In this document: positions 1 to 52,658 of the stretch, piece after piece | Position numbering within the stretch: position 1 is the first letter of the stretch | Layout: every line of letters starts with the position of its first letter | From: Nisaea sp. | GTDB taxonomy: Bacteria; Pseudomonadota; Alphaproteobacteria; Thalassobaculales; Thalassobaculaceae | Length of the DNA stretch: 52,658 bases | NCBI RefSeq assembly: GCF_017640745.1 | Contig: NZ_JAEPQA010000029.1 | Coordinates: 1 to 52,658 of the forward strand | Direction: 5' to 3' | Position numbers and translations under genes: made by a program | Notes under the pieces: model-generated | What the model was told of the DNA's origin: nothing | Database searches by the model: none | Seen by the model: only the letters and a program-made list of their open reading frames with translations

Positions 1-75
1 CAAATTTTTCATATTGAAATTTTCTTTGATTGTCAGTGTATTTAATCGTCTTAAGGTTGATAGGAGGTGGCTGGC

Positions 76-309
76 TTAGATCCTTGAAAATTTATGTGTT
101 TTATGATTGTTGAGTAACGGTCCCTTTTTGTTCCTGCCATCGGGCCAGGTCGCTGGGAAAACCCTTAGAAAGCCAGCGAGCGGATAAAAGACCGGCTCGG
201 CGTACCAATGGCCTGCTGAACAATTGCCTTTGGTCGTGATCGCCGAGCCGGTATACGAGAGCAAACGCGAAACAATGATCAAGCCGCCGACCGCGGAGCG
301 ACAAAGCAT
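76..309 (-). pseudogene. Decayed second copy of a DUF2842 small membrane protein gene
   Basis: The 77-residue reading frame aligns without a frameshift to the intact DUF2842 protein at 3246-3461. Both share GGL-IVS near the N-terminus, an HW-AE motif, FYPLAGFL-VFPA, and a lysine-rich end. The similarity continues for about 25 bases upstream of the start, so this is a DNA duplication and not convergence. The copy has lost hydrophobicity: an arginine sits inside the first membrane helix and a polar stretch replaces part of it, and the end of the second helix is rewritten. I infer a decaying paralogue that no longer makes a proper two-helix membrane protein. It lies just downstream of the RTX gene on the same strand. 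A diverged but working copy is not excluded. Confidence 0.55.
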
Positions 310-372
310 AGCTGTCGCCTGAAATATGCGACGGATGGGACGCGGCCTTATCTGTTTGTCTTGCCTCAGCCG

Positions 373-2970
373 TCAGGTAAAGACCCAGCCAGTTGCTTCT
401 GAAAGCGCGGTCTTTGAGACGCCGATGACTGTCACGCTGCCGCCATCGGAGAAGGTGACTGTGGTATTGCCGCCGCTCTCCGTCGCGGAACTGACTCCGA
501 GACCGGCTTCGAGGGCCAGGGTATCTGTCCCGGCCGCGAAGTCGTTGACGGTATCGTTGCCACCGCCGAACTCGAAGACGAAGACGTCTGCGCCCTCGCC
601 GCCGACAAGGGTATCGTCGCCCTTGTTTCCAGCCATCAGGTCGTTGCCAGCATTGCCCGAGAGCACGTCATTGCCCTGGCCGCCATAGAGCGTGTCGTTG
701 CCGAGGTTGCCGAACAGGCTGTCGTTGCCGCTGTTGCCGTAGACAAGATCGTTGTCCTGGCCGCCATAGACCATGTCGTCGTTCTCGCCGCCGGAGACGG
801 TATCGTCGCCCTTGTTGCCGTAGACGAAGTCATTGTCGTTGTCGCCTTTGACGGTGTCGTTGTCCTGGCCGCCGAACAGCGTGTCCCTGCCACCGCCGCC
901 GAAGACGGAATCCTCGCCCTGGTTGCCATAGACGAGATCCTCACCCCAGCCCGAACCGACGGTATCGTTGCCACCGCCGCCGGCCAGCGTGTCATCCTCG
1001 GCGCCAAGTGAAATGAACTGGGTCGAATCGTCTCCGACGACGTAGTTCTGGCCGGACCCTCCGGTGACGGTGGCGTTGCCGACGATTGCCGCGAACTCAA
1101 TATTGTTGAGTTTCAGGGTCGATCCGGTCGGAAGGCCGGTCGTATTGATTACGAAGGCTTCACTGCCGCTTGACGACTGTCCCGTCAGCTCAATGGTCTG
1201 CGCCGATCCGCCGGAGCTTGAGAAGGTGACGGACCTGATATCGAGGGTCATGCCGCTCGATCTGGCGAGGAAGGTCTGACCGTGGCCATCGAGGAAACTT
1301 TGCGAAGATGCCACGGGCTCCGTCGCCTGGATCTCGCCCCTCAGCGTCGTCCCGGCAACGGCCGAGCTCTGCGCAGAAGCCGTTCCGGAGTTCGTGAGGG
1401 AAATGCCTGTCGGCAGCGTCACGGTCACCACATTGCCGTTACCGGTACCTTCGACCAAGGCACCGGTTGCGGTGCTACCGGTGTTATTCACCAGCGTGCG
1501 GCCTGTCGCCGTTCCGGCGACGTCGCCGGTGGTCTGTTGCGTAACCGTCAGCACGCTTCCCGAGCCGCCCGAGGAGCCCCCCGAGGACCCGCTGCTTGCC
1601 GCGCTGAAAGTCAGTTCTGTGGTGGAGCCGTTCAGCGCCGCGTTGATCGTCAACGATCCAGGATTACCGCCGATATTGAGCGTCTGGCCCGATCCAAGAT
1701 CGATGGTGCTGCCTAGTGTGGTGCCGTTGAGCGCGGTCAGGTCCGTGCTCGTGATCTGGATCATGTCGCCAATCGCGAGATCGCTGATCGTGTCACCGTT
1801 GAGGTTGGCGGCCGAGCCGGTGAAGGTGTCGTTGCCATCGCCGCCGAACAGGGTGTCGGCCTGGTTGCCGCCGCGCAGCACGTCGTTGCCGTCCTCGCCA
1901 TAGAGGAGGTCGGTGCCGCTGAAGCCCGAAATCGTGTCGTTGCCGACACCGCCATAGAGGGTGTCTTCACCGTCGCCGCCGGAAATCGTGTCCGTTCCGG
2001 CGCCGCCATAGACGATGTCGTTACCCCGGCCGCCCCACAGCCAGTCGTTGCCGGCATCGCCGAACACCAGGTCGTTGCCGGAACTGCCGGCCGCTGTGTC
2101 GTTGCCGTCACCGCCGTAAAGGGTGTCGTTTCCGTCGGCGCCGGACAAACCGTCGTTGCCGTCCCCGCCGTAGATGAGGTCGTTGCCGGTCTCGCCGTAG
2201 TGGAAGTCGTTGCCGACACCGCCGTAGAGCGTATCGTCGCCGCCGCCCGCATAGAGCGTGTCGTTGTCGGCGTCGCCGTAGAGCAGGTCATTGCCGTCGA
2301 GTGCGCTGATCGTGTCATTGCCCCCGAGGCCGGAGATCGTGTCGTCGCCGGTCGTCGTCGCTGGGGTCGTGGAACCGTGGAACAGATCACCTGCCGCCGT
2401 CCCGGTAATATTGGCGAGATGATGGGGATAGGCTGCGATGGCTTCCGCCGCGAAGGGCAGCAGCGCGGCATTGAGGCCGTCGAGGCTCCAGCGGCTCTCT
2501 CCGTCCGGCGCGCGGCCGACGAAATCGCGGCTGGCATGCACGGGGACGCCAAGGCCCGCATGTAGACGGTCGGTCAGGTTTTCTCCCGCGGCTTCGGCGC
2601 CGGTGTGGCAGCCGTGCAGGGCGATCATCGAGAGCGGCACCCTGCGAAGCGTGGCCGCGACGTGATCCACGCTCTCCGCGTCCAGATGCAGATCGTCGAT
2701 GGTGATTTCGCCCGGCGCGCCGTGACCGACGAGATGGAGGGCGGCCAGCCTCCCGGTCTCGAGCCGGATCGTGGTCAGCGCGCAGCGGATGCGTTCGAGG
2801 GTCGTGCCGTTTCCGTCGCGCAGGAGACGTACATTGTCGGGCAGCTCACGTAGCAGAACTCCTCGATCTGCGACGTCAGATGCCACGACCAGCAGCGCCG
2901 GCGCGACCGTCGCGCCGTGATCCGCTGCGGAGTAGTGGGACAGGGCGGGATGGGTATCGAACATGCCCAT
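373..2970 (-). CDS. Secreted RTX calcium-binding protein with N-terminal DUF4347 domain
   Basis: An 865-residue protein. Residues about 25-170 match the DUF4347 pattern, with LHLVGHG (His83) and IALHGCHTG (Cys121) spaced like the His/Cys pair of caspase-fold proteins. About 19 nonapeptide repeats of GGxGNDTLY type follow at 208-383, then a Ser/Gly/Thr-rich non-repeat segment, then about 16 more repeats at 655-797. The end is a hydrophobic beta-rich tail of the kind that serves as an uncleaved type I secretion signal. RTX repeats fold on calcium outside the cell. No HlyB/HlyD/TolC-like genes lie in the window, so a secretion system elsewhere must serve it. I chose the ATG at 2970 because AAGGAAG sits 5 bases upstream; an in-frame ATG at 2985 has a weaker site. 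A surface adhesin or matrix protein is likelier than a toxin, but that is inference. Confidence 0.85.
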
Positions 2971-3245
2971 ATTTGCTTCCTTCATGTTTTCCGATCGCGC
3001 TTGCCGCGCGAACTCGGGCCGAATCTATCCGTCCGGTGAAGACCGATTTGACTCGTCAATTGGGATTGATGTGCCGAGGGCGAATCTGTTGCCCGGCTTC
3101 TGAAGGAGTAAACTATAGGGTAATCGTTAAAAAATGATTATTCGAAAAATCATCGACTTATCGGATCTTTTTAATTTTTTTTGGGCATTAAAAAATCATC
3201 TTATAGTTTATTGAAATGCATTCGCATGGAAATTAAAATTAAAAT
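2971..3245. promoter_or_regulatory. AT-rich upstream region of the RTX gene
   Basis: No credible gene is present. The part from about 3105 to 3245 is strikingly AT-rich against the GC-rich surroundings, with several A and T runs and a 6-bp inverted repeat (ATGATT at 3134-3139, AATCAT at 3148-3153). It must hold the promoter of the leftward RTX gene. The base composition would suit a nucleoid-protein-silenced surface gene or acquired DNA. I cannot point to a single convincing -35/-10 pair. Confidence 0.35.
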
Positions 3246-3461
3246 TTACTGACCTCGCGCGGGCGGTTCCTTGTCCTTCTTGGTCCAGCCGATGATCCTG
3301 ATTGCCGGGAAAACCCAGAGGAATCCGGCCAGCGGATAAAAGATTAGTTCGGCCAGCCAATGCTCCGGTAGATAGTGGTTGGCGAAAGTGACGACGGCCG
3401 CGATATACGCGATCAAACCCGAAACAATCGTTAATCCGCCGAGTGCAGTACGCCAACGCAT
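3246..3461 (-). CDS. DUF2842 small inner-membrane protein
   Basis: A 71-residue protein with two predicted membrane helices (about 6-26 and 36-54) and a basic C-terminal tail. The motif LPEHWLAELIFYPLAGFLWVFP is the conserved core of DUF2842, a family found in Alphaproteobacteria and of unknown function. The start at 3461 is preceded by GGAGG about 6 bases upstream, which is better than the longer frame beginning at 3503. It is the parent or sister of the decayed copy at 76-309; the RTX gene lies between them. Confidence 0.75.
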   Translation of the reverse strand: MRWRTALGGLTIVSGLIAYIAAVVTFANHYLPEHWLAELIFYPLAGFLWVFPAIRIIGWTKKDKEPPARGQ

Positions 3462-3678
3462 GGCTGCCTCCGAAAATCTGCAATGGCTGCGGATAGGCGG
3501 CATCCGGTGCGGCTGTCAACCATTGCCGAAGCATTAAAACCAGGTGAATTCTCTGAAAGCCGACATGCAACCATCCTAAAACCGGCGCCCGTGTCGCGGA
3601 GAAGCGAGACCGGGACTGTACCCGCGTCTTAAGGCGTGCCGGAAGAGTGAGCATCGACCCGCAGAAAGCTTTTGTTTC

Positions 3679-5028
3679 ATGACCGTGCTCGGCCATCCGA
3701 TCGTCGCCCTGATGATCTCCGTTGCGTTTCTCTGGACCGCGAACGGGCTGTTCCACAGTCTGCTCGGCCTGCGCATGAGCCAGGAAGGATTCGACACGAC
3801 CGTCGCAGGTCTAGTCGCCTCGTCCTACTTCGTCGGCCAGCTTCTTGGTGCGGCGATCTGCGGACGTATCATCGAAAGCGTCGGTCATGTCCGCTCTTTC
3901 GCCGCCTTCGCATCGGTCATCTCGGCCTGCGCGGTCGCGCATGCGATCTTCGTCGATCCGTTCTTCTGGGGCGGGCTGCGGTTCGCGACCGGAATCTGCA
4001 TTGCCGGCGCCCTGATGGTTGCGGAGAGCTGGCTGAACGGTGCGGTGACCAACGCCAACCGCGGGCGGATGCTCTCGATCTATATCGTGGTGATGTATTT
4101 CGGCATGGCCGCCGGACAGCAGATCCTGAACGTCTCCCCGCCGACCAGCTTCATTCTCTACAGTGTCGCATCGATCCTGTTTTCGCTCGCGCTGGTGCCG
4201 CTGTCGCTCGCCTCGAGGGCGACTGCGGGCGAACTGACCCCGTCGCGGCTGAGCCTGCGGGAGCTGTTTCGGATTTCTCCGCTCGGACTGATCTGCGCCT
4301 TCGCCAGCGGCGCCCTCGGGGCGGCGATCATGGGGCTGGGGCCGATCTTCGGGAACCAGGTCGGCATGTCGATCGCCGACATCGCCACGATGATGTCGGT
4401 CTCCATGTTCGGCGGACTGATGCTGCAATATCCGATCGGCAAGCTCTCTGACTATTTCGACCGGCGGACCGTCATTACCGTCGCTCTATTCGCGGTCGCC
4501 GCCGTGTCCTTCGCCATCGCGGTCTCCTTCGATGGCGGATGGTGGATGTTCCTCGGCCTGATGGTGGTCTATGGCGGACTGAATTTCGCGCTCTATCCGC
4601 TCGCGATCAGCCATGTGAACGACCATGTCGAGGCCAGTGATCTGGTGCCGGCCTCCGCGGGCATCCTGATCGCCGCGAGCCTCGGATCCTCCATCGGCCC
4701 GGTCGCGGGTGCGTTCCTGATGGACCAGGTCGGACCGGGCGGGCTGTTTCACTTCAGTGCGCTTATCGGCGGAGCGGTCGGGCTGTTCGCCGTTTACCGG
4801 ATGCTCCGCCGTGCGGCGCCGACGATGGAGGAGCAGGGCCCCTACGTCGCCTATGCCCGGACTTCCGCGCTTGCCGCCGAACTCGATCCGCGCGCCGAAA
4901 TCGTCGAGGAGGTCGAGCCGAACGTCATGGACGAGACCCCGCCGAAGGACTTTTCCTACGAGGAGATCATCGACTCTGCCGTCGAGGGCGAAGCCGAGGA
5001 CCTGGTTCAGGCGAAGTCTTCACCGTAA
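3679..5028 (+). CDS. Major facilitator superfamily transporter
   Basis: A 449-residue polytopic protein with about 12 hydrophobic helices. It has typical MFS loops, for example the basic GRIIESVGHVR between helices 2 and 3 and its pseudo-repeat GKLSDYFDRR between helices 8 and 9. The layout resembles YcaD-like MFS proteins, whose substrates are unknown. The C-terminal 70 residues are acidic and cytosolic. The start ATG directly follows a weak ribosome-binding region. The last 22 bases overlap the end of the convergent soeC gene, so the two transcripts must be antisense at their 3' ends. The substrate cannot be told from the sequence. Confidence 0.85.
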   Translation: MTVLGHPIVALMISVAFLWTANGLFHSLLGLRMSQEGFDTTVAGLVASSYFVGQLLGAAICGRIIESVGHVRSFAAFASVISACAVAHAIFVDPFFWGGLRFATGICIAGALMVAESWLNGAVTNANRGRMLSIYIVVMYFGMAAGQQILNVSPPTSFILYSVASILFSLALVPLSLASRATAGELTPSRLSLRELFRISPLGLICAFASGALGAAIMGLGPIFGNQVGMSIADIATMMSVSMFGGLMLQYPIGKLSDYFDRRTVITVALFAVAAVSFAIAVSFDGGWWMFLGLMVVYGGLNFALYPLAISHVNDHVEASDLVPASAGILIAASLGSSIGPVAGAFLMDQVGPGGLFHFSALIGGAVGLFAVYRMLRRAAPTMEEQGPYVAYARTSALAAELDPRAEIVEEVEPNVMDETPPKDFSYEEIIDSAVEGEAEDLVQAKSSP

Positions 5029-5957
5029 TAGAGCGTCGCCACGTGCTTCGCCTCGGCGAAGAAGAGCCAGCGTTCGAGAACAACGCCGATGCTGCCGGAT
5101 AGCGCGGCGATCAGGGCGAGGCCGGCGGCCATCGTACCGGTGCCGGGAACGGACATCAGGACCGCGAGTACCGCAACCGGGATCAGAAATCCGAACAAGG
5201 CGGTGAACTGACGAAGCCGGGCCGCATGCTTGCGGCCGATCCGGTAGCCCATCTCGCGCATGACATAGGTCTCGGACGTGGTCGGTCCTTCGAGCAGGCG
5301 AACTTGCCCGAGCGAACCAAGCCCCGTCGCGCTTCCGGACGTCGCCGTCGCGCCGGCGTGGTCTGACGACGCCCAATAGCGCCACTTGATCGCGGCGGAG
5401 AAGAGAAGGGCCGTCAGGACGGGAAGCGCGGCTGAGGGGACGTCCTCTCCGGCGAGTGCTATCAGAGGAAGCATCCACAACCCGCCACTGGCCAGAGCCA
5501 GGATGAGATAGCCCGGCACGGTGTATCCCGAATACCAGCGGGGAATCGTCTTCAGGCTGCGATAGATCATGGCCGTGCAATAGACGGTGATGAGCGCAAG
5601 CACCGCTGCGGCAAGCCCGGCGATGGCCCACGCTCCGTCGATCCGGCCGAAAGCAAGCCATCCAGCGGCGAATATCACTGCCGGGACGTAGGTCAGGATC
5701 GCCATCACGCCTTCTCGCGAGAGCCAGGAGCTGCGCCACTGGCTGAGCGCGCGCCATGCCCGTTCGGGGTGGCCAAGGTGGAAGGTCGAGCTGAGCAGGC
5801 CGGCTGTAACCAGTCCGAGCGAGAGCGGCAGGCCGATCCAGCCGATGATGGGATCGGCGTTGCCGGTGAGTGCGGCATGGAGCGCGAGCCAGACGAGCAG
5901 GCCATAGCCCGCGCCTGAGGCCGTTGTGAAGAAGATGACGGAAAGTGCTGGATGCAT
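5007..5957 (-). CDS. soeC: Membrane anchor subunit of a cytoplasmic sulfite dehydrogenase (DmsC/NrfD type)
   Basis: A 316-residue hydrophobic protein with eight or nine predicted helices, of the DmsC anchor family that passes electrons between an iron-sulfur subunit and quinone. It follows soeB by 10 bases and is the last gene of the leftward soeABC set. I take the start MHPALS at 5957; the longer frame from 6074 would run far into soeB. In SoeABC of Allochromatium and Ruegeria, sulfite is oxidised to sulfate on the cytoplasmic face and this subunit delivers electrons to the quinone pool. A DMSO- or polysulfide-reductase anchor is the alternative, judged less likely from the neighbours. Confidence 0.75.
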   Translation of the reverse strand: MHPALSVIFFTTASGAGYGLLVWLALHAALTGNADPIIGWIGLPLSLGLVTAGLLSSTFHLGHPERAWRALSQWRSSWLSREGVMAILTYVPAVIFAAGWLAFGRIDGAWAIAGLAAAVLALITVYCTAMIYRSLKTIPRWYSGYTVPGYLILALASGGLWMLPLIALAGEDVPSAALPVLTALLFSAAIKWRYWASSDHAGATATSGSATGLGSLGQVRLLEGPTTSETYVMREMGYRIGRKHAARLRQFTALFGFLIPVAVLAVLMSVPGTGTMAAGLALIAALSGSIGVVLERWLFFAEAKHVATLYYGEDFA

Positions 5958-5967
5958 GGCGCGGGCC

Positions 5968-6762
5968 TCAGCGGGAGAGCATCTGGTCGAGCCAGCCGAG
6001 CAGGCCCGTGGCGCCGGCGGTCGAGTCAGACGGAGGAACTCTGTCCGCCAGGTCGGCGAGACGCTCCGGCGCACCGATATCGGCGGCCTCGGTGCGGCGC
6101 GGGCGTGGCGGCAGGTAGCGGTTGACCGGCTTGTAGCCCATCTCGGGCATCAGCTCGTAGCCGCCGCGGGCTTCGACCAGTCGCGAGACGTCCGAGCCCG
6201 GATCGCCGAGATCACCGAAATGACGTGCGCCGGCGGGACAGGTCGAGACGCAGGCCGGGACGCGGTCCCGCTCTTCCAGGTTCTCGTTGTAGATCTTGTC
6301 GACGCAGAGCGTGCATTTCTTCATCACGCCTTCGGTCTTGTCGTACTCCCGCGCGCCATACGGGCAGGCCCAGGAGCAGAGCTTGCAGCCGATGCAGAGA
6401 CCGGCATTGACCAGAACGATGCCGTCCTCTTCGCGTTTGTAGGAGGCGCCGGTCGGGCAGACGGTGACGCAGTCCGGTGTCTCGCAATGCAGGCAGGAGC
6501 GCGGGAAATGGACGGTGCGCGCGTCCTCGCCTTCGCCCGCCTCGAAGGTGTGTATGCGGTTGAACCAGACGCCCCAGGCGCCCTCGTCGCCGTCTTCCTC
6601 CGCGTCCGCGCTATAGGCGTTCCAGTCGGTCAGCGGCGCGGAATGACCGCCGGTGTTCCATTCCTTGCAGTTCACCGCGCAGGCATGGCAGCCGACGCAG
6701 ATATCGAGATCGATGACGAGGCCGAGCTTCTTGCCTGTCGTTGCGGTCGGAAGAGAGGTCAT
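5968..6762 (-). CDS. soeB: Iron-sulfur subunit of a cytoplasmic sulfite dehydrogenase
   Basis: A 264-residue ferredoxin-like protein with four cysteine clusters for four [4Fe-4S] centres. The first is Cys22, Cys25, Cys28 and Cys32; the second is CLHC with PDCVTVCP; the third is CIGCKLCSWACP; the fourth is CTLC with CVSTCP. This is the DmsB/PhsB/SoeB architecture that wires a molybdenum subunit to a membrane anchor. There is no Tat signal. The start ATG overlaps the soeA stop by 4 bases (ATGA), so translation is probably coupled. The C-terminal 60 residues are Pro/Arg-rich. Confidence 0.8.
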   Translation of the reverse strand: MTSLPTATTGKKLGLVIDLDICVGCHACAVNCKEWNTGGHSAPLTDWNAYSADAEEDGDEGAWGVWFNRIHTFEAGEGEDARTVHFPRSCLHCETPDCVTVCPTGASYKREEDGIVLVNAGLCIGCKLCSWACPYGAREYDKTEGVMKKCTLCVDKIYNENLEERDRVPACVSTCPAGARHFGDLGDPGSDVSRLVEARGGYELMPEMGYKPVNRYLPPRPRRTEAADIGAPERLADLADRVPPSDSTAGATGLLGWLDQMLSR

Positions 6763-9638
6763 TGGTTGCGCCTCCCACGGAACTGCAGCGGCCCTTTCGG
6801 GCGCTCGACGCTGGAGGGATTGCCGAGTTCGGGGAACTGCGGCTCGGAGACCGCTCCGGGCCGGTCCGCTTCGGCCTTCTCGATCCGGATGCGCAGGTCG
6901 TACCAGGCCGCCTGTCCGGTCACCGGGTCGGCGTTGGCGTAGCGGTAGCCGTCGCCGCGCGCCGGCAGCAGTTCCGAGATCACATGGTTCAGCAGGAAGC
7001 CCTTGGTCGCTTCCGGCGCATCCTTGCCGAGGTTCCAGGCACCGCGGCGCTTACCGATGGCGTTCCAGGTCCAGGCGGTGTCCGGATTGACACCCTCCAT
7101 CAGCTTCACCGGCACCTTGATGCGGCCGTGATGGGAGGTGACGGTGACCCAGTCGCCGTCGGCGATGCCGAGGCTCTCCGCACGTTCGCGGTTCATGAAG
7201 AGCGGGTTCTTGCCGTGCAGCTGTCGCAGCCAGGCGTTCTGCGAGCCCCAGGAATGGTACATCGCGGCCGGGCGCTGGGTGATCGCATGCATCGGGAAGC
7301 TGGAGGTATCGACCTCGCTCTCCTCGAAGGGCTGGTACCAGATGGGTAGAGGATCGAAGGTGCGTTTCAGCCGCTCGCGGTCTTTCTCCGGGGGCAGGAG
7401 CTCCCCGTGTCCTTCGGCGGCAAGGCGGAAGCGCTGCAGCGGCTCGACATAGAGCTGCAGGACGACCTGGTTCGGCGCGCCGATGAAGCCGAGCTTCGTC
7501 GCGGTCTCCAGGTAGGTCTTGTTGGAATGCTTGTAGTAGCGTTCTTCCGGCGCGAATTCGTGGCGCCAGAAGCACTCGTTCTCGATATAGCGCTGCAGCT
7601 GGTCAGGGTTCGGCGCGCCCTTGCCGCCCTCGCTGCCGTCCGCGCCGCGCCAGCCTGCAAGCGGGCCGACGCCGGGCGCGCGCTCATGGTTGGCGATGTA
7701 GTCGGGATAGCCGCCCGGATATTTCGCCGAGCCGTCTTCTTTCGTTAGGCCGGGCAGGCCGAGGCGGACGCCGAGCTCGATCAGCACGTCCTGGAACGGA
7801 CGCACGTCGCGGTCCGGCTGCACCACGGGCTGACGAATCGAATCCGCCGCGCCGTCCGCGTCGCAGATCGGCCGGTCGAGCAGCGAGATGCAGTCCCAGC
7901 GCTCGAGATAGGTCGTATCCGGCAGGACGAGATCGGCATAGGCGACCATCTCGGAGGCATAGGCGTCCGAGTAGATGATCCGCGGGATCCTGTATTCGCC
8001 GGTCGCCGGAACCCTGTCGGTCAGCTTCTCCATGGCGCCCTTGGAATTCATCGTCGAGTTCCAGGACATGTTCGCCATGTACATGAAGAGCGTGTCGATC
8101 GGATAGGGATCCTGCGCCCAGGCATTGTGGATCACCATGTGCATCATGCCGTGGACGGCCATCGGCGCTTCCCAGGAGAAGGCCTTGTCGATTCGCGCCG
8201 GGCTGCCGTCCTCGTGGACCAGCAGATCCTCTGGCCCCATCGGGAAGCCGAGCGGCGGACCTGCCATCGGCGTGTCCGGCTTGACCGTGCCGGGCTTGCC
8301 GGCCGGTTTCAGCGGCGGCGGGCAGGGGCGCGGGAAGGGCGGCTTGTAACGGAAGCCGCCGGGCACATCGATGCTGCCGAGCAGCATCTGCAGCACATGC
8401 AGCGCGCGGCAGGTATGGAAGCCGTTGGAATGGGCCGAGATGCCGCGCATCGCATGCATCGCGACCGGGCGGCCGGTCATCTTCTCATGCTGCCGTCCGG
8501 CCCAGTCGGTCCATGGGACGTCGAGGGTAATTTCCTGTTCAAAGGCCGCGTGCGCGAGTTCTGCCGCGAGACGCTTGATGGTTTCCGCCTTCAGTCCGCA
8601 TTCCTTTGCCACCGCGTCCGGCGCGTAGGACGGATCGATATAACGTTCGGCCAACAGCTTGAAGGACGGCACCGCCTTGCGGCCGTCCGGCAGGACATGC
8701 TCACCGGAGAGATCGGGCGTGATATCGGTTTCGAGTGCGGAGACAACGCTTCTGGTTTGCTTATCGAACGCGAGTGGGTGCCCGTCCGCGTCGCGCGCGA
8801 AGAGCCCGTGCTCTGCCTCGCCCGGATCCTGGATCACCAGCCACGGCGCGTTGGTGTAGCGGACGAGGTATTGCAGATCGACCTTGCCTGCCCGCAGCAG
8901 TTCGTGGATCAGCGAGAGGATCAGAAGCCCGTCCGTGCCGGGACGGATGCCGACCCATTCGTCGGCAATGGCGGAATAGCCGGTCTTCACCGGGTTGACC
9001 GAGACGAACTTGGCGCCACGGGTCTTCAGTTTTCCGAGGCCGATCTTGATCGGGTTGGAATCGTGATCCTCGGCGACGCCGAACATCATGAAATATTTCG
9101 TATGTTCCCAGTCCGGTTCGCCGAATTCCCAGAACGAGCCGCCGATGGAATAGAGCCCGGCGGCCGCCATGTTGACGGAACAGAAGCCGCCGTGCGCGGC
9201 GTGGTTCGGGGTGCCGAACTGGCTCGCCCACCAGCCGGTGAGGGACTGCGACTGGTCGCGGCCGGTGAAGAAGGCGAGCTTGCGAGGATCGCTCTTGCGG
9301 ATGTCGCCAAGCCAGCCGGCGGCAGTCGCAAGGGCCTCTTCCCACTCGATCTCGCGGAACTCGCCGCTGCCGCGTTCGCCGACCCGCATCAGCGGCTTGG
9401 TCAGGCGGGCGGGCGAATAATGCTGCATGATCCCGGCGGAGCCCTTGGCGCAAAGGACGCCCTTGTTCACCGGGTGGTTCCTGTTGCCCTCGATGTAGCG
9501 AACGGTGCCGTCGCGCAGATGCACCTTGATGCCGCAGCGGCAGGCGCACATGTAGCAGGTCGTGAACTTGGTCTCGTCCGATACCGGGGGGGACGTCTCG
9601 ACAGTCTCAACAACCGTTTCGAACGGGTTGATGCTCAT
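6759..9638 (-). CDS. soeA: Molybdopterin catalytic subunit, probable cytoplasmic sulfite dehydrogenase
   Basis: A 959-residue member of the bis-MGD molybdenum oxidoreductase family. The N-terminus carries the [4Fe-4S] motif Cys28-x2-Cys31-x3-Cys35 with Cys63, and Cys153 in HAAHGGFCSVN is placed where the molybdenum-ligating Cys of polysulfide/thiosulfate reductases and SoeA lies. A C-terminal molydopterin-dinucleotide-binding domain ends with the HVISELLPARGDG region. There is no twin-arginine signal, which separates it from periplasmic PhsA/PsrA/DmsA and favours cytoplasmic SoeA. It begins a tight A-B-C set and lies downstream of a TSUP sulfite exporter gene. The likely reaction is sulfite to sulfate with electrons to quinone. 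The substrate assignment is inference from length, location and neighbours. Confidence 0.78.
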   Translation of the reverse strand: MSINPFETVVETVETSPPVSDETKFTTCYMCACRCGIKVHLRDGTVRYIEGNRNHPVNKGVLCAKGSAGIMQHYSPARLTKPLMRVGERGSGEFREIEWEEALATAAGWLGDIRKSDPRKLAFFTGRDQSQSLTGWWASQFGTPNHAAHGGFCSVNMAAAGLYSIGGSFWEFGEPDWEHTKYFMMFGVAEDHDSNPIKIGLGKLKTRGAKFVSVNPVKTGYSAIADEWVGIRPGTDGLLILSLIHELLRAGKVDLQYLVRYTNAPWLVIQDPGEAEHGLFARDADGHPLAFDKQTRSVVSALETDITPDLSGEHVLPDGRKAVPSFKLLAERYIDPSYAPDAVAKECGLKAETIKRLAAELAHAAFEQEITLDVPWTDWAGRQHEKMTGRPVAMHAMRGISAHSNGFHTCRALHVLQMLLGSIDVPGGFRYKPPFPRPCPPPLKPAGKPGTVKPDTPMAGPPLGFPMGPEDLLVHEDGSPARIDKAFSWEAPMAVHGMMHMVIHNAWAQDPYPIDTLFMYMANMSWNSTMNSKGAMEKLTDRVPATGEYRIPRIIYSDAYASEMVAYADLVLPDTTYLERWDCISLLDRPICDADGAADSIRQPVVQPDRDVRPFQDVLIELGVRLGLPGLTKEDGSAKYPGGYPDYIANHERAPGVGPLAGWRGADGSEGGKGAPNPDQLQRYIENECFWRHEFAPEERYYKHSNKTYLETATKLGFIGAPNQVVLQLYVEPLQRFRLAAEGHGELLPPEKDRERLKRTFDPLPIWYQPFEESEVDTSSFPMHAITQRPAAMYHSWGSQNAWLRQLHGKNPLFMNRERAESLGIADGDWVTVTSHHGRIKVPVKLMEGVNPDTAWTWNAIGKRRGAWNLGKDAPEATKGFLLNHVISELLPARGDGYRYANADPVTGQAAWYDLRIRIEKAEADRPGAVSEPQFPELGNPSSVERPKGPLQFRGRRNQ

Positions 9639-9725
9639 TCTCTCTCCGGGGCGGGAAGGCGCGTTTCGGCCATTCGGATTCTTGTCGTTGCCGCGAAGCT
9701 TAGCAGGACCGGTCCGGGAAAGTCA

Positions 9726-9754
9726 GGATCGAAACAAGCTTTTTTCTTCGATCC
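9726..9754. promoter_or_regulatory. Perfect 8-bp inverted repeat upstream of soeA
   Basis: GGATCGAA (9726-9733) and TTCGATCC (9747-9754) are perfect reverse complements around a 13-base loop that contains a T run. It lies in the 149-base gap between usp and soeA, about 90 bases ahead of the soeA start. It could be an operator half-site pair controlling soeABC or a hairpin in the transcript. On the soe strand no U run follows the stem, so it is not a standard terminator. Confidence 0.35.
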
Positions 9755-9787
9755 GGAATGCGTGGACGATTTGACTGTCGCGGCGCG

Positions 9788-10273
9788 TCAGGTGACGGCG
9801 TCGATCTGCTCGTCCGTCAGATTTCCGGGCACGATCGTGATCGGCACCCGCATCCGTGCCGCGCCCTTGCCGGCCATGTAGGAGACCAGCGGCCCCGGGC
9901 TTTCGCCTTGCGTATTGGCGCCGAGCACGAGCACCGAAATGCTCGGTTCCTCGTCGATCAGCTTCAGCAACTCATCGCGGGTCGAACCTTCGCGGACATA
10001 GATGATGGGGATCTGTCCGGAAATCTCGACGACCTTCTCGGAGAGGCCGCTCAGGAGTTCTTCCGCATCCTCCCGGGCCTCCTCGCGCATGATCTCGCCG
10101 ACGCCCATCCAGTGCTGGAATTCCTGCGGTTCGATGGAGCGGAAAAGCGCCACGTGGCCTCCGCTATGGCGGGCCCGGCGACAGGCGAAGCGCAGCGCGA
10201 TCATCATCTCGTCGCTGTCATCGACAACGACGAGGAAGACCCTGGGCTTCGATCCATCCGTCAACTGGCTCAT
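9788..10273 (-). CDS. Universal stress protein (UspA family), single domain
   Basis: A 161-residue cytosolic protein with the Usp alpha/beta fold: VVVDDSDE at the first strand with the Asp of the nucleotide pocket, a central VREGSTRDEL helix region, and a degenerate ATP loop beginning LGANTQGESPG near the C-terminus. The loop departs from the usual GxxGxxGxxxGS, so ATP binding is uncertain. I chose the ATG at 10273 because it starts the conserved domain; the upstream in-frame extension is Arg/Ser-rich shadow sequence. It sits between the TIGR02186 gene and soeA on the same strand, which ties it to the sulfite module. Confidence 0.8.
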   Translation of the reverse strand: MSQLTDGSKPRVFLVVVDDSDEMMIALRFACRRARHSGGHVALFRSIEPQEFQHWMGVGEIMREEAREDAEELLSGLSEKVVEISGQIPIIYVREGSTRDELLKLIDEEPSISVLVLGANTQGESPGPLVSYMAGKGAARMRVPITIVPGNLTDEQIDAVT

Positions 10274-10304
10274 GCGAGTTCTGTCCGATCTGCCGCGACT
10301 TTGA

Positions 10305-11069
10305 TCAAACTTTACGAAAAACCGCTGCGGCAAGCCAGCCTGCGACGACGGCAATGATGATCGCCGCGAGGCCATATGTAGCCGACCGCGTATGCGCGAA
10401 GGTGTAGACCTCGGCGCCGATGCCAACTTTCTCAACCACGAGCGGCGTCGTCTGGGCATGAACGACGCGCCCGTCCCGGATCAGATAGACCACTGCTGTG
10501 TAGATACCTGTCGCGAGGGTTGCCGGGAAATGCACCTGGGTGCGGAACAGTTTCGACGCGATCACGGTGACGTCGCCCGGGGTCTGAGCATAGAGGCCCT
10601 GTGCTCTCTTGCGCCGAATCAGCGCTTTGCGGAACTCGGCCACCTCTTCCCGGGCCCGGCTATCCTGGCCGTTGGCCACCTTCAGACGCAGTTGGTCGGC
10701 GCCGATCTCCTGACGCGCCAGAACCTCCGGCGGAGCGATTTCCTCAAGCGGACGGCTTGACGCAACGGCATAGAAGTTGGGTGCCCCGGTGAATTGAATG
10801 CTTTTCGTGTTCATCCAGATGCCGGCAACGCGGTCCTTGCGGCGGACCGTGATGTTTTCCTTGGGACCGGTGACGGTGACGACGATATCGCCGGTATCGT
10901 CGACCGATCCGAAAAGCAGAAGGTCGGCGCCGGTGAACCCGGTGGTGATATCGACCCGGTGACTGGAGAGGTCGGCGATCAGGTCCTGCGCCCGCGCGCT
11001 TGCGGAGCAGATCAATGCGAAGGCGATGACGGCGATGCCAGCGAGACGGGAACGGTCGGCGATGGACAT
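10305..11069 (-). CDS. TIGR02186 family membrane-anchored periplasmic protein
   Basis: A 254-residue protein with a cleavable-looking signal peptide (about 1-27, ending ASARAQ), a beta-rich periplasmic domain, and one C-terminal membrane helix at about 233-250 followed by a short basic tail. The sequence, including DLSSHRVDITTGFTGADLLLFG, matches TIGR02186, an alphaproteobacterial family of unknown function that is commonly found beside TauE/SafE-type exporters. Here only four bases separate it from the TSUP gene, so co-translation and a physical partnership are likely. Its role, perhaps in handling exported sulfite or sulfonate on the periplasmic side, is inference. Confidence 0.8.
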   Translation of the reverse strand: MSIADRSRLAGIAVIAFALICSASARAQDLIADLSSHRVDITTGFTGADLLLFGSVDDTGDIVVTVTGPKENITVRRKDRVAGIWMNTKSIQFTGAPNFYAVASSRPLEEIAPPEVLARQEIGADQLRLKVANGQDSRAREEVAEFRKALIRRKRAQGLYAQTPGDVTVIASKLFRTQVHFPATLATGIYTAVVYLIRDGRVVHAQTTPLVVEKVGIGAEVYTFAHTRSATYGLAAIIIAVVAGWLAAAVFRKV

Positions 11070-11073
11070 CCGT

Positions 11074-11994
11074 TCAGCCTCCGCTCGCTACGACGATCGA
11101 ATAGATGTCGTCCGGCGTCGCCACCAGATCGAAGGCGAGTTTCAGGCAGACCGAGACGACCATCAGGGCGAGCAGGACGCGCAGCTGCTCGCCCTTCAGC
11201 TTGACCGCGAGCTGGCTGCCGAACTGGGCGCCGAAGACCGCGCCGATCAGCAGCAGGATGGCCAGCACGACATCGACGGTCTGGGTCGAGATCGCCTGCA
11301 GGAAGGTTACGTTCGCAGTGACGAAGATGATCTGCAGCAGCGAGGTTCCAACCACCATCGAGGTGCGCATGCCGAGCATGTAGATCATCGCCGGCACCAT
11401 GATGAAGCCGCCACCGACACCCATGATCGCGGAGAGGATGCCGACCAGGCAGCCGATCCCGAGCGGCAACAGGGCGCTGATATAGAGCTTTGATTTACGG
11501 AAGCGCATCTTGAGCGGCAGTCCGTGCATCCAGTTGTGCTCGTGCAGCTTGCGCCGCCGAGCCCCGCTCTTGCGGACCTGCAGGATGGTGCGGACGCTTT
11601 CCAGCAGCATCAGTCCGCCGATGATGCCGAGGAAGATCACGTAGCAGAGCTTGATCACCAGATCGATCTGGCCGAGCGTTTCCAGCCATTTGAAGATCAA
11701 CACGCCGAGGCTCGAGCCGACGATGCCGCCCGCGAGCAGCACGAATCCCATGGTGAAATCGAGGTTTCCGCGGCGCCAGTGCGCGATCACGCCGGAGATC
11801 GAGCTGGCGACGATCTGATTGGCGCCGGTGCTGACCGCGACCGGCGCCGGGACGCCGAGGAAGATCAGCAGCGGGGTCATGAGAAAACCGCCGCCGACGC
11901 CGAACAGGCCGGAGAGAAATCCGACAGCCCCGCCCATCCCCAGAATGAGGAAGACGTTTACCGACATCTCTGCGATGGGCAGGTAGATGTACAT
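11074..11994 (-). CDS. TSUP (TauE/SafE) family sulfite/organosulfonate exporter
   Basis: A 306-residue protein with about eight membrane helices in two halves. The repeated motif GFLSGLFGVGGGFLMTP in the first half and VGILSAIMGVGGGFIMVP in the second is the hallmark of TSUP transporters. Members export sulfite, sulfoacetate or related anions made during taurine and sulfonate catabolism. I start it at MYIYLPIAE (11994), which is how relatives begin; the frame reaches back to 12042. It leads the leftward set TSUP, TIGR02186, usp, soeABC, giving the cell one route to export sulfite and one to oxidise it. Confidence 0.85.
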   Translation of the reverse strand: MYIYLPIAEMSVNVFLILGMGGAVGFLSGLFGVGGGFLMTPLLIFLGVPAPVAVSTGANQIVASSISGVIAHWRRGNLDFTMGFVLLAGGIVGSSLGVLIFKWLETLGQIDLVIKLCYVIFLGIIGGLMLLESVRTILQVRKSGARRRKLHEHNWMHGLPLKMRFRKSKLYISALLPLGIGCLVGILSAIMGVGGGFIMVPAMIYMLGMRTSMVVGTSLLQIIFVTANVTFLQAISTQTVDVVLAILLLIGAVFGAQFGSQLAVKLKGEQLRVLLALMVVSVCLKLAFDLVATPDDIYSIVVASGG

Positions 11995-12163
11995 CGGGCC
12001 CGTGGGGACGGTAAGGGATGAACCTGAAACCGGTCGCGTCACAGAAGTGGTCGACCGAACGATTCCATCCTTGATAACAGAAAATTATGGGGCAGTGCCA
12101 CGACTTGTTTGGACTCGTTCCAGAAATTGGTGCGCCGGTGCGGCAATCGTTCCCGCTTCGGGC

Positions 12164-12922
12164 CTAACTCTCCAGTGCGGCGAGTATTTCGGCCTTGCGC
12201 GCGACGAATTCGGGACCGGTTCTGACCCGCTGCCGGCGATCGGCAGGGAGGCCAATGTCGAAAGCGGCGCGCAGCCTTCCGGGACGTCCGCTCATCACCA
12301 GAACCCTGTCGGCGAGAAAGACCGCTTCCTCGATGTCGTGCGTCACCAGAAGCGCGGTGATGCCGCGGTCGCCGAGAAGTCCGGCGAGCCAGGCCTGCAT
12401 CTGCGCGCGGGTCTGCTGATCGAGCGCGCCGAACGGCTCATCCAGCAACAGCAGCTCCGGGCCTCCCGCGAGCGTGCGTGCGAGCGCCGCGCGCTGTTGC
12501 ATGCCGCCGGACAGCGCGGTCGGATAGAAGTGTTCGAAACCGTCGAGACCGACCGCGGTTATCAGGTTCGACGTCAGGTCCCGGCTTGCCGCTGGGCCAA
12601 GCGAGCGGAACCGGCTGCCGAACGCGACATTGCCCGTGACGTCGAGCCAGGGGAAAAGGGCGGGCTGCTGAAACACCATGCCGCGGCGCGGACTCGGTCC
12701 GTCGATTCGTTCTCCAGTAAAGCGGATCGCACCTTCATCCGCTTCGAGCAATCCCGCAGCAAGGCGGAGCAAGGTGGACTTGCCGCAGCCGGACGGCCCG
12801 ACGATCGCGACGAACTCTCCCTCCTCGAGGGCGAAGCTGATCGGGCCGACGGCATGAACCGTTTTCGGAGGCGTATCGACCGAGAAACTATGGCGCACAT
12901 TCTCAAGGGAGAGTTTCGGCAA
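12164..12922 (-). CDS. ABC transporter ATP-binding protein, NitT/TauT type
   Basis: A 252-residue ATPase with Walker A GPSGCGKST (about 42-50), the Q-loop at MVFQQPALFPW, the signature SGGMQQR, Walker B LLLLDEPFGALD and the switch His in LLVTHD. The LFPWLDVTGNV segment and size match SsuB/TauB/NrtD-like subunits for sulfonates, taurine, nitrate or thiamine precursors. No permease or binding protein gene is next to it, so it is an orphan here. A place beside sulfite genes would suit a sulfonate importer, but that link is weak. Confidence 0.85.
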   Translation of the reverse strand: MPKLSLENVRHSFSVDTPPKTVHAVGPISFALEEGEFVAIVGPSGCGKSTLLRLAAGLLEADEGAIRFTGERIDGPSPRRGMVFQQPALFPWLDVTGNVAFGSRFRSLGPAASRDLTSNLITAVGLDGFEHFYPTALSGGMQQRAALARTLAGGPELLLLDEPFGALDQQTRAQMQAWLAGLLGDRGITALLVTHDIEEAVFLADRVLVMSGRPGRLRAAFDIGLPADRRQRVRTGPEFVARKAEILAALES

Positions 12923-13105
12923 GGTGCGGATCCGGCTTTCACAATCGGTGGGACAGGATGTATCTGTTTCGAAAATAAGAAACTAATTCATGGATGAAAT
13001 TATCGTCCCTATGCGCGAAATCGCACAGACCGCATTTCAAAAGCGTGCGGTACTTCGTATCATAAGTTGAACATTCGGCATTCCCCGCCGAAGGAGCAAA
13101 AAGCC

Positions 13106-13462
13106 ATGTTTAACTCGATCCTTCGTGCCATCGGCCTGTCTCCCAAGGGTGAGCGGCGGCAGTTCGAGCGCTATCCGGTCACAACCCCGCTCGAAGTGAC
13201 CGTGGATGGCGTTGCCCATACCTGCATCGTAGAGAACGTTTCCGTCGGCGGCCTGCGCCTCGAGCCGCCGGTGGCCGCGAAGCCCGGCAGCGCCCTGAAG
13301 ATCCTGCATCCGGCCTCGGGGCTTCATCTCGAGGGCAAGCTGATCGCCAATGACGAACATGGCGCCCGGGTCAGCTTCAATTCCGCCGAAGCCGGCGCAG
13401 TCGTCTCCGTCTGGGTTCGCATGATGCACGAACAGGAAAGCACGCGTACCGAGACCGTCTGA
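13106..13462 (+). CDS. PilZ domain protein, putative cyclic-di-GMP receptor
   Basis: A 118-residue protein made almost wholly of one PilZ domain. The two ligand motifs are present: RRQFERYP (RxxxR type) near residue 15 and ENVSVGGLRL (D/NxSxxG type) near residue 45. PilZ domains bind cyclic-di-GMP and change the activity of a partner. The ATG at 13106 has AAGGAG 9 bases upstream, better than the frame start at 13067. It is followed 40 bases later by a glycosyltransferase gene on the same strand, so it may tune surface glycan or matrix production. Confidence 0.85.
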   Translation: MFNSILRAIGLSPKGERRQFERYPVTTPLEVTVDGVAHTCIVENVSVGGLRLEPPVAAKPGSALKILHPASGLHLEGKLIANDEHGARVSFNSAEAGAVVSVWVRMMHEQESTRTETV

Positions 13463-13502
13463 CAGGCTTGCGATCCGGGCCGGGCGGGGTATAAGCGGCG
13501 CC

Positions 13503-14456
13503 ATGCGCATCCTTTTCATTTCCTACACCCGCCTCGGCGATGCGGTGCTGTCGACCGGTTTGCTCGACGCCTTGCACCAGCGCTATCCGGAAGCCCGCTT
13601 CACGATTGCCTGCGGTCCGGTAGCAGCGCCGGTCTTCGAGGCGTTTCCGGCGCTCGAACGTCTGGTGGTGATGCGCAAGGGGCCTTATCTCGCGCATTGG
13701 CGTACCCTGCTCGGGGCCTGTTTCTCCACATTCTGGGACCTGATCGTCGATTTGCGCGGCTCGGCCTCGGCGTGGGTTTTGCCGACCCGCAGGCGCCGGA
13801 TCTTCTCCGGGGGTTCAAATTCCGGGCACCGGATCGAGCAGCTGGCAGCCCTACTGGATCTGGACCCGGTGCCGGCGCCGCGCGCCTGGTTTTCCGACGC
13901 GGACCGGGCACGGGCGGCAGATCTGATCGGCGACGATCCGCGTCCGGTTCTCGCTGTCGGTCCCTCGGCGAACTGGCGTGCGAAGACCTGGCCGCGTGAA
14001 CGTTTCGAGGAAACCGTGCGCCGGCTCATCGTGCCCGGCGGAGCACTCCCCGGAGCCCGTCTCGCGGTGCTTTCCGCACCGGCGGAGCGCCAAGAGGCGC
14101 TTCCTCTGCTTTCCGCTGTTTCCGAGGGCGACCGGATCGATCTCGCCGGCACCGAGCCGCTCGGAGTGCTCGCGGCGCTGTTGGCGCGTTCGGCGCTCTA
14201 TATCGGCAACGACAGCGGGCTGATGCATCTGGCGGCGGCGGCGGGCGCGCCGACCCTCGGGCTCTTCGGGCCGAGCCGGGACGAGCAGTACAGGCCCTGG
14301 GGGGCTCAAACAGCTATTGTCAGGACCGACCGGGACTACGAGACGCTGCGCCGCGATCCCGGCTTCTGCAAGGATCCGGAAGACAGCCTGATGTGGGACC
14401 TGCCGGTGGATCGCGTGGTCGCGGCGGCGGAGAGACTACTCGCCGGCAAGTCCTGA
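13503..14456 (+). CDS. Glycosyltransferase family 9 (heptosyltransferase-like)
   Basis: A 317-residue cytosolic GT9 protein. The N-terminal Rossmann domain begins ILFISYTRLGDAVLSTGLL, the usual acceptor-side start with the catalytic-region Asp. The C-terminal donor domain contains GPSANWRAKTWP and GNDSGLMHLAAAAGAPTLGLFGPS, the ADP-heptose-binding signature. Such enzymes add heptose or a similar sugar to lipopolysaccharide core. The gene ends in a 21-base convergent overlap with a second GT9 gene. Donor and acceptor cannot be told from sequence alone. Confidence 0.85.
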   Translation: MRILFISYTRLGDAVLSTGLLDALHQRYPEARFTIACGPVAAPVFEAFPALERLVVMRKGPYLAHWRTLLGACFSTFWDLIVDLRGSASAWVLPTRRRRIFSGGSNSGHRIEQLAALLDLDPVPAPRAWFSDADRARAADLIGDDPRPVLAVGPSANWRAKTWPRERFEETVRRLIVPGGALPGARLAVLSAPAERQEALPLLSAVSEGDRIDLAGTEPLGVLAALLARSALYIGNDSGLMHLAAAAGAPTLGLFGPSRDEQYRPWGAQTAIVRTDRDYETLRRDPGFCKDPEDSLMWDLPVDRVVAAAERLLAGKS

Positions 14457-15455
14457 ACGCACCGCGTCGGTCACCGCGCCGATCGAGATCTCTGCCATAC
14501 GGTTGTTCCCGTAGCGTACGGCGCCCGGCGGCATCACCACATCGATGCGCGGATCTTCGGCGATCGGCACGGAACCGCCGAAGAGGCCGATGGACGGCGT
14601 GCCGACGGCGGCGGCGATATTCAGCATTCCGGTGTCGTTGCCGATGGCGATGTCCGAAACCGCGGCGAAGGCAGCCGCCTGCTTCAGCGGGCGGGCGATG
14701 ACCGGCCGGATCCAGTCAGGGGCTGAGAATCGCGAGGCGATGCGGGCTGCCATGTCCGCCTCGGCCTCTCCGCCGATAAGGAGCAAAGTCCCGCCGGTCT
14801 CGCGGTGCAGGCGGTCGGCCAGCGCGCCGAAATTGTCCACGCCCCACTGCTTGAAACCTTCGCTGGCGCCAAGGATCAGGGAGATCCAGGGGCGGGGCAG
14901 AGCAGTCAGTTCGGTGCGGGCCAGGTCGGTCAGAGCGCTTTCAATATCGAGGTTCGGCGCCGTTTCGATCTTTGGGACCGAGTGATTGAGCAGCAGGCGG
15001 TTCGCCTTTTCGATGGCGCCCAGTTTCTTCGCGTCGCGGGGCAGGGCGTGCTGGGTCGTCAGGAAGGCATCCTGCCAGCCGATCCCGAAGCCGATCCGTT
15101 CGCCGATGCCCGCCCGCCACGCGGCGAGGCCATAACGCGCGGAGGTGTGCAGTATCCAGACCGTGTCGAAGCCGTAGGGACGCAGGGCATTGCCGAGCGC
15201 GAGCCCGCCGAGCGGACCACGGTGACGCTTCTCGTCCAGCCACAGCACGTCGCGCACGAAACCCGATCCGTCGAGCAGGACATCCGCCTGCGAACGCTGC
15301 TTGGTCAGTAGCGTCACGGTCTTCTGCTTGGTCTGGGCGGCGATGCTCTTCAGATGCGGCAGGTGCCAGATCACGTCGCCGATGCCGGGCAGCGGCTGGA
15401 TGACGAGGGTACCGCCGATGGGGCGCGGGTCGGTTCCGGCAATCGTTGCGTTCAC
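14436..15455 (-). CDS. Second glycosyltransferase family 9 protein
   Basis: A 339-residue GT9 protein with LVIQPLPGIGDVIWHLPHL at the N-terminus and GNDTGMLNIAAAVGTPSIGLFGG in the donor domain. It is a distant paralogue of its convergent neighbour. I choose the GTG at 15455 because GGGAG lies 7 bases upstream; the frame is open to 15515 but the extra residues are unlike the family. This start leaves a 95-base divergent promoter region shared with the GT4 gene. Its likely role is lipopolysaccharide core or O-chain assembly. Confidence 0.82.
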   Translation of the reverse strand: MNATIAGTDPRPIGGTLVIQPLPGIGDVIWHLPHLKSIAAQTKQKTVTLLTKQRSQADVLLDGSGFVRDVLWLDEKRHRGPLGGLALGNALRPYGFDTVWILHTSARYGLAAWRAGIGERIGFGIGWQDAFLTTQHALPRDAKKLGAIEKANRLLLNHSVPKIETAPNLDIESALTDLARTELTALPRPWISLILGASEGFKQWGVDNFGALADRLHRETGGTLLLIGGEAEADMAARIASRFSAPDWIRPVIARPLKQAAAFAAVSDIAIGNDTGMLNIAAAVGTPSIGLFGGSVPIAEDPRIDVVMPPGAVRYGNNRMAEISIGAVTDAVRSGLAGE

Positions 15456-15550
15456 TCTTCGGCTCCCGTCTTCGGTCCGCACTGCGCTTGCGGTCGGGCA
15501 CGGGCTACACCACAATGCGCCGCGTTGTCACAAGCTTTTCCGAAACCTCG

Positions 15551-16588
15551 ATGATCCGTCTTTACCAGACCATGGCAGGGGCGCGCCACGGCGGCGCCGA
15601 AGCATTTTTCGAACGCCTGGTCTCCGCGATGGCAAAGCCGGAATGGAGCGGGGCCCTGACGCAGCGCGTCGCGATCCGGCGTGACGACAGGCGGGCCGGA
15701 ATTCTGCGTGCGGCTGGTGTCGATCTTACTGAATTCGGCTTTGGCGGGGCCTTCGACTTCCTGACGCGCTGGCAGCTCAAGCGGGACATCCGGGCGTTCC
15801 GTCCGGACGTGGTGCTCGCCTGGATGAACCGCGCCGCAGTGAAGACGCCTCCGGGCGATTATCTCCGGGTCGGCCGGATCGGCGGCTATTACGACGTGAA
15901 ATACTATCGCGGCTTCGATCACCTGATTTGCAATGCCCCGGGGCTTGTCGATCACATGACGGCGCAGGGCTGGCCGACGGAACGCACCCACTATGTTCCG
16001 AACTTTGTCCGTGCCGACCCCGGAACACCGCTCAAACGTGCCGCATTCGAAACGCCGGACGGTGCCCCGCTTCTGCTTGCGCTCGGTCGGCTGCATCGGA
16101 ACAAGGCCTATGACGTCCTGCTCCGCGCTCTCGTGAAGACGCCTGAGGCCTATTTATGGCTCGCCGGCGCGGGGCCGGAGGAAGCAGCGCTGAAAGAACT
16201 GTCGGTAGAACTGGGGGTCGCCCCGCGGGTCCGTTTCCTCGGATGGCGCGACGACACGGCGGATCTGCTTGCGAGCGCCGACATTCTGGTCTGCCCGAGC
16301 CGGGTCGAAGGGCTCGGCAACGTCGTGATCGAAGGATGGGCTCACGGTCTGCCCGTCGTTGCTGCGAAGAGCGAAGGGCCGGTGCATCTGATCCGCGATG
16401 GGGAAACCGGGCTTCTGGCCGAGATCGAGGATGCGGACGGATTTGCCGCGCAGCTGAACCGTGTGATCTCCGATGGCGCGCTCGCGACCTCGCTGACCGA
16501 TGCCGGGCGGGCCGAATACGAAGCTCGTTTCAGCGAGCGCACGGTCGTCGGGCACTACCTAGACCTTCTCGGATCTCTCACGAAGTAG
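15551..16588 (+). CDS. Glycosyltransferase family 4
   Basis: A 345-residue GT-B protein. It opens with MIRLYQTMAGARHGGAEAF, the GT4 acceptor-side glycine loop, and has the C-terminal retaining GT4 motif with CPSRVEGLGNVVIEGWAHGLPVV, which includes the two conserved glutamates that hold the nucleotide sugar. It is close to WaaG-like or capsule transferases. The frame is open from 15446 but the family start is at 15551. It is divergent from the second GT9 gene, and together the three transferases form a small surface-glycan set. Confidence 0.85.
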   Translation: MIRLYQTMAGARHGGAEAFFERLVSAMAKPEWSGALTQRVAIRRDDRRAGILRAAGVDLTEFGFGGAFDFLTRWQLKRDIRAFRPDVVLAWMNRAAVKTPPGDYLRVGRIGGYYDVKYYRGFDHLICNAPGLVDHMTAQGWPTERTHYVPNFVRADPGTPLKRAAFETPDGAPLLLALGRLHRNKAYDVLLRALVKTPEAYLWLAGAGPEEAALKELSVELGVAPRVRFLGWRDDTADLLASADILVCPSRVEGLGNVVIEGWAHGLPVVAAKSEGPVHLIRDGETGLLAEIEDADGFAAQLNRVISDGALATSLTDAGRAEYEARFSERTVVGHYLDLLGSLTK

Positions 16589-16609
16589 GACCGGGGCCTA
16601 CCGGCCGTC

Positions 16610-17485
16610 TTACGTAAACTTGCGGAACAGTTTCGTCTGGTCGAAGAGCTGTTCCAGGGCTTTCATACGGTCGCGGGTCTCTTCCCAGCGCTCCGTCTGC
16701 ACCGCCGCGATCAGCGCCTCGATGATGAACAGGATCACCGCGGAACTGTCCCAGGCCGACGGCACTTCGATCCGGGCGCGGAAGCTGTGGCTTGCATGTT
16801 TCGCGGCAGGTGAGCCCCACTGGTCGGTGAAGAGCACCAGCTTCGCCCCGCGCTCCTTCGCCATTTCAGCGAGCCGCTGCGTGTCGTGCTCGTAGCGCCG
16901 GATGTCGAAGGCGACGAGCACGTCCCCTTCCTTCATGTTCAGCACATAGTGCGGCCAGGTGTTCGAGTTCGGCGAGATCAGCGTCACGCCGTCGCGGATC
17001 ACCTGCATGTGGGTGAAGAAATAATCCGCCATCGAGCGGCTGATGCGGCCGCCGACAAGGTAAATGTTTCGTTCCGGGTCGCTCAACAGGTCCACGACCG
17101 CATTGAAATCATCAAGATCGAGCTGCTGCAGGGTCTGCCGGAGATTGTCCGTCACGGCGTCGGCGAAGCGGTTGAGGATATGGGTGTCCGGTGCGTTGGC
17201 GGCCCAGCTGTCATGCTTGGCGATCGGATTGGAGAGGGTGGCCTCAAGCTCTGACCGGAGTGCCGCCTGCATTTCGGGAAAACCGCCGAAGCCGAGCTTG
17301 CGTGCCATCCGCGCGGCCGTCGGTGTCGAGACCTCGGCGGTTTCGGCCAGCGTCGTGATCGTACCGAGGCCGGAGACCGGATAGTTCTCGAGAATAACGT
17401 TGGTGAGCTGACGCTCCGCACGGGTCAGCGACTCGAACCGGCGCCTGATGCGCTCCGCCACCGTTCCGGTCAGGGGCTCCGACAA
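16610..17485 (-). CDS. MurR/RpiR family transcriptional regulator
   Basis: A 291-residue regulator with an N-terminal HTH_6 domain (about 1-80, with TLAETAEVSTPTAARMARKLGF as the recognition helix) and a C-terminal SIS domain (about 125-260, with YLVGGRISRSMADYF). SIS domains sense phosphosugars or other small ligands. It is divergent from the amidohydrolase-TRAP-glutamine synthetase operon, with 143 bases between, so it is the obvious local regulator. RpiR proteins of this group also control non-sugar catabolic operons in Alphaproteobacteria. Confidence 0.85.
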   Translation of the reverse strand: MSEPLTGTVAERIRRRFESLTRAERQLTNVILENYPVSGLGTITTLAETAEVSTPTAARMARKLGFGGFPEMQAALRSELEATLSNPIAKHDSWAANAPDTHILNRFADAVTDNLRQTLQQLDLDDFNAVVDLLSDPERNIYLVGGRISRSMADYFFTHMQVIRDGVTLISPNSNTWPHYVLNMKEGDVLVAFDIRRYEHDTQRLAEMAKERGAKLVLFTDQWGSPAAKHASHSFRARIEVPSAWDSSAVILFIIEALIAAVQTERWEETRDRMKALEQLFDQTKLFRKFT

Positions 17486-17520
17486 TTTATCCTCCCGGGC
17501 GCGACCGCGCCGTGTCGTTT

Positions 17521-17565
17521 TGAAAATAATGCGACAATCTCAGATTTATAGAAGAGGAATTTTCA
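17521..17565. promoter_or_regulatory. Candidate RpiR operator in the divergent promoter region
   Basis: TGAAAAT at 17521-17527 and ATTTTCA at 17559-17565 form a 7-bp perfect inverted repeat with 31 bases between. They lie in an AT-rich patch between the rpiR-like gene and the amidohydrolase gene. RpiR-family regulators often bind TGAAA/TTTCA-type half-sites, so I infer an operator for divergent control. A single long site is not proven; each half could belong to a different site. Confidence 0.4.
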
Positions 17566-17628
17566 GGATTATCCTTGACTGCCTGATCAAAGTTGAAAAG
17601 ATGACGGCAACGTCAGGGGAGAGGGCGA

Positions 17629-18441
17629 GTGGCACTGTCGGCGCAGCCGATCGCGGATCTGTCCGCATGGGGCAATCCGGTCAGCGTGACGAACGCGGGC
17701 GGCAAAGGTGCCGCGATCGTCGTCTGCGAACACGCGTCCAACCATATTCCGGCAGACCTCGGTGGGCTCGGTGTCGACGAAGCCGTGCAGCGAAGCCATG
17801 TGGCCTGGGATCCGGGAGCGCTTGCCGTGGCCTCGACCATGGCCGCCACACTCGACGCGCCGCTGGTCGCGGCGAAGATTTCCCGTCTGGTCTATGACTG
17901 CAATCGTCCGCCCGAAGCCGAAAGCGCCATGCCGGCGGTCAGCGAGATCTATGAAATTCCGGGCAATGCCGGTCTGACGAAGATGCAACGCGCCGAGCGC
18001 GCGGAACGGATCTACTTCCCGTTCCGCGACACGCTGGAGCAGGTCATCGAAGACCGCGTCGCGGCGGGACTGCATCCTGCTATCGTAACCGTTCATTCCT
18101 TCACGCCGATCTATAAGGGGGTCGAACGACCCTTCGATCTCGGCATTCTTCACGATGCGGACAGCCGCCTCGCGGACGCGATGCTGGATCAGCCGGAGGC
18201 CTTCGATGGGCTGGATGTGCGCCGGAACGAGCCGTACGGGCCGGCCGACGGCGTCACGCATACGCTGAAGGTTCATGCGCTACCGCGTGGCCTGCTCAAC
18301 GTCATGATCGAAATCCGCAACGACATCATCCGCGAGACGGCGCAGCAGCGCGTCATGGCGGAGAGGCTGTCGCGCGCGGTCGCGAGAGCGCTGGAGCTCT
18401 GTGCGGCCGCGGACGGCAACCGCGTCGGGCAGCAGAAATAA
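17629..18441 (+). CDS. N-formylglutamate amidohydrolase family protein
   Basis: A 270-residue zinc-hydrolase-like protein of the HutG/FGase family. Motifs VCEHASNHIP near residue 33 and VTVHSFTPIYKG near 150 carry the expected metal and substrate residues. The canonical reaction releases glutamate from N-formylglutamate. No histidine-degradation (hut) genes are near; the gene instead leads a TRAP-glutamine synthetase-ALDH-ADH operon, so the enzyme may remove glutamate from a gamma-glutamylated intermediate. The GTG start at 17629 has GGGGAGAGGG just upstream. TRAP genes follow 10 bases after the stop. Confidence 0.8.
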   Translation: MALSAQPIADLSAWGNPVSVTNAGGKGAAIVVCEHASNHIPADLGGLGVDEAVQRSHVAWDPGALAVASTMAATLDAPLVAAKISRLVYDCNRPPEAESAMPAVSEIYEIPGNAGLTKMQRAERAERIYFPFRDTLEQVIEDRVAAGLHPAIVTVHSFTPIYKGVERPFDLGILHDADSRLADAMLDQPEAFDGLDVRRNEPYGPADGVTHTLKVHALPRGLLNVMIEIRNDIIRETAQQRVMAERLSRAVARALELCAAADGNRVGQQK

Positions 18442-18451
18442 GGGGCGGAGG

Positions 18452-18958
18452 ATGCCAAGAGCGATACGGCTCTATGTCGCTTATGTGGAGAAGATGAACC
18501 GCTTCATCGGCCGGTTTGCGATGTATCTGATCTTCGCGATGCTGGGCGTGCTGCTCTATTCGTCGCTCTCGAAAGCGGTGTTCCTGCCGTCGCTCTGGAC
18601 GCTTGAGACCGCGCAGTTCCTCATGGTCGCCTATTACCTGCTCGGCGGCGGCTATTCCATGCAGCTCGGCGACCATGTGCGCATGGACCTGCTCTATACG
18701 AACTGGAGACCGCGCACCCGCTCTCTGGTCGACTCGATCACCGTTCTCTTCCTGATCTTCTATCTCTGCCTGCTGCTCTACGGCGGCTATTCCTCGACCG
18801 CTTACGCCATCCAGTACAACGAGCAGAGCTATTCGGCCTGGGCGCCCTACATGGCGCCGGTGAAGATCGTAATGACCTTCGGGGTCCTGCTGATGCTGCT
18901 GCAGGCCATCGCGACGCTCTTCAAGGACATCGCGGCCGTGCGCGGGGAGGAACTCTGA
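18452..18958 (+). CDS. TRAP transporter small permease subunit (DctQ family)
   Basis: A 168-residue membrane protein with four predicted helices, the DctQ pattern. It starts MPRAIRLYVAYVEKMNRFIGR at an ATG preceded by GGAGG; the longer frame from 18401 overlaps the amidohydrolase gene and looks false. It works with the large permease DctM and a periplasmic binding protein in sodium-driven uptake. Its TGA overlaps the dctM-like ATG by one base, so the two are translationally coupled. Confidence 0.85.
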   Translation: MPRAIRLYVAYVEKMNRFIGRFAMYLIFAMLGVLLYSSLSKAVFLPSLWTLETAQFLMVAYYLLGGGYSMQLGDHVRMDLLYTNWRPRTRSLVDSITVLFLIFYLCLLLYGGYSSTAYAIQYNEQSYSAWAPYMAPVKIVMTFGVLLMLLQAIATLFKDIAAVRGEEL

Positions 18959-20283
18959 TGAGTTACGAACTGATCGCGATGCTCATGTTCTCGTCGATGA
19001 TGCTGCTGCTCCTGACGGGGCAGCGGGTCTTCGGGGCCATCGGCTTCGTCGCCTCCGCGGCCGCGCTCCTGCTCTGGGGCGACGGCGGCTCGGAAATGGC
19101 CTTCAGCGCGGCCATGAAGCTGATGAAATGGTATCCGCTGCTGACCCTGCCGCTCTTCGTCTACATGGGCTACATGCTGTCGGAGTCGAAGATCGCCGAC
19201 GATCTCTACCGCATGTTCCATGTCTGGATGGGACCGCTGAACGGCGGTCTCGCGATCGGAACGATACTCCTGATGGTCGCGGTCTCGGCGATGAACGGGC
19301 TCTCGGTCGCGGGCATGGCGATCGGCGCCAGCATCGCACTGCCGGAACTGCTCCGGCGCGGTTACGACAAGATCATGGTGACCGGCGTGATCCAGGCGGG
19401 CAGTTCGCTCGGCATCCTCGTCCCGCCAAGCGTGGTGCTCGTGCTCTACGGCATGATCGCGCGCCAGCCGGTCAGCCAGCTCTGGCTCGCCGGCGCGATC
19501 CCCGGCCTGATGATGGCGGGCATGTTCATCGCCTATATCGTCATCCGCTGCTGGATGCAGCCCTCCCTCGGACCCTCGCTCACGAAAGAAGAGAGGGCGG
19601 AGATCACCTGGGAAGAGAAGATCAGCCTGCTCAAGGCCGGTATCCTGCCGCTCTTCATCTTCTTCTCGATGACCGGGCTGTTCCTGATGGGCGTGACCTC
19701 GCTTGTGGAGAGCTCCGCCGTCGGTGCCACTGCCGCCACCTTGGCCGCGCTGGTCAAGCGCCGGCTGACGGCGGAGGTGATGGAAGAGGTGCTGCGCAAG
19801 ACGCTGGGCATCTCCTGCATGTTCATGTGGATCATCCTCGCCGCGCTCTGTTTCGGCGCTGTGTTTGACGGTCTCGGAGCAGTGCGTGCGATCGAGAGCT
19901 TCTTCGTCGACCGGCTCGGTCTCGGCCCGTGGGAGATCCTGATCCTGATGCAGCTCTCCTTCATCCTGATGGGCATGTTCCTCGACGACACGGCGATGCT
20001 GGTCATCGTCGCGCCGCTCTACGTGCCGCTGGTGAAGATGCTGGGCTTCGATCTGGTCTGGTACGGCGTGCTCTACACGATCACCTGCCAGATCGCCTAT
20101 ATGACGCCGCCTTTCGGTTACAACCTCTTCCTGATGCGCGCCATGGCGCCGCCGGAGGTCACGCTGTCGGACATCTACCGGTCCATCGGCCCCTTCGTGC
20201 TGGTCATGACACTGGCGCTCATTCTGGTCATGATCTTCCCCGATATCGCGATGTGGCTGCCCAACCAGTTCTACGGAAGGTAG
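18958..20283 (+). CDS. TRAP transporter large permease subunit (DctM family)
   Basis: A 441-residue protein with about 12 membrane helices. It has typical DctM segments such as SVAGMAIGASIALPELLRRGYDK and VIQAGSSLGILVPPSVVLVLYGMIA, and late helices with LDDTAMLVIVAPLYVPL. It forms the transport channel of a tripartite ATP-independent transporter. It is coupled to the small subunit and separated from the binding-protein gene by 145 bases with a hairpin. The C-terminal LRKTLGISCMFMWIILAALCFG section is somewhat Cys-rich for the family. Confidence 0.88.
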   Translation: MSYELIAMLMFSSMMLLLLTGQRVFGAIGFVASAAALLLWGDGGSEMAFSAAMKLMKWYPLLTLPLFVYMGYMLSESKIADDLYRMFHVWMGPLNGGLAIGTILLMVAVSAMNGLSVAGMAIGASIALPELLRRGYDKIMVTGVIQAGSSLGILVPPSVVLVLYGMIARQPVSQLWLAGAIPGLMMAGMFIAYIVIRCWMQPSLGPSLTKEERAEITWEEKISLLKAGILPLFIFFSMTGLFLMGVTSLVESSAVGATAATLAALVKRRLTAEVMEEVLRKTLGISCMFMWIILAALCFGAVFDGLGAVRAIESFFVDRLGLGPWEILILMQLSFILMGMFLDDTAMLVIVAPLYVPLVKMLGFDLVWYGVLYTITCQIAYMTPPFGYNLFLMRAMAPPEVTLSDIYRSIGPFVLVMTLALILVMIFPDIAMWLPNQFYGR

Positions 20284-20353
20284 TCGTCTGGCGATGGGAC
20301 CGAACAGAAAAAGAAACGGGGAAGGGGAGGCGCATCGCGCCACGACAGTGCGG

Positions 20354-20379
20354 ATGGAACGGCCTGGGAACCGTTCCAT
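20354..20379 (+). promoter_or_regulatory. Hairpin between TRAP permease and binding-protein genes
   Basis: ATGGAACGG (20354-20362) pairs perfectly with CCGTTCCAT (20371-20379) over an 8-base loop. A second short GC palindrome, GGGCCC repeated at 20392 and 20400, follows before the binding-protein ribosome site. No U run follows, so this is more likely an RNA-processing or stability hairpin that lets the binding protein be made in excess over the permease, a known pattern for transport operons. Confidence 0.45.
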
Positions 20380-20428
20380 TGAGGGTTAACCGGGCCCGAG
20401 GGCCCATCACCTAAGGGAGACAGGTGAC

Positions 20429-21484
20429 ATGACGAACAGACGTGAATTTCTGAAGACGGCCGCCGCCGCGACGACGGCGGGCGTTGCCGGAGCCGCGACG
20501 CTCGCCGCGCCGGCCGTGAAGGCGCAGAGCAAGATCAAGTGGCGGCTGCAGACCTATGCCGGTCCGGCCCTTGCCGAGCACGTGATCAAGCCGTCGATCG
20601 ACGCCTTCAACAAGGTCGCCAACGGCGAGATGGAGATCGAGCTCTACTTCGCCGATCAGCTGGTTCCGACCGGCGAGCTGTTCCGCGCCATGCAGCGCGG
20701 CACCATCGACGCGGTGCAGAGCGACGACGATTCCATCGCCGCGCCGGTCGATATCTCGGTCTTCGGCGGCTATTTCCCGTTTGCGACCCGCTACAGCCTC
20801 GACGTGCCCGTGCTGTTCAACCAGTACGGCCTGAAGGAAATCTGGGAAGAGGCCTATGGCGAGGTCGAGGGCGTGACCTGGCTCAGCGCCGGTGCCTGGG
20901 ACCCTTGCCACTTCGCGACCGTCGATCCGATCAATAAGCTCGACGACCTGAAGGGCAAGCGCGTCTTCACCTTCCCGACCGCTGGCAAGTTCCTGTCCCG
21001 CTTCGGCGTCATTCCGGTGACCCTGCCGTGGGAAGACATCGAGGTCGCGGTGCAGACCGGCGAGCTCGACGGCATTGCCTGGTCGGGCATCACCGAGGAT
21101 TACACGGTGGGCTGGGCCGACGTGACCAACTACTTCCTCACCAACAACATCTCCGGCGCCTGGTGCGGGTCCTACTTCGCCAATTCCGAACGCTGGAACG
21201 AACTGCCGGAGCATCTGAAGGAACTCTTCAAGCTCTGCATGGACAGCTCGCACTACTATCGCCAGCACTGGTACTGGGGCGGCGAGGCGAAGCTGCGCGT
21301 CGAGGGCACCAAGATGAAGCTGACCACCATCGCCGACGACGAGTGGGCGAAGGTCGAGGCCGAGGCCGAGAAGTTCTGGGACGAAATCGCTGCCCAGACG
21401 CCGCGGACCAAGAAGGTCATCGACATCTTCAAGAAATATGCGGCGGACATGAAGGCGGCGGGCAAGCCGTACCGCTATAGCTAA
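20429..21484 (+). CDS. TRAP transporter periplasmic substrate-binding protein (DctP family)
   Basis: A 351-residue exported protein. The N-terminus TNRREFLKTAAAATTAGVAG is a twin-arginine-like signal with a cleavage region at APAVKAQS (about 30-34), as in many TRAP binding proteins of the mannitol/chloroaromatic group. The mature part has the DctP fold with QLVPTGELFRAMQRGTIDAVQ and DDLKGKRVFTFPTAGKFL. Substrate is not evident, but nearby enzymes point to an amine, amino alcohol or amino acid derivative. GGGAGACAGG precedes the ATG. Confidence 0.88.
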   Translation: MTNRREFLKTAAAATTAGVAGAATLAAPAVKAQSKIKWRLQTYAGPALAEHVIKPSIDAFNKVANGEMEIELYFADQLVPTGELFRAMQRGTIDAVQSDDDSIAAPVDISVFGGYFPFATRYSLDVPVLFNQYGLKEIWEEAYGEVEGVTWLSAGAWDPCHFATVDPINKLDDLKGKRVFTFPTAGKFLSRFGVIPVTLPWEDIEVAVQTGELDGIAWSGITEDYTVGWADVTNYFLTNNISGAWCGSYFANSERWNELPEHLKELFKLCMDSSHYYRQHWYWGGEAKLRVEGTKMKLTTIADDEWAKVEAEAEKFWDEIAAQTPRTKKVIDIFKKYAADMKAAGKPYRYS

Positions 21485-21516
21485 GACCTGATCGTCTCCT
21501 CCGGGAGCGGCATTTC

Positions 21517-21560
21517 TCCGGCCGCCCGATGCGCGGACCTTGCGCGCACGGGCGGCCGGA
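21517..21560 (+). promoter_or_regulatory. Long GC-rich hairpin after the binding-protein gene
   Basis: TCCGGCCGCCCG (21517-21528) pairs perfectly over 12 bases with CGGGCGGCCGGA (21549-21560); inside, TGCGCG and CGCGCA add six more pairs after a one-base bulge, leaving a 7-base loop. It begins 32 bases after the binding-protein stop. There is no U tail, so it likely protects the 3' end of the binding-protein message or causes partial termination before the glutamine synthetase-like gene. Confidence 0.55.
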
Positions 21561-21644
21561 TACTACTTCGTTGCCGCGCGGCGTCCCGCCGCCGGCAGAA
21601 ACTTCCGGGCCGGGCCCGGATCAATGGAGTGATGGGGTAGCGTC

Positions 21645-23012
21645 ATGGCAGGCAAGCTCAGCTTCGACGAATTGAAGGCGGCCGTCGCAAGCGGCGAGAT
21701 CGATACCGTTCTCGCGGTCCAGATCGACATGCAGGGACGTCTCATGGGCAAACGGTTCCATGCCGAGTTCTTCTGCGAGAGCGCCTACGAGGAGACCCAC
21801 AGCTGCAACTATCTCCAGGCGAACGACATGGAGATGTACACGGTCGAGGGCTACAAGGCGACGAGCTGGGAGAAGGGCTACGGCGACTACACGATGAAGC
21901 CGGATCTTTCGACGATCCGCCGCATCCCGTGGCTCGAAGGCACGGCGCTGGTGTTCTGCGACCTGCTCGACCATCACACCCACGAAGAAGTGGCGCACTC
22001 GCCGCGCGCGATCCTGAAGAAGCAGGTCAAGCGGCTCGAGGCGCTGGGCATGAAGGCCTTCATGGCTTCCGAGCTCGAGTTCTTCGTCTTCAAGCAGAGC
22101 TTCGAGGAAGCCCACGCGATGGGCTACCGCAATATCGAGGTGATCAGCCCCTATAACGAGGACTACCACATCTTCCAGACGACCAAGGAAGAGGGCCTGA
22201 TGCGGGCGATCCGCAACGGGCTGCACGGCGCCGACATTCCGGTGGAGAATTCCAAGGGCGAGGCCGATGCCGGCCAGGAAGAAATCAACGTGCGCTACGC
22301 CGAGGCGCTGACCATGGCCGACCGCCATGTGCTGATCAAGAACGGCTGCAAGGAGATCGCCTGGGCGCAAGGCCGTGCGATCAGTTTCCTCGCGAAATGG
22401 AACTACGACTACGCGGGCAACTCCTCGCACATCCACCAGTCGCTCTGGACGCTGGACGGCAAGCCGCTGTTCTTCGACCCGGACGCGAAGTACGGCATGT
22501 CCGAGATGATGCAGAGCTATCTCGCGGGCCTGCTGGCGCATGCCAAGGAAATCACCTGCTTCCTTGCGCCCTACATCAATTCCTACAAGCGCTTCGTCGC
22601 CGGCACCTTCGCGCCGACCAAGATCGTCTGGTCGATGGACAACCGGACCGCCGGGTTCCGTGTCTGCGGCGACGGCACAAAGGCGGTGCGCGTTGAATGC
22701 CGGATCGGCGGCTCGGATCTCAATCCCTATCTCGCCATGGCGGCCTTGATCGCCGCGGGGCTCGACGGGATCGAGAAGAAGCTGAAGCTGGAAGGCGAGT
22801 TCAAGGGCGATGCCTATGTCGGAAGCGGCGTCCCGGAAATCCCCGCCACGCTCCGCCAGGCGGCCGACGAGCTCGACGGCTCGAAGATGCTGCGCGCCGC
22901 GTTTGGCGACGATGTGATCGACCATTATGTCCATGCGGCCCGCTGGGAGCAGGCCGAATACGACCGTCGGGTGACCGACTGGGAAGTGAATCGCGGGTTT
23001 GAAAGGGCCTGA
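21645..23012 (+). CDS. Glutamine-synthetase family ligase (PuuA/GlnA4-like)
   Basis: A 455-residue protein of the GS beta-grasp/catalytic fold. Metal and nucleotide motifs are visible: ASELEFFVF, AGQEEINVRYAEALTMADRH, NSSHIHQSLW and VECRIGGSDLNPYLAMAA. The protein lacks the adenylylation-loop signature of GlnA and resembles enzymes that ligate glutamate to amines, such as gamma-glutamylputrescine and gamma-glutamylethanolamide synthetases. Its neighbours are an alcohol dehydrogenase, an aldehyde dehydrogenase and an amidohydrolase that acts on glutamyl amides, which supports a role in gamma-glutamylation of an imported amine. The exact amine is unknown. Start ATG is preceded by GGAGTGATGGGG. 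Confidence 0.82.
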   Translation: MAGKLSFDELKAAVASGEIDTVLAVQIDMQGRLMGKRFHAEFFCESAYEETHSCNYLQANDMEMYTVEGYKATSWEKGYGDYTMKPDLSTIRRIPWLEGTALVFCDLLDHHTHEEVAHSPRAILKKQVKRLEALGMKAFMASELEFFVFKQSFEEAHAMGYRNIEVISPYNEDYHIFQTTKEEGLMRAIRNGLHGADIPVENSKGEADAGQEEINVRYAEALTMADRHVLIKNGCKEIAWAQGRAISFLAKWNYDYAGNSSHIHQSLWTLDGKPLFFDPDAKYGMSEMMQSYLAGLLAHAKEITCFLAPYINSYKRFVAGTFAPTKIVWSMDNRTAGFRVCGDGTKAVRVECRIGGSDLNPYLAMAALIAAGLDGIEKKLKLEGEFKGDAYVGSGVPEIPATLRQAADELDGSKMLRAAFGDDVIDHYVHAARWEQAEYDRRVTDWEVNRGFERA

Positions 23013-23019
23013 CACCCAA

Positions 23020-24402
23020 ATGAGCAAGATGCTGCAATGTATTTCGCCGATCGACGGCTCGGTCTTCGCCGAGCGGCCGGTACTCGGTCTCGATCAGGTG
23101 CGGGGGATCCTCGCCGCGGCTCGCGAGGCCCAGCACGCCTGGGCGGCGCGGCCGCTGTCGGAGCGTGTTTCGCTGGTGCGCGCCGGCGTCGCCCGGCTCG
23201 GCGAGATGCAGGCCGAGATGGTGCCGGAACTGGCGCACATGATGGGACGGCCGGTCCGCTATGGCGGCGAGTTCGGAGGCACGAACGAGCGCGCCTCGTA
23301 CATGGCGGATATCGCCGAGAGTGCGCTGGCGCCGATCGTGGTCGAGGACTCGGACAAGTTCGAGCGCCGGATCCTGCGCGAGCCGCACGGCCTCGTCTTC
23401 GTGATCGCGCCCTGGAACTATCCTTACATGACGGCGATCAACACCGTCGCGCCGGCGCTCATCGCCGGTAACGCGGTGGCGCTGAAGCACGCGACACAGA
23501 CCCTGCTGGTCGGCGAGCGCATGGTCCGCGCCTTCGAGGAGGCGGGACTGCCGAAGGGGCTCTTCGTCAATCTCTTCCTCGACCACGGCACGACCGAGGC
23601 GCTGATTTCCTCGAAGAGCTTCGACTTCATCAACTTCACCGGCTCCGTCGGCGGCGGCCGCGCGATCGAGAAGGCGGCGGCGGGCACCTTCACCGGGCTC
23701 GGCCTCGAGCTCGGCGGCAAGGATCCGGGCTATGTGATGGAGGATGCGGACGTCCAGGCGGCGGCGGACACGCTGATCGACGGCGCGATGTTCAATTCTG
23801 GCCAGTGCTGCTGCGGCATCGAGCGCATCTACGTGCATGAGAGCCTCTACGACGCCTTCATCGAGAAGGCGGTGGCGATCGTTTCCGGCTACAAGCTCGG
23901 CAATCCGCTGGAGGATGCGACCACCCTCGGCCCGATGGCGCACAAGCGCTTCGCAGCGGTGGTGCGCGAGCAGACCGCCGACGCCATTGCCAAGGGCGCG
24001 AAACCGCTGATCGATCCAGCTCTTTTCCCAGAGGACGATGGCGGCGCCTACCTGATGCCGCAGATCCTTGTCGACGTCACTCACGACATGACGGTGATGC
24101 GCGAGGAGAGCTTCGGTCCCGTCGTCGGCATCATGAAGGTCTCCGGCGACGAGGAGGCCATCCGTCTGATGAACGACAGCGATTACGGCCTGACCGCCTC
24201 GCTCTGGACGAAGGACGCGGAACGTGCCGCCGCCATCGGTGCGCGGATCGAGACCGGAACCGTCTTCATGAACCGCGCCGACTATCTCGACCCCGGGCTC
24301 TGCTGGACCGGCTGCAAGGATACCGGCCGCGGCGGCGCCCTTTCCGTGATCGGGTTCCAGAACCTGACACGCCCGAAATCCTACCATCTGAAGAAAGCCT
24401 GA
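23020..24402 (+). CDS. NAD(P)-dependent aldehyde dehydrogenase
   Basis: A 460-residue ALDH superfamily enzyme. The cofactor motif FTGSVGGGRAI, the general base Glu230 in GLELGGKDPG and the nucleophile Cys264 in NSGQCCCGIER are all present. Three Cys in a row at the active site is unusual but seen in related enzymes. I prefer the ATG at 23020, seven bases after the glutamine-synthetase stop, over a TTG at 22999. It sits between the ligase and the iron alcohol dehydrogenase; oxidising an aldehyde made by the latter is the simplest reading. Confidence 0.87.
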   Translation: MSKMLQCISPIDGSVFAERPVLGLDQVRGILAAAREAQHAWAARPLSERVSLVRAGVARLGEMQAEMVPELAHMMGRPVRYGGEFGGTNERASYMADIAESALAPIVVEDSDKFERRILREPHGLVFVIAPWNYPYMTAINTVAPALIAGNAVALKHATQTLLVGERMVRAFEEAGLPKGLFVNLFLDHGTTEALISSKSFDFINFTGSVGGGRAIEKAAAGTFTGLGLELGGKDPGYVMEDADVQAAADTLIDGAMFNSGQCCCGIERIYVHESLYDAFIEKAVAIVSGYKLGNPLEDATTLGPMAHKRFAAVVREQTADAIAKGAKPLIDPALFPEDDGGAYLMPQILVDVTHDMTVMREESFGPVVGIMKVSGDEEAIRLMNDSDYGLTASLWTKDAERAAAIGARIETGTVFMNRADYLDPGLCWTGCKDTGRGGALSVIGFQNLTRPKSYHLKKA

Positions 24403-24407
24403 CGGCC

Positions 24408-25553
24408 ATGACCATCAAAGCCAACTGGAGCTACCCGACCGCGATCCGCTTCGGCGCCGGACGCATTGCCGAGATCGGCGAGGCCTGCGCCGCCGCCGGC
24501 ATCAAGCGCCCGCTGCTCGTCACCGACAAGGGTCTCGCCAGCCTGCCGATCACGGCGAAGACGCTGGACCTGCTGGAGGCCGCCGGCCTCGGCCGCGCGA
24601 TCTTTTCGGAGGTTGACCCGAACCCGAACGAGAAGAACCTCGAAGCCGGCATCAAGGCCTTCAAAGCGGGCAACCATGACGGCGTCGTCGCGTTCGGCGG
24701 CGGCTCCGGCCTCGATCTTGCCAAGATGGTCGCCTTCATGGCGGACCAGAAGGGCTCGGTCTGGGATTACGAGGATATCGGCGACTGGTGGACCCGCGCC
24801 GACGCCAGCAAGATCCATCCGAGCGTCGCCGTGCCGACCACGGCCGGCACCGGCTCCGAGGTCGGCCGCGCCAGCGTGCTGACCAATTCCGAGACCCATG
24901 TGAAGAAGATCATCTTCCACCCGAAGGTGCTGCCGAGCGTGGTGATCTGCGATCCCGAACTGACCGTCGGCATGCCGAAGCCGATCACCGCCGGCACCGG
25001 CATGGACGCCTTCGCGCACTGCCTCGAGGCCTTCTGCAGCCCGCATTATCACCCGATGAGCCAGGGCATTGCGCTCGAGGGCATGCGGCTGGTGAAGGAA
25101 TACCTGCCGCGCGCCTATGCCAACGGCGGCGACATCGAGGCCCGCGCCCACATGATGAGCGCGGCTGCCATGGGCGCGACCGCCTTCCAGAAGGGTCTCG
25201 GCGCGATCCATGCGCTCTCCCACCCGCTCGGCGCGGTCTACAACACCCATCACGGCACCACCAACGCGGTGGTCATGCCGCCGGTGCTGCAGTTCAACCG
25301 CCCGGCCATCGAGGACAGGCTCGCGATGGCGGGCGCCTATCTCGGCATCTCCGGCGGGTTCGATGGCTTTTACGATTATGTTCTGGAGCTGCGCGAGCAA
25401 CTCTCGATCCCGGACAAGATGGCGGAACTCGGCGTCGGCACCGACCGGATCGGCGAACTCGCCGCGATGGCGATCGAGGACCCGAGCTGCGGCGGCAATC
25501 CGGTGGAGCTCACGGTCGAGAACCTGACCGAACTGTTCAAGCAGTCGATCTGA
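24408..25553 (+). CDS. Iron-containing alcohol dehydrogenase
   Basis: A 381-residue group III alcohol dehydrogenase. The NAD-binding GGGSGLDLAK (about 97-106) and the metal ligands Asp200, His204, His268 and His282 in the order typical of FucO/YiaY-like enzymes are all conserved. It begins five bases after the ALDH stop, so the two are surely co-transcribed. The pair would turn an alcohol into a carboxylate in two steps. A strong terminator follows the gene. Confidence 0.88.
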   Translation: MTIKANWSYPTAIRFGAGRIAEIGEACAAAGIKRPLLVTDKGLASLPITAKTLDLLEAAGLGRAIFSEVDPNPNEKNLEAGIKAFKAGNHDGVVAFGGGSGLDLAKMVAFMADQKGSVWDYEDIGDWWTRADASKIHPSVAVPTTAGTGSEVGRASVLTNSETHVKKIIFHPKVLPSVVICDPELTVGMPKPITAGTGMDAFAHCLEAFCSPHYHPMSQGIALEGMRLVKEYLPRAYANGGDIEARAHMMSAAAMGATAFQKGLGAIHALSHPLGAVYNTHHGTTNAVVMPPVLQFNRPAIEDRLAMAGAYLGISGGFDGFYDYVLELREQLSIPDKMAELGVGTDRIGELAAMAIEDPSCGGNPVELTVENLTELFKQSI

Positions 25554-25575
25554 CGGCTTCCTCCCGCGTAAGCCT

Positions 25576-25608
25576 GGGGCGGACCTTCGGGGCCGCCCCT
25601 TTCTTTAT
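25576..25608 (+). terminator. Rho-independent terminator with UUCG tetraloop
   Basis: GGGGCGG-A-CC (25576-25585), loop TTCG, then GG-G-CCGCCCC (25590-25599): a ten-position stem with one mismatch, closed by a stable C(UUCG)G tetraloop, followed by the T-rich TTTCTTTAT. It stands 22 bases after the alcohol dehydrogenase stop and ends the rightward catabolic operon. Its tail overlaps the stop codon of the convergent ureohydrolase gene. Confidence 0.8.
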
Positions 25609-26561
25609 CGGCGGTGATGCAAAATCCGCCCGATGAAGTTCAGCAGCAGCTGAGCCGCCAGTGTCGTCGTGCAGCCCGCATGGTCGTAGTCCGGCGCGAC
25701 CTCGACCAGATCCACCCCGACCACCTTGCCCCGCTTTGTCAGCCCGTCGAGCAGTTCCAGCCCCTCGTAATAGGTGAAGCCGCCGTGGCTCGGTGTGCCG
25801 GTGCCGGGGGCGATGGAGGGGTCGAAGCCGTCGATATCGATGGTGACGTAGTAGCGCTTTCCGGCCGGGATGCGCTCCAGCACCGCCTCGACGCCGAGCT
25901 TGCGGAACTGGCGGACGGAAAGGATGTCGGAGCCCATAGAACGCGCGGCTTCGTAGCCTTCCCGCGCGGTCGAGGAGACGTTGCGGATGCCGATCTGGGT
26001 CAGGCCGGTGACATAGTCCTTCTCCGCGGCCCTCCGCATCGGGTTGCCGTGGCCTGAACGGACGCCGTGGCGCTCGTCGACGAAATCGAGATGGGCGTCG
26101 ATCTGCACCAGATGGACCGGCTCCACCTCTGAGAAGGCGTTGATGCAGGGAATGTTCACCGAATGGTCGCCGCCGAGCACGACAGGGATGGCGCCGGCCT
26201 TGAGGATCTTGCGCACGCCGAACTCGATATTGGCGTGGCTCTGCGCCGTGTCGGTATGGACGATGTCGGCGTCGCCGAGATCGACGATCCGCGTCGTCTC
26301 CGCCGGCAGGTAGGTGATGTCGTCCTCGTGGTCGTAGGCACCGCCATGACCGAAGGAGAAGAGGGTGGAGGCCTCCCGGATCCCGCGCGGACCGAAGCGG
26401 GCACCGGCGCGGAACTGGGTGCCGAAATCAAACGGCGCGCCTAGCACCGCGACATCCGCCTCGATCGCGTCCCAGTCCGGCTGGTAGGGGTATTTGCCGA
26501 ATGTGGAGATGCCGACGAAGGGCAGGTTGAGGCGGCCCGTTTCGTAACCGTGCGCTGACAT
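25605..26561 (-). CDS. Ureohydrolase (agmatinase/guanidinobutyrase family)
   Basis: A 318-residue arginase-superfamily enzyme with the binuclear manganese motifs VVLGGDHSV, QIDAHLDFVD and TIDIDGFDPSIAPGTGTPS. Members cleave a guanidino group to urea plus an amine. The sequence is of the agmatinase/guanidinobutyrase/guanidinopropionase type, not true arginase; substrate cannot be fixed by eye. It is 79 bases downstream of the amidase and agmatine-deiminase-like genes, on the same strand, so the three probably act on related guanidino compounds. An imperfect GGGAT ribosome site precedes the ATG. Confidence 0.85.
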   Translation of the reverse strand: MSAHGYETGRLNLPFVGISTFGKYPYQPDWDAIEADVAVLGAPFDFGTQFRAGARFGPRGIREASTLFSFGHGGAYDHEDDITYLPAETTRIVDLGDADIVHTDTAQSHANIEFGVRKILKAGAIPVVLGGDHSVNIPCINAFSEVEPVHLVQIDAHLDFVDERHGVRSGHGNPMRRAAEKDYVTGLTQIGIRNVSSTAREGYEAARSMGSDILSVRQFRKLGVEAVLERIPAGKRYYVTIDIDGFDPSIAPGTGTPSHGGFTYYEGLELLDGLTKRGKVVGVDLVEVAPDYDHAGCTTTLAAQLLLNFIGRILHHRR

Positions 26562-26640
26562 GAAGGGATCCCGGCGGACTGAGAGGAGGGTGCGTCCGCG
26601 TATTGCAGTCCATTCCGGCGGATCTCACAAGCAGGATCGG

Positions 26641-28626
26641 TTAAGGCGACAGCTCGCGATAACCGGCCGTGCCGTTGTCGAAGAGCACAATCAACAAATG
26701 CCCCCAGGGCTCCGACCATTCGCTGTGGCGGTAGTCGTTGCGCCGGGCAATGTGCTCGATGTGGTAGCTGCTCGCCGTCTCGGTGCAGCGGACGGGTTCG
26801 CCGTCGACGGTGACGGCGGCGGGCTTCGGCTCCGCGCCGAAATCGGCCGTGATCCGCACCCGGCCCGTATCTAGCAACTCCGCCGAGGCCAAAAAATCCG
26901 GCGCGACCGCGCCGTCCGATGCCGCTCCCGACGCGACAAAGGGATCATCGAGTTCCGGCGTGCGCGGCGGCGGGACCCTCCTTCTGCCCGTGGCCTCGAA
27001 AGCCGCTGCGAGTTGCAGCAGGAGAGTGTCGTGATAGGCCCGTCCGGCGAAGGTGAGTCCGACTGGCATGCCGGTATCGGCCATCAGCCCCATAGGCACC
27101 GTGACCGTCGGAATGCCGAGATGGCGGATGGCGAGATTCCCATTGGCGACCCAGACGCCGTTGCGCCAGGCCGCATCGGCGGAGGCCGGATTGACGTCCG
27201 CATCCGCCGGGCCGATATCGGCGACAGCGGGAAAGACGAGCGCGTCGAGGCCGAGGCAGTCCATCCAGTCCTCGAGATCGATCCGGCGGGTTTCCTCAAG
27301 ACCCGTAACGCCCTCAGCGACATGCGGAATGGCCCTGAAATCGGAGATGTCGAGGCTGCTTGCATAGTCCGGATAAAGGCTGATCGTGTCGTCGAAGCCG
27401 GTATAGCGGTCCGGCAGGCTGCCCCTCGGCGCGGGGAAAATTTTCTCGCCATCGACATCGGCGAGCCGCCGGCCGTTGGCCGACAGGAACTCTTCCCAGG
27501 ACCAGACCGAGAGATCGATGATCTCACGTTGGAGATAGTCGGCGCCAACAACCCCGCGGGTCTCGATGGTAGGGCAGCCCGGACGGTCGCCCTCGTAGTT
27601 GGAGACAGCGGGAAATTCGACGACCACTACCTCGGCACCGGCGCCTTCCATCGCCTGTCGTGCAGCCTCCCAGAGCGCGATGATCGACGGCCGTGTTTCG
27701 ATGCGCTGTCCGGTTGGGCCGCCGATGCCCGGGTGCTCCGCCGTGCCCGCATGCCGATCGGCATTGATATACATCGCCGGCACGCCGATACGCTTGCCCT
27801 TCAGCGACGCGCCCTCGGCTAGTGCGGCATAGGAAGCGGGGCGGATTCCGGAGGCTTTCGGGATCTGGACCCAGGGCTGCATGCGCCAGAAGTCGCCGTG
27901 TGTCTCAGGATCGTCGGCGACAATCACGTCGAGCAGCTCCAGCATGTCGGCCATGGTGCGGGTATGCGGCACGACCACGTCCATGGTCGGCACAAGCGGC
28001 CAGTTGCCGCGTACAGAGATGACGCCCCGGCTCGGCGTATAGGCGCAAAGAGCGTTGTTGGAGGCGGGCGCCCGGCCGGAGGACCAGGTTTCCTCGCCGA
28101 GCCCGAAAGCGGCGAAGCTTGCCGCCGTCGCGGTGCCGGATCCGTTGGAGGATCCGGAAGCGAAGGCCGCCGTCAGCCAGTCGGCATTATAGGGCGATTC
28201 CGCGCGGCCATGGAGACCGCGCTGCATGCCGCCATTGGCCATCGGCGGCATGTTCGTATGGCCGATGAAGACGGCGCCGGCGGCGCGCAACCGGGCGATG
28301 GCGAAGGCGTCATCGGCGGCGATGAGATCGGCAAAGGCGGGCGATCCGGCGGAAACCCGAAGCCCCTTCACCATGTAGCTGTCCTTGGCCGTATAGGGGA
28401 TACCATCCAGCGGTCCGAGTACTTCGCCGCAAGCACGGCGCTGGTCGGAGGCCAGCGCCTCCTCGAACATTGCCGGGTTGAGCGCCGTCACGGAATTCAG
28501 CCGCAGGCCGTGACGGTCATAGAACGCGATGCGGTTGAGATAGCCTGCGACGAGGGCGACCGAACTGGTCTGTCCGGCGTCGAGCGCGGCGCGCAGCTCG
28601 GCGATGGAGGCGTCTACCAGCCTCAT
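26641..28626 (-). CDS. Amidase-signature hydrolase with C-terminal extension
   Basis: A 661-residue protein. The amidase-signature core covers about 1-545: Lys81 in YTAKDSY, the serine pair in ASGSSNGSG (159-160), and Ser183 in GEETWSSGRAPAS at the nucleophile position. The usual GTDTGGSIRIPA is altered to GEETWSSGRAPA, although the Ser, Arg and Pro are kept. About 115 extra residues at the C-terminus are predicted beta-rich and are absent from ordinary amidases of 450-500 residues. The start ATG at 28626 overlaps the deiminase stop by four bases (ATGA), so the two are coupled. It may cleave a carbamoyl or acyl amide produced from a guanidino compound. Confidence 0.8.
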   Translation of the reverse strand: MRLVDASIAELRAALDAGQTSSVALVAGYLNRIAFYDRHGLRLNSVTALNPAMFEEALASDQRRACGEVLGPLDGIPYTAKDSYMVKGLRVSAGSPAFADLIAADDAFAIARLRAAGAVFIGHTNMPPMANGGMQRGLHGRAESPYNADWLTAAFASGSSNGSGTATAASFAAFGLGEETWSSGRAPASNNALCAYTPSRGVISVRGNWPLVPTMDVVVPHTRTMADMLELLDVIVADDPETHGDFWRMQPWVQIPKASGIRPASYAALAEGASLKGKRIGVPAMYINADRHAGTAEHPGIGGPTGQRIETRPSIIALWEAARQAMEGAGAEVVVVEFPAVSNYEGDRPGCPTIETRGVVGADYLQREIIDLSVWSWEEFLSANGRRLADVDGEKIFPAPRGSLPDRYTGFDDTISLYPDYASSLDISDFRAIPHVAEGVTGLEETRRIDLEDWMDCLGLDALVFPAVADIGPADADVNPASADAAWRNGVWVANGNLAIRHLGIPTVTVPMGLMADTGMPVGLTFAGRAYHDTLLLQLAAAFEATGRRRVPPPRTPELDDPFVASGAASDGAVAPDFLASAELLDTGRVRITADFGAEPKPAAVTVDGEPVRCTETASSYHIEHIARRNDYRHSEWSEPWGHLLIVLFDNGTAGYRELSP

Positions 28627-29657
28627 GACCTGGTCTTCGGCTTCGGCTGTTGCTGGGTGATGCAATGGATGCCGCCGCCGCGCGCGAAGAGTTCGCGGGC
28701 ATCGATCGTCACCACGCGGCGGCCCGGATAGGCGTCGGCGAGGATATCCCGCGCCTGCGCGTCCGCCTCCGCTTCCCCAAAGCCGCAGGCGATCACGCCG
28801 TCATTGACGACGAGATGATTGACGTAGCTCCAGTCGACCGGACCGTGGGCGTCGGTCAAGGTGTCGGGCGCCGGCAGATCGATGATCTCCAGACTGCGGC
28901 CCCGCGCGTCCGTCGCTTCGGAGAGCAGCGCGCGGATCTCCCTCATCACCGCATGGTCGGGATGGCCGGGATTGCGTTGGTTGTGCATCAGCACGGTCCC
29001 GGGCGAGGGGAAGGTCGCGACGATATCGACATGGCCGCGCGTGCCGAAGCGCTCGTAGTCCCGCGTCAGGCCGCGCGGCAGCCAGATCGCCTTCGTGGCG
29101 CCGAGGGTGCGGGCCATTTCCGCCTCGACACGCTCCTTGTCGGCATGTGGATTGCGGTCGGGGTCAAGCTGCACCGTCTCGGTGAGGAGGATTGTCCCTT
29201 CGCCGTCCACATGCAGGCCGCCGCCCTCGTTGACGAGCAGGGAGGAGATCACCGGCACGCCGGCAAGCCCCGCGACGAAGCGGGCGATGCCGCGATCGTT
29301 CCGGGCGGAGGTCCAGTCGCCGCCGCCCCAGCCATTGAAGATCCAGTCGATGGCGGCCAGCGATCCGTCCTCCGCATGAACGAAGGTCGGCCCCGGATCG
29401 CGCATCCAGAAATCGTCGATGACGCGCTCGACGATCTCGATCTCGCCCGTCAGCATCCGGCGGGCCCGCGCGGTTTCGGACGGATTGACGAGGATCGTCA
29501 CGGGCTCGAAAGCGGCGATCTCGTTGGCGACCTCCGCCCAGGCGGCATAGCCGGCCTCCCGCTCGGAAGGGCCGGAGCCGAGCGTTGCGCCCTCGCGCGG
29601 AAACGCCATCCAGATCCGGTCCTGGGGAGCCGTTTCCGGCGGCATGACCCATGTCAT
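28623..29657 (-). CDS. Agmatine deiminase / bacterial peptidylarginine deiminase family protein
   Basis: A 344-residue enzyme of the guanidine-modifying superfamily. Expected residues are seen: DFWMRDPGPTF, NEGGGLHVDGEG, the TRGHVDIV histidine region and the catalytic Cys332 in GGGIHCITQQQP. Agmatine deiminase makes N-carbamoylputrescine and ammonia. I start at MTWVMPPETAP (29657), the normal family start with GAGG upstream, and not at the TTG at 29675. It is the first gene of a leftward trio with the amidase and ureohydrolase. Confidence 0.83.
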   Translation of the reverse strand: MTWVMPPETAPQDRIWMAFPREGATLGSGPSEREAGYAAWAEVANEIAAFEPVTILVNPSETARARRMLTGEIEIVERVIDDFWMRDPGPTFVHAEDGSLAAIDWIFNGWGGGDWTSARNDRGIARFVAGLAGVPVISSLLVNEGGGLHVDGEGTILLTETVQLDPDRNPHADKERVEAEMARTLGATKAIWLPRGLTRDYERFGTRGHVDIVATFPSPGTVLMHNQRNPGHPDHAVMREIRALLSEATDARGRSLEIIDLPAPDTLTDAHGPVDWSYVNHLVVNDGVIACGFGEAEADAQARDILADAYPGRRVVTIDARELFARGGGIHCITQQQPKPKTRS

Positions 29658-29701
29658 TCTCGAAATCCTCGACAAGCAGAGAAAGAGGCGGCGCCCGCTT
29701 C

Positions 29702-29938
29702 ATGCATTTTTCCAGGGGCGCGCGAAAAGGAAAGGGAAAACGGGGGCGGCCGGCCGAGATCGTGATTTACGAGGGTGCCGTGCATTCCGTCGACGCCCCG
29801 AACATGACGCTGCGCGAGCGGCTGGCACCGCTCACCGCTGCGGGCGAGGCGCTGCTTCAGGGGACCGGCCATGCGGCGCGGGAAGACGCTTTGCGGAGGG
29901 TTCCGGCCGTCCTCGAGCGCTACCTGAAACCCGAGTAA
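29702..29938 (+). pseudogene. C-terminal remnant of a dienelactone-hydrolase family gene
   Basis: The frame encodes 78 residues. From GRPAEIVIYEGAVHSVDAPNM to RVPAVLERYLKPE it matches the last quarter of dienelactone hydrolases, including the catalytic His in YEGAVHS followed by the usual D-P, and the GHAAREDALRRV helix. The Asp and Cys/Ser of the triad and the whole N-terminal two thirds are missing; upstream is a short basic stretch and then the divergent deiminase gene. I infer a deletion remnant. A short gene with its own start is possible but would be inactive as a hydrolase. Confidence 0.6.
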
Positions 29939-30070
29939 AATCTGGCCGGACTTGTGGATTCTCCGGCTCGACGAGGATGCGGCAGATCTGCTCCCCGTCC
30001 GCTTTTCAATTGCCAATTACGGGTAATAACGTCACATTCCGAACGACTTGGACAATAATTGGAGCCATCC

Positions 30071-30319
30071 GTGGCGGTCCGGACCCTGATCCTGCTGGCG
30101 TGCCTCCTGACGGCGGCCTGTGCAGAGTTGCCCCTGCAACTCGGGCAGAAAGACGAGGTGGAGCCACCACGGCCCCTGGAGCCACGCTATTGCTACAAGA
30201 CCCTCGGCAAGGTCAATTGCTATGCCCAGCCTCTCGACGGCAAGGAAGCCAACCGGCTTGTCGGCTATGAGGGCCCATCCCCGAGGCCGAACGCCGGCAC
30301 CGGTCCTCTTTCGCCCTGA
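30071..30319 (+). CDS. Small lipoprotein
   Basis: An 82-residue protein with a short signal (RTLILLACLLTAAC) that ends in a lipobox with Cys at about residue 18. The rest is polar, with YCYKTLGKVNCYAQPL and RLVGYEGP, a pattern I associate with small conserved alphaproteobacterial lipoproteins of unknown function. GTG at 30071 is chosen because GGAG lies six bases upstream; a TTG at 30059 is the alternative. It precedes the Sel1 gene by 36 bases. Confidence 0.7.
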   Translation: MAVRTLILLACLLTAACAELPLQLGQKDEVEPPRPLEPRYCYKTLGKVNCYAQPLDGKEANRLVGYEGPSPRPNAGTGPLSP

Positions 30320-30355
30320 CGGGGCTTTCAGTTCATAGATTTGACGGAATTTTCC

Positions 30356-31045
30356 TTGAAACGGGTACTCCCGCCACTCTTCGCAGCCTCCGCTCTTGTG
30401 CTCGCCGGCTCCGCTTCCGCCTCCGCCACGGACAGCCAGCGGCAGACCTATGGCGAGGCCATGGACTGGTATCGTGCGCAGGCCGAGGCCGGCGATGCGA
30501 AGGCCCAGTTCTATTACGGCCTGGCGCTGGAACGCGGCGCGCAGGGCAGCCAGGGCGATGCCGACAGGGCGCGCGCGTTGGACCTTTACAAGAAAGCCGC
30601 AGAAGGCGGATACGCGCTCGCCCAGTACCGGCTCGGAGTACTCTACCAGATCGGGCAGGGTGTCCCGAAGGATCTTGCCGAAGCCCGCAGATGGTTCGGC
30701 GCGGCCTCGGATGCCGGCCTGCGCGAGGCGGAATTCAACTACGCGATCATGCTGGAAACCGGAACCGGCGGCGCTCGGGACCCTAAGGAAGCGGCTCGGC
30801 TTTACGAGATCTCGGCCGGAAAGGGCGTGCGACAGGCTTTCCTGCCGCTCGGCATTCTTTATGCCCGCGGCGAAGGCGTGGAGCGCGACCTGATCGAGGC
30901 CCTGAAATGGCTGATCCTGGCGGAGCGTGCCGGCGCGGACGGCGTCCATCAGGCTATGGTCACGGTGCGCGCGGCAATGGAGGACAAGGACCAGGCGGAA
31001 GCGGTCAAGCGGGCCGATGCCTGGCGCATGACCCTGCCCGAGTAG
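30356..31045 (+). CDS. Exported Sel1-repeat (tetratricopeptide-like) protein
   Basis: About 229 residues: a signal peptide (KRVLPPLFAASALVLAGSASASA) and four or five Sel1-like repeats, each with the A-x-LG-x-Y/L and G-V-x-x-D-x-x-A-x-W/R-W/L-Y pattern, such as AQYRLGVLYQIGQGVPKDLAEARRWF. Sel1 repeats form alpha-solenoids that bind other proteins. The start is a TTG; 30356 gives the cleaner signal peptide, and a TTG at 30341 is also open. Its partner is unknown. It follows the small lipoprotein gene and precedes the FKBP-rhodanese gene. Confidence 0.8.
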   Translation: MKRVLPPLFAASALVLAGSASASATDSQRQTYGEAMDWYRAQAEAGDAKAQFYYGLALERGAQGSQGDADRARALDLYKKAAEGGYALAQYRLGVLYQIGQGVPKDLAEARRWFGAASDAGLREAEFNYAIMLETGTGGARDPKEAARLYEISAGKGVRQAFLPLGILYARGEGVERDLIEALKWLILAERAGADGVHQAMVTVRAAMEDKDQAEAVKRADAWRMTLPE

Positions 31046-31133
31046 GACGGATTGTCACGCGGCGCTGTTTGATTGGACTTCCCGGCGTCACCCATTACCC
31101 TGAGCGAAACGTCTCATCGCGAGGATCAGGGAA

Positions 31134-31886
31134 ATGCCGAATATTCTGCGCGCCGCTTTGGCTGCGCTCGCTCTCATCCTTTTTCCGGGTGCAAGCGAAG
31201 CGCATCACCAGCCCGGTCATCTGACAGTAAAGGATCTGACCGTCGGCACCGGCGCGGTGGCCTCGGCGAACTCTTCGGTGACGGTGCACTACACGGGCTG
31301 GCTGCTGGACGGCACCAAGTTCGACTCGAGCCTCGACCGCAATACGCCCTTCACCTTCACGCTCGGCGCGGGACAGGTGATCGCCGGTTGGGATCGGGGC
31401 GTGGACGGCATGAAGGCCGGCGGCAAGCGAGAGCTGATCATTCCGGCCGACATGGCCTATGGCGAAAAAGGTGCGGGCGCGGGTCTCATTCCGCCGAACG
31501 CGACGCTCAAGTTCGAGGTCGAATTGATCTCCGTCGCGGCACCGAAATTCAAGACGATCGGCAATGCGGACCTGAAGGCCCTGATGGATCGCGGGGTCAC
31601 GGTTATCGACATACGGCGGCCTGACGAATGGGCGCAGACCGGCACGGTGCCGGGTGCGAAGCGGCTGACCGCGTTCGACGGGCGCGGACAGTTCGTCCCG
31701 AGTTTCCCGGAAGCGGTCGACAAGCTGGTCTCCCGCGATCAGGAGGTCGTCCTGATCTGCCGCACCGGGAACCGGTCCCTGGCGTTGGCCCGGGCGATGG
31801 CCGATCAGGCCGGCTACACCCGGGTCTACAATCACGAAACAGGAATTGTCGGCTGGACCAAGGACGGCAATCCGGTCGAGAAGTAG
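31134..31886 (+). CDS. Exported FKBP-type prolyl isomerase fused to a rhodanese domain
   Basis: A 250-residue protein with a signal peptide (1-23), an FKBP domain (about 40-135: [49 protein letters not shown]) and a C-terminal rhodanese domain (about 140-248) with DIRRPDEW and the active loop CRTGNRS (Cys209-Ser215). FKBP domains speed proline isomerisation during folding; rhodanese domains carry a persulfide on the loop Cys. Both active sites look complete. The fusion in one exported protein is uncommon. The mature protein should be periplasmic, where the Cys could form disulfides. The DUF3445 gene follows 9 bases later. Confidence 0.87.
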
Positions 31887-31895
31887 GATCTTCCG

Positions 31896-32810
31896 GTGAC
31901 AGCAACAGAAACGGCGGGCCCGCGTTACGCGCCCTATGCCAACGGCAAGTTCGCGCTGACGATGGGCTTGGTTGCGCTCGATCCGAAGGACTGGATCGAC
32001 GTGGACGGCAATCGCACGTTGGAACTCCAGGAAAAGGAAAGACTCCTCGCCGCGGACCGCAAGGCGGTGTTCGACGATCTTCACGGCAGCGAGGAGGCGC
32101 AGCGCGAGGTGCTTGTGCTCCTGCTGGAACATCTGGAGGAGCATCATCCGGACCTGATCGGGTTCGAGGATGGCATCATCACGGTATACGAGACCGGCAA
32201 GAGCTACCGGATGGCGGATTTCGCGGATCATGCACTCGACCTTGCCGGCCGTCTGGTGCAGGAGGATTTCTGCCTGATGCGGCCGGGCGAGGAGGGCTAT
32301 GTCCTTATTGCCGCCTCGCTCTGTTTTCCGGCACGCTGGGTGCTCGCCGAGAAGCTCGGCCAGCCGATGATGCGGATCCATGAACGCGTCTCGGGCTATG
32401 CCGAGAAGCTGGGGCGTCCGGTCGACCGGTTCTTCGAGCACCTCAGGTCAGACAAGCCGGTCCAGCGGCTCAACTGGTCGATCATGGACGATCCGGCCCT
32501 GTTCCAGACCGGCGGCAAGTTTCGCACGGAGGCGGAGGACGCGATTACGCCGGAGAATGCAGGCGGGAAGCTCTGGCTCCGGATCGAGCGGCAGACCCTC
32601 CGGCGTCTGGAGACATCGGGCGACATCCTGTTCACTATCCGCACTTTCGTCGATCCGATGTCCTCGCTTGAGGGGCGGCCGGATCTGGCGGCGGCCCTCC
32701 GGTCTTCCCTCGGCGAGATGCCGGAGGGAATGCAGCGCTACAAGAGCCTGCCGCCGTTCCGGGATGCGCTGCTTTGCTACCTCGAGCGGGTTGCGGCAAA
32801 GGCTGCCTGA
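31896..32810 (+). CDS. DUF3445 protein, haem-dependent oxidative N-demethylase-like
   Basis: A 304-residue protein that matches DUF3445, the family of the haem-binding alpha subunit of an oxidative N-demethylase that acts on small secondary amines and has a PAS-like fold. Seen landmarks are RYAPYANGKFALTMGL at the N-terminus, LIGFEDG, DFCLMRPGEEGYVLIAASLCFPARW and RIERQTLRRLETSGDILFTIRTF. The partner flavin and ferredoxin-type subunits of the studied enzyme are not in the window. Start is GTG at 31896 with AGGAT just upstream. Function here is inferred from family only. Confidence 0.78.
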   Translation: MTATETAGPRYAPYANGKFALTMGLVALDPKDWIDVDGNRTLELQEKERLLAADRKAVFDDLHGSEEAQREVLVLLLEHLEEHHPDLIGFEDGIITVYETGKSYRMADFADHALDLAGRLVQEDFCLMRPGEEGYVLIAASLCFPARWVLAEKLGQPMMRIHERVSGYAEKLGRPVDRFFEHLRSDKPVQRLNWSIMDDPALFQTGGKFRTEAEDAITPENAGGKLWLRIERQTLRRLETSGDILFTIRTFVDPMSSLEGRPDLAAALRSSLGEMPEGMQRYKSLPPFRDALLCYLERVAAKAA

Positions 32811-32821
32811 AGGGCATAGGC

Positions 32822-33196
32822 ATGATCGACCATGTCTCCATCGCTGTCTCCGACCTCCCCCGCAGCGCCGCCTTCTATGACCGGGTACTGGCGCCGCTCG
32901 GTCTTGTCAGGCTCGCCGAGCGGGAACGGACGATCGGCTTTGGCAAGAAATATCCGGAATTCTGGCTGAACCTGCGCGAGCGCATGGCCACGGTGGAGGA
33001 GGGGACCGGCATGCATATCTGCCTCCGTGCGCCGTCGCGGGAAGCCGTCGACTCGTTCCACGCAGCCGCGCTCGCGGGCGGAGGACGCAGCGACGGCGCG
33101 CCGGGCGAGCGGCAGGCGACGGTAACGGTCTGTTACGGTGCCTTCATCCGCGATCCGGACGGCAACAAGATCGAGGCGGTGACCTTTCCGCGCTAG
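32822..33196 (+). CDS. VOC (glyoxalase/bleomycin-resistance fold) family protein
   Basis: A 124-residue single-domain protein. MIDHVSIAVSDLPRSAAFYDRVLAPLG with the metal His4 and FIRDPDGNKIEAVTF with the metal Glu near the C-terminus are the two half-site motifs of VOC metalloenzymes. Substrate is unknown. The last four bases overlap the stop of the convergent amidinotransferase-family gene. It follows the DUF3445 gene by 11 bases and is probably co-transcribed with it. Confidence 0.82.
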   Translation: MIDHVSIAVSDLPRSAAFYDRVLAPLGLVRLAERERTIGFGKKYPEFWLNLRERMATVEEGTGMHICLRAPSREAVDSFHAAALAGGGRSDGAPGERQATVTVCYGAFIRDPDGNKIEAVTFPR

Positions 33197-34086
33197 ACCG
33201 CCTCCCGTTTCAGCGCCATCGAGAGACAGCGCGGGCCGCCGCCGGCCTGGGTGAACATGGAGAGGTCGGGGTCGAGCACGGTGATGCCTTCGGCCCGCAG
33301 TGCCTCGTTTACCCGTTTCGCGCCCTTCGAGGAGATCACCCGGTCGTTCCCGAGCGACATGCAGTTGCACTGGAGCTGCATCGCCTCCTTGTAGGTGACG
33401 GCGACGGGCTGGATGCCGTGGTCCTTCACCCAGGCGACGAAATCCTCCGGCAGCACGTCGAGGCACATCAGGGCGAGGCGCTCGTTCACCGTGGCGTAGA
33501 GCAGGTCGAGATGGAGGAAATGCTCGGCGAAGCGCTGCAGGCGGCATTCCCAGCCTTCGGCCTCGAGCCAGGTCTGGAGCTGTTTCGCGGCGACCTCGGT
33601 GGTGCGCTGGCCGGTATAGCCGACGACAGCGACGCCCGGCTTGATCAGGTGGATGTCGCCGCCCTCGATCGGTCCCGCCGTCGCCCAGTTCCAGACCGGA
33701 ATGCCGAGCTTCTCGTAGAAACGGTAGGTCGGCGCGATCTCGCCGCGGCGCTGCTGGCGGTACATCTGGCAGAGGAAGACGCCCCAGGGGGTCATGACCG
33801 AGGGGTCGCGGGTGTAGATCTGGTAGCTCAGCGCGGGATCGGTCTCGGCGAAATGGCAGGTGACGCCGGCGCCCTCGTAGGCGTCGATGAACTCGCGGTA
33901 ACCGGATTCGGCCGACTTGCGGTCGAAGGCGACGCCGTCGCGCAGGGTCGCCCGGACCACGGCGTTCGCCGTCGTGTCCTCCTTGGCGATGTCGGACCAC
34001 TGGAAATTGTCGGGGTGGCAGAGATAGACGTCGCGCAAGACGCCGTATTCGGAGCCGACGGCGAAGGCGTTCGAGCCAGAAGACAT
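33193..34086 (-). CDS. DDAH / arginine-deiminase-like amidinotransferase family enzyme
   Basis: A 297-residue member of the guanidine-modifying superfamily. It has YTRDPSVMTPWG, IEGGDIHLIKPG, the catalytic His192 in EHFLHLDLLY and Cys287 in GGGPRCLSM. These are shared by dimethylarginine dimethylaminohydrolase, arginine deiminase and amidinotransferases, so the substrate is open. It is separate from the agmatine-deiminase-like gene at 28623-29657 and from another branch of the superfamily. It is convergent with the VOC gene and 42 bases downstream of the acyl-CoA ligase on the same strand. Confidence 0.8.
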   Translation of the reverse strand: MSSGSNAFAVGSEYGVLRDVYLCHPDNFQWSDIAKEDTTANAVVRATLRDGVAFDRKSAESGYREFIDAYEGAGVTCHFAETDPALSYQIYTRDPSVMTPWGVFLCQMYRQQRRGEIAPTYRFYEKLGIPVWNWATAGPIEGGDIHLIKPGVAVVGYTGQRTTEVAAKQLQTWLEAEGWECRLQRFAEHFLHLDLLYATVNERLALMCLDVLPEDFVAWVKDHGIQPVAVTYKEAMQLQCNCMSLGNDRVISSKGAKRVNEALRAEGITVLDPDLSMFTQAGGGPRCLSMALKREAV

Positions 34087-34128
34087 ATGGACGATCCGGA
34101 GCGGGTGATCAGGTAAGACGCAGGCAGC

Positions 34129-35667
34129 TTAGCCCTCCGCCTCCTTCGCCAGCAAGTCGCGCAGCTCCGTCTTCAGGATCTTTCCGTAATTGTTCTTGGT
34201 CAGCGCCGTGACCACCCGGTAGGCCTTCGGCCGCTTGAAACGGGCGATGTTGTCGAGGCAGAGCCGGTCGAGTTCCGCCGTGTCGATTTCCTTGCCTGGA
34301 TGGGGAACGACGAAGGCGACGACCTCCTCGCCCCAGTCGGCATGCGGGCGGCCGACCACGGCGCATTCGTAGACATAGGGATGGCGCAGCAGCACTTCCT
34401 CGATCTCGCGCGGATAGATGTTGGTGCCGCCGGAGATGATCATGTCCTTGGAGCGGTCTTTCAGGGTGACATAGCCGTCTTCGTCCATGGCGCCGAGATC
34501 GCCGGTCCAGAGCCAGCCGTCACGGATCGTCGAGGCGGTCGCGTCCGGGTTCAGCCAGTAACCGCCCATGACGATGTCGCCGCGGCAGATGATCTCCCCG
34601 GTCTCGCCGAAGGGGACGTCCTTTCCATCCGCGTCGACCACGCGGACTTCGACTCCCGTGCGGGCGAAGCCGGCGGAGGCGAGGCGGGCGAGATAGCGCG
34701 GATGTTCCGTGTCGAGATAGGCGGATTTCGGCAGGCCGGTGATGGTCATCGGCGCCTCGCCGAGGCCGTAGATCTGCGTCAGCTTCGGGCCGATCCGGTC
34801 GAGCGCCTTCACCACGTCCTCCAGATACATCGGCCCGCCGCCATAGACGATGGTCTTCAGGTTCGAAAGGTTCGCGTCCTCGAGCCCCGGATGGTTGATC
34901 AGCCGGCTGACCATGGTCGGGGCGAAGAAAAAGCTTGCGCCCGGCCAGTGGGCGATCAACTCAAGCGTCTCCTCGACATCGTAACCGCCGCTCTCCGGCA
35001 CGATGTTGTTGGCACCGCGGGCGACATGCGGCATCGCATAGAGGCCGGAGCCGTGGCTCAAGGGCGCGGCGTGGATCATGCAGTCGGTGGGCGCGATGGT
35101 GTCGACGTCCGCAAGGTAGTTCGCGGTGGCGAACATCAGACTGCGATGGGTGATCATCGCGCCTTTCGGCCGCCCGGTGGTGCCGGAGGTGTAGAACAGC
35201 CAGCAGAGCCCCTCCGGATCCACGCTTGCCGCTGGGATCGGCGCGGCGCGGAACAGCGCCTCGAAGTCCGGATCGTCCACGGCGATCAGATGCACGAGAT
35301 CCGGCGCCTCGCTCTTCGCGTCGGCCAGCGTGCCGGCGAGATCCGGCGTCGCGAAACAGGCCCGGGCGCCGCTGTTATAGAGGATGTAGGCGAATTCCTT
35401 CGGATGCAGCTTGGCGTTGATCGGCACCGCCGCAAGACCGGCATGCCAGATCGCATAGAGGATCTCGAGGAACAGCGGGTGGTTCTTCATCGCCAGCGCG
35501 ACGCGATCGCCGGGCTGCAGGTCGAGTTCGTTGCGGAGCGCGCCCGCGAGGCGGGCGACCCGCTCGCCGAGTTCGCGGTAGGTCCGGCGAACCTGTTTGC
35601 CCTCGGAGATCGCCGGACGATCGCCGTGAATGCGCGCCACCTGCGCCAGTATCGCGGCCTGGTTCAT
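34129..35667 (-). CDS. AMP-dependent acyl-CoA ligase
   Basis: A 512-residue ANL-superfamily enzyme. P-loop YTSGTTGRPKGAM (near 165), the A5-type YGLGEAPMTIT, the hinge region WTGDLGAMDEDGYVTLKDRSKDMI and the C-terminal catalytic Lys in NNYGKILK are all present. The reaction makes acyl-AMP and then acyl-CoA from a carboxylic acid; the acid is unknown. Start at 35667 has a strong GGGGGA site. A consensus sigma-54 promoter for the divergent microprotein gene lies 103 bases upstream. Confidence 0.87.
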   Translation of the reverse strand: MNQAAILAQVARIHGDRPAISEGKQVRRTYRELGERVARLAGALRNELDLQPGDRVALAMKNHPLFLEILYAIWHAGLAAVPINAKLHPKEFAYILYNSGARACFATPDLAGTLADAKSEAPDLVHLIAVDDPDFEALFRAAPIPAASVDPEGLCWLFYTSGTTGRPKGAMITHRSLMFATANYLADVDTIAPTDCMIHAAPLSHGSGLYAMPHVARGANNIVPESGGYDVEETLELIAHWPGASFFFAPTMVSRLINHPGLEDANLSNLKTIVYGGGPMYLEDVVKALDRIGPKLTQIYGLGEAPMTITGLPKSAYLDTEHPRYLARLASAGFARTGVEVRVVDADGKDVPFGETGEIICRGDIVMGGYWLNPDATASTIRDGWLWTGDLGAMDEDGYVTLKDRSKDMIISGGTNIYPREIEEVLLRHPYVYECAVVGRPHADWGEEVVAFVVPHPGKEIDTAELDRLCLDNIARFKRPKAYRVVTALTKNNYGKILKTELRDLLAKEAEG

Positions 35668-35769
35668 CCGCGTTCCCCCACCCTTGAATGCAGTCTTTTG
35701 CCGGATGCTACCAGCTGGGAAGTTGCGCTGACCAGTAGCTGCCGCTGCGCAGGCGCCGGGAGTGGCGAA

Positions 35770-35786
35770 TTGGCACGGCATTTGCT
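35770..35786 (+). promoter_or_regulatory. Consensus sigma-54 (-24/-12) promoter
   Basis: TTGGCACGGCATTTGCT at 35770-35786 matches the published RpoN consensus YTGGCACGrNNNTTGCW at every defined position. The expected transcription start is near 35797, about 55 bases ahead of the 56-codon gene at 35853. An enhancer-binding protein site would be expected upstream, but I see no clear palindrome in the 100 bases before it. Confidence 0.75.
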
Positions 35787-35852
35787 GTGACTGAAATGTG
35801 AGTTCGGGAGTGAGCGAAACGCTGAACGGATCAGCTCTTTGAGGAGGCGAGA

Positions 35853-36023
35853 ATGCGTTACATTCCGAAACATGCGGACGATTACGGTGTGACCGGCCTG
35901 GACGAGGCGTTCGACGCGTCGTTCCTCTATAACGACAGCAGCGAAATGCTCGAGCTTCTCGGCGACGACTGGTCGCTGGAAGAGGACGACGTGCTCGAAC
36001 TGGACATGGTTCTGGTCAATTGA
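35853..36023 (+). CDS. 56-residue acidic protein, unknown function
   Basis: A short gene with a near-ideal ribosome site, GAGGAGG six bases before the ATG. The product begins MRYIPKHADDYGVTGLDEAF and then has the acidic run LLGDDWSLEEDDVLELDM, so it is strongly acidic, with no signal peptide or membrane helix. Codon use fits the surrounding genes. It is downstream of a consensus sigma-54 promoter and ends seven bases before the stop of the convergent esterase gene. I do not recognise the family. A small regulator or inhibitor that binds a basic partner is possible, but this is a guess. Confidence 0.7.
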   Translation: MRYIPKHADDYGVTGLDEAFDASFLYNDSSEMLELLGDDWSLEEDDVLELDMVLVN

Positions 36024-36030
36024 GCCCGAC

Positions 36031-36891
36031 CTATCCGGCTCTGGCGCGCAGCACTTCTCCATAGTAGCGCAGGACTTCCTCGATCTCCTCGCGCCAGAGC
36101 CGCCATGTATGGTTCCCGTCGGTCATCCGGAACTCGACCGGGACGCCGGCGCGTTTCAGCGCCAGATAGAGCGCGACATTGCCCTCGTAGAGGCCGAACC
36201 CGTCATCGTCTCCGACCGTGACGAAGATCGCCGGTCGCGTTTTCGCTGCCGCGAGCGACGGGATATCGGCAAAGAAGTTCTCCCGGTTGAAGGCGGCGAT
36301 GTCGAAGGGAGAGCCGAACACCCCCTTGAAGAAGCCGATCTGCTGTTCCGTGACATCTTCCCGTCGGGCGAGATCGGGAAAGATCGCCGCGCTGAGCGCG
36401 CCCGTCATGGCGAAAGTTCCGGGATTGCGGAAGGCCAGCCGCAAGGCGCCGTAGCCGCCCATGGAAAGACCGGCGACGGCCCGGTCCGCCGCCGTGCCGC
36501 CGATGCCATGCCGCGCTTCGACTGCAGGGATCAGGTCCTTGAGGATCGCGTCCTCATAGGCACCGTGCACCGGCGAATTCACGTACCAGCTGTCACCGGC
36601 ATCGGGCATGACGATGGCGATGGGAGGAATGGCCTTTTCCGCGATGAGCCTGTCCGCCGTTTGCCGGATCTTCCCGAGGGTCTGCCAGTCGCGCTCGTTC
36701 CCGCCGAGACCGTGCAGCAGGTATAGCGCGGGAAGGGACCCTGAGCTCTGCTCCGGCAGATAGAGCGAATATTTCATCTCCCGGCCGAGCGCCGGACTCT
36801 TCAGGGAAAGGCTTTCCTGCAGATCCGCTGCCGCCGCCGCTATGAGCGACAGATAGACGGCACCGGCCGCGAGGAGAGCGCGAAGCGTCAT
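36031..36891 (-). CDS. Exported esterase (esterase D / antigen-85-like alpha/beta hydrolase)
   Basis: A 286-residue protein with a signal peptide (1-22) and an alpha/beta-hydrolase domain: LYLLHGLGGNERDW as oxyanion region, nucleophile Ser143 in AGLSMGGYGA, an Asp in VTVGDDDGFG and a His in TDGNHTWRLW. It resembles S-formylglutathione hydrolase, PHB-depolymerase-like and mycolyltransferase-like esterases. It overlaps the opgC stop by four bases (ATGA), so it is made with OpgC; it might remove or transfer acyl groups on periplasmic glucans. A much longer frame up to 38193 is a shadow of opgC. Start is set at 36891. Confidence 0.83.
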   Translation of the reverse strand: MTLRALLAAGAVYLSLIAAAAADLQESLSLKSPALGREMKYSLYLPEQSSGSLPALYLLHGLGGNERDWQTLGKIRQTADRLIAEKAIPPIAIVMPDAGDSWYVNSPVHGAYEDAILKDLIPAVEARHGIGGTAADRAVAGLSMGGYGALRLAFRNPGTFAMTGALSAAIFPDLARREDVTEQQIGFFKGVFGSPFDIAAFNRENFFADIPSLAAAKTRPAIFVTVGDDDGFGLYEGNVALYLALKRAGVPVEFRMTDGNHTWRLWREEIEEVLRYYGEVLRARAG

Positions 36892-38108
36892 TCTGCCGGG
36901 GAAAGAGCGGAAGTCGCTGCCGCACGCGGCGTTTCGGCGCGGCCCGGTGCGGCGGCGACCCAGGAACGCTCGTTGATCGCCTTGCGCCACCATTCGGTCT
37001 TGATGGCGGTCACGAGATAGGCGAACAGCACGACGATCGAGAGCCCGGCAACATTGACCAGCGCCCAGGTCAGCTGGTTCCGGCCGATCTGGTCCAGCAC
37101 CATGCCGCCGAGCTGGGCCAGCCACATGTTGAGCAGGAAGACGGGCAGCGCCTGCTGTCCGACGGTCAGGATCGGGTGACAGACCTTGTGCGCCAGCAGC
37201 TCTTCCCGGCCGCGCACCAGATTGATCACGATATAGGCGAGCGCGAGGAAGTGGACGAAGCGCAGGATCCCGTAATCGGTCTTTGCCTGCCACGGCTGGG
37301 TCGCCGCGTGCCATTCGGCAAGGAACGGCAAACTGTCCTGGTAGCCGACGAAGAACCACCAGTGCGAGATCGGCGCCGCCGCGACGACGAAGACGACGCA
37401 GGCTGCCATCAGATAGCGGTTGAAGCCGGGGACTTTCAGCCAGCCGCGCGAGATCGAATAGCCGGTGAAGAAGACGAGCTGCCAGCCGAACGGATTGAAG
37501 AACCATTCGATGTGTTCGTAGTTCGGATGTGCCGGAAGGCCGCCGTCGAAGGCCCAGTTCGCGCAATAGACCGCGACCGAGAAGCCCATCGCGAGCCAGG
37601 GATGGATATGCGCCAGCGCCATGAAGACCGGGATCATCAGCAGCGCGCCCATATACATCGGCATGATGTCGAAATAGTTCGGCACGTAGGTCAGGGTGAG
37701 CAGACCGAGCAGCGCCTTCGGCGTTTCCTCGAAGAAGAACTCGAGGTTCAGCCGATTGATGTAGTCCGGCTCGGCGAACAGCGCGTTGCCCGCAAGCATG
37801 AGGCCGACGATCAGGAAGAAGATCAGGATGTGCGAGGTGTAGAGCTGCCAGATCCGGTAGAGCACGCGCCCGGTGCCGTGCCAGAAGCCGGCGCGGATGA
37901 AGGTGCCGCCGAAGGCGATCGCTGCCGCGAAGCCGGAGCAGAAGACGAACATTTCCGCGGCGTCTGAGAAACCGAAACGCGCCGGAATGAAGTTCGACCA
38001 ATGGTTCTCCGGGACATGGGCGATGAAGATGATCAGCATCGCGATCCCGCGGAAGAAATCCAGCCTCGGATCGCGCTGCTTCAGCTTCTTTGCTGCTTGC
38101 TCTGCCAT
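36888..38108 (-). CDS. opgC: OpgC-family acyltransferase for periplasmic glucan substitution
   Basis: A 406-residue membrane protein with ten predicted helices. The N-terminal RDPRLDFFRGIAMLIIFIAHVPENHWS has the Arg-Asp-His pattern of OpgC, which transfers succinyl groups to osmoregulated periplasmic glucans. The middle FNPFGWQLVFFTGY and the late NVAGLSIVVLFAYL helices also fit. It is divergent from opgH over a 263-base region and translationally coupled to a secreted esterase. No opgG is seen, unlike the opgGH operon of other bacteria. Confidence 0.85.
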   Translation of the reverse strand: MAEQAAKKLKQRDPRLDFFRGIAMLIIFIAHVPENHWSNFIPARFGFSDAAEMFVFCSGFAAAIAFGGTFIRAGFWHGTGRVLYRIWQLYTSHILIFFLIVGLMLAGNALFAEPDYINRLNLEFFFEETPKALLGLLTLTYVPNYFDIMPMYMGALLMIPVFMALAHIHPWLAMGFSVAVYCANWAFDGGLPAHPNYEHIEWFFNPFGWQLVFFTGYSISRGWLKVPGFNRYLMAACVVFVVAAAPISHWWFFVGYQDSLPFLAEWHAATQPWQAKTDYGILRFVHFLALAYIVINLVRGREELLAHKVCHPILTVGQQALPVFLLNMWLAQLGGMVLDQIGRNQLTWALVNVAGLSIVVLFAYLVTAIKTEWWRKAINERSWVAAAPGRAETPRAAATSALSPAE

Positions 38109-38306
38109 GGTCTTCGTATCCGGTCCCGGGGACCGTCCTCATATTCGCCGCTGTAATATATAGGGCGAGATAGCGCCGCAAGCGCGCCCGCATCCAGTCA
38201 ATTCGCTATCGCGCCTTTGTGAAGCTTGTTTTGCTGACAGCGCCCGGTCTGCGCCCAATTTTTTTGTCGAGGAGCATGGTGCAGGGATCGAAATCCCGCC
38301 CTGCCG

Positions 38307-38320
38307 ATATCAATTGATAT
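38307..38320. promoter_or_regulatory. Perfect 14-bp palindrome between opgC and opgH
   Basis: ATATCAATTGATAT is its own reverse complement. It lies 51 bases upstream of the opgH start in the 263-base divergent region, which is otherwise without a gene. The site has the size and symmetry of a dimeric repressor operator. A smaller inverted repeat (GGGAT with ATCCC) lies about 20 bases before it. Confidence 0.45.
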
Positions 38321-38371
38321 TCCCGGGTCGAAGAGTAAATTCCCGGCCCGTCAATTCGGGGCTTGGGGACA

Positions 38372-40258
38372 ATGGACGCAGCTCACCTGATGGTTTCTGA
38401 CGAACGCAACACGGCGCACCGGGGCTCGCCCCTGCGTGCGCGGCGCCTGATTTTTGCCGGTCTGGTGGCCGGCACGATCTGCGCTCTCGTTGCGGCTCTT
38501 TCCTATATTTTCTCCCGCAATGGGCTCACCTGGGTCGAGATCGCGATGATCGCGGTCTTCGCCCTCAACACGCCCTGGATGGTGATCGGGTTCTGGAACG
38601 CGATCATCGGTTTCGGCCTGCTGCATTTCCGCCGCGACTGGCTCCGCCAGGTCACGGGGCTCGCCGGTCTCGAGGACGTCCAGTCGCCGATCACTTCGCG
38701 CGTCGCCATCGTTATGCCGGTCTTCAACGAAGACCCTGCCCTTGTCGTTCGCAATCTGCGTGCGGTCACCGACGGGCTGGACGCCACCGGGCAGGCTGAC
38801 AATTTCGACCTGTTCCTGCTGAGCGATACCAACAAGCCGGAGATCGCCGCGGAAGAGCTGGCCCTGTTCGAGGCATGGCGCGACCGTAACGCGCGGCCTG
38901 ACCGGCTGCATTATCGCCGCCGCGCGGAAAACACGCGCCAGAAGGTCGGCAATATCGAGGATTTCTGCGAGCGCTGGGGCGACGGCTTCGATTATATGAT
39001 CGTGCTTGATGCAGACAGTGTGATGTCCGGCGAGGCGATCCTCCGGATGGTGCGGCTGATGCAGCAGAACCCGAATGTCGGCATTCTGCAGACGCTGGTC
39101 ACCGGCATGCCGGCGAGCAGCGCCTTCGCCCGGATGTTCCAGTTCGGCATGCGGCACGGCATGCGCTCCTACACCACGGGCAGCGCCTGGTGGCAGGGCC
39201 CGGACGGACCCTATTGGGGTCATAATGCGATCCTGCGCCTGCCTGTTTTCCGTGCCCATTGCCATCTGCCGGCGCTTCCCGGCGAACGGCCGCTCGGCGG
39301 GGAGATCCTGAGCCACGATCAGGTCGAGGCCGTTTTCATGCGCCGCGCCGGATACGAGGTCCGCGTGCTGCCGCTGGAAGACGGCAGCTACGAGGAAAAC
39401 CCGACCAACCTGCCGGATTTCCTGACCCGCGACCTGCGCTGGTGTCAGGGCAATATGCAGTATGTGAAACTGTTCCTGCATCCGTCGCTGATCCGCGGCG
39501 TCCGGCCGATGGGACGGCTCCAGCTCCTCTTGGCCATCATGATGTATACCGGCGCGCCGCTCTGGTACGCCTTCATGGGGCTGGGGCTTGTCGATCTGGT
39601 TTTCGGACCGTTCGAGACCATCGGTGGTCCGGTGGCCGAGGCGGCTCCGGGTGTGCCCGGCTTCGGTCTCGCGCTGTTTGTCTCGGTCATGGTTATGACC
39701 TTCGCACCGAAGATCCTGGGCGTGCTCGACGTCGCGCTGCGGCGGTCCGCACGCCGGAGCTATGGCGGTATGGCGAAAATCCTCGCCGGCACGCTGGTGG
39801 AGCTTGTCTTCTCAATGCTGGTCTCGCCCGTGGCCGCGCTCGCGCAGACGATCTTCATCGGCGGCCTTTTCTTCGGAAAGCGGATCCGCTGGGACGCGCA
39901 GGAGCGCGACGACCGTCGCGTCACCTTAATCGAAGCCATGAGCGGGCTCTGGCCGCAGACCCTTCTCGGCGGGATCTTCCTCGCGACGCTCTGGACGGTG
40001 GCTCCCCAGGTCCTGCCCTGGGCGACGCCGGTGATCGCCGGGCTTCTGCTGGCCGTGCCGGTCGCTACCGTCACTTCGCTGCCGGGACTGGGCCGTGCCA
40101 TGTTCCGGACCGGTCTCTGCGCCATTCCGGAGGAACTCGAGGTCCCCGAAACGCTCCGCCGTATTGCCGAGCCGGTCGATTTTGGAAGCGTGCTGACACT
40201 GCCTGCCGTCCCGACGGCCGCCGAGCTCCGGCCGCTCGCCGACCCGGAGACAGCCTGA
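38372..40258 (+). CDS. opgH: Periplasmic glucan glucosyltransferase (GT2, OpgH/MdoH family)
   Basis: A 628-residue inner-membrane GT2 enzyme. Two N-terminal helices lead to a cytosolic catalytic domain with VAIVMPVFNEDP, YMIVLDADSVMSG, the HDQVEAVFMRRAGY region and the RDLRWCQGN product-site motif; six or more helices follow. It polymerises glucose from UDP-glucose into beta-1,2-linked periplasmic glucans. It is shorter than E. coli OpgH, chiefly at both ends. I chose ATG 38372 over a TTG at 38363. Its regulatory region is shared with opgC. Confidence 0.87.
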   Translation: MDAAHLMVSDERNTAHRGSPLRARRLIFAGLVAGTICALVAALSYIFSRNGLTWVEIAMIAVFALNTPWMVIGFWNAIIGFGLLHFRRDWLRQVTGLAGLEDVQSPITSRVAIVMPVFNEDPALVVRNLRAVTDGLDATGQADNFDLFLLSDTNKPEIAAEELALFEAWRDRNARPDRLHYRRRAENTRQKVGNIEDFCERWGDGFDYMIVLDADSVMSGEAILRMVRLMQQNPNVGILQTLVTGMPASSAFARMFQFGMRHGMRSYTTGSAWWQGPDGPYWGHNAILRLPVFRAHCHLPALPGERPLGGEILSHDQVEAVFMRRAGYEVRVLPLEDGSYEENPTNLPDFLTRDLRWCQGNMQYVKLFLHPSLIRGVRPMGRLQLLLAIMMYTGAPLWYAFMGLGLVDLVFGPFETIGGPVAEAAPGVPGFGLALFVSVMVMTFAPKILGVLDVALRRSARRSYGGMAKILAGTLVELVFSMLVSPVAALAQTIFIGGLFFGKRIRWDAQERDDRRVTLIEAMSGLWPQTLLGGIFLATLWTVAPQVLPWATPVIAGLLLAVPVATVTSLPGLGRAMFRTGLCAIPEELEVPETLRRIAEPVDFGSVLTLPAVPTAAELRPLADPETA

Positions 40259-40334
40259 GCGAAGCCGCTCCGGCTTTCTTCCTCGCACGCACTCGATTAC
40301 GTTGCCGCTGGTCTGAGGCAGCGGTGATCGGGTC

Positions 40335-40922
40335 ATGACGGAGCAGCGGGAGCGGGCAGTCTGGCAGGTGCTGGAAACCCGGGAGGTCTACGAGAACCCG
40401 TGGATCGGTGTGACCGAGCATGACGTGCTCGATCCGAACGGAAATCCGGGGCTCTACGGCGTTGTCCGCGTGCGCGGCCTTGCGGTCGGGGTTCTGCCCG
40501 TCGATGCGGAAGGCATGACCTGGCTCGTCGGGCAGCAGCGTTTCCCGAGGGACTATTACAGCTGGGAATTGCCGGAAGGCGGCGGATCGTTCGACGATCC
40601 GCAGGGCTCCGCCGAACGCGAGCTGCTCGAGGAGACCGGCTTGACGGCGCGGAGCTGGCTGGAACTGCTCCGCATGGATCTTTCGAACGCGATCACAGAC
40701 GAGCAGGCAATAGGGTTTCTTGCCTGGGATCTTAAGGAAGGCACGGCGGCGCCCGAGGCCTGCGAGCGGCTTGAGGTCAGGCGCGTTCCGGTACGCGAGG
40801 TGGTCGAGATGGCGATGAAGGGCGAGATTGTCGACGCCTTCTCGCAGACCATGCTTCTGAAGGCGGATCTCCTGGCGCGGCGCGGGGCATTACCGGGAGA
40901 TCTGGCGCGGCATTTTCTCTGA
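40335..40922 (+). CDS. Nudix hydrolase, ADP-ribose pyrophosphatase-like
   Basis: A 195-residue cytosolic protein. The Nudix box GGGSFDDPQGSAERELLEETGL is complete except that the first conserved acidic position is Asp instead of Glu. Upstream WIGVTEHDVLDPNG and LVGQQRFPRDYYSWELPEGG are as in NudF-like ADP-sugar pyrophosphatases. A 7-bp hairpin (TGGGCCC/GGGCCCA, 40923-40946) lies right after the stop and spans the end of the convergent PKHD gene, so it may end both transcripts. Substrate is uncertain. Confidence 0.85.
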   Translation: MTEQRERAVWQVLETREVYENPWIGVTEHDVLDPNGNPGLYGVVRVRGLAVGVLPVDAEGMTWLVGQQRFPRDYYSWELPEGGGSFDDPQGSAERELLEETGLTARSWLELLRMDLSNAITDEQAIGFLAWDLKEGTAAPEACERLEVRRVPVREVVEMAMKGEIVDAFSQTMLLKADLLARRGALPGDLARHFL

Positions 40923-40931
40923 TGGGCCCCG

Positions 40932-41603
40932 TCAGGTCTGGGCCCACATCCGCATCAGGTTGAGGCGACCTTTCTCCAGCATCAGGACGGCTTTCTTGTC
41001 CACGTTAGAGCCGGTGAGAATCGCCTGCGTTTCCGCCAGATCGCCGATGATCTCGCGCTTCATAGGGTCGGGGATCATGCTCTCCATCCAGGTGACGATG
41101 GCGAGGCGCCGCCCTTTGGTCACCGGGTTCACCCGGTGCAGGTAATGGGTCGGATAGAGCACCGCGTCGCCTGGATTTTCCTTGTAGACCATCTCGCCGA
41201 AATCGGTGCTGAGCACGAGATCTCCGCCTTCATAGGCGTCCGGCTTGTTGAGGAAGATCGTCATCGAGAGGTCGGTGCGCATGCCGGGGTAGGGGCCCAT
41301 CAGGGCGGCGTCGATATGTTCGCCATACTGGTTGCCGGTCATGTAGGAGGCGAAGATCGGGGAGAGGATGCGCCGTGGCATGCCCTTGATGGCGACCGTC
41401 TCGTTCGCCCGGATTGCGCCGAGCACCATTTCCGACATTTCGCGATAGTGCGGACTGTTCGGCGGTACCTGGGTGTTCTTCTTGATGTCCTTGCCGAGCG
41501 GTCCGCCGCTGGAGCTGCCGTCCACGAACTGGGCCGAGAACAGCTTTGCTGCAATCGCCTTGACCTGATCCTTGTTCAGCAGCTCGCGTATGACCGCCAC
41601 CAT
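40932..41603 (-). CDS. PKHD-type Fe(II)/2-oxoglutarate hydroxylase (YbiX/PiuC family)
   Basis: A 223-residue dioxygenase. Iron ligands His96 and Asp98 in YGEHIDAALM and His156 in LHRVNP, plus Arg166 for 2-oxoglutarate, are all in place. The family begins MVAVIRELLN, so I set the start at 41603; the frame to 41819 is opposite the neighbour. PiuC relatives are made under iron limitation beside siderophore receptors, but no receptor gene is in this window. It is divergent from the glutathionyl-hydroquinone reductase-like gene. Confidence 0.87.
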   Translation of the reverse strand: MVAVIRELLNKDQVKAIAAKLFSAQFVDGSSSGGPLGKDIKKNTQVPPNSPHYREMSEMVLGAIRANETVAIKGMPRRILSPIFASYMTGNQYGEHIDAALMGPYPGMRTDLSMTIFLNKPDAYEGGDLVLSTDFGEMVYKENPGDAVLYPTHYLHRVNPVTKGRRLAIVTWMESMIPDPMKREIIGDLAETQAILTGSNVDKKAVLMLEKGRLNLMRMWAQT

Positions 41604-41733
41604 GGTCCCGTCCCCCGGAAAGTCGTGAAATTGGCCGCCATCGTAACAGGACCGTTTCCGATTGCGAGCCTTGATGTCAGGCGATTTGCGGCCACCTTTC
41701 AGACAAGAGAAACGGAAGAGAGGAAAGCGGCAG

Positions 41734-42708
41734 ATGGGTGCCCTGGTAGACGGGAAATGGGAAACCGGAGAGGTCGGCTCGAGCGGACGTGGCGGCAAGT
41801 TCGAGCGCAAGGAATCCACTTTTCGCGATTTTGTCGAGGATCGTGCTGGCGCGCGTTTCGCGCCGGAATCCGGCCGCTATCATCTCTATGTTTCCTATGC
41901 CTGCCCCTGGGCGCACCGGACGCTCATCGCGCGAAAGCTGAAAGGACTTGAGCCCCATATCGCAGTGTCCGTTGTCGATCCGCTGATGGGAGCGGACGGC
42001 TGGGTCTTTGGCGACGATCCCGACGCGACGGACGACCCGATCAACGGTGCCCGTTACCTGCGCGAGGTCTATACCGCCGCCGACCCCAGGTTTTCCGGCA
42101 AGGTCACGGTACCGGTGCTCTGGGACAAGCGGGAAGGGACGATCGTTTCCAACGAGTCTTCCGAAATCCTGCGCATGTTCAATGCCGCCTTCAACGGCCT
42201 CGAGGGGGTCGATGCTTCTCTCGACCTCTATCCGGAGCCGCTCCGAGCGGAGATCGATGCGGTGAACGAGCGGATCTATCGGGACATCAACAATGGTGTC
42301 TACCGGACCGGATTTGCCGGGACCCAGGAGGCCTACGAAGAGGCCTTCGATGCACTTTTTGCCCGTCTCGACGAAATGGAAGAACGTCTCGGCCGCAATC
42401 GGTACCTTGTCGGAGACCGCATTACCGAGGCGGACTGGCGGTTCTTCGTCACGCTGATCCGGTTCGATGCGGTCTATTTTACCCACTTCATGTGCAACCG
42501 GAAGCGGATCGACGATTATCATAATCTTTCCAATTATTTGCGTGAACTCTATCAGATGCCCGGAGTGGCGGAGACGGTGAATGTCCGGCACATCAAGGAG
42601 CATTACTTCCGCAGCCACGAGAGCCTCAATCCGAAGGGGATCGTGCCCAAAGGGCCGGAGCTGGAGTTTGACGGTCCGCATGACCGGCACCGTCTGCTGG
42701 CGGCCTGA
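41734..42708 (+). CDS. Glutathionyl-hydroquinone reductase (xi/omega-class GST)
   Basis: A 324-residue protein with a thioredoxin-like domain carrying the nucleophile Cys57 in YACPWAHRT, a long loop with VSVVDPLMGADGW, and an all-helical C-terminal domain with NRYLVGDRITEADWRFFVTLIRFDAVY. These are the marks of enzymes that reduce glutathionyl-hydroquinones, formed when quinones react with glutathione. The start at 41734 follows GAGGAAAG; the frame is open from 41662. It shares a 130-base region with the PKHD gene. Confidence 0.87.
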   Translation: MGALVDGKWETGEVGSSGRGGKFERKESTFRDFVEDRAGARFAPESGRYHLYVSYACPWAHRTLIARKLKGLEPHIAVSVVDPLMGADGWVFGDDPDATDDPINGARYLREVYTAADPRFSGKVTVPVLWDKREGTIVSNESSEILRMFNAAFNGLEGVDASLDLYPEPLRAEIDAVNERIYRDINNGVYRTGFAGTQEAYEEAFDALFARLDEMEERLGRNRYLVGDRITEADWRFFVTLIRFDAVYFTHFMCNRKRIDDYHNLSNYLRELYQMPGVAETVNVRHIKEHYFRSHESLNPKGIVPKGPELEFDGPHDRHRLLAA

Positions 42709-42788
42709 CGGGAAACCGGCACGGTCCTTGCTTCGATACCTCCGACAAAGCCGGCGAAGGGCCGGCGCTTATCTCGGAGGAGCAGAAC

Positions 42789-43454
42789 ATGTCCTTGTCG
42801 TCGGCATTGAAAGCGGGTCTTGGCGCACGCCTGAAGGATCTTTCCGGTACCGGTGCCGGTGCGGACTGGGATCCTTACCCCGAGGAAGCGCGCGACAAGG
42901 CTGCGGCCGAGGCCAAGGTCCCATCCAAAGCAGCCGGGAAAACCAGCGCCGCGAAGACCGGCGCGGTCCAGCCGTTGCGCGCCGACCGCCAGAACGCCGT
43001 TGCGCCGGTCGCGAGAACGCCGCGCCCGGCCAATGCGAACAGCGAAGAGCCGTCCGCTCCGGCGCCCAAAGCGCCGCGCGCGCGCCGGGAGGCGGCGGGT
43101 GCCCCCTGGCTTCAGGGCAAGGCTGCCGGTCTGCGGGTCAATCCGCAGCAGTATGCCCGCGAACTCGATCGTTACATGACCGAGCAGAACCGCCAGCTGA
43201 CCCAGGAAACGGTCATGGAGGTCGGCGCCGGCGAGCTGGAAGGTGTAGCCCAGATGGCCGCGAAGGCCCGGGGACGCTATTTCGCCAAGCTGCTAGATGC
43301 CGGAGCCCCGCGCCACGGTTTCCTGCAGGAGGCCGAAATCGCCGAGCTGCGCTTCTATCGCGAGATGTACGAGGAAATGACCCAAGGTTTCGAAGCGATG
43401 CGAGATGCCATCGAAGCCGGAGACATCAGCGTGACCGGCATGAAGAAGCGGTAA
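42789..43454 (+). CDS. Ala/Pro-rich protein with conserved-looking helical C-terminus, unknown function
   Basis: A 221-residue protein after an excellent GGAGGAGCAGAAC ribosome site. Residues about 40-105 are low-complexity Ala, Pro, Lys and Arg and likely disordered. Residues about 115-215 are predicted helical, with VNPQQYARELDRYMTEQNRQL and AEIAELRFYREMYEEMTQGFEAMRDA. No signal peptide or membrane helix is seen. The layout is like a cytosolic scaffold or adaptor. I do not recognise the family. It stands 80 bases after the hydroquinone reductase gene and ahead of two STAS-like genes. Confidence 0.7.
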   Translation: MSLSSALKAGLGARLKDLSGTGAGADWDPYPEEARDKAAAEAKVPSKAAGKTSAAKTGAVQPLRADRQNAVAPVARTPRPANANSEEPSAPAPKAPRARREAAGAPWLQGKAAGLRVNPQQYARELDRYMTEQNRQLTQETVMEVGAGELEGVAQMAAKARGRYFAKLLDAGAPRHGFLQEAEIAELRFYREMYEEMTQGFEAMRDAIEAGDISVTGMKKR

Positions 43455-43578
43455 GGCCACGGAAAACAAAATTATCTCGGCATCTCCGGAGTAACTACCT
43501 AAGTTGGCCGGGCCGTTTTGCTGACTACCAGAACACTCGCAACCGGCGCAGCAGACAATCCGTGCGCAAGGGGGGCGC

Positions 43579-43959
43579 ATGCGCCTGGAGATCAGGAAAC
43601 ATACGGACGACAAATATGTCGAAGCCGTGTGTAGTGGCTTTGTCGACCGCAAGGGCTTGATGGAAGCGATCGCGGATCTGCGCAGGATCGATGGTTATGT
43701 CGATGGTCTGAGCGCGCTCTGGGATTTCCGTGAGGCGGATCTTTCCGGTTTCGCGGCCGACGATATGAAAGCCGTGCTCGAATATATGGAACAGACGCCG
43801 CGGCGAAAGGACGTACAGATCGCTGTTCTGGTCGCGGGTGCGGCGGATCTCCTGCTCCTGAAGCTCTGGCAGGCAGTCTCGAACCGGCGTTACGGCCAGA
43901 CGACGAAGCTTTTCACCGATCGCGAAGACGCACACCGCTGGCTGACCGGCTCAGGATAA
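43579..43959 (+). CDS. SpoIIAA/STAS-like protein, first of a tandem pair
   Basis: A 126-residue cytosolic protein with an alternating beta/alpha pattern: LEIRKHTDDKYVEAVCSGFVD, LSALWDFREADLSGF, a helix to YMEQTP, IAVLVAGAADLLLLKLWQAVS and FTDREDAHRWLTG. This is the layout of small SpoIIAA-like/STAS proteins. It aligns with the next gene, especially at WDFREADLS versus FDLRQAELS and at the ends (REDAHRWL versus HDAALAWL). No Ser at the known phosphorylation site can be assigned. Function is unknown; a role in signalling or membrane association is inference. Confidence 0.65.
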   Translation: MRLEIRKHTDDKYVEAVCSGFVDRKGLMEAIADLRRIDGYVDGLSALWDFREADLSGFAADDMKAVLEYMEQTPRRKDVQIAVLVAGAADLLLLKLWQAVSNRRYGQTTKLFTDREDAHRWLTGSG

Positions 43960-44040
43960 CGCGGGCCCCGTCCGCGTGGTGGTCTTTCCGCAGCTGCGAT
44001 ACTACAATATAGTCCGTGAATATTATTCGAGCTGGGTGAC

Positions 44041-44493
44041 ATGGACTACGAGGTGCGTCGCGGTTTCGAGCGGCCGTTTATCGAAATTCGGATCGCGGGA
44101 CCGCTCAGCATCGCGAGCTCCCAGGACCGTATCGGGCGCCTCGTCGAGAATGAGCATTACCAGCGGGGAATGAATCTTCTGTTCGATTTGCGGCAGGCCG
44201 AGCTCTCTTCCCTCGATCTGAATTTCATGCAGTCCCTGAAAGGATCAACCTCGCGCCTGTCGGAGCAGGATGCGGTATCCCGCACCCAGTCGGCGCGGAG
44301 GGTTGTGTTCCTTGTCGCAAGCGAAGGCGATGAGCTGATCATGAAGCTCTACAAGGAAATGCTTGAGATCTCGCCGAGTTCTCCTGACCACGACCGCCGC
44401 ATCTTCCGCTCCCACGATGCGGCTCTCGCATGGCTCGGCGGAAACGCCATCCCTGAGACCCGGCAGTTTGGCGGCTGCGGGCAGGGCATCTGA
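44041..44493 (+). CDS. SpoIIAA/STAS-like protein, second of a tandem pair
   Basis: A 150-residue cytosolic protein. Its LLFDLRQAELSSLDLNFMQSL, VVFLVASEGDELIMKLYKEML and RRIFRSHDAALAWLG segments match the previous gene in order and spacing, so the two arose by duplication. A short Gly-rich tail ends it. The ATG follows a GAGCTGGGTGAC region with only a weak ribosome site, and an AT-rich stretch lies 20-50 bases before the start. The partner kinase or phosphatase usual for anti-sigma antagonists is not nearby. Confidence 0.65.
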   Translation: MDYEVRRGFERPFIEIRIAGPLSIASSQDRIGRLVENEHYQRGMNLLFDLRQAELSSLDLNFMQSLKGSTSRLSEQDAVSRTQSARRVVFLVASEGDELIMKLYKEMLEISPSSPDHDRRIFRSHDAALAWLGGNAIPETRQFGGCGQGI

Positions 44494-44527
44494 ACCGACT
44501 CGCCTATTCCGCCAGCAGACAAAAAAT

Positions 44528-44578
44528 AGGGCCGCACCTGCGGCCCTAGTCCGGGGGAGAAGGCGCCGGGCGGCGCCT
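44528..44578 (-). terminator. Terminator with two hairpins for the leftward unknown gene
   Basis: Read leftward, AGGCGCC/GGCGCCT (44561-44578, 4-base loop) comes first, then AGGGCCGC/GCGGCCCT (44528-44547, 4-base loop), which is followed by an ATTTTTT run. The second is a textbook intrinsic terminator on the minus strand, beginning 39 bases after the stop at 44586. For rightward transcripts the U tail is missing, though the stems could still slow polymerase. Confidence 0.8.
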
Positions 44579-44585
44579 GGGGGGA

Positions 44586-45095
44586 TCAGTGCACGGTCGC
44601 GGGCGACGGGCCGTTCAGCGCGAGGTACAGTTCCGCCGCGTCGCGATGGGCGTCATGAACGCTGCGCTTGTAGCAATGCGCCTGGTCGAGATCGAACAGC
44701 GGCTGGCCTTCGTCGAGAAGCTCGAGCAGGCAGGTATATCCGATGTCGGTCAGGCTCTCGTACTCCTCGTCCGTGAGGGACGGGTTGAGAGCGAGGAACT
44801 GGTCCGCAAAAGCTTCCGCGAAACGGTTCAGGGCGCGTCGGCGCAGGCGCCAGGACTGGCCCTGAAGGTGCAAAGCCCATTCTCCGACGGCATCGACGAT
44901 GACGTCCGGAAGCTGGTCGAGCAGGGAAAATTCGGGTGCTCCGAAATTCTGGTTCGCGGCATCGGAAGCGCCGTTTCCGAGATTAGCCGTGCCGTGGCCG
45001 CGATTGAAGCGACCGGCGGGAACCATCCATTCCTGGCGTGAGTGTGCGCTGTCGGAAGCGTGTGCGGGCCAGGTCCGGAAATCGATATCAGCCAT
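44586..45095 (-). CDS. Hypothetical cytosolic protein of 169 residues
   Basis: The gene begins at 45095 with GGAG seven bases upstream. The N-terminal 60 residues are polar and Gly/Asn-rich; the rest is mainly helical with VDAVGEWALHLQGQSWRLRRRALNRFAEAF and a Leu-rich YTCLLELLDEGQPLFDL. There is no signal peptide. It has its own terminator and a 190-base leader beyond which lies a promoter plus terminator hairpin (45286-45404), so expression may be controlled by attenuation. I do not recognise the family. Confidence 0.65.
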   Translation of the reverse strand: MADIDFRTWPAHASDSAHSRQEWMVPAGRFNRGHGTANLGNGASDAANQNFGAPEFSLLDQLPDVIVDAVGEWALHLQGQSWRLRRRALNRFAEAFADQFLALNPSLTDEEYESLTDIGYTCLLELLDEGQPLFDLDQAHCYKRSVHDAHRDAAELYLALNGPSPATVH

Positions 45096-45285
45096 TTTAA
45101 TGCTCCAGGTCTCGGATGCTGTGTTCGTTGTTGCAAGCAACGAAGCAAATCCGGGGCCAAGTGCATCGGAGGCTATTAACGTGTTGAAAAAGAATGATAA
45201 AACGTATTTTCTGGGTGATCGGGCAGGAGATTTCTGCCGCCCTCGGGGGGCGGAACTTGCCGGTCAGATCCGGCCGGTAGGCAAG

Positions 45286-45368
45286 AAAAAAGGGCCGCTT
45301 TGCAGCGGCCCGAGTTAAGGGAGGAAACGCCCAAGAAGTAAACAATACGGCTGGGCAGTCCGTATTGC
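45286..45368 (-). ncRNA. Candidate leftward small RNA or transcription attenuator
   Basis: Read leftward from about 45368 the sequence makes a 5' hairpin (CAATACGG and CCGTATTG, 8 perfect pairs, 9-base loop), a mostly unpaired middle with TTTCCTCCCTT, which is complementary to ribosome-binding sites, and then a terminator hairpin (GGGCCGCT and AGCGGCCC, 8 perfect pairs, 4-base loop) followed by six Ts. A sigma-70-like promoter lies just upstream. Such a layout is usual for Hfq-type small RNAs of about 85 bases. It could instead be an attenuator for the leftward 169-residue gene. No reading frame fits the space. Confidence 0.6.
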
Positions 45369-45375
45369 AGTGCAC

Positions 45376-45404
45376 AATATAGGTCGCAATTTTTCGCGGT
45401 GCAA
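45376..45404 (-). promoter_or_regulatory. Sigma-70-type promoter of the candidate small RNA
   Basis: On the minus strand TTGCAC (45399-45404) and TATATT (45376-45381) are separated by exactly 17 bases. The predicted start, seven bases on, falls at 45368-45369, the foot of the 5' hairpin. Both boxes differ from consensus by no more than two positions. Confidence 0.6.
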
Positions 45405-45579
45405 CCCATTCCTGGGGACAAATTGATTTCGAATGCGCACGAGCCGGTTTCTGTCCGGGAATGTGTCGAATTTGCAACTGTTGCAGGTGATTTAAGCCAA
45501 TTATCGATGTAATTCAGGCTTGTCCAACAATGTGGAGAGCGGGTTACGCAACCGCTACATACAAGAGAGGTTGGATGGA

Positions 45580-45624
45580 TTTTGGTGCGCCGCAACATTT
45601 TTGGTGCGAACAAGCCGGTTGACA
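45580..45624 (+). promoter_or_regulatory. serC promoter region with a 10-bp direct repeat
   Basis: TTTTGGTGCG occurs at 45580-45589 and again at 45599-45608, 19 bases apart, about two helix turns. A consensus -35 box TTGACA follows at 45619-45624; the matching -10 is weak (TAGCGT at 45641-45646 is the best I see). Two copies on one face just upstream of -35 suit an activator. A 7-bp bulged hairpin lies further up at 45538-45556. A conserved serC leader motif was described in Alphaproteobacteria, but I cannot confirm it here. Confidence 0.45.
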
Positions 45625-45697
45625 GCGACGCGGAAATCCATAGCGTCAGCGGCGGGCCGCCACTCCCCAACGAGTGGTCACATTGAAGGATGATACG

Positions 45698-46861
<1,164 letters not shown>

Positions 46862-46872
46862 CGCCCTTGATT

Positions 46873-46896
46873 GCTCCCGGCGAGGCCGCCGGGAGC
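46873..46896 (+). promoter_or_regulatory. Perfect 10-bp hairpin in the serC-serA gap
   Basis: GCTCCCGGCG (46873-46882) pairs fully with CGCCGGGAGC (46887-46896) around a 4-base loop and is followed by GTCTTTCC. It stands 11 bases after the serC stop and 43 before the serA start. With only three Ts after it, partial termination or message protection is likelier than a full stop, letting serC and serA be made in different amounts. Confidence 0.6.
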
Positions 46897-46939
46897 GTCT
46901 TTCCCAGACATGCAGAATTCCGAGCACGAGGAGCAAGCC

Positions 46940-48517
46940 GTGCCCAAAGTCCTTATTTCAGACAAGCTGAGCCCCGCCGCCGTGGAGATCTTCCGCGCGC
47001 GCGGTCTCGAAACCGATTTCAAGCCCGGTCTTTCGGCCGAGGAACTGCTCGAGATCATTGCCGATTACGACGGTCTCGCCATCCGTTCCGCGACCAAGGT
47101 GACATCGGAAGTGCTGGCCAAGGCGACGAACCTCAAGGTCGTCGGCCGGGCCGGCATCGGCGTCGACAATGTCGATACCGCCGCGGCGACCTCCGCCGGC
47201 GTCGTCGTCATGAACACGCCGTTCGGCAACGCCATCACCACGGCGGAACACGCGATCGCCATGATGTTCGCGCTCGCCCGGCAGATCCCCGCCGCCGACC
47301 GTTCCACCCAGGACGGCAAGTGGGAGAAGTCCAAGTTCATGGGCGTCGAGCTCACCGGCAAGCGCCTCGGCCTGATCGGCTGCGGCAACATCGGCGCCAT
47401 CGTCGCCGACCGGGCGCGGGGCCTGAAGATGAAGGTCGCCGCCTACGATCCCTATCTCAGCGACGACCGTGCGGCGCAGCTCGGAGTGACAAAGCTGGAG
47501 CTGGACGAACTCTTCGCCGAAGCGGACATCATCAGTCTGCACACGCCGTTGACCGACGCGACCCGCAACATCATCGACGCGGGTGCGATCCAGAAGATGA
47601 AGCCGGGCGTCCGGATCATCAACTGTGCCCGCGGCGGCCTGGTGGACGAGGTGGCGCTGCGCGGCGCGCTCGAGACCGGCCATGTCGCGGGAGCGGCCTT
47701 CGACGTCTTCGTCGAGGAGCCGGCAAAGGAGAACGTGCTGTTCGGTGCGCCGAACTTCGTCGCGACACCGCATCTCGGCGCCTCCACCACGGAAGCGCAG
47801 GAGAAGGTTGCCCTTCAGGTGGCGGAACAGATGTCCGATTACCTGCTGACCGGCGCCGTCACCAACGCGGTGAACATGCCGTCGGTGACCGCCGAGGAGG
47901 CGCCGCTGCTGAAGCCCTACATGAAGCTCGCCGAAAATCTCGGCGCCTTCACCGGGCAGGTCATCGGCAGCGCGATAAAGTCGGTGGCGATCGAGTTCGA
48001 GGGGCAGGCGGCGGAGATCAATCCGGCTCCGGTGGTCGCGGCCGCGCTCGCGGGTCTGCTGAAACCGGCACTGGCCTCGGTCAATATGGTCAGCGCGCCT
48101 GCCGAGGCGCAGGCTCGCGGCATCGCGGTCACCACGGTCAAGCATGACCGGCCCTGCGACTATCAGACGATGCTCCGGGTCACGGTGGAGACCGGCGAGC
48201 GCACGCGCTCCATGGCCGGCACGCTCTTCGCCGGCACCTTGCCGCGTCTGGTCGACGTGCAGGGTATCGCCATCGAGGCAGAGTTCGGCGAGCACATGCT
48301 CTATGTGCGCAACTATGACAAGCCCGGCTTCATCGGGTCGCTCGGCTCCACGCTCGGCGATGCGGGGGTCAATATCGCGACCTTCCATCTCGGTCGCCGG
48401 GAAGAGGGCGGAGAGGCCGTCGCCCTGGTCGAGGTCGACAGCGCAGTCAGCGAGGATCTGCTGGCGAAGGTGAAGAGCCTGCCGAACGTCGCCCGGGTCG
48501 ACGCGCTGAAGTTCTGA
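46940..48517 (+). CDS. serA: D-3-phosphoglycerate dehydrogenase, long form with ASB and ACT domains
   Basis: A 525-residue enzyme. The catalytic and NAD-binding domains show GRAGIGVDNVD, the dinucleotide loop LIGCGNIGAIVADRARGL and the catalytic His in TPHLGAS. After about residue 310 come the allosteric substrate-binding domain and a C-terminal ACT domain (YVRNYDKPGFIGSLGSTLGDAGVNIATFHLGR), which binds serine in many homologues. It performs the first step of serine synthesis. GTG at 46940 has GAGGAG seven bases upstream, giving the normal length; the open frame reaches 46871. Confidence 0.94.
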   Translation: MPKVLISDKLSPAAVEIFRARGLETDFKPGLSAEELLEIIADYDGLAIRSATKVTSEVLAKATNLKVVGRAGIGVDNVDTAAATSAGVVVMNTPFGNAITTAEHAIAMMFALARQIPAADRSTQDGKWEKSKFMGVELTGKRLGLIGCGNIGAIVADRARGLKMKVAAYDPYLSDDRAAQLGVTKLELDELFAEADIISLHTPLTDATRNIIDAGAIQKMKPGVRIINCARGGLVDEVALRGALETGHVAGAAFDVFVEEPAKENVLFGAPNFVATPHLGASTTEAQEKVALQVAEQMSDYLLTGAVTNAVNMPSVTAEEAPLLKPYMKLAENLGAFTGQVIGSAIKSVAIEFEGQAAEINPAPVVAAALAGLLKPALASVNMVSAPAEAQARGIAVTTVKHDRPCDYQTMLRVTVETGERTRSMAGTLFAGTLPRLVDVQGIAIEAEFGEHMLYVRNYDKPGFIGSLGSTLGDAGVNIATFHLGRREEGGEAVALVEVDSAVSEDLLAKVKSLPNVARVDALKF

Positions 48518-48541
48518 GCGTCATGCTCTCTGAAATGTAAT

Positions 48542-48621
48542 CGTCATCCCGGCCGAAGAGCCGGGACCTTGTCGAACACCGGTTGAGTGTCACAAGGTCC
48601 CGGATCAAGTCCGGGATGACG
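48542..48621. repeat. REP-like intergenic palindrome
   Basis: Nested inverted repeats: CGTCATCCCGG (48542-48552) with CCGGGATGACG (48611-48621), and inside them CCGGGACCTTGT (48561-48572) with ACAAGGTCCCGG (48592-48603), around a 19-base centre. Both arms are perfect. Elements with this GTCATCCCGG end are dispersed in many alphaproteobacterial genomes. Here it lies between two convergent genes, serA and usp, where it may stop transcription from both sides. Confidence 0.75.
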
Positions 48622-48702
48622 GCTCTCAAAGGGAGTTTAAGCGCGGGCGGACGAAGAGTTGCGTGTAGCCGCCGCCAGAAAAGCTCTGAACCGCCCTCCG
48701 CT

Positions 48703-49554
48703 CTACCAGGCCTTGACCGCGAGAAGGTCGCAGGGCGGGTTTCCGAGAAAGTCCTCGGCGACACTACCGAGGATCGCGCGGCCCGCACCGGTCCGTCCGT
48801 GGGTGCCGAGCACGAGAAGGTCCGGCTTCAGGCGCTCCGCCTGCTGTCGCAGGACCTGGCGCACCGAACCTTCCGCCATGACCGGCGTCAGCGTCGGCGC
48901 TCCCGAAGGAAGCGTGGAGAGAAGCGTCTTCATCTCCTCGTCGATCAGGCGCTGAAGCGTGTCGTGATGCTCCTTGCCGATCCGTCCCCGGTCCTCGTCC
49001 TCCCCGACGAAGCCCTTGAACGGGATGTCGTAGGCATGGACCAGGTGGAAGGCGGCGCCGGGAGCGAAGCCGGCCGCGAACTCAATAGCTCTGCGCGAAT
49101 AGACCGAGAAATCGACCCCGACCATGGCTTTGCGATAAGGGGCGTCCGCCGGATCCTTGACCAGCAGAGTCGGTACGGCGGATGCACGCAGGATCCGCTC
49201 CGCGGTGGTGCTGCGGAAGATATCCGCGAATGCGTCCTCCCGGTGCACGCCGAGCACGATCACCGAGCTGGCGGTTTTCTCCGCCAGTGCAAGGATTTCC
49301 CGGTGCGGCCGCCCGGTGACGACTTCGAGCGACACCTTGGGGCCTGTTCCCGCCGGCGCGAGGTTCGCGATCTGATCGCCGACGATCTGGCGGGCACCGC
49401 TTTCCAGTGCGGCCCGGACGGAGTCTGGCAGATCCTCGTCGACGACATGGACCACGGTCAGTGTCGCGCCGTGGTCGCGAGCGATCCCGATCGCGCGTGC
49501 CAGAGCGCGTTCTGAGCGCGCCGAGAGGTCCGTTGCCATCAAGAGGTTCTGCAT
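48703..49554 (-). CDS. Tandem-domain universal stress protein
   Basis: A 283-residue cytosolic protein of two Usp domains. The first (about 1-147) has LLMATDLSARSERAL and VIVLGVHREDAFADIFRSTTAERILRASAVPTLLV; the second (about 148-283) has AMVGVDFSVYSRRAI and the full ATP loop LGTHGRTGAGRAILGSVAEDFL. The first domain has a changed ATP loop, so only the second is likely to bind nucleotide well. Start at 49554 has GGAAGGAA upstream. The frame stays open far beyond, to 51231, but that part is a shadow of the rightward genes. Confidence 0.88.
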   Translation of the reverse strand: MQNLLMATDLSARSERALARAIGIARDHGATLTVVHVVDEDLPDSVRAALESGARQIVGDQIANLAPAGTGPKVSLEVVTGRPHREILALAEKTASSVIVLGVHREDAFADIFRSTTAERILRASAVPTLLVKDPADAPYRKAMVGVDFSVYSRRAIEFAAGFAPGAAFHLVHAYDIPFKGFVGEDEDRGRIGKEHHDTLQRLIDEEMKTLLSTLPSGAPTLTPVMAEGSVRQVLRQQAERLKPDLLVLGTHGRTGAGRAILGSVAEDFLGNPPCDLLAVKAW

Positions 49555-49701
49555 CGGGGAAATTCCTTCCTGTCGTGGAGCCGTTTTCTCATTTTCTGGG
49601 CTGCCACCCGAACCAGCCGGCGGCCTCCCTGCGTTGGGACATATATGGTCGCGGTCCGCCCGATTAAAGGCAGGCCGGCCCGCATCTCTCGATTGGCTCG
49701 C

Positions 49702-49751
49702 TTGACGGATTAGGACGTATGTCCTAAAGAGTGCGTAGGACAAATGTCCTA
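49702..49751 (+). promoter_or_regulatory. TetR promoter with two palindromic operators
   Basis: The -35 box TTGACG (49702-49707) and -10 box TAAAGA (49725-49730) are 17 bases apart. The palindrome TTAGGACGTATGTCCTAA (49710-49727) fills the spacer and touches -10, and a second, TAGGACAAATGTCCTA (49736-49751), covers the expected start point. Both share TAGGAC-N4-GTCCTA and their centres are 25 bases apart. This is a strong picture of autorepression by the TetR protein encoded next. Confidence 0.8.
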
Positions 49752-49779
49752 AATTGTTCTGGGCATGTGGGTGGCGGGA

Positions 49780-50358
49780 ATGAGCGACGGAAAAACCTTC
49801 GAGCAGATCGTCGCGTCCGCAGACGATCTCTTTTACCGCCAGGGCTTCGAGAACACGTCCTTCGCCGACATTGCCGCCGAGGTCGGCATCTCGCGCGGCA
49901 ATTTCTATTATCATTTCAAGAGCAAGGACGAGATCCTGAACGCCGTCATCGAGGCGCGTCTCGCCGATACCCGGGCGATGATCGCGGCCTGGGAGGCGGA
50001 GACGGAGGATCCGGAAGGGCGCATCTGCTGCTATATCCGCATCCTGCTCGACCACCAGAGCGAGATCATGGCGCATGGCTGCCCGGTCGGCACGCTGACC
50101 TCCGAGCTCGCCAAGCTGAACCATCAGGCGCAGGGCGCCGCGAACGGGATCTTCACCCTGTTCCGCGACTGGCTCCGGCTGCAGTTCGAGCGGCTCGGCT
50201 GCGGCGCGGAGTCCGACCGGAACGCGATGCGCGTTCTGGCCTGGAGCCAGGGCGTCGCGACCCTCGCGAACGCCTACCGGGACGAGGATTTCGTCCGGCG
50301 CGAGGTCGAGGAAATCACCGGCTGGCTGCGCGCGCGCGTCCGCGACTGCGCAGCCTGA
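49780..50358 (+). CDS. TetR family transcriptional regulator
   Basis: A 192-residue regulator with an N-terminal HTH (about 10-55: DDLFYRQGFENTSFADIAAEVGISRGNFYYHFKSKDEIL), the standard TetR signature, and a helical ligand domain containing AHGCPVGTLTSEL, typical of the TetR C-terminal group with the Cys-Pro-x-G motif. Two exact palindromes just upstream are its probable operators. I use the ATG at 49780; 49765 is also possible. The yciI-like and tag genes follow 39 bases later and may be under its control. Confidence 0.87.
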   Translation: MSDGKTFEQIVASADDLFYRQGFENTSFADIAAEVGISRGNFYYHFKSKDEILNAVIEARLADTRAMIAAWEAETEDPEGRICCYIRILLDHQSEIMAHGCPVGTLTSELAKLNHQAQGAANGIFTLFRDWLRLQFERLGCGAESDRNAMRVLAWSQGVATLANAYRDEDFVRREVEEITGWLRARVRDCAA

Positions 50359-50397
50359 GCCCTTACAACAGACACTCATCCCCTCTGGAGACCGAGA

Positions 50398-50685
50398 ATG
50401 TTCATCATCCTGCTCAGATTTGCCAAGAACCGCGCCAACGCCGGGACCTTTGTCGAGGGACACAAGGCGTGGCTGAAGCGCGGCTTCGACGAGGGCGCAT
50501 TCCTGCTCGCGGGGACGCTCGGCGAAGGGCAGGGCGGGGCGATCCTCGCGGACGCCGCGTCCCGGCAGGCGGTGGAATCCCGTGTCGCCGAGGACCCGTT
50601 CGTAGTGGAGGGCGTCGTGAGTGCCGAAATCCTTGATTGGTCGCCGTCCATGAGCGACGCGCGACTCTCCTTTCTTGCGGCCTGA
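50398..50685 (+). CDS. YciI-like (YCII domain) protein
   Basis: A 95-residue ferredoxin-fold protein. MFIILLRFAKNRANAGTFVEGHKAWLKRGFDEGAFLLAGTL has the conserved His at 22 and the following Gly-rich turn, and DPFVVEGVVSAEILDW ends the domain with the paired strand. YciI proteins have His-Asp active-site pairs and poorly known roles. A clear GGAG site precedes it, and tag begins three bases after its stop, so they are co-transcribed. Confidence 0.85.
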   Translation: MFIILLRFAKNRANAGTFVEGHKAWLKRGFDEGAFLLAGTLGEGQGGAILADAASRQAVESRVAEDPFVVEGVVSAEILDWSPSMSDARLSFLAA

Positions 50686-50688
50686 GCC

Positions 50689-51300
50689 ATGAGCGAACCG
50701 TTCATTGCCCCGGACGGGGAACCACGCTGCCGCTGGTGCGGAGCCGCGCCGGAATTTCTTGACTATCACGACCGCGAATGGGGCTTCCCCGTCGGCGACG
50801 ACCGGCGTCTCTTCGAAAAGCTCTGCCTCGAAGGCTTCCAGTCCGGTCTCAGCTGGCGGACCATCCTCGCGAAGAGGGAGAATTTCCGCGCGGCCTTCGA
50901 GAATTTCGATTTCGCCAGGGTGGCGCGCTTCGGCGCCGCCGATATCGAGCGCCTGCTGCAGGATGCGGGCATCGTCCGCCACCGGGGCAAGATCGAGGCC
51001 GTGATCAACAACGCGCAAAGAGCCCTGGAGATGGTGGAGCGCGAGGGCTCGCTCGCGGCCTTCTTCTGGTCCTACGAGCCGGAGCCGGCGACGCTCGGCA
51101 CGCCGCAGAGCCAGTCGGTCTCCGATGTTTCCAAGGCGATCTCGAAGGAGCTGAAGAAGCGCGGCTGGCAGTTCGTCGGCCCGACCACGGTCTTCGCCTT
51201 CATGCAGGCGATGGGTCTGATCAACGACCATGCGGAGGAGTGCGTGGTGCGGGAAAAGGTGGCGGCGGTCCGGGCCGGGTTCACATCACCTGCTCCCTAG
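50689..51300 (+). CDS. tag: DNA-3-methyladenine glycosylase I
   Basis: A 203-residue protein. The zinc-binding residues Cys14, Cys17 (in CRWCG), His near 180 and Cys in NDHAEECV are present, along with the base-pocket YHDREWGFP and the LSWRTILAKRENFRAAF helix. Tag excises 3-methyladenine from alkylated DNA. Its position directly after a yciI-like gene and behind a TetR regulator with two operators suggests control by an outside signal, not only the alkylation response. Confidence 0.92.
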   Translation: MSEPFIAPDGEPRCRWCGAAPEFLDYHDREWGFPVGDDRRLFEKLCLEGFQSGLSWRTILAKRENFRAAFENFDFARVARFGAADIERLLQDAGIVRHRGKIEAVINNAQRALEMVEREGSLAAFFWSYEPEPATLGTPQSQSVSDVSKAISKELKKRGWQFVGPTTVFAFMQAMGLINDHAEECVVREKVAAVRAGFTSPAP

Positions 51301-51423
51301 CTCCTCTATCGGCCTGCGGCGGAAAATCTCGATGGGGGGCGGGCGGACTGCTTCGGGCAGCTGCCGCCGGGTGGAAACCCCTTCGATATAGCCGAACCGC
51401 CCGCGGACGTTTCTTCCTAGCCG

Positions 51424-51735
51424 TCACATCGGCAGTTTTCTGGCATCGAGCGCGCGATCGACGGCGCCCGGGATCTCGGAGCGGTCGATGCCGATATCGA
51501 GCAGCTGGCGATCGCTCATGGCGTCCAGGGTCCGGATGTTCGCGCGCCGCCGTTGTGCACGGAGGATTTCGGCAATGCCCTGAACGACCGCCGTTTTCAC
51601 GACCTTGAACAGGCGGGCCAATGCAGTTGACGGCGAGAGGAGGGGTTCCGGTTTTGGCGAAGCGCAGCAAAGTGACACGGGTGATCTCCATCGGCTGATC
51701 TGTCCGGATACCTCGTTCGAATGAGATAATTTCAT
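51424..51735 (-). CDS. DUF1127 protein with N-terminal extension
   Basis: A 103-residue basic protein. The C-terminal 45 residues, with RRRANIRTLDAMSDRQLLDIGIDRSEI, are a clear DUF1127 (YjiS-like) domain: a short Arg-rich helix-turn-helix-like unit, recently linked to RNA binding and phosphate or C1 metabolism in other Alphaproteobacteria. The first 55 residues are unlike other members. I set the start at 51735; the frame is open to 51966 but that part overlaps the LysR gene. The ribosome site is weak, so the start is uncertain. Confidence 0.7.
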   Translation of the reverse strand: MKLSHSNEVSGQISRWRSPVSLCCASPKPEPLLSPSTALARLFKVVKTAVVQGIAEILRAQRRRANIRTLDAMSDRQLLDIGIDRSEIPGAVDRALDARKLPM

Positions 51736-51868
51736 TTGAAGACCGGTAATCCGGAAGAGCGGATCTGACTTTTGTATGCGTTGATATGGAGGGAGAATGG
51801 GGGTATGCCGTTGGGCGGACAAACGAGAAGATCTCGGTATATAAATTAGAAAAATTTGAAGGTAGGCG

Positions 51869-52658
51869 ATGGCTCGACCGCTCCCTCCGCTGAATGCCCT
51901 TCGCGCCTTCGAGGCTGCCGGCCGACATCTCAGCTTCACGAAGGCGGCGGCCGAGTTGAATGTCACGCCAGCAGCCGTGAGCCATCAGGTGAAGGCGCTG
52001 GAGGATCTGATCGGCACGCCCCTGTTCCGCCGTCTGACCCGGGCGCTGGTGCTGACGGATGCCGGGCAGGCAGCCCTGCCGTTATTGGGGCAGGGTTTCG
52101 ACAGGCTGGCCCAGGGCGTCGAGGCGATGCGCGCGCATTCAGAGAGCGGGGTTCTGACCATCAGCGTCAGCCCGTCCTTCGGCGGCATGTGGCTGGTCCC
52201 CCGGCTGGAGCGCTTCCGCTGCAGGCATCCGGAAATCGAGATCCGCATCGACGGCACCGACCGGCTGGCCGACCTTGCCCGTGGAGAGGCCGACATCGCG
52301 ATCCGCTACGGTCCGGGCGGCTATGAGGGGGTGCGGATCGACTGGCTCTTCCGCCAGATCAACACCCCGGTCTGCAGCCCCGCGCTGCTCGCTGGGGAAC
52401 ACCCCCTCCGCACGCCGGAGGACCTCCGTCATCACACGCTGTTGCATATCGATTGGACAGACACGGAGCCGAGCTGGCGCATGTGGCTGGCGGCTGCCGG
52501 CCTGCAGGATATCGTCCCGGCGAGCGGGCCGTGGTTCAGCATGGAAAGCATGGCGGTGCAATCCGCCCTCGACGGCTACGGGGTCGCGCTGGTCGGAGAC
52601 GTGCTGGTCGCCGACCATCTCGCCGCCGGACGCCTCGTGCGGCCCTTCGATCCGAGCT
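51869..52658 (+). CDS. LysR-family regulator, GcvA type (cut by window end)
   Basis: The first 263 codons of a LysR regulator; the frame is open to the last base. It has the N-terminal HTH (LNALRAFEAAGRHLSFTKAAAELNVTPAAVSHQVKALED), closest to GcvA and related activators, and a periplasmic-binding-like effector domain with VSPSFGGMWLVPRLERF and VADHLAAGRLVRPF. GAAGG precedes the ATG. It is divergent from the DUF1127 gene; an AAATT/AATTT inverted pair at 51843-51857 lies just before its start and could be its own binding site. Target genes likely lie beyond the window. Confidence 0.9.
   Translation, partial: MARPLPPLNALRAFEAAGRHLSFTKAAAELNVTPAAVSHQVKALEDLIGTPLFRRLTRALVLTDAGQAALPLLGQGFDRLAQGVEAMRAHSESGVLTISVSPSFGGMWLVPRLERFRCRHPEIEIRIDGTDRLADLARGEADIAIRYGPGGYEGVRIDWLFRQINTPVCSPALLAGEHPLRTPEDLRHHTLLHIDWTDTEPSWRMWLAAAGLQDIVPASGPWFSMESMAVQSALDGYGVALVGDVLVADHLAAGRLVRPFDPS

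Follow-up and report, generated by a model that had tools for sequence, protein, structure and literature searches.

An eight-gene locus of Nisaea sp. that very probably represents the known TRAP-linked operon for ethanolamine catabolism

Introduction

Ethanolamine is a head group of phospholipids and a product of membrane breakdown. An ethanolamine operon that includes the TRAP importer EtoVWX (MED193_10021-10056) has been described in Phaeobacter sp. MED193 (Westermann et al., 2023; PMC10132767). The substrate-binding protein EtoX (DctP) of this strain binds ethanolamine with a Kd of 7.9 μM, no binding was seen with phosphoethanolamine, phosphocholine or glycerol phosphates, and the levels of five operon proteins increased on phosphoethanolamine (PMC10132767). 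The same article credits an earlier demonstration in Chromohalobacter salexigens and A. tumefaciens C58. Some 5 to 10% of bacteria in the ocean carry the gene etoX, and about 94% of etoX matches fall in Alphaproteobacteria, mostly unassigned (PMC10132767). The C. salexigens protein Csal_0678 has been solved with bound ethanolamine (PDB 4UAB), which is held by Glu220 (PMC12410723), and the usual Arg is described as absent from this protein (PMC4646407). In the GlnA4 pathway of Streptomyces coelicolor, the ligase GlnA4 carries Phe at the E327 position and glutamylates ethanolamine in vitro, the steps downstream of the ligase are predicted only, and a permease gene is found in relatives and is absent from the S. 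coelicolor cluster (PMC6529630).

Results

The window, i.e., the whole stretch of DNA that was analyzed, is the 52,658-nt contig NZ_JAEPQA010000029.1 of Nisaea sp. Eight neighboring genes were confirmed at 16610-25553, in the order in which they had first been read. The features of the locus are as follows.

16610..17485, minus strand, RpiR/MurR-family regulator, divergent (Pfam HTH_6 and SIS)
17486..17628, no strand assigned, divergent intergenic region with a candidate element TTGACT at 17575, then TTGAA (pattern count)
17629..18441, plus strand, FGase-family amidohydrolase, proposed gamma-glutamylglycine amidohydrolase (GGAH; Pfam FGase, 142 bits; presumed substrate)
18452..18958, plus strand, DctQ, small TRAP permease (EtoV; Pfam DctQ; start codon picked by eye)
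18958..20283, plus strand, DctM, large TRAP permease (EtoW; Pfam DctM)
20429..21484, plus strand, DctP, TRAP substrate-binding protein (EtoX; Pfam DctP; close relative of Csal_0678)
21645..23012, plus strand, glutamine synthetase (GS)-like ligase, proposed gamma-glutamylethanolamide synthetase (ETAGA; Pfam Gln-synt_C and solved relatives)
23020..24402, plus strand, aldehyde dehydrogenase (ALDH), proposed gamma-glutamyl-aminoacetaldehyde dehydrogenase (GAADDH; Pfam Aldedh; alternative start TTG at 22999)
24408..25553, plus strand, iron-type alcohol dehydrogenase (Fe-ADH), proposed gamma-glutamylethanolamide dehydrogenase (GETADH; Pfam Fe-ADH)
25576..25606, no strand assigned, possible terminator hairpin with a T-rich tail between the operon and a convergent agmatinase gene (fold of 25540-25610)

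All Pfam calls listed for the eight genes are above cut-off, and the consecutive cluster reported in the first-pass annotation is thus borne out by coordinates, order and family assignment. The order RpiR-FGase-DctQ-DctM-DctP-GS-like-ALDH-FeADH equals the published Eto-type order gene for gene. FGase and DctQ are spaced by about 10 bases, DctQ and DctM share one base, gaps of 145, 160 and 5 bases separate DctM from DctP, DctP from the ligase and ALDH from Fe-ADH, respectively, and the ligase and ALDH genes overlap or lie 7 bases apart, depending on the start chosen for ALDH. The close spacing and overlaps of the seven plus-strand genes from FGase to Fe-ADH, together with the divergent RpiR gene, make a single operon with its own regulator likely. 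Downstream, at 25605-29675, genes for an agmatinase, an amidase and an agmatine deiminase are convergent to the operon. The hairpin that precedes them is weak (z only -1.0) and missing from the list of the pattern scan, and no Rfam family reached its gathering score between 16000 and 30000.

The conservation of the locus was studied in 80 named loci, the best 80 of 589 ligase relatives, which are mostly rhizobial and so closely related that counts are not independent. All eight genes in identical order and orientation were found in 19 of them, and in another 50 the three TRAP genes are replaced by one APC-type permease in an otherwise identical order, which argues against a chance cluster. In two of these 80 loci (L023 and L082), the ligase is present and its flanks, which are ample, contain neither FGase nor an importer. 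A divergent RpiR gene adjoins FGase in 73 of these 80 loci (50 + 19 + 3 + 1), and one locus (L058) is without RpiR; the position corresponds to that of MED193_10021 in Phaeobacter sp. MED193 (PMC10132767). RpiR is presumed to be the ethanolamine-responsive regulator of the operon, a role for which we infer both ligand and regulatory sign. In the divergent intergenic regions, the pattern TTGAC[AT]N9-13[CT]TGAA occurs in 40 of 74 cases, the window included, compared to 0.05% of mononucleotide shuffles, where the pattern was picked after the sequences had been seen and the 74 regions are mutually related. It is missing from all 8 regions in which RpiR scores low and from all 3 regions in which no importer was detected. 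A general scan for promoters found none at the start of the operon (17486-17628).

Among solved structures, the DctP of the window matches 4UAB and 4XF5 with 567 bits, whereas the next best relative reaches 57 bits. Phe180 of this DctP occupies the position of the Arg found in carboxylate-binding TRAP proteins, and this position is Phe in 39 and Tyr in 7 of 46 rows of EtoX-type DctPs. DctP paralogues encoded by the same genome carry Arg there, in 4 of 4 aligned cases in a first alignment (4 of 6 stretches aligned; L134 and L136 had no match at threshold) and in 3 of 3 in later alignments, from which L132/L142, which are the same gene, were left out due to a stop in the aligned stretch. Glu212 and Glu223 are Glu in all 46 EtoX-type rows and in none of the three paralogues. 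The counterpart of Glu220 of Csal_0678 is index 217 (Glu223 of the window) at an offset of 3 or index 206 (Glu212) at an offset of 14, and these two residues are the candidates for the ethanolamine-holding Glu retained in DctP. A structure of DctP predicted from its single sequence was of poor quality, with a mean pLDDT of 38.5, and was set aside.

These residue tests, like those on the ligase described below, argue against a carboxylate as ligand and against an ordinary glutamine synthetase; they would define a small, non-carboxylate and probably cationic ligand and do not separate ethanolamine from analogues such as 2-amino-1-propanol. It might be argued, then, that the same chemistry serves another small amino alcohol (2-amino-1-propanol, isopropanolamine or serinol) as natural substrate, the more so as 4XF5, identical in sequence to 4UAB, presumably contains (S)-2-amino-1-propanol as ligand. 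However, the MED193 counterpart binds ethanolamine at micromolar concentration, the remaining 45 EtoX-type rows share 62-90% identity with the DctP of the window (alignment of P0005 with 48 of 50 references; L009 and L099 left out), and in one genome (G423) an EtoX-type importer, with a DctP 73% identical, precedes eutB by 67 bases, with eutC next in line. This linkage of the importer to genes for ethanolamine ammonia-lyase provides independent genomic support for ethanolamine as the ligand, and we consider a different amino alcohol improbable. In the genome of the window (97% complete), EutB was not found, although the E. coli positive control was detected, and the eut pathway was rejected for this genome.

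The ligase matches the solved structures 11ZS with 654 bits and 5DM3 with 629 bits, the latter of which we take to be the GS-like protein of the C. salexigens gene neighboring Csal_0678. In an alignment of 119 ligase rows, among which are the window, the 5DM3 stretch and duplicate entries for some genomes (from the named collection and under G handles), residues E129, E131, E212, E220, H269, R321, R339 and E357 are kept in all rows and R359 in 118. The E327 position is Phe in 118 rows and Trp in one, and the Y179 position is Asp in all 119, whereas GlnA of the same genome, used as a control, has Glu and Tyr, respectively. The D50 column is badly aligned (Asp in 6 of 119 rows) and uninformative. 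Glutamine synthesis was rejected as the function of the ligase because E327, which is essential in glutamine synthetase, is lost; also, the score against the type I GlnA equivalog (266 bits) is below its cut-off of 429 bits. The agmatinase, amidase and agmatine deiminase genes that adjoin the operon would fit a polyamine route, with glutamylation of putrescine or of amines derived from agmatine by the ligase. Yet these genes are convergent, an agmatinase was found beside the operon in only two other loci, both from Nisaea, when the flanks of the best 80 of 589 were examined, the ligase score of 199 bits falls short of the cut-off of 650 bits for gamma-glutamylputrescine synthetase, Pfam revealed no amine oxidase family in the operon, and the presence of an iron-type ADH suggests a substrate that bears a hydroxyl group. 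A putrescine or agmatine route, rejected on the ligase score, is therefore very improbable.

Neither oxidation enzyme reached an NCBIfam cut-off (25 listed families for ALDH, 16 for Fe-ADH). The FGase-family enzyme scores 22 bits against the HutG N-formylglutamate deformylase equivalog, far below the cut-off of 279 bits, and a hut deformylase was rejected on this basis. Its only solved relative is 2ODF (Atu2144), which matches the FGase of the window and one FGase of a rhizobial cluster with 274 and 329 bits, respectively. Family names alone would suggest an ordinary glutamine synthetase, a TRAP transporter for dicarboxylates that is unrelated to it and an N-formylglutamate deformylase of the histidine type; against the replacement of Arg by Phe in DctP and of E327 by Phe in the ligase, the low HutG score and a linkage kept across genomes, the probability of such a set of ordinary enzymes is close to nil. 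The family scan found no hut or puuB/puuD-type gene inside the cluster, as previously stated, but three more FGase-family genes occur elsewhere in the genome, and the earlier statement holds for the cluster.

The FGase deglutamylation step is not universal. Two genomes outside the class (G410 and G425) possess ligase, ALDH and Fe-ADH, and genome-wide no FGase relative was found in them at E <= 1e-3, so another deglutamylase would be needed there if the route ends alike. In G169, G395 and G421 the sole FGase relative (37-39% identity) is encoded on another contig. In two of these genomes, G395 and G421, the EtoVWX importer is coupled to ALDH, Fe-ADH and a ligase of a distinct Trp type, and in six genomes with EtoX only, a recheck revealed no ligase of the window type (best match 35%). 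The two genome draws are taken as the same 398 genomes, as judged from shared handles.

Discussion

Gene content, gene order, relationship and diagnostic residues are established for the Nisaea operon. We conclude that the locus is very probably the Nisaea version of the TRAP-linked operon already known for ethanolamine catabolism, with glycine and glutamate as products. Ethanolamine as substrate is suggested by a gene order identical to that of MED193, by 4UAB as the best relative of DctP, by the losses of Arg and E327, by the lack of EutB and by the eutBC linkage in G423.

In the Nisaea strain, all catalytic steps and the regulation are predicted from the genes. EtoVWX would import ethanolamine, and the GS-like ligase would convert it with glutamate and ATP to gamma-glutamylethanolamide, the alcohol group of which would be oxidized to the aldehyde by Fe-ADH and further to gamma-glutamylglycine by ALDH. 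Finally, the FGase-family enzyme may release glutamate and glycine, which is the least certain step, and control of the operon probably falls to RpiR, as a sensor of the substrate or of an intermediate. Genes named as glutamine synthetase, N-formylglutamate amidohydrolase and TRAP transporter can thereby be read as a single ethanolamine route, which settles the puzzle of the family names.

The importer EtoVWX is found with the operon of the Phe-type ligase, with a Trp-type ligase or with eutBC, the enzymes occur with a TRAP or an APC-type permease, and the deglutamylase changes as well. These pairings make it fairly likely that importer and gamma-glutamylation enzymes are separately portable modules and that import and catabolism have been recombined repeatedly in Pseudomonadota.

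The first-pass annotation had considered the pathway possibly undescribed and distinct from the gamma-glutamylethanolamide route in each oxidation and deglutamylation enzyme and in TRAP uptake. Its logic of amino alcohol import, gamma-glutamylation, two oxidations and deglutamylation by the FGase-family enzyme matches published proposals for this gene order. The novelty does not stand; the order, the binding of ethanolamine by EtoX and the induction on phosphoethanolamine had been published for MED193, and the published route has these enzyme families and such a TRAP importer (PMC10132767). The operon is thus known in other bacteria, and the Nisaea locus is an ordinary new copy. A literature search on Nisaea together with ethanolamine retrieved no papers, and Nisaea is one candidate carrier of oceanic etoX.

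The isopropylamine (Ipu) route of Pseudomonas and the Puu route of E. coli use the same logic of gamma-glutamyl protection, but differ from the Nisaea operon in the oxidation and deglutamylation enzymes and in uptake. With the GlnA4 pathway of S. coelicolor (SCO1610-SCO1615; PMC6529630), the Nisaea operon has in common the proposed logic of ligase, dehydrogenase, ALDH and FGase-family enzyme and a ligase with Phe in place of E327, whereas no TRAP importer is described for S. coelicolor. The resemblance to C. salexigens extends to DctP (4UAB) and the ligase (5DM3), which are the closest and second closest solved relatives with 567 and 629 bits, and to the diagnostic residues, although that host is gammaproteobacterial. 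With the operon of Phaeobacter sp. MED193, likened by its published gene order, all eight genes are shared in the same order with RpiR first, and the host genus differs.

The gene cluster and its borders

The first-pass annotation had seen a cluster of eight genes at 16610-25553, and all eight were confirmed there. The window makes up contig C21 in a 97% complete genome of 4.5 Mb. Its relevant features are as follows.

16610-17485, divergent from the seven forward-strand genes: RpiR-type regulator
17575, within 17550-17600: TTGAC[AT]...[CT]TGAA element, common to some relatives
17629-25553, forward strand: FGase amidohydrolase, DctQ, DctM, DctP, GS-like ligase, ALDH, Fe-type ADH
25605-29675, convergent to the operon: agmatinase, large amidase (NCBIfam PRK06565), agmatine deiminase, side by side

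Because intergenic gaps are short, the seven forward-strand genes from FGase to Fe-ADH probably form one operon. The agmatinase, amidase and agmatine deiminase genes were left out of the system, since they are convergent to it, since an agmatinase adjoins the operon in only two other loci, both from Nisaea (best 80 of 589 named loci, within the flanks covered), and since the operon end and the agmatinase gene are separated by a weak hairpin that has a T-rich tail. This trio is possibly an agmatine or guanidino-compound cluster. Contigs of Nisaea denitrificans and Nisaea nitritireducens are among the named loci; G002 and G003, two genomes of the same genus as the window's, have the importer. 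Elsewhere in the window's genome, another FGase-family gene has a DctP relative about 2 kb away (G000:C5:47876-51726; loci L132 and L142), and a further FGase gene lies about 10 kb from a GS-like gene (G000:C55:97137-108730; locus L141).

Conservation of the gene set

Among the best 80 of 589 named loci, which are mostly rhizobial and hence not independent, all eight genes occur in the same order and orientation in 19, one permease replaces the three TRAP genes in an otherwise identical order in 50, the enzymes and regulator occur with neither importer detected in 3, and 8 are incomplete. The permease of locus L033 (7246-8871) is APC-type (Pfam AA_permease_2), and those of the remaining 49 loci were recognised by similarity to it; such versions are mostly rhizobial. 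Contig ends cut five of the incomplete loci (L018, L024, L037, L039 and L040), L058 gave no RpiR match, and neither FGase nor importer was found in L023 and L082 despite ample flanking sequence.

In 398-genome samples from the phylum, the ligase was found in 43 (E <= 1e-100) and DctP in 27. When positions were compared between both searches, the ligase directly adjoined DctP in 17 of these 27 genomes, lay a few kb away in one (G410) and elsewhere in three (G056, G345 and G353); a window-type ligase was absent from the other six, where a repeat search gave a best match of 35% identity.

The pattern TTGAC[AT]N9-13[CT]TGAA, picked after inspection of the sequences, occurs in 40 of 74 RpiR-FGase intergenic regions, which are related, and in 0.05% of mononucleotide shuffles. 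It was present in 33/50 regions of loci with the APC permease and in 7/13 with TRAP genes and a high-scoring RpiR, and was absent from all 8 with TRAP genes and a low-scoring RpiR and from all 3 with neither importer. A general promoter scan gave none at this region of the window. As the pattern is post hoc, the regions are related and the scan found no promoter, the element is a lead only, possibly an RpiR operator or promoter element.

The importer and its ligand

The best solved relative of the window's DctP (EtoX) is 4UAB/4XF5, which scores 567 bits across residues 32-350, against 57 bits for the runner-up. The 4UAB structure shows Csal_0678 from Chromohalobacter salexigens bound to ethanolamine, with Glu220 holding the ligand and aromatic side chains around it (PMC12410723). 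An arginine equivalent to the carboxylate-binding one is reported in 96.8% of DctP proteins, with Phe as the commonest replacement, and Csal_0678, which binds ethanolamine, is described as lacking it (PMC4646407). The window's DctP has Phe180 here. Among 46 EtoX-type rows, one of them the window's, 39 carry Phe and 7 carry Tyr, and those own-genome DctP paralogues that aligned carry Arg. The counterpart of Glu220 is, by numbering offset, Glu223 or Glu212; each is Glu in 46/46 rows and in 0/3 paralogues.

The same importer occurs in other contexts:

L146 (G423:C1:908000-927000), 6438-11734, one strand: EtoVWX-type TRAP genes, then eutB, eutC
L146, 12130-13146, strand opposite to eutB/eutC: AraC-type gene resembling EutR (188 bits, below the 319-bit cut-off)
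L144, 7375-10032, and L145, 6182-9956: importer, then Trp-type GS-like ligase, ALDH, Fe-ADH, no FGase near

In G423, one of the six genomes lacking a window-type ligase, a gap of 67 bases separates the EtoX gene from eutB, which lies downstream of it on the same strand and is followed by eutC; both eut genes score above their NCBIfam cut-offs. Since the TRAP importer here adjoins ethanolamine ammonia-lyase genes, this arrangement points to ethanolamine as the EtoX ligand, independently of the window. Our literature search turned up no publication describing EtoX next to eutBC, though this is weak evidence that none exists. G071 and G130, with EtoX and without a window-type ligase, encode EutB elsewhere, and G424 has neither EutB above the cut-off nor a window-type ligase. 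EutB was looked for in 14 genomes, and one of the eight with EtoX and a window-type ligase also has it (G410). It was not found in the window's own genome (97% complete), and the operon would thus be the evident ethanolamine route there.

G395 and G421 have a different GS-like ligase after EtoX, together with ALDH and Fe-ADH, and an FGase relative on another contig. These ligases share 30-34% identity with the window's and 67% with each other, carry Trp at the E327 position (glutamine synthetase numbering), and are likely different ligases for the same route.

The pathway does not include the FGase in every genome. In G169, G410 and G425, which belong to one family outside the class, ligase, ALDH and Fe-ADH occur together (L137, L151 and L139, respectively) with no FGase in the stretches around them. 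G169 has one FGase relative elsewhere, 39% identical; G410 and G425 have none genome-wide (E <= 1e-3), and therefore either another deglutamylating enzyme would act there or the route would end otherwise. These genomes weaken the last step of the route more than the first. Importers, ligases and deglutamylases appear to be exchanged among versions of the pathway, possibly the aspect deserving brief further study.

The ligase and comparison with the described pathway

The window's ligase scores well under cut-off as a glutamine synthetase of type I or III and as a gamma-glutamylputrescine synthetase. Metal, ATP and glutamate residues are retained across 119 aligned rows. At E327, 118 rows have Phe and one has Trp, and at Y179 every row has Asp; GlnA of the same genome, taken for comparison, has Glu and Tyr. 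The D50 column (Asp in 6/119) is mixed and poorly aligned and decides nothing. GlnA4 of Streptomyces coelicolor, reported to glutamylate ethanolamine in vitro, has the same Phe at E327 as the window's ligase (PMC6529630). A ligase making only glutamine, named by the first-pass annotation as a case against its reading, is unlikely because of these replacements and the Phe shared with GlnA4.

The chemistry proposed there, import of an amino alcohol, gamma-glutamylation, oxidation and deglutamylation, is plausible and has been published for Phaeobacter sp. MED193 (PMC10132767). That report names an ethanolamine gamma-glutamylase, a gamma-glutamylethanolamide dehydrogenase, a gamma-glutamylacetylaldehydeamide dehydrogenase and a gamma-glutamylglycine amidohydrolase, and credits earlier demonstration in C. 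salexigens and A. tumefaciens C58. Phosphoethanolamine raises five of the operon's proteins; EtoX bound ethanolamine with a measured affinity of 7.9 uM and did not bind phosphoethanolamine, phosphocholine or glycerol phosphates (PMC10132767). Agrobacterium Atu2144 is matched by the window's FGase and by one rhizobial cluster FGase, which, at the level of sequence, would fit the ethanolamine pathway. In the window, both dehydrogenases and the amidohydrolase would act on the substrates proposed in the published route. Calling the pathway undescribed was wrong, as the published MED193 ethanolamine operon rules this out. With a gene order identical to that of MED193 (PMC10132767), the cluster is very probably the Nisaea member of the described ethanolamine pathway.
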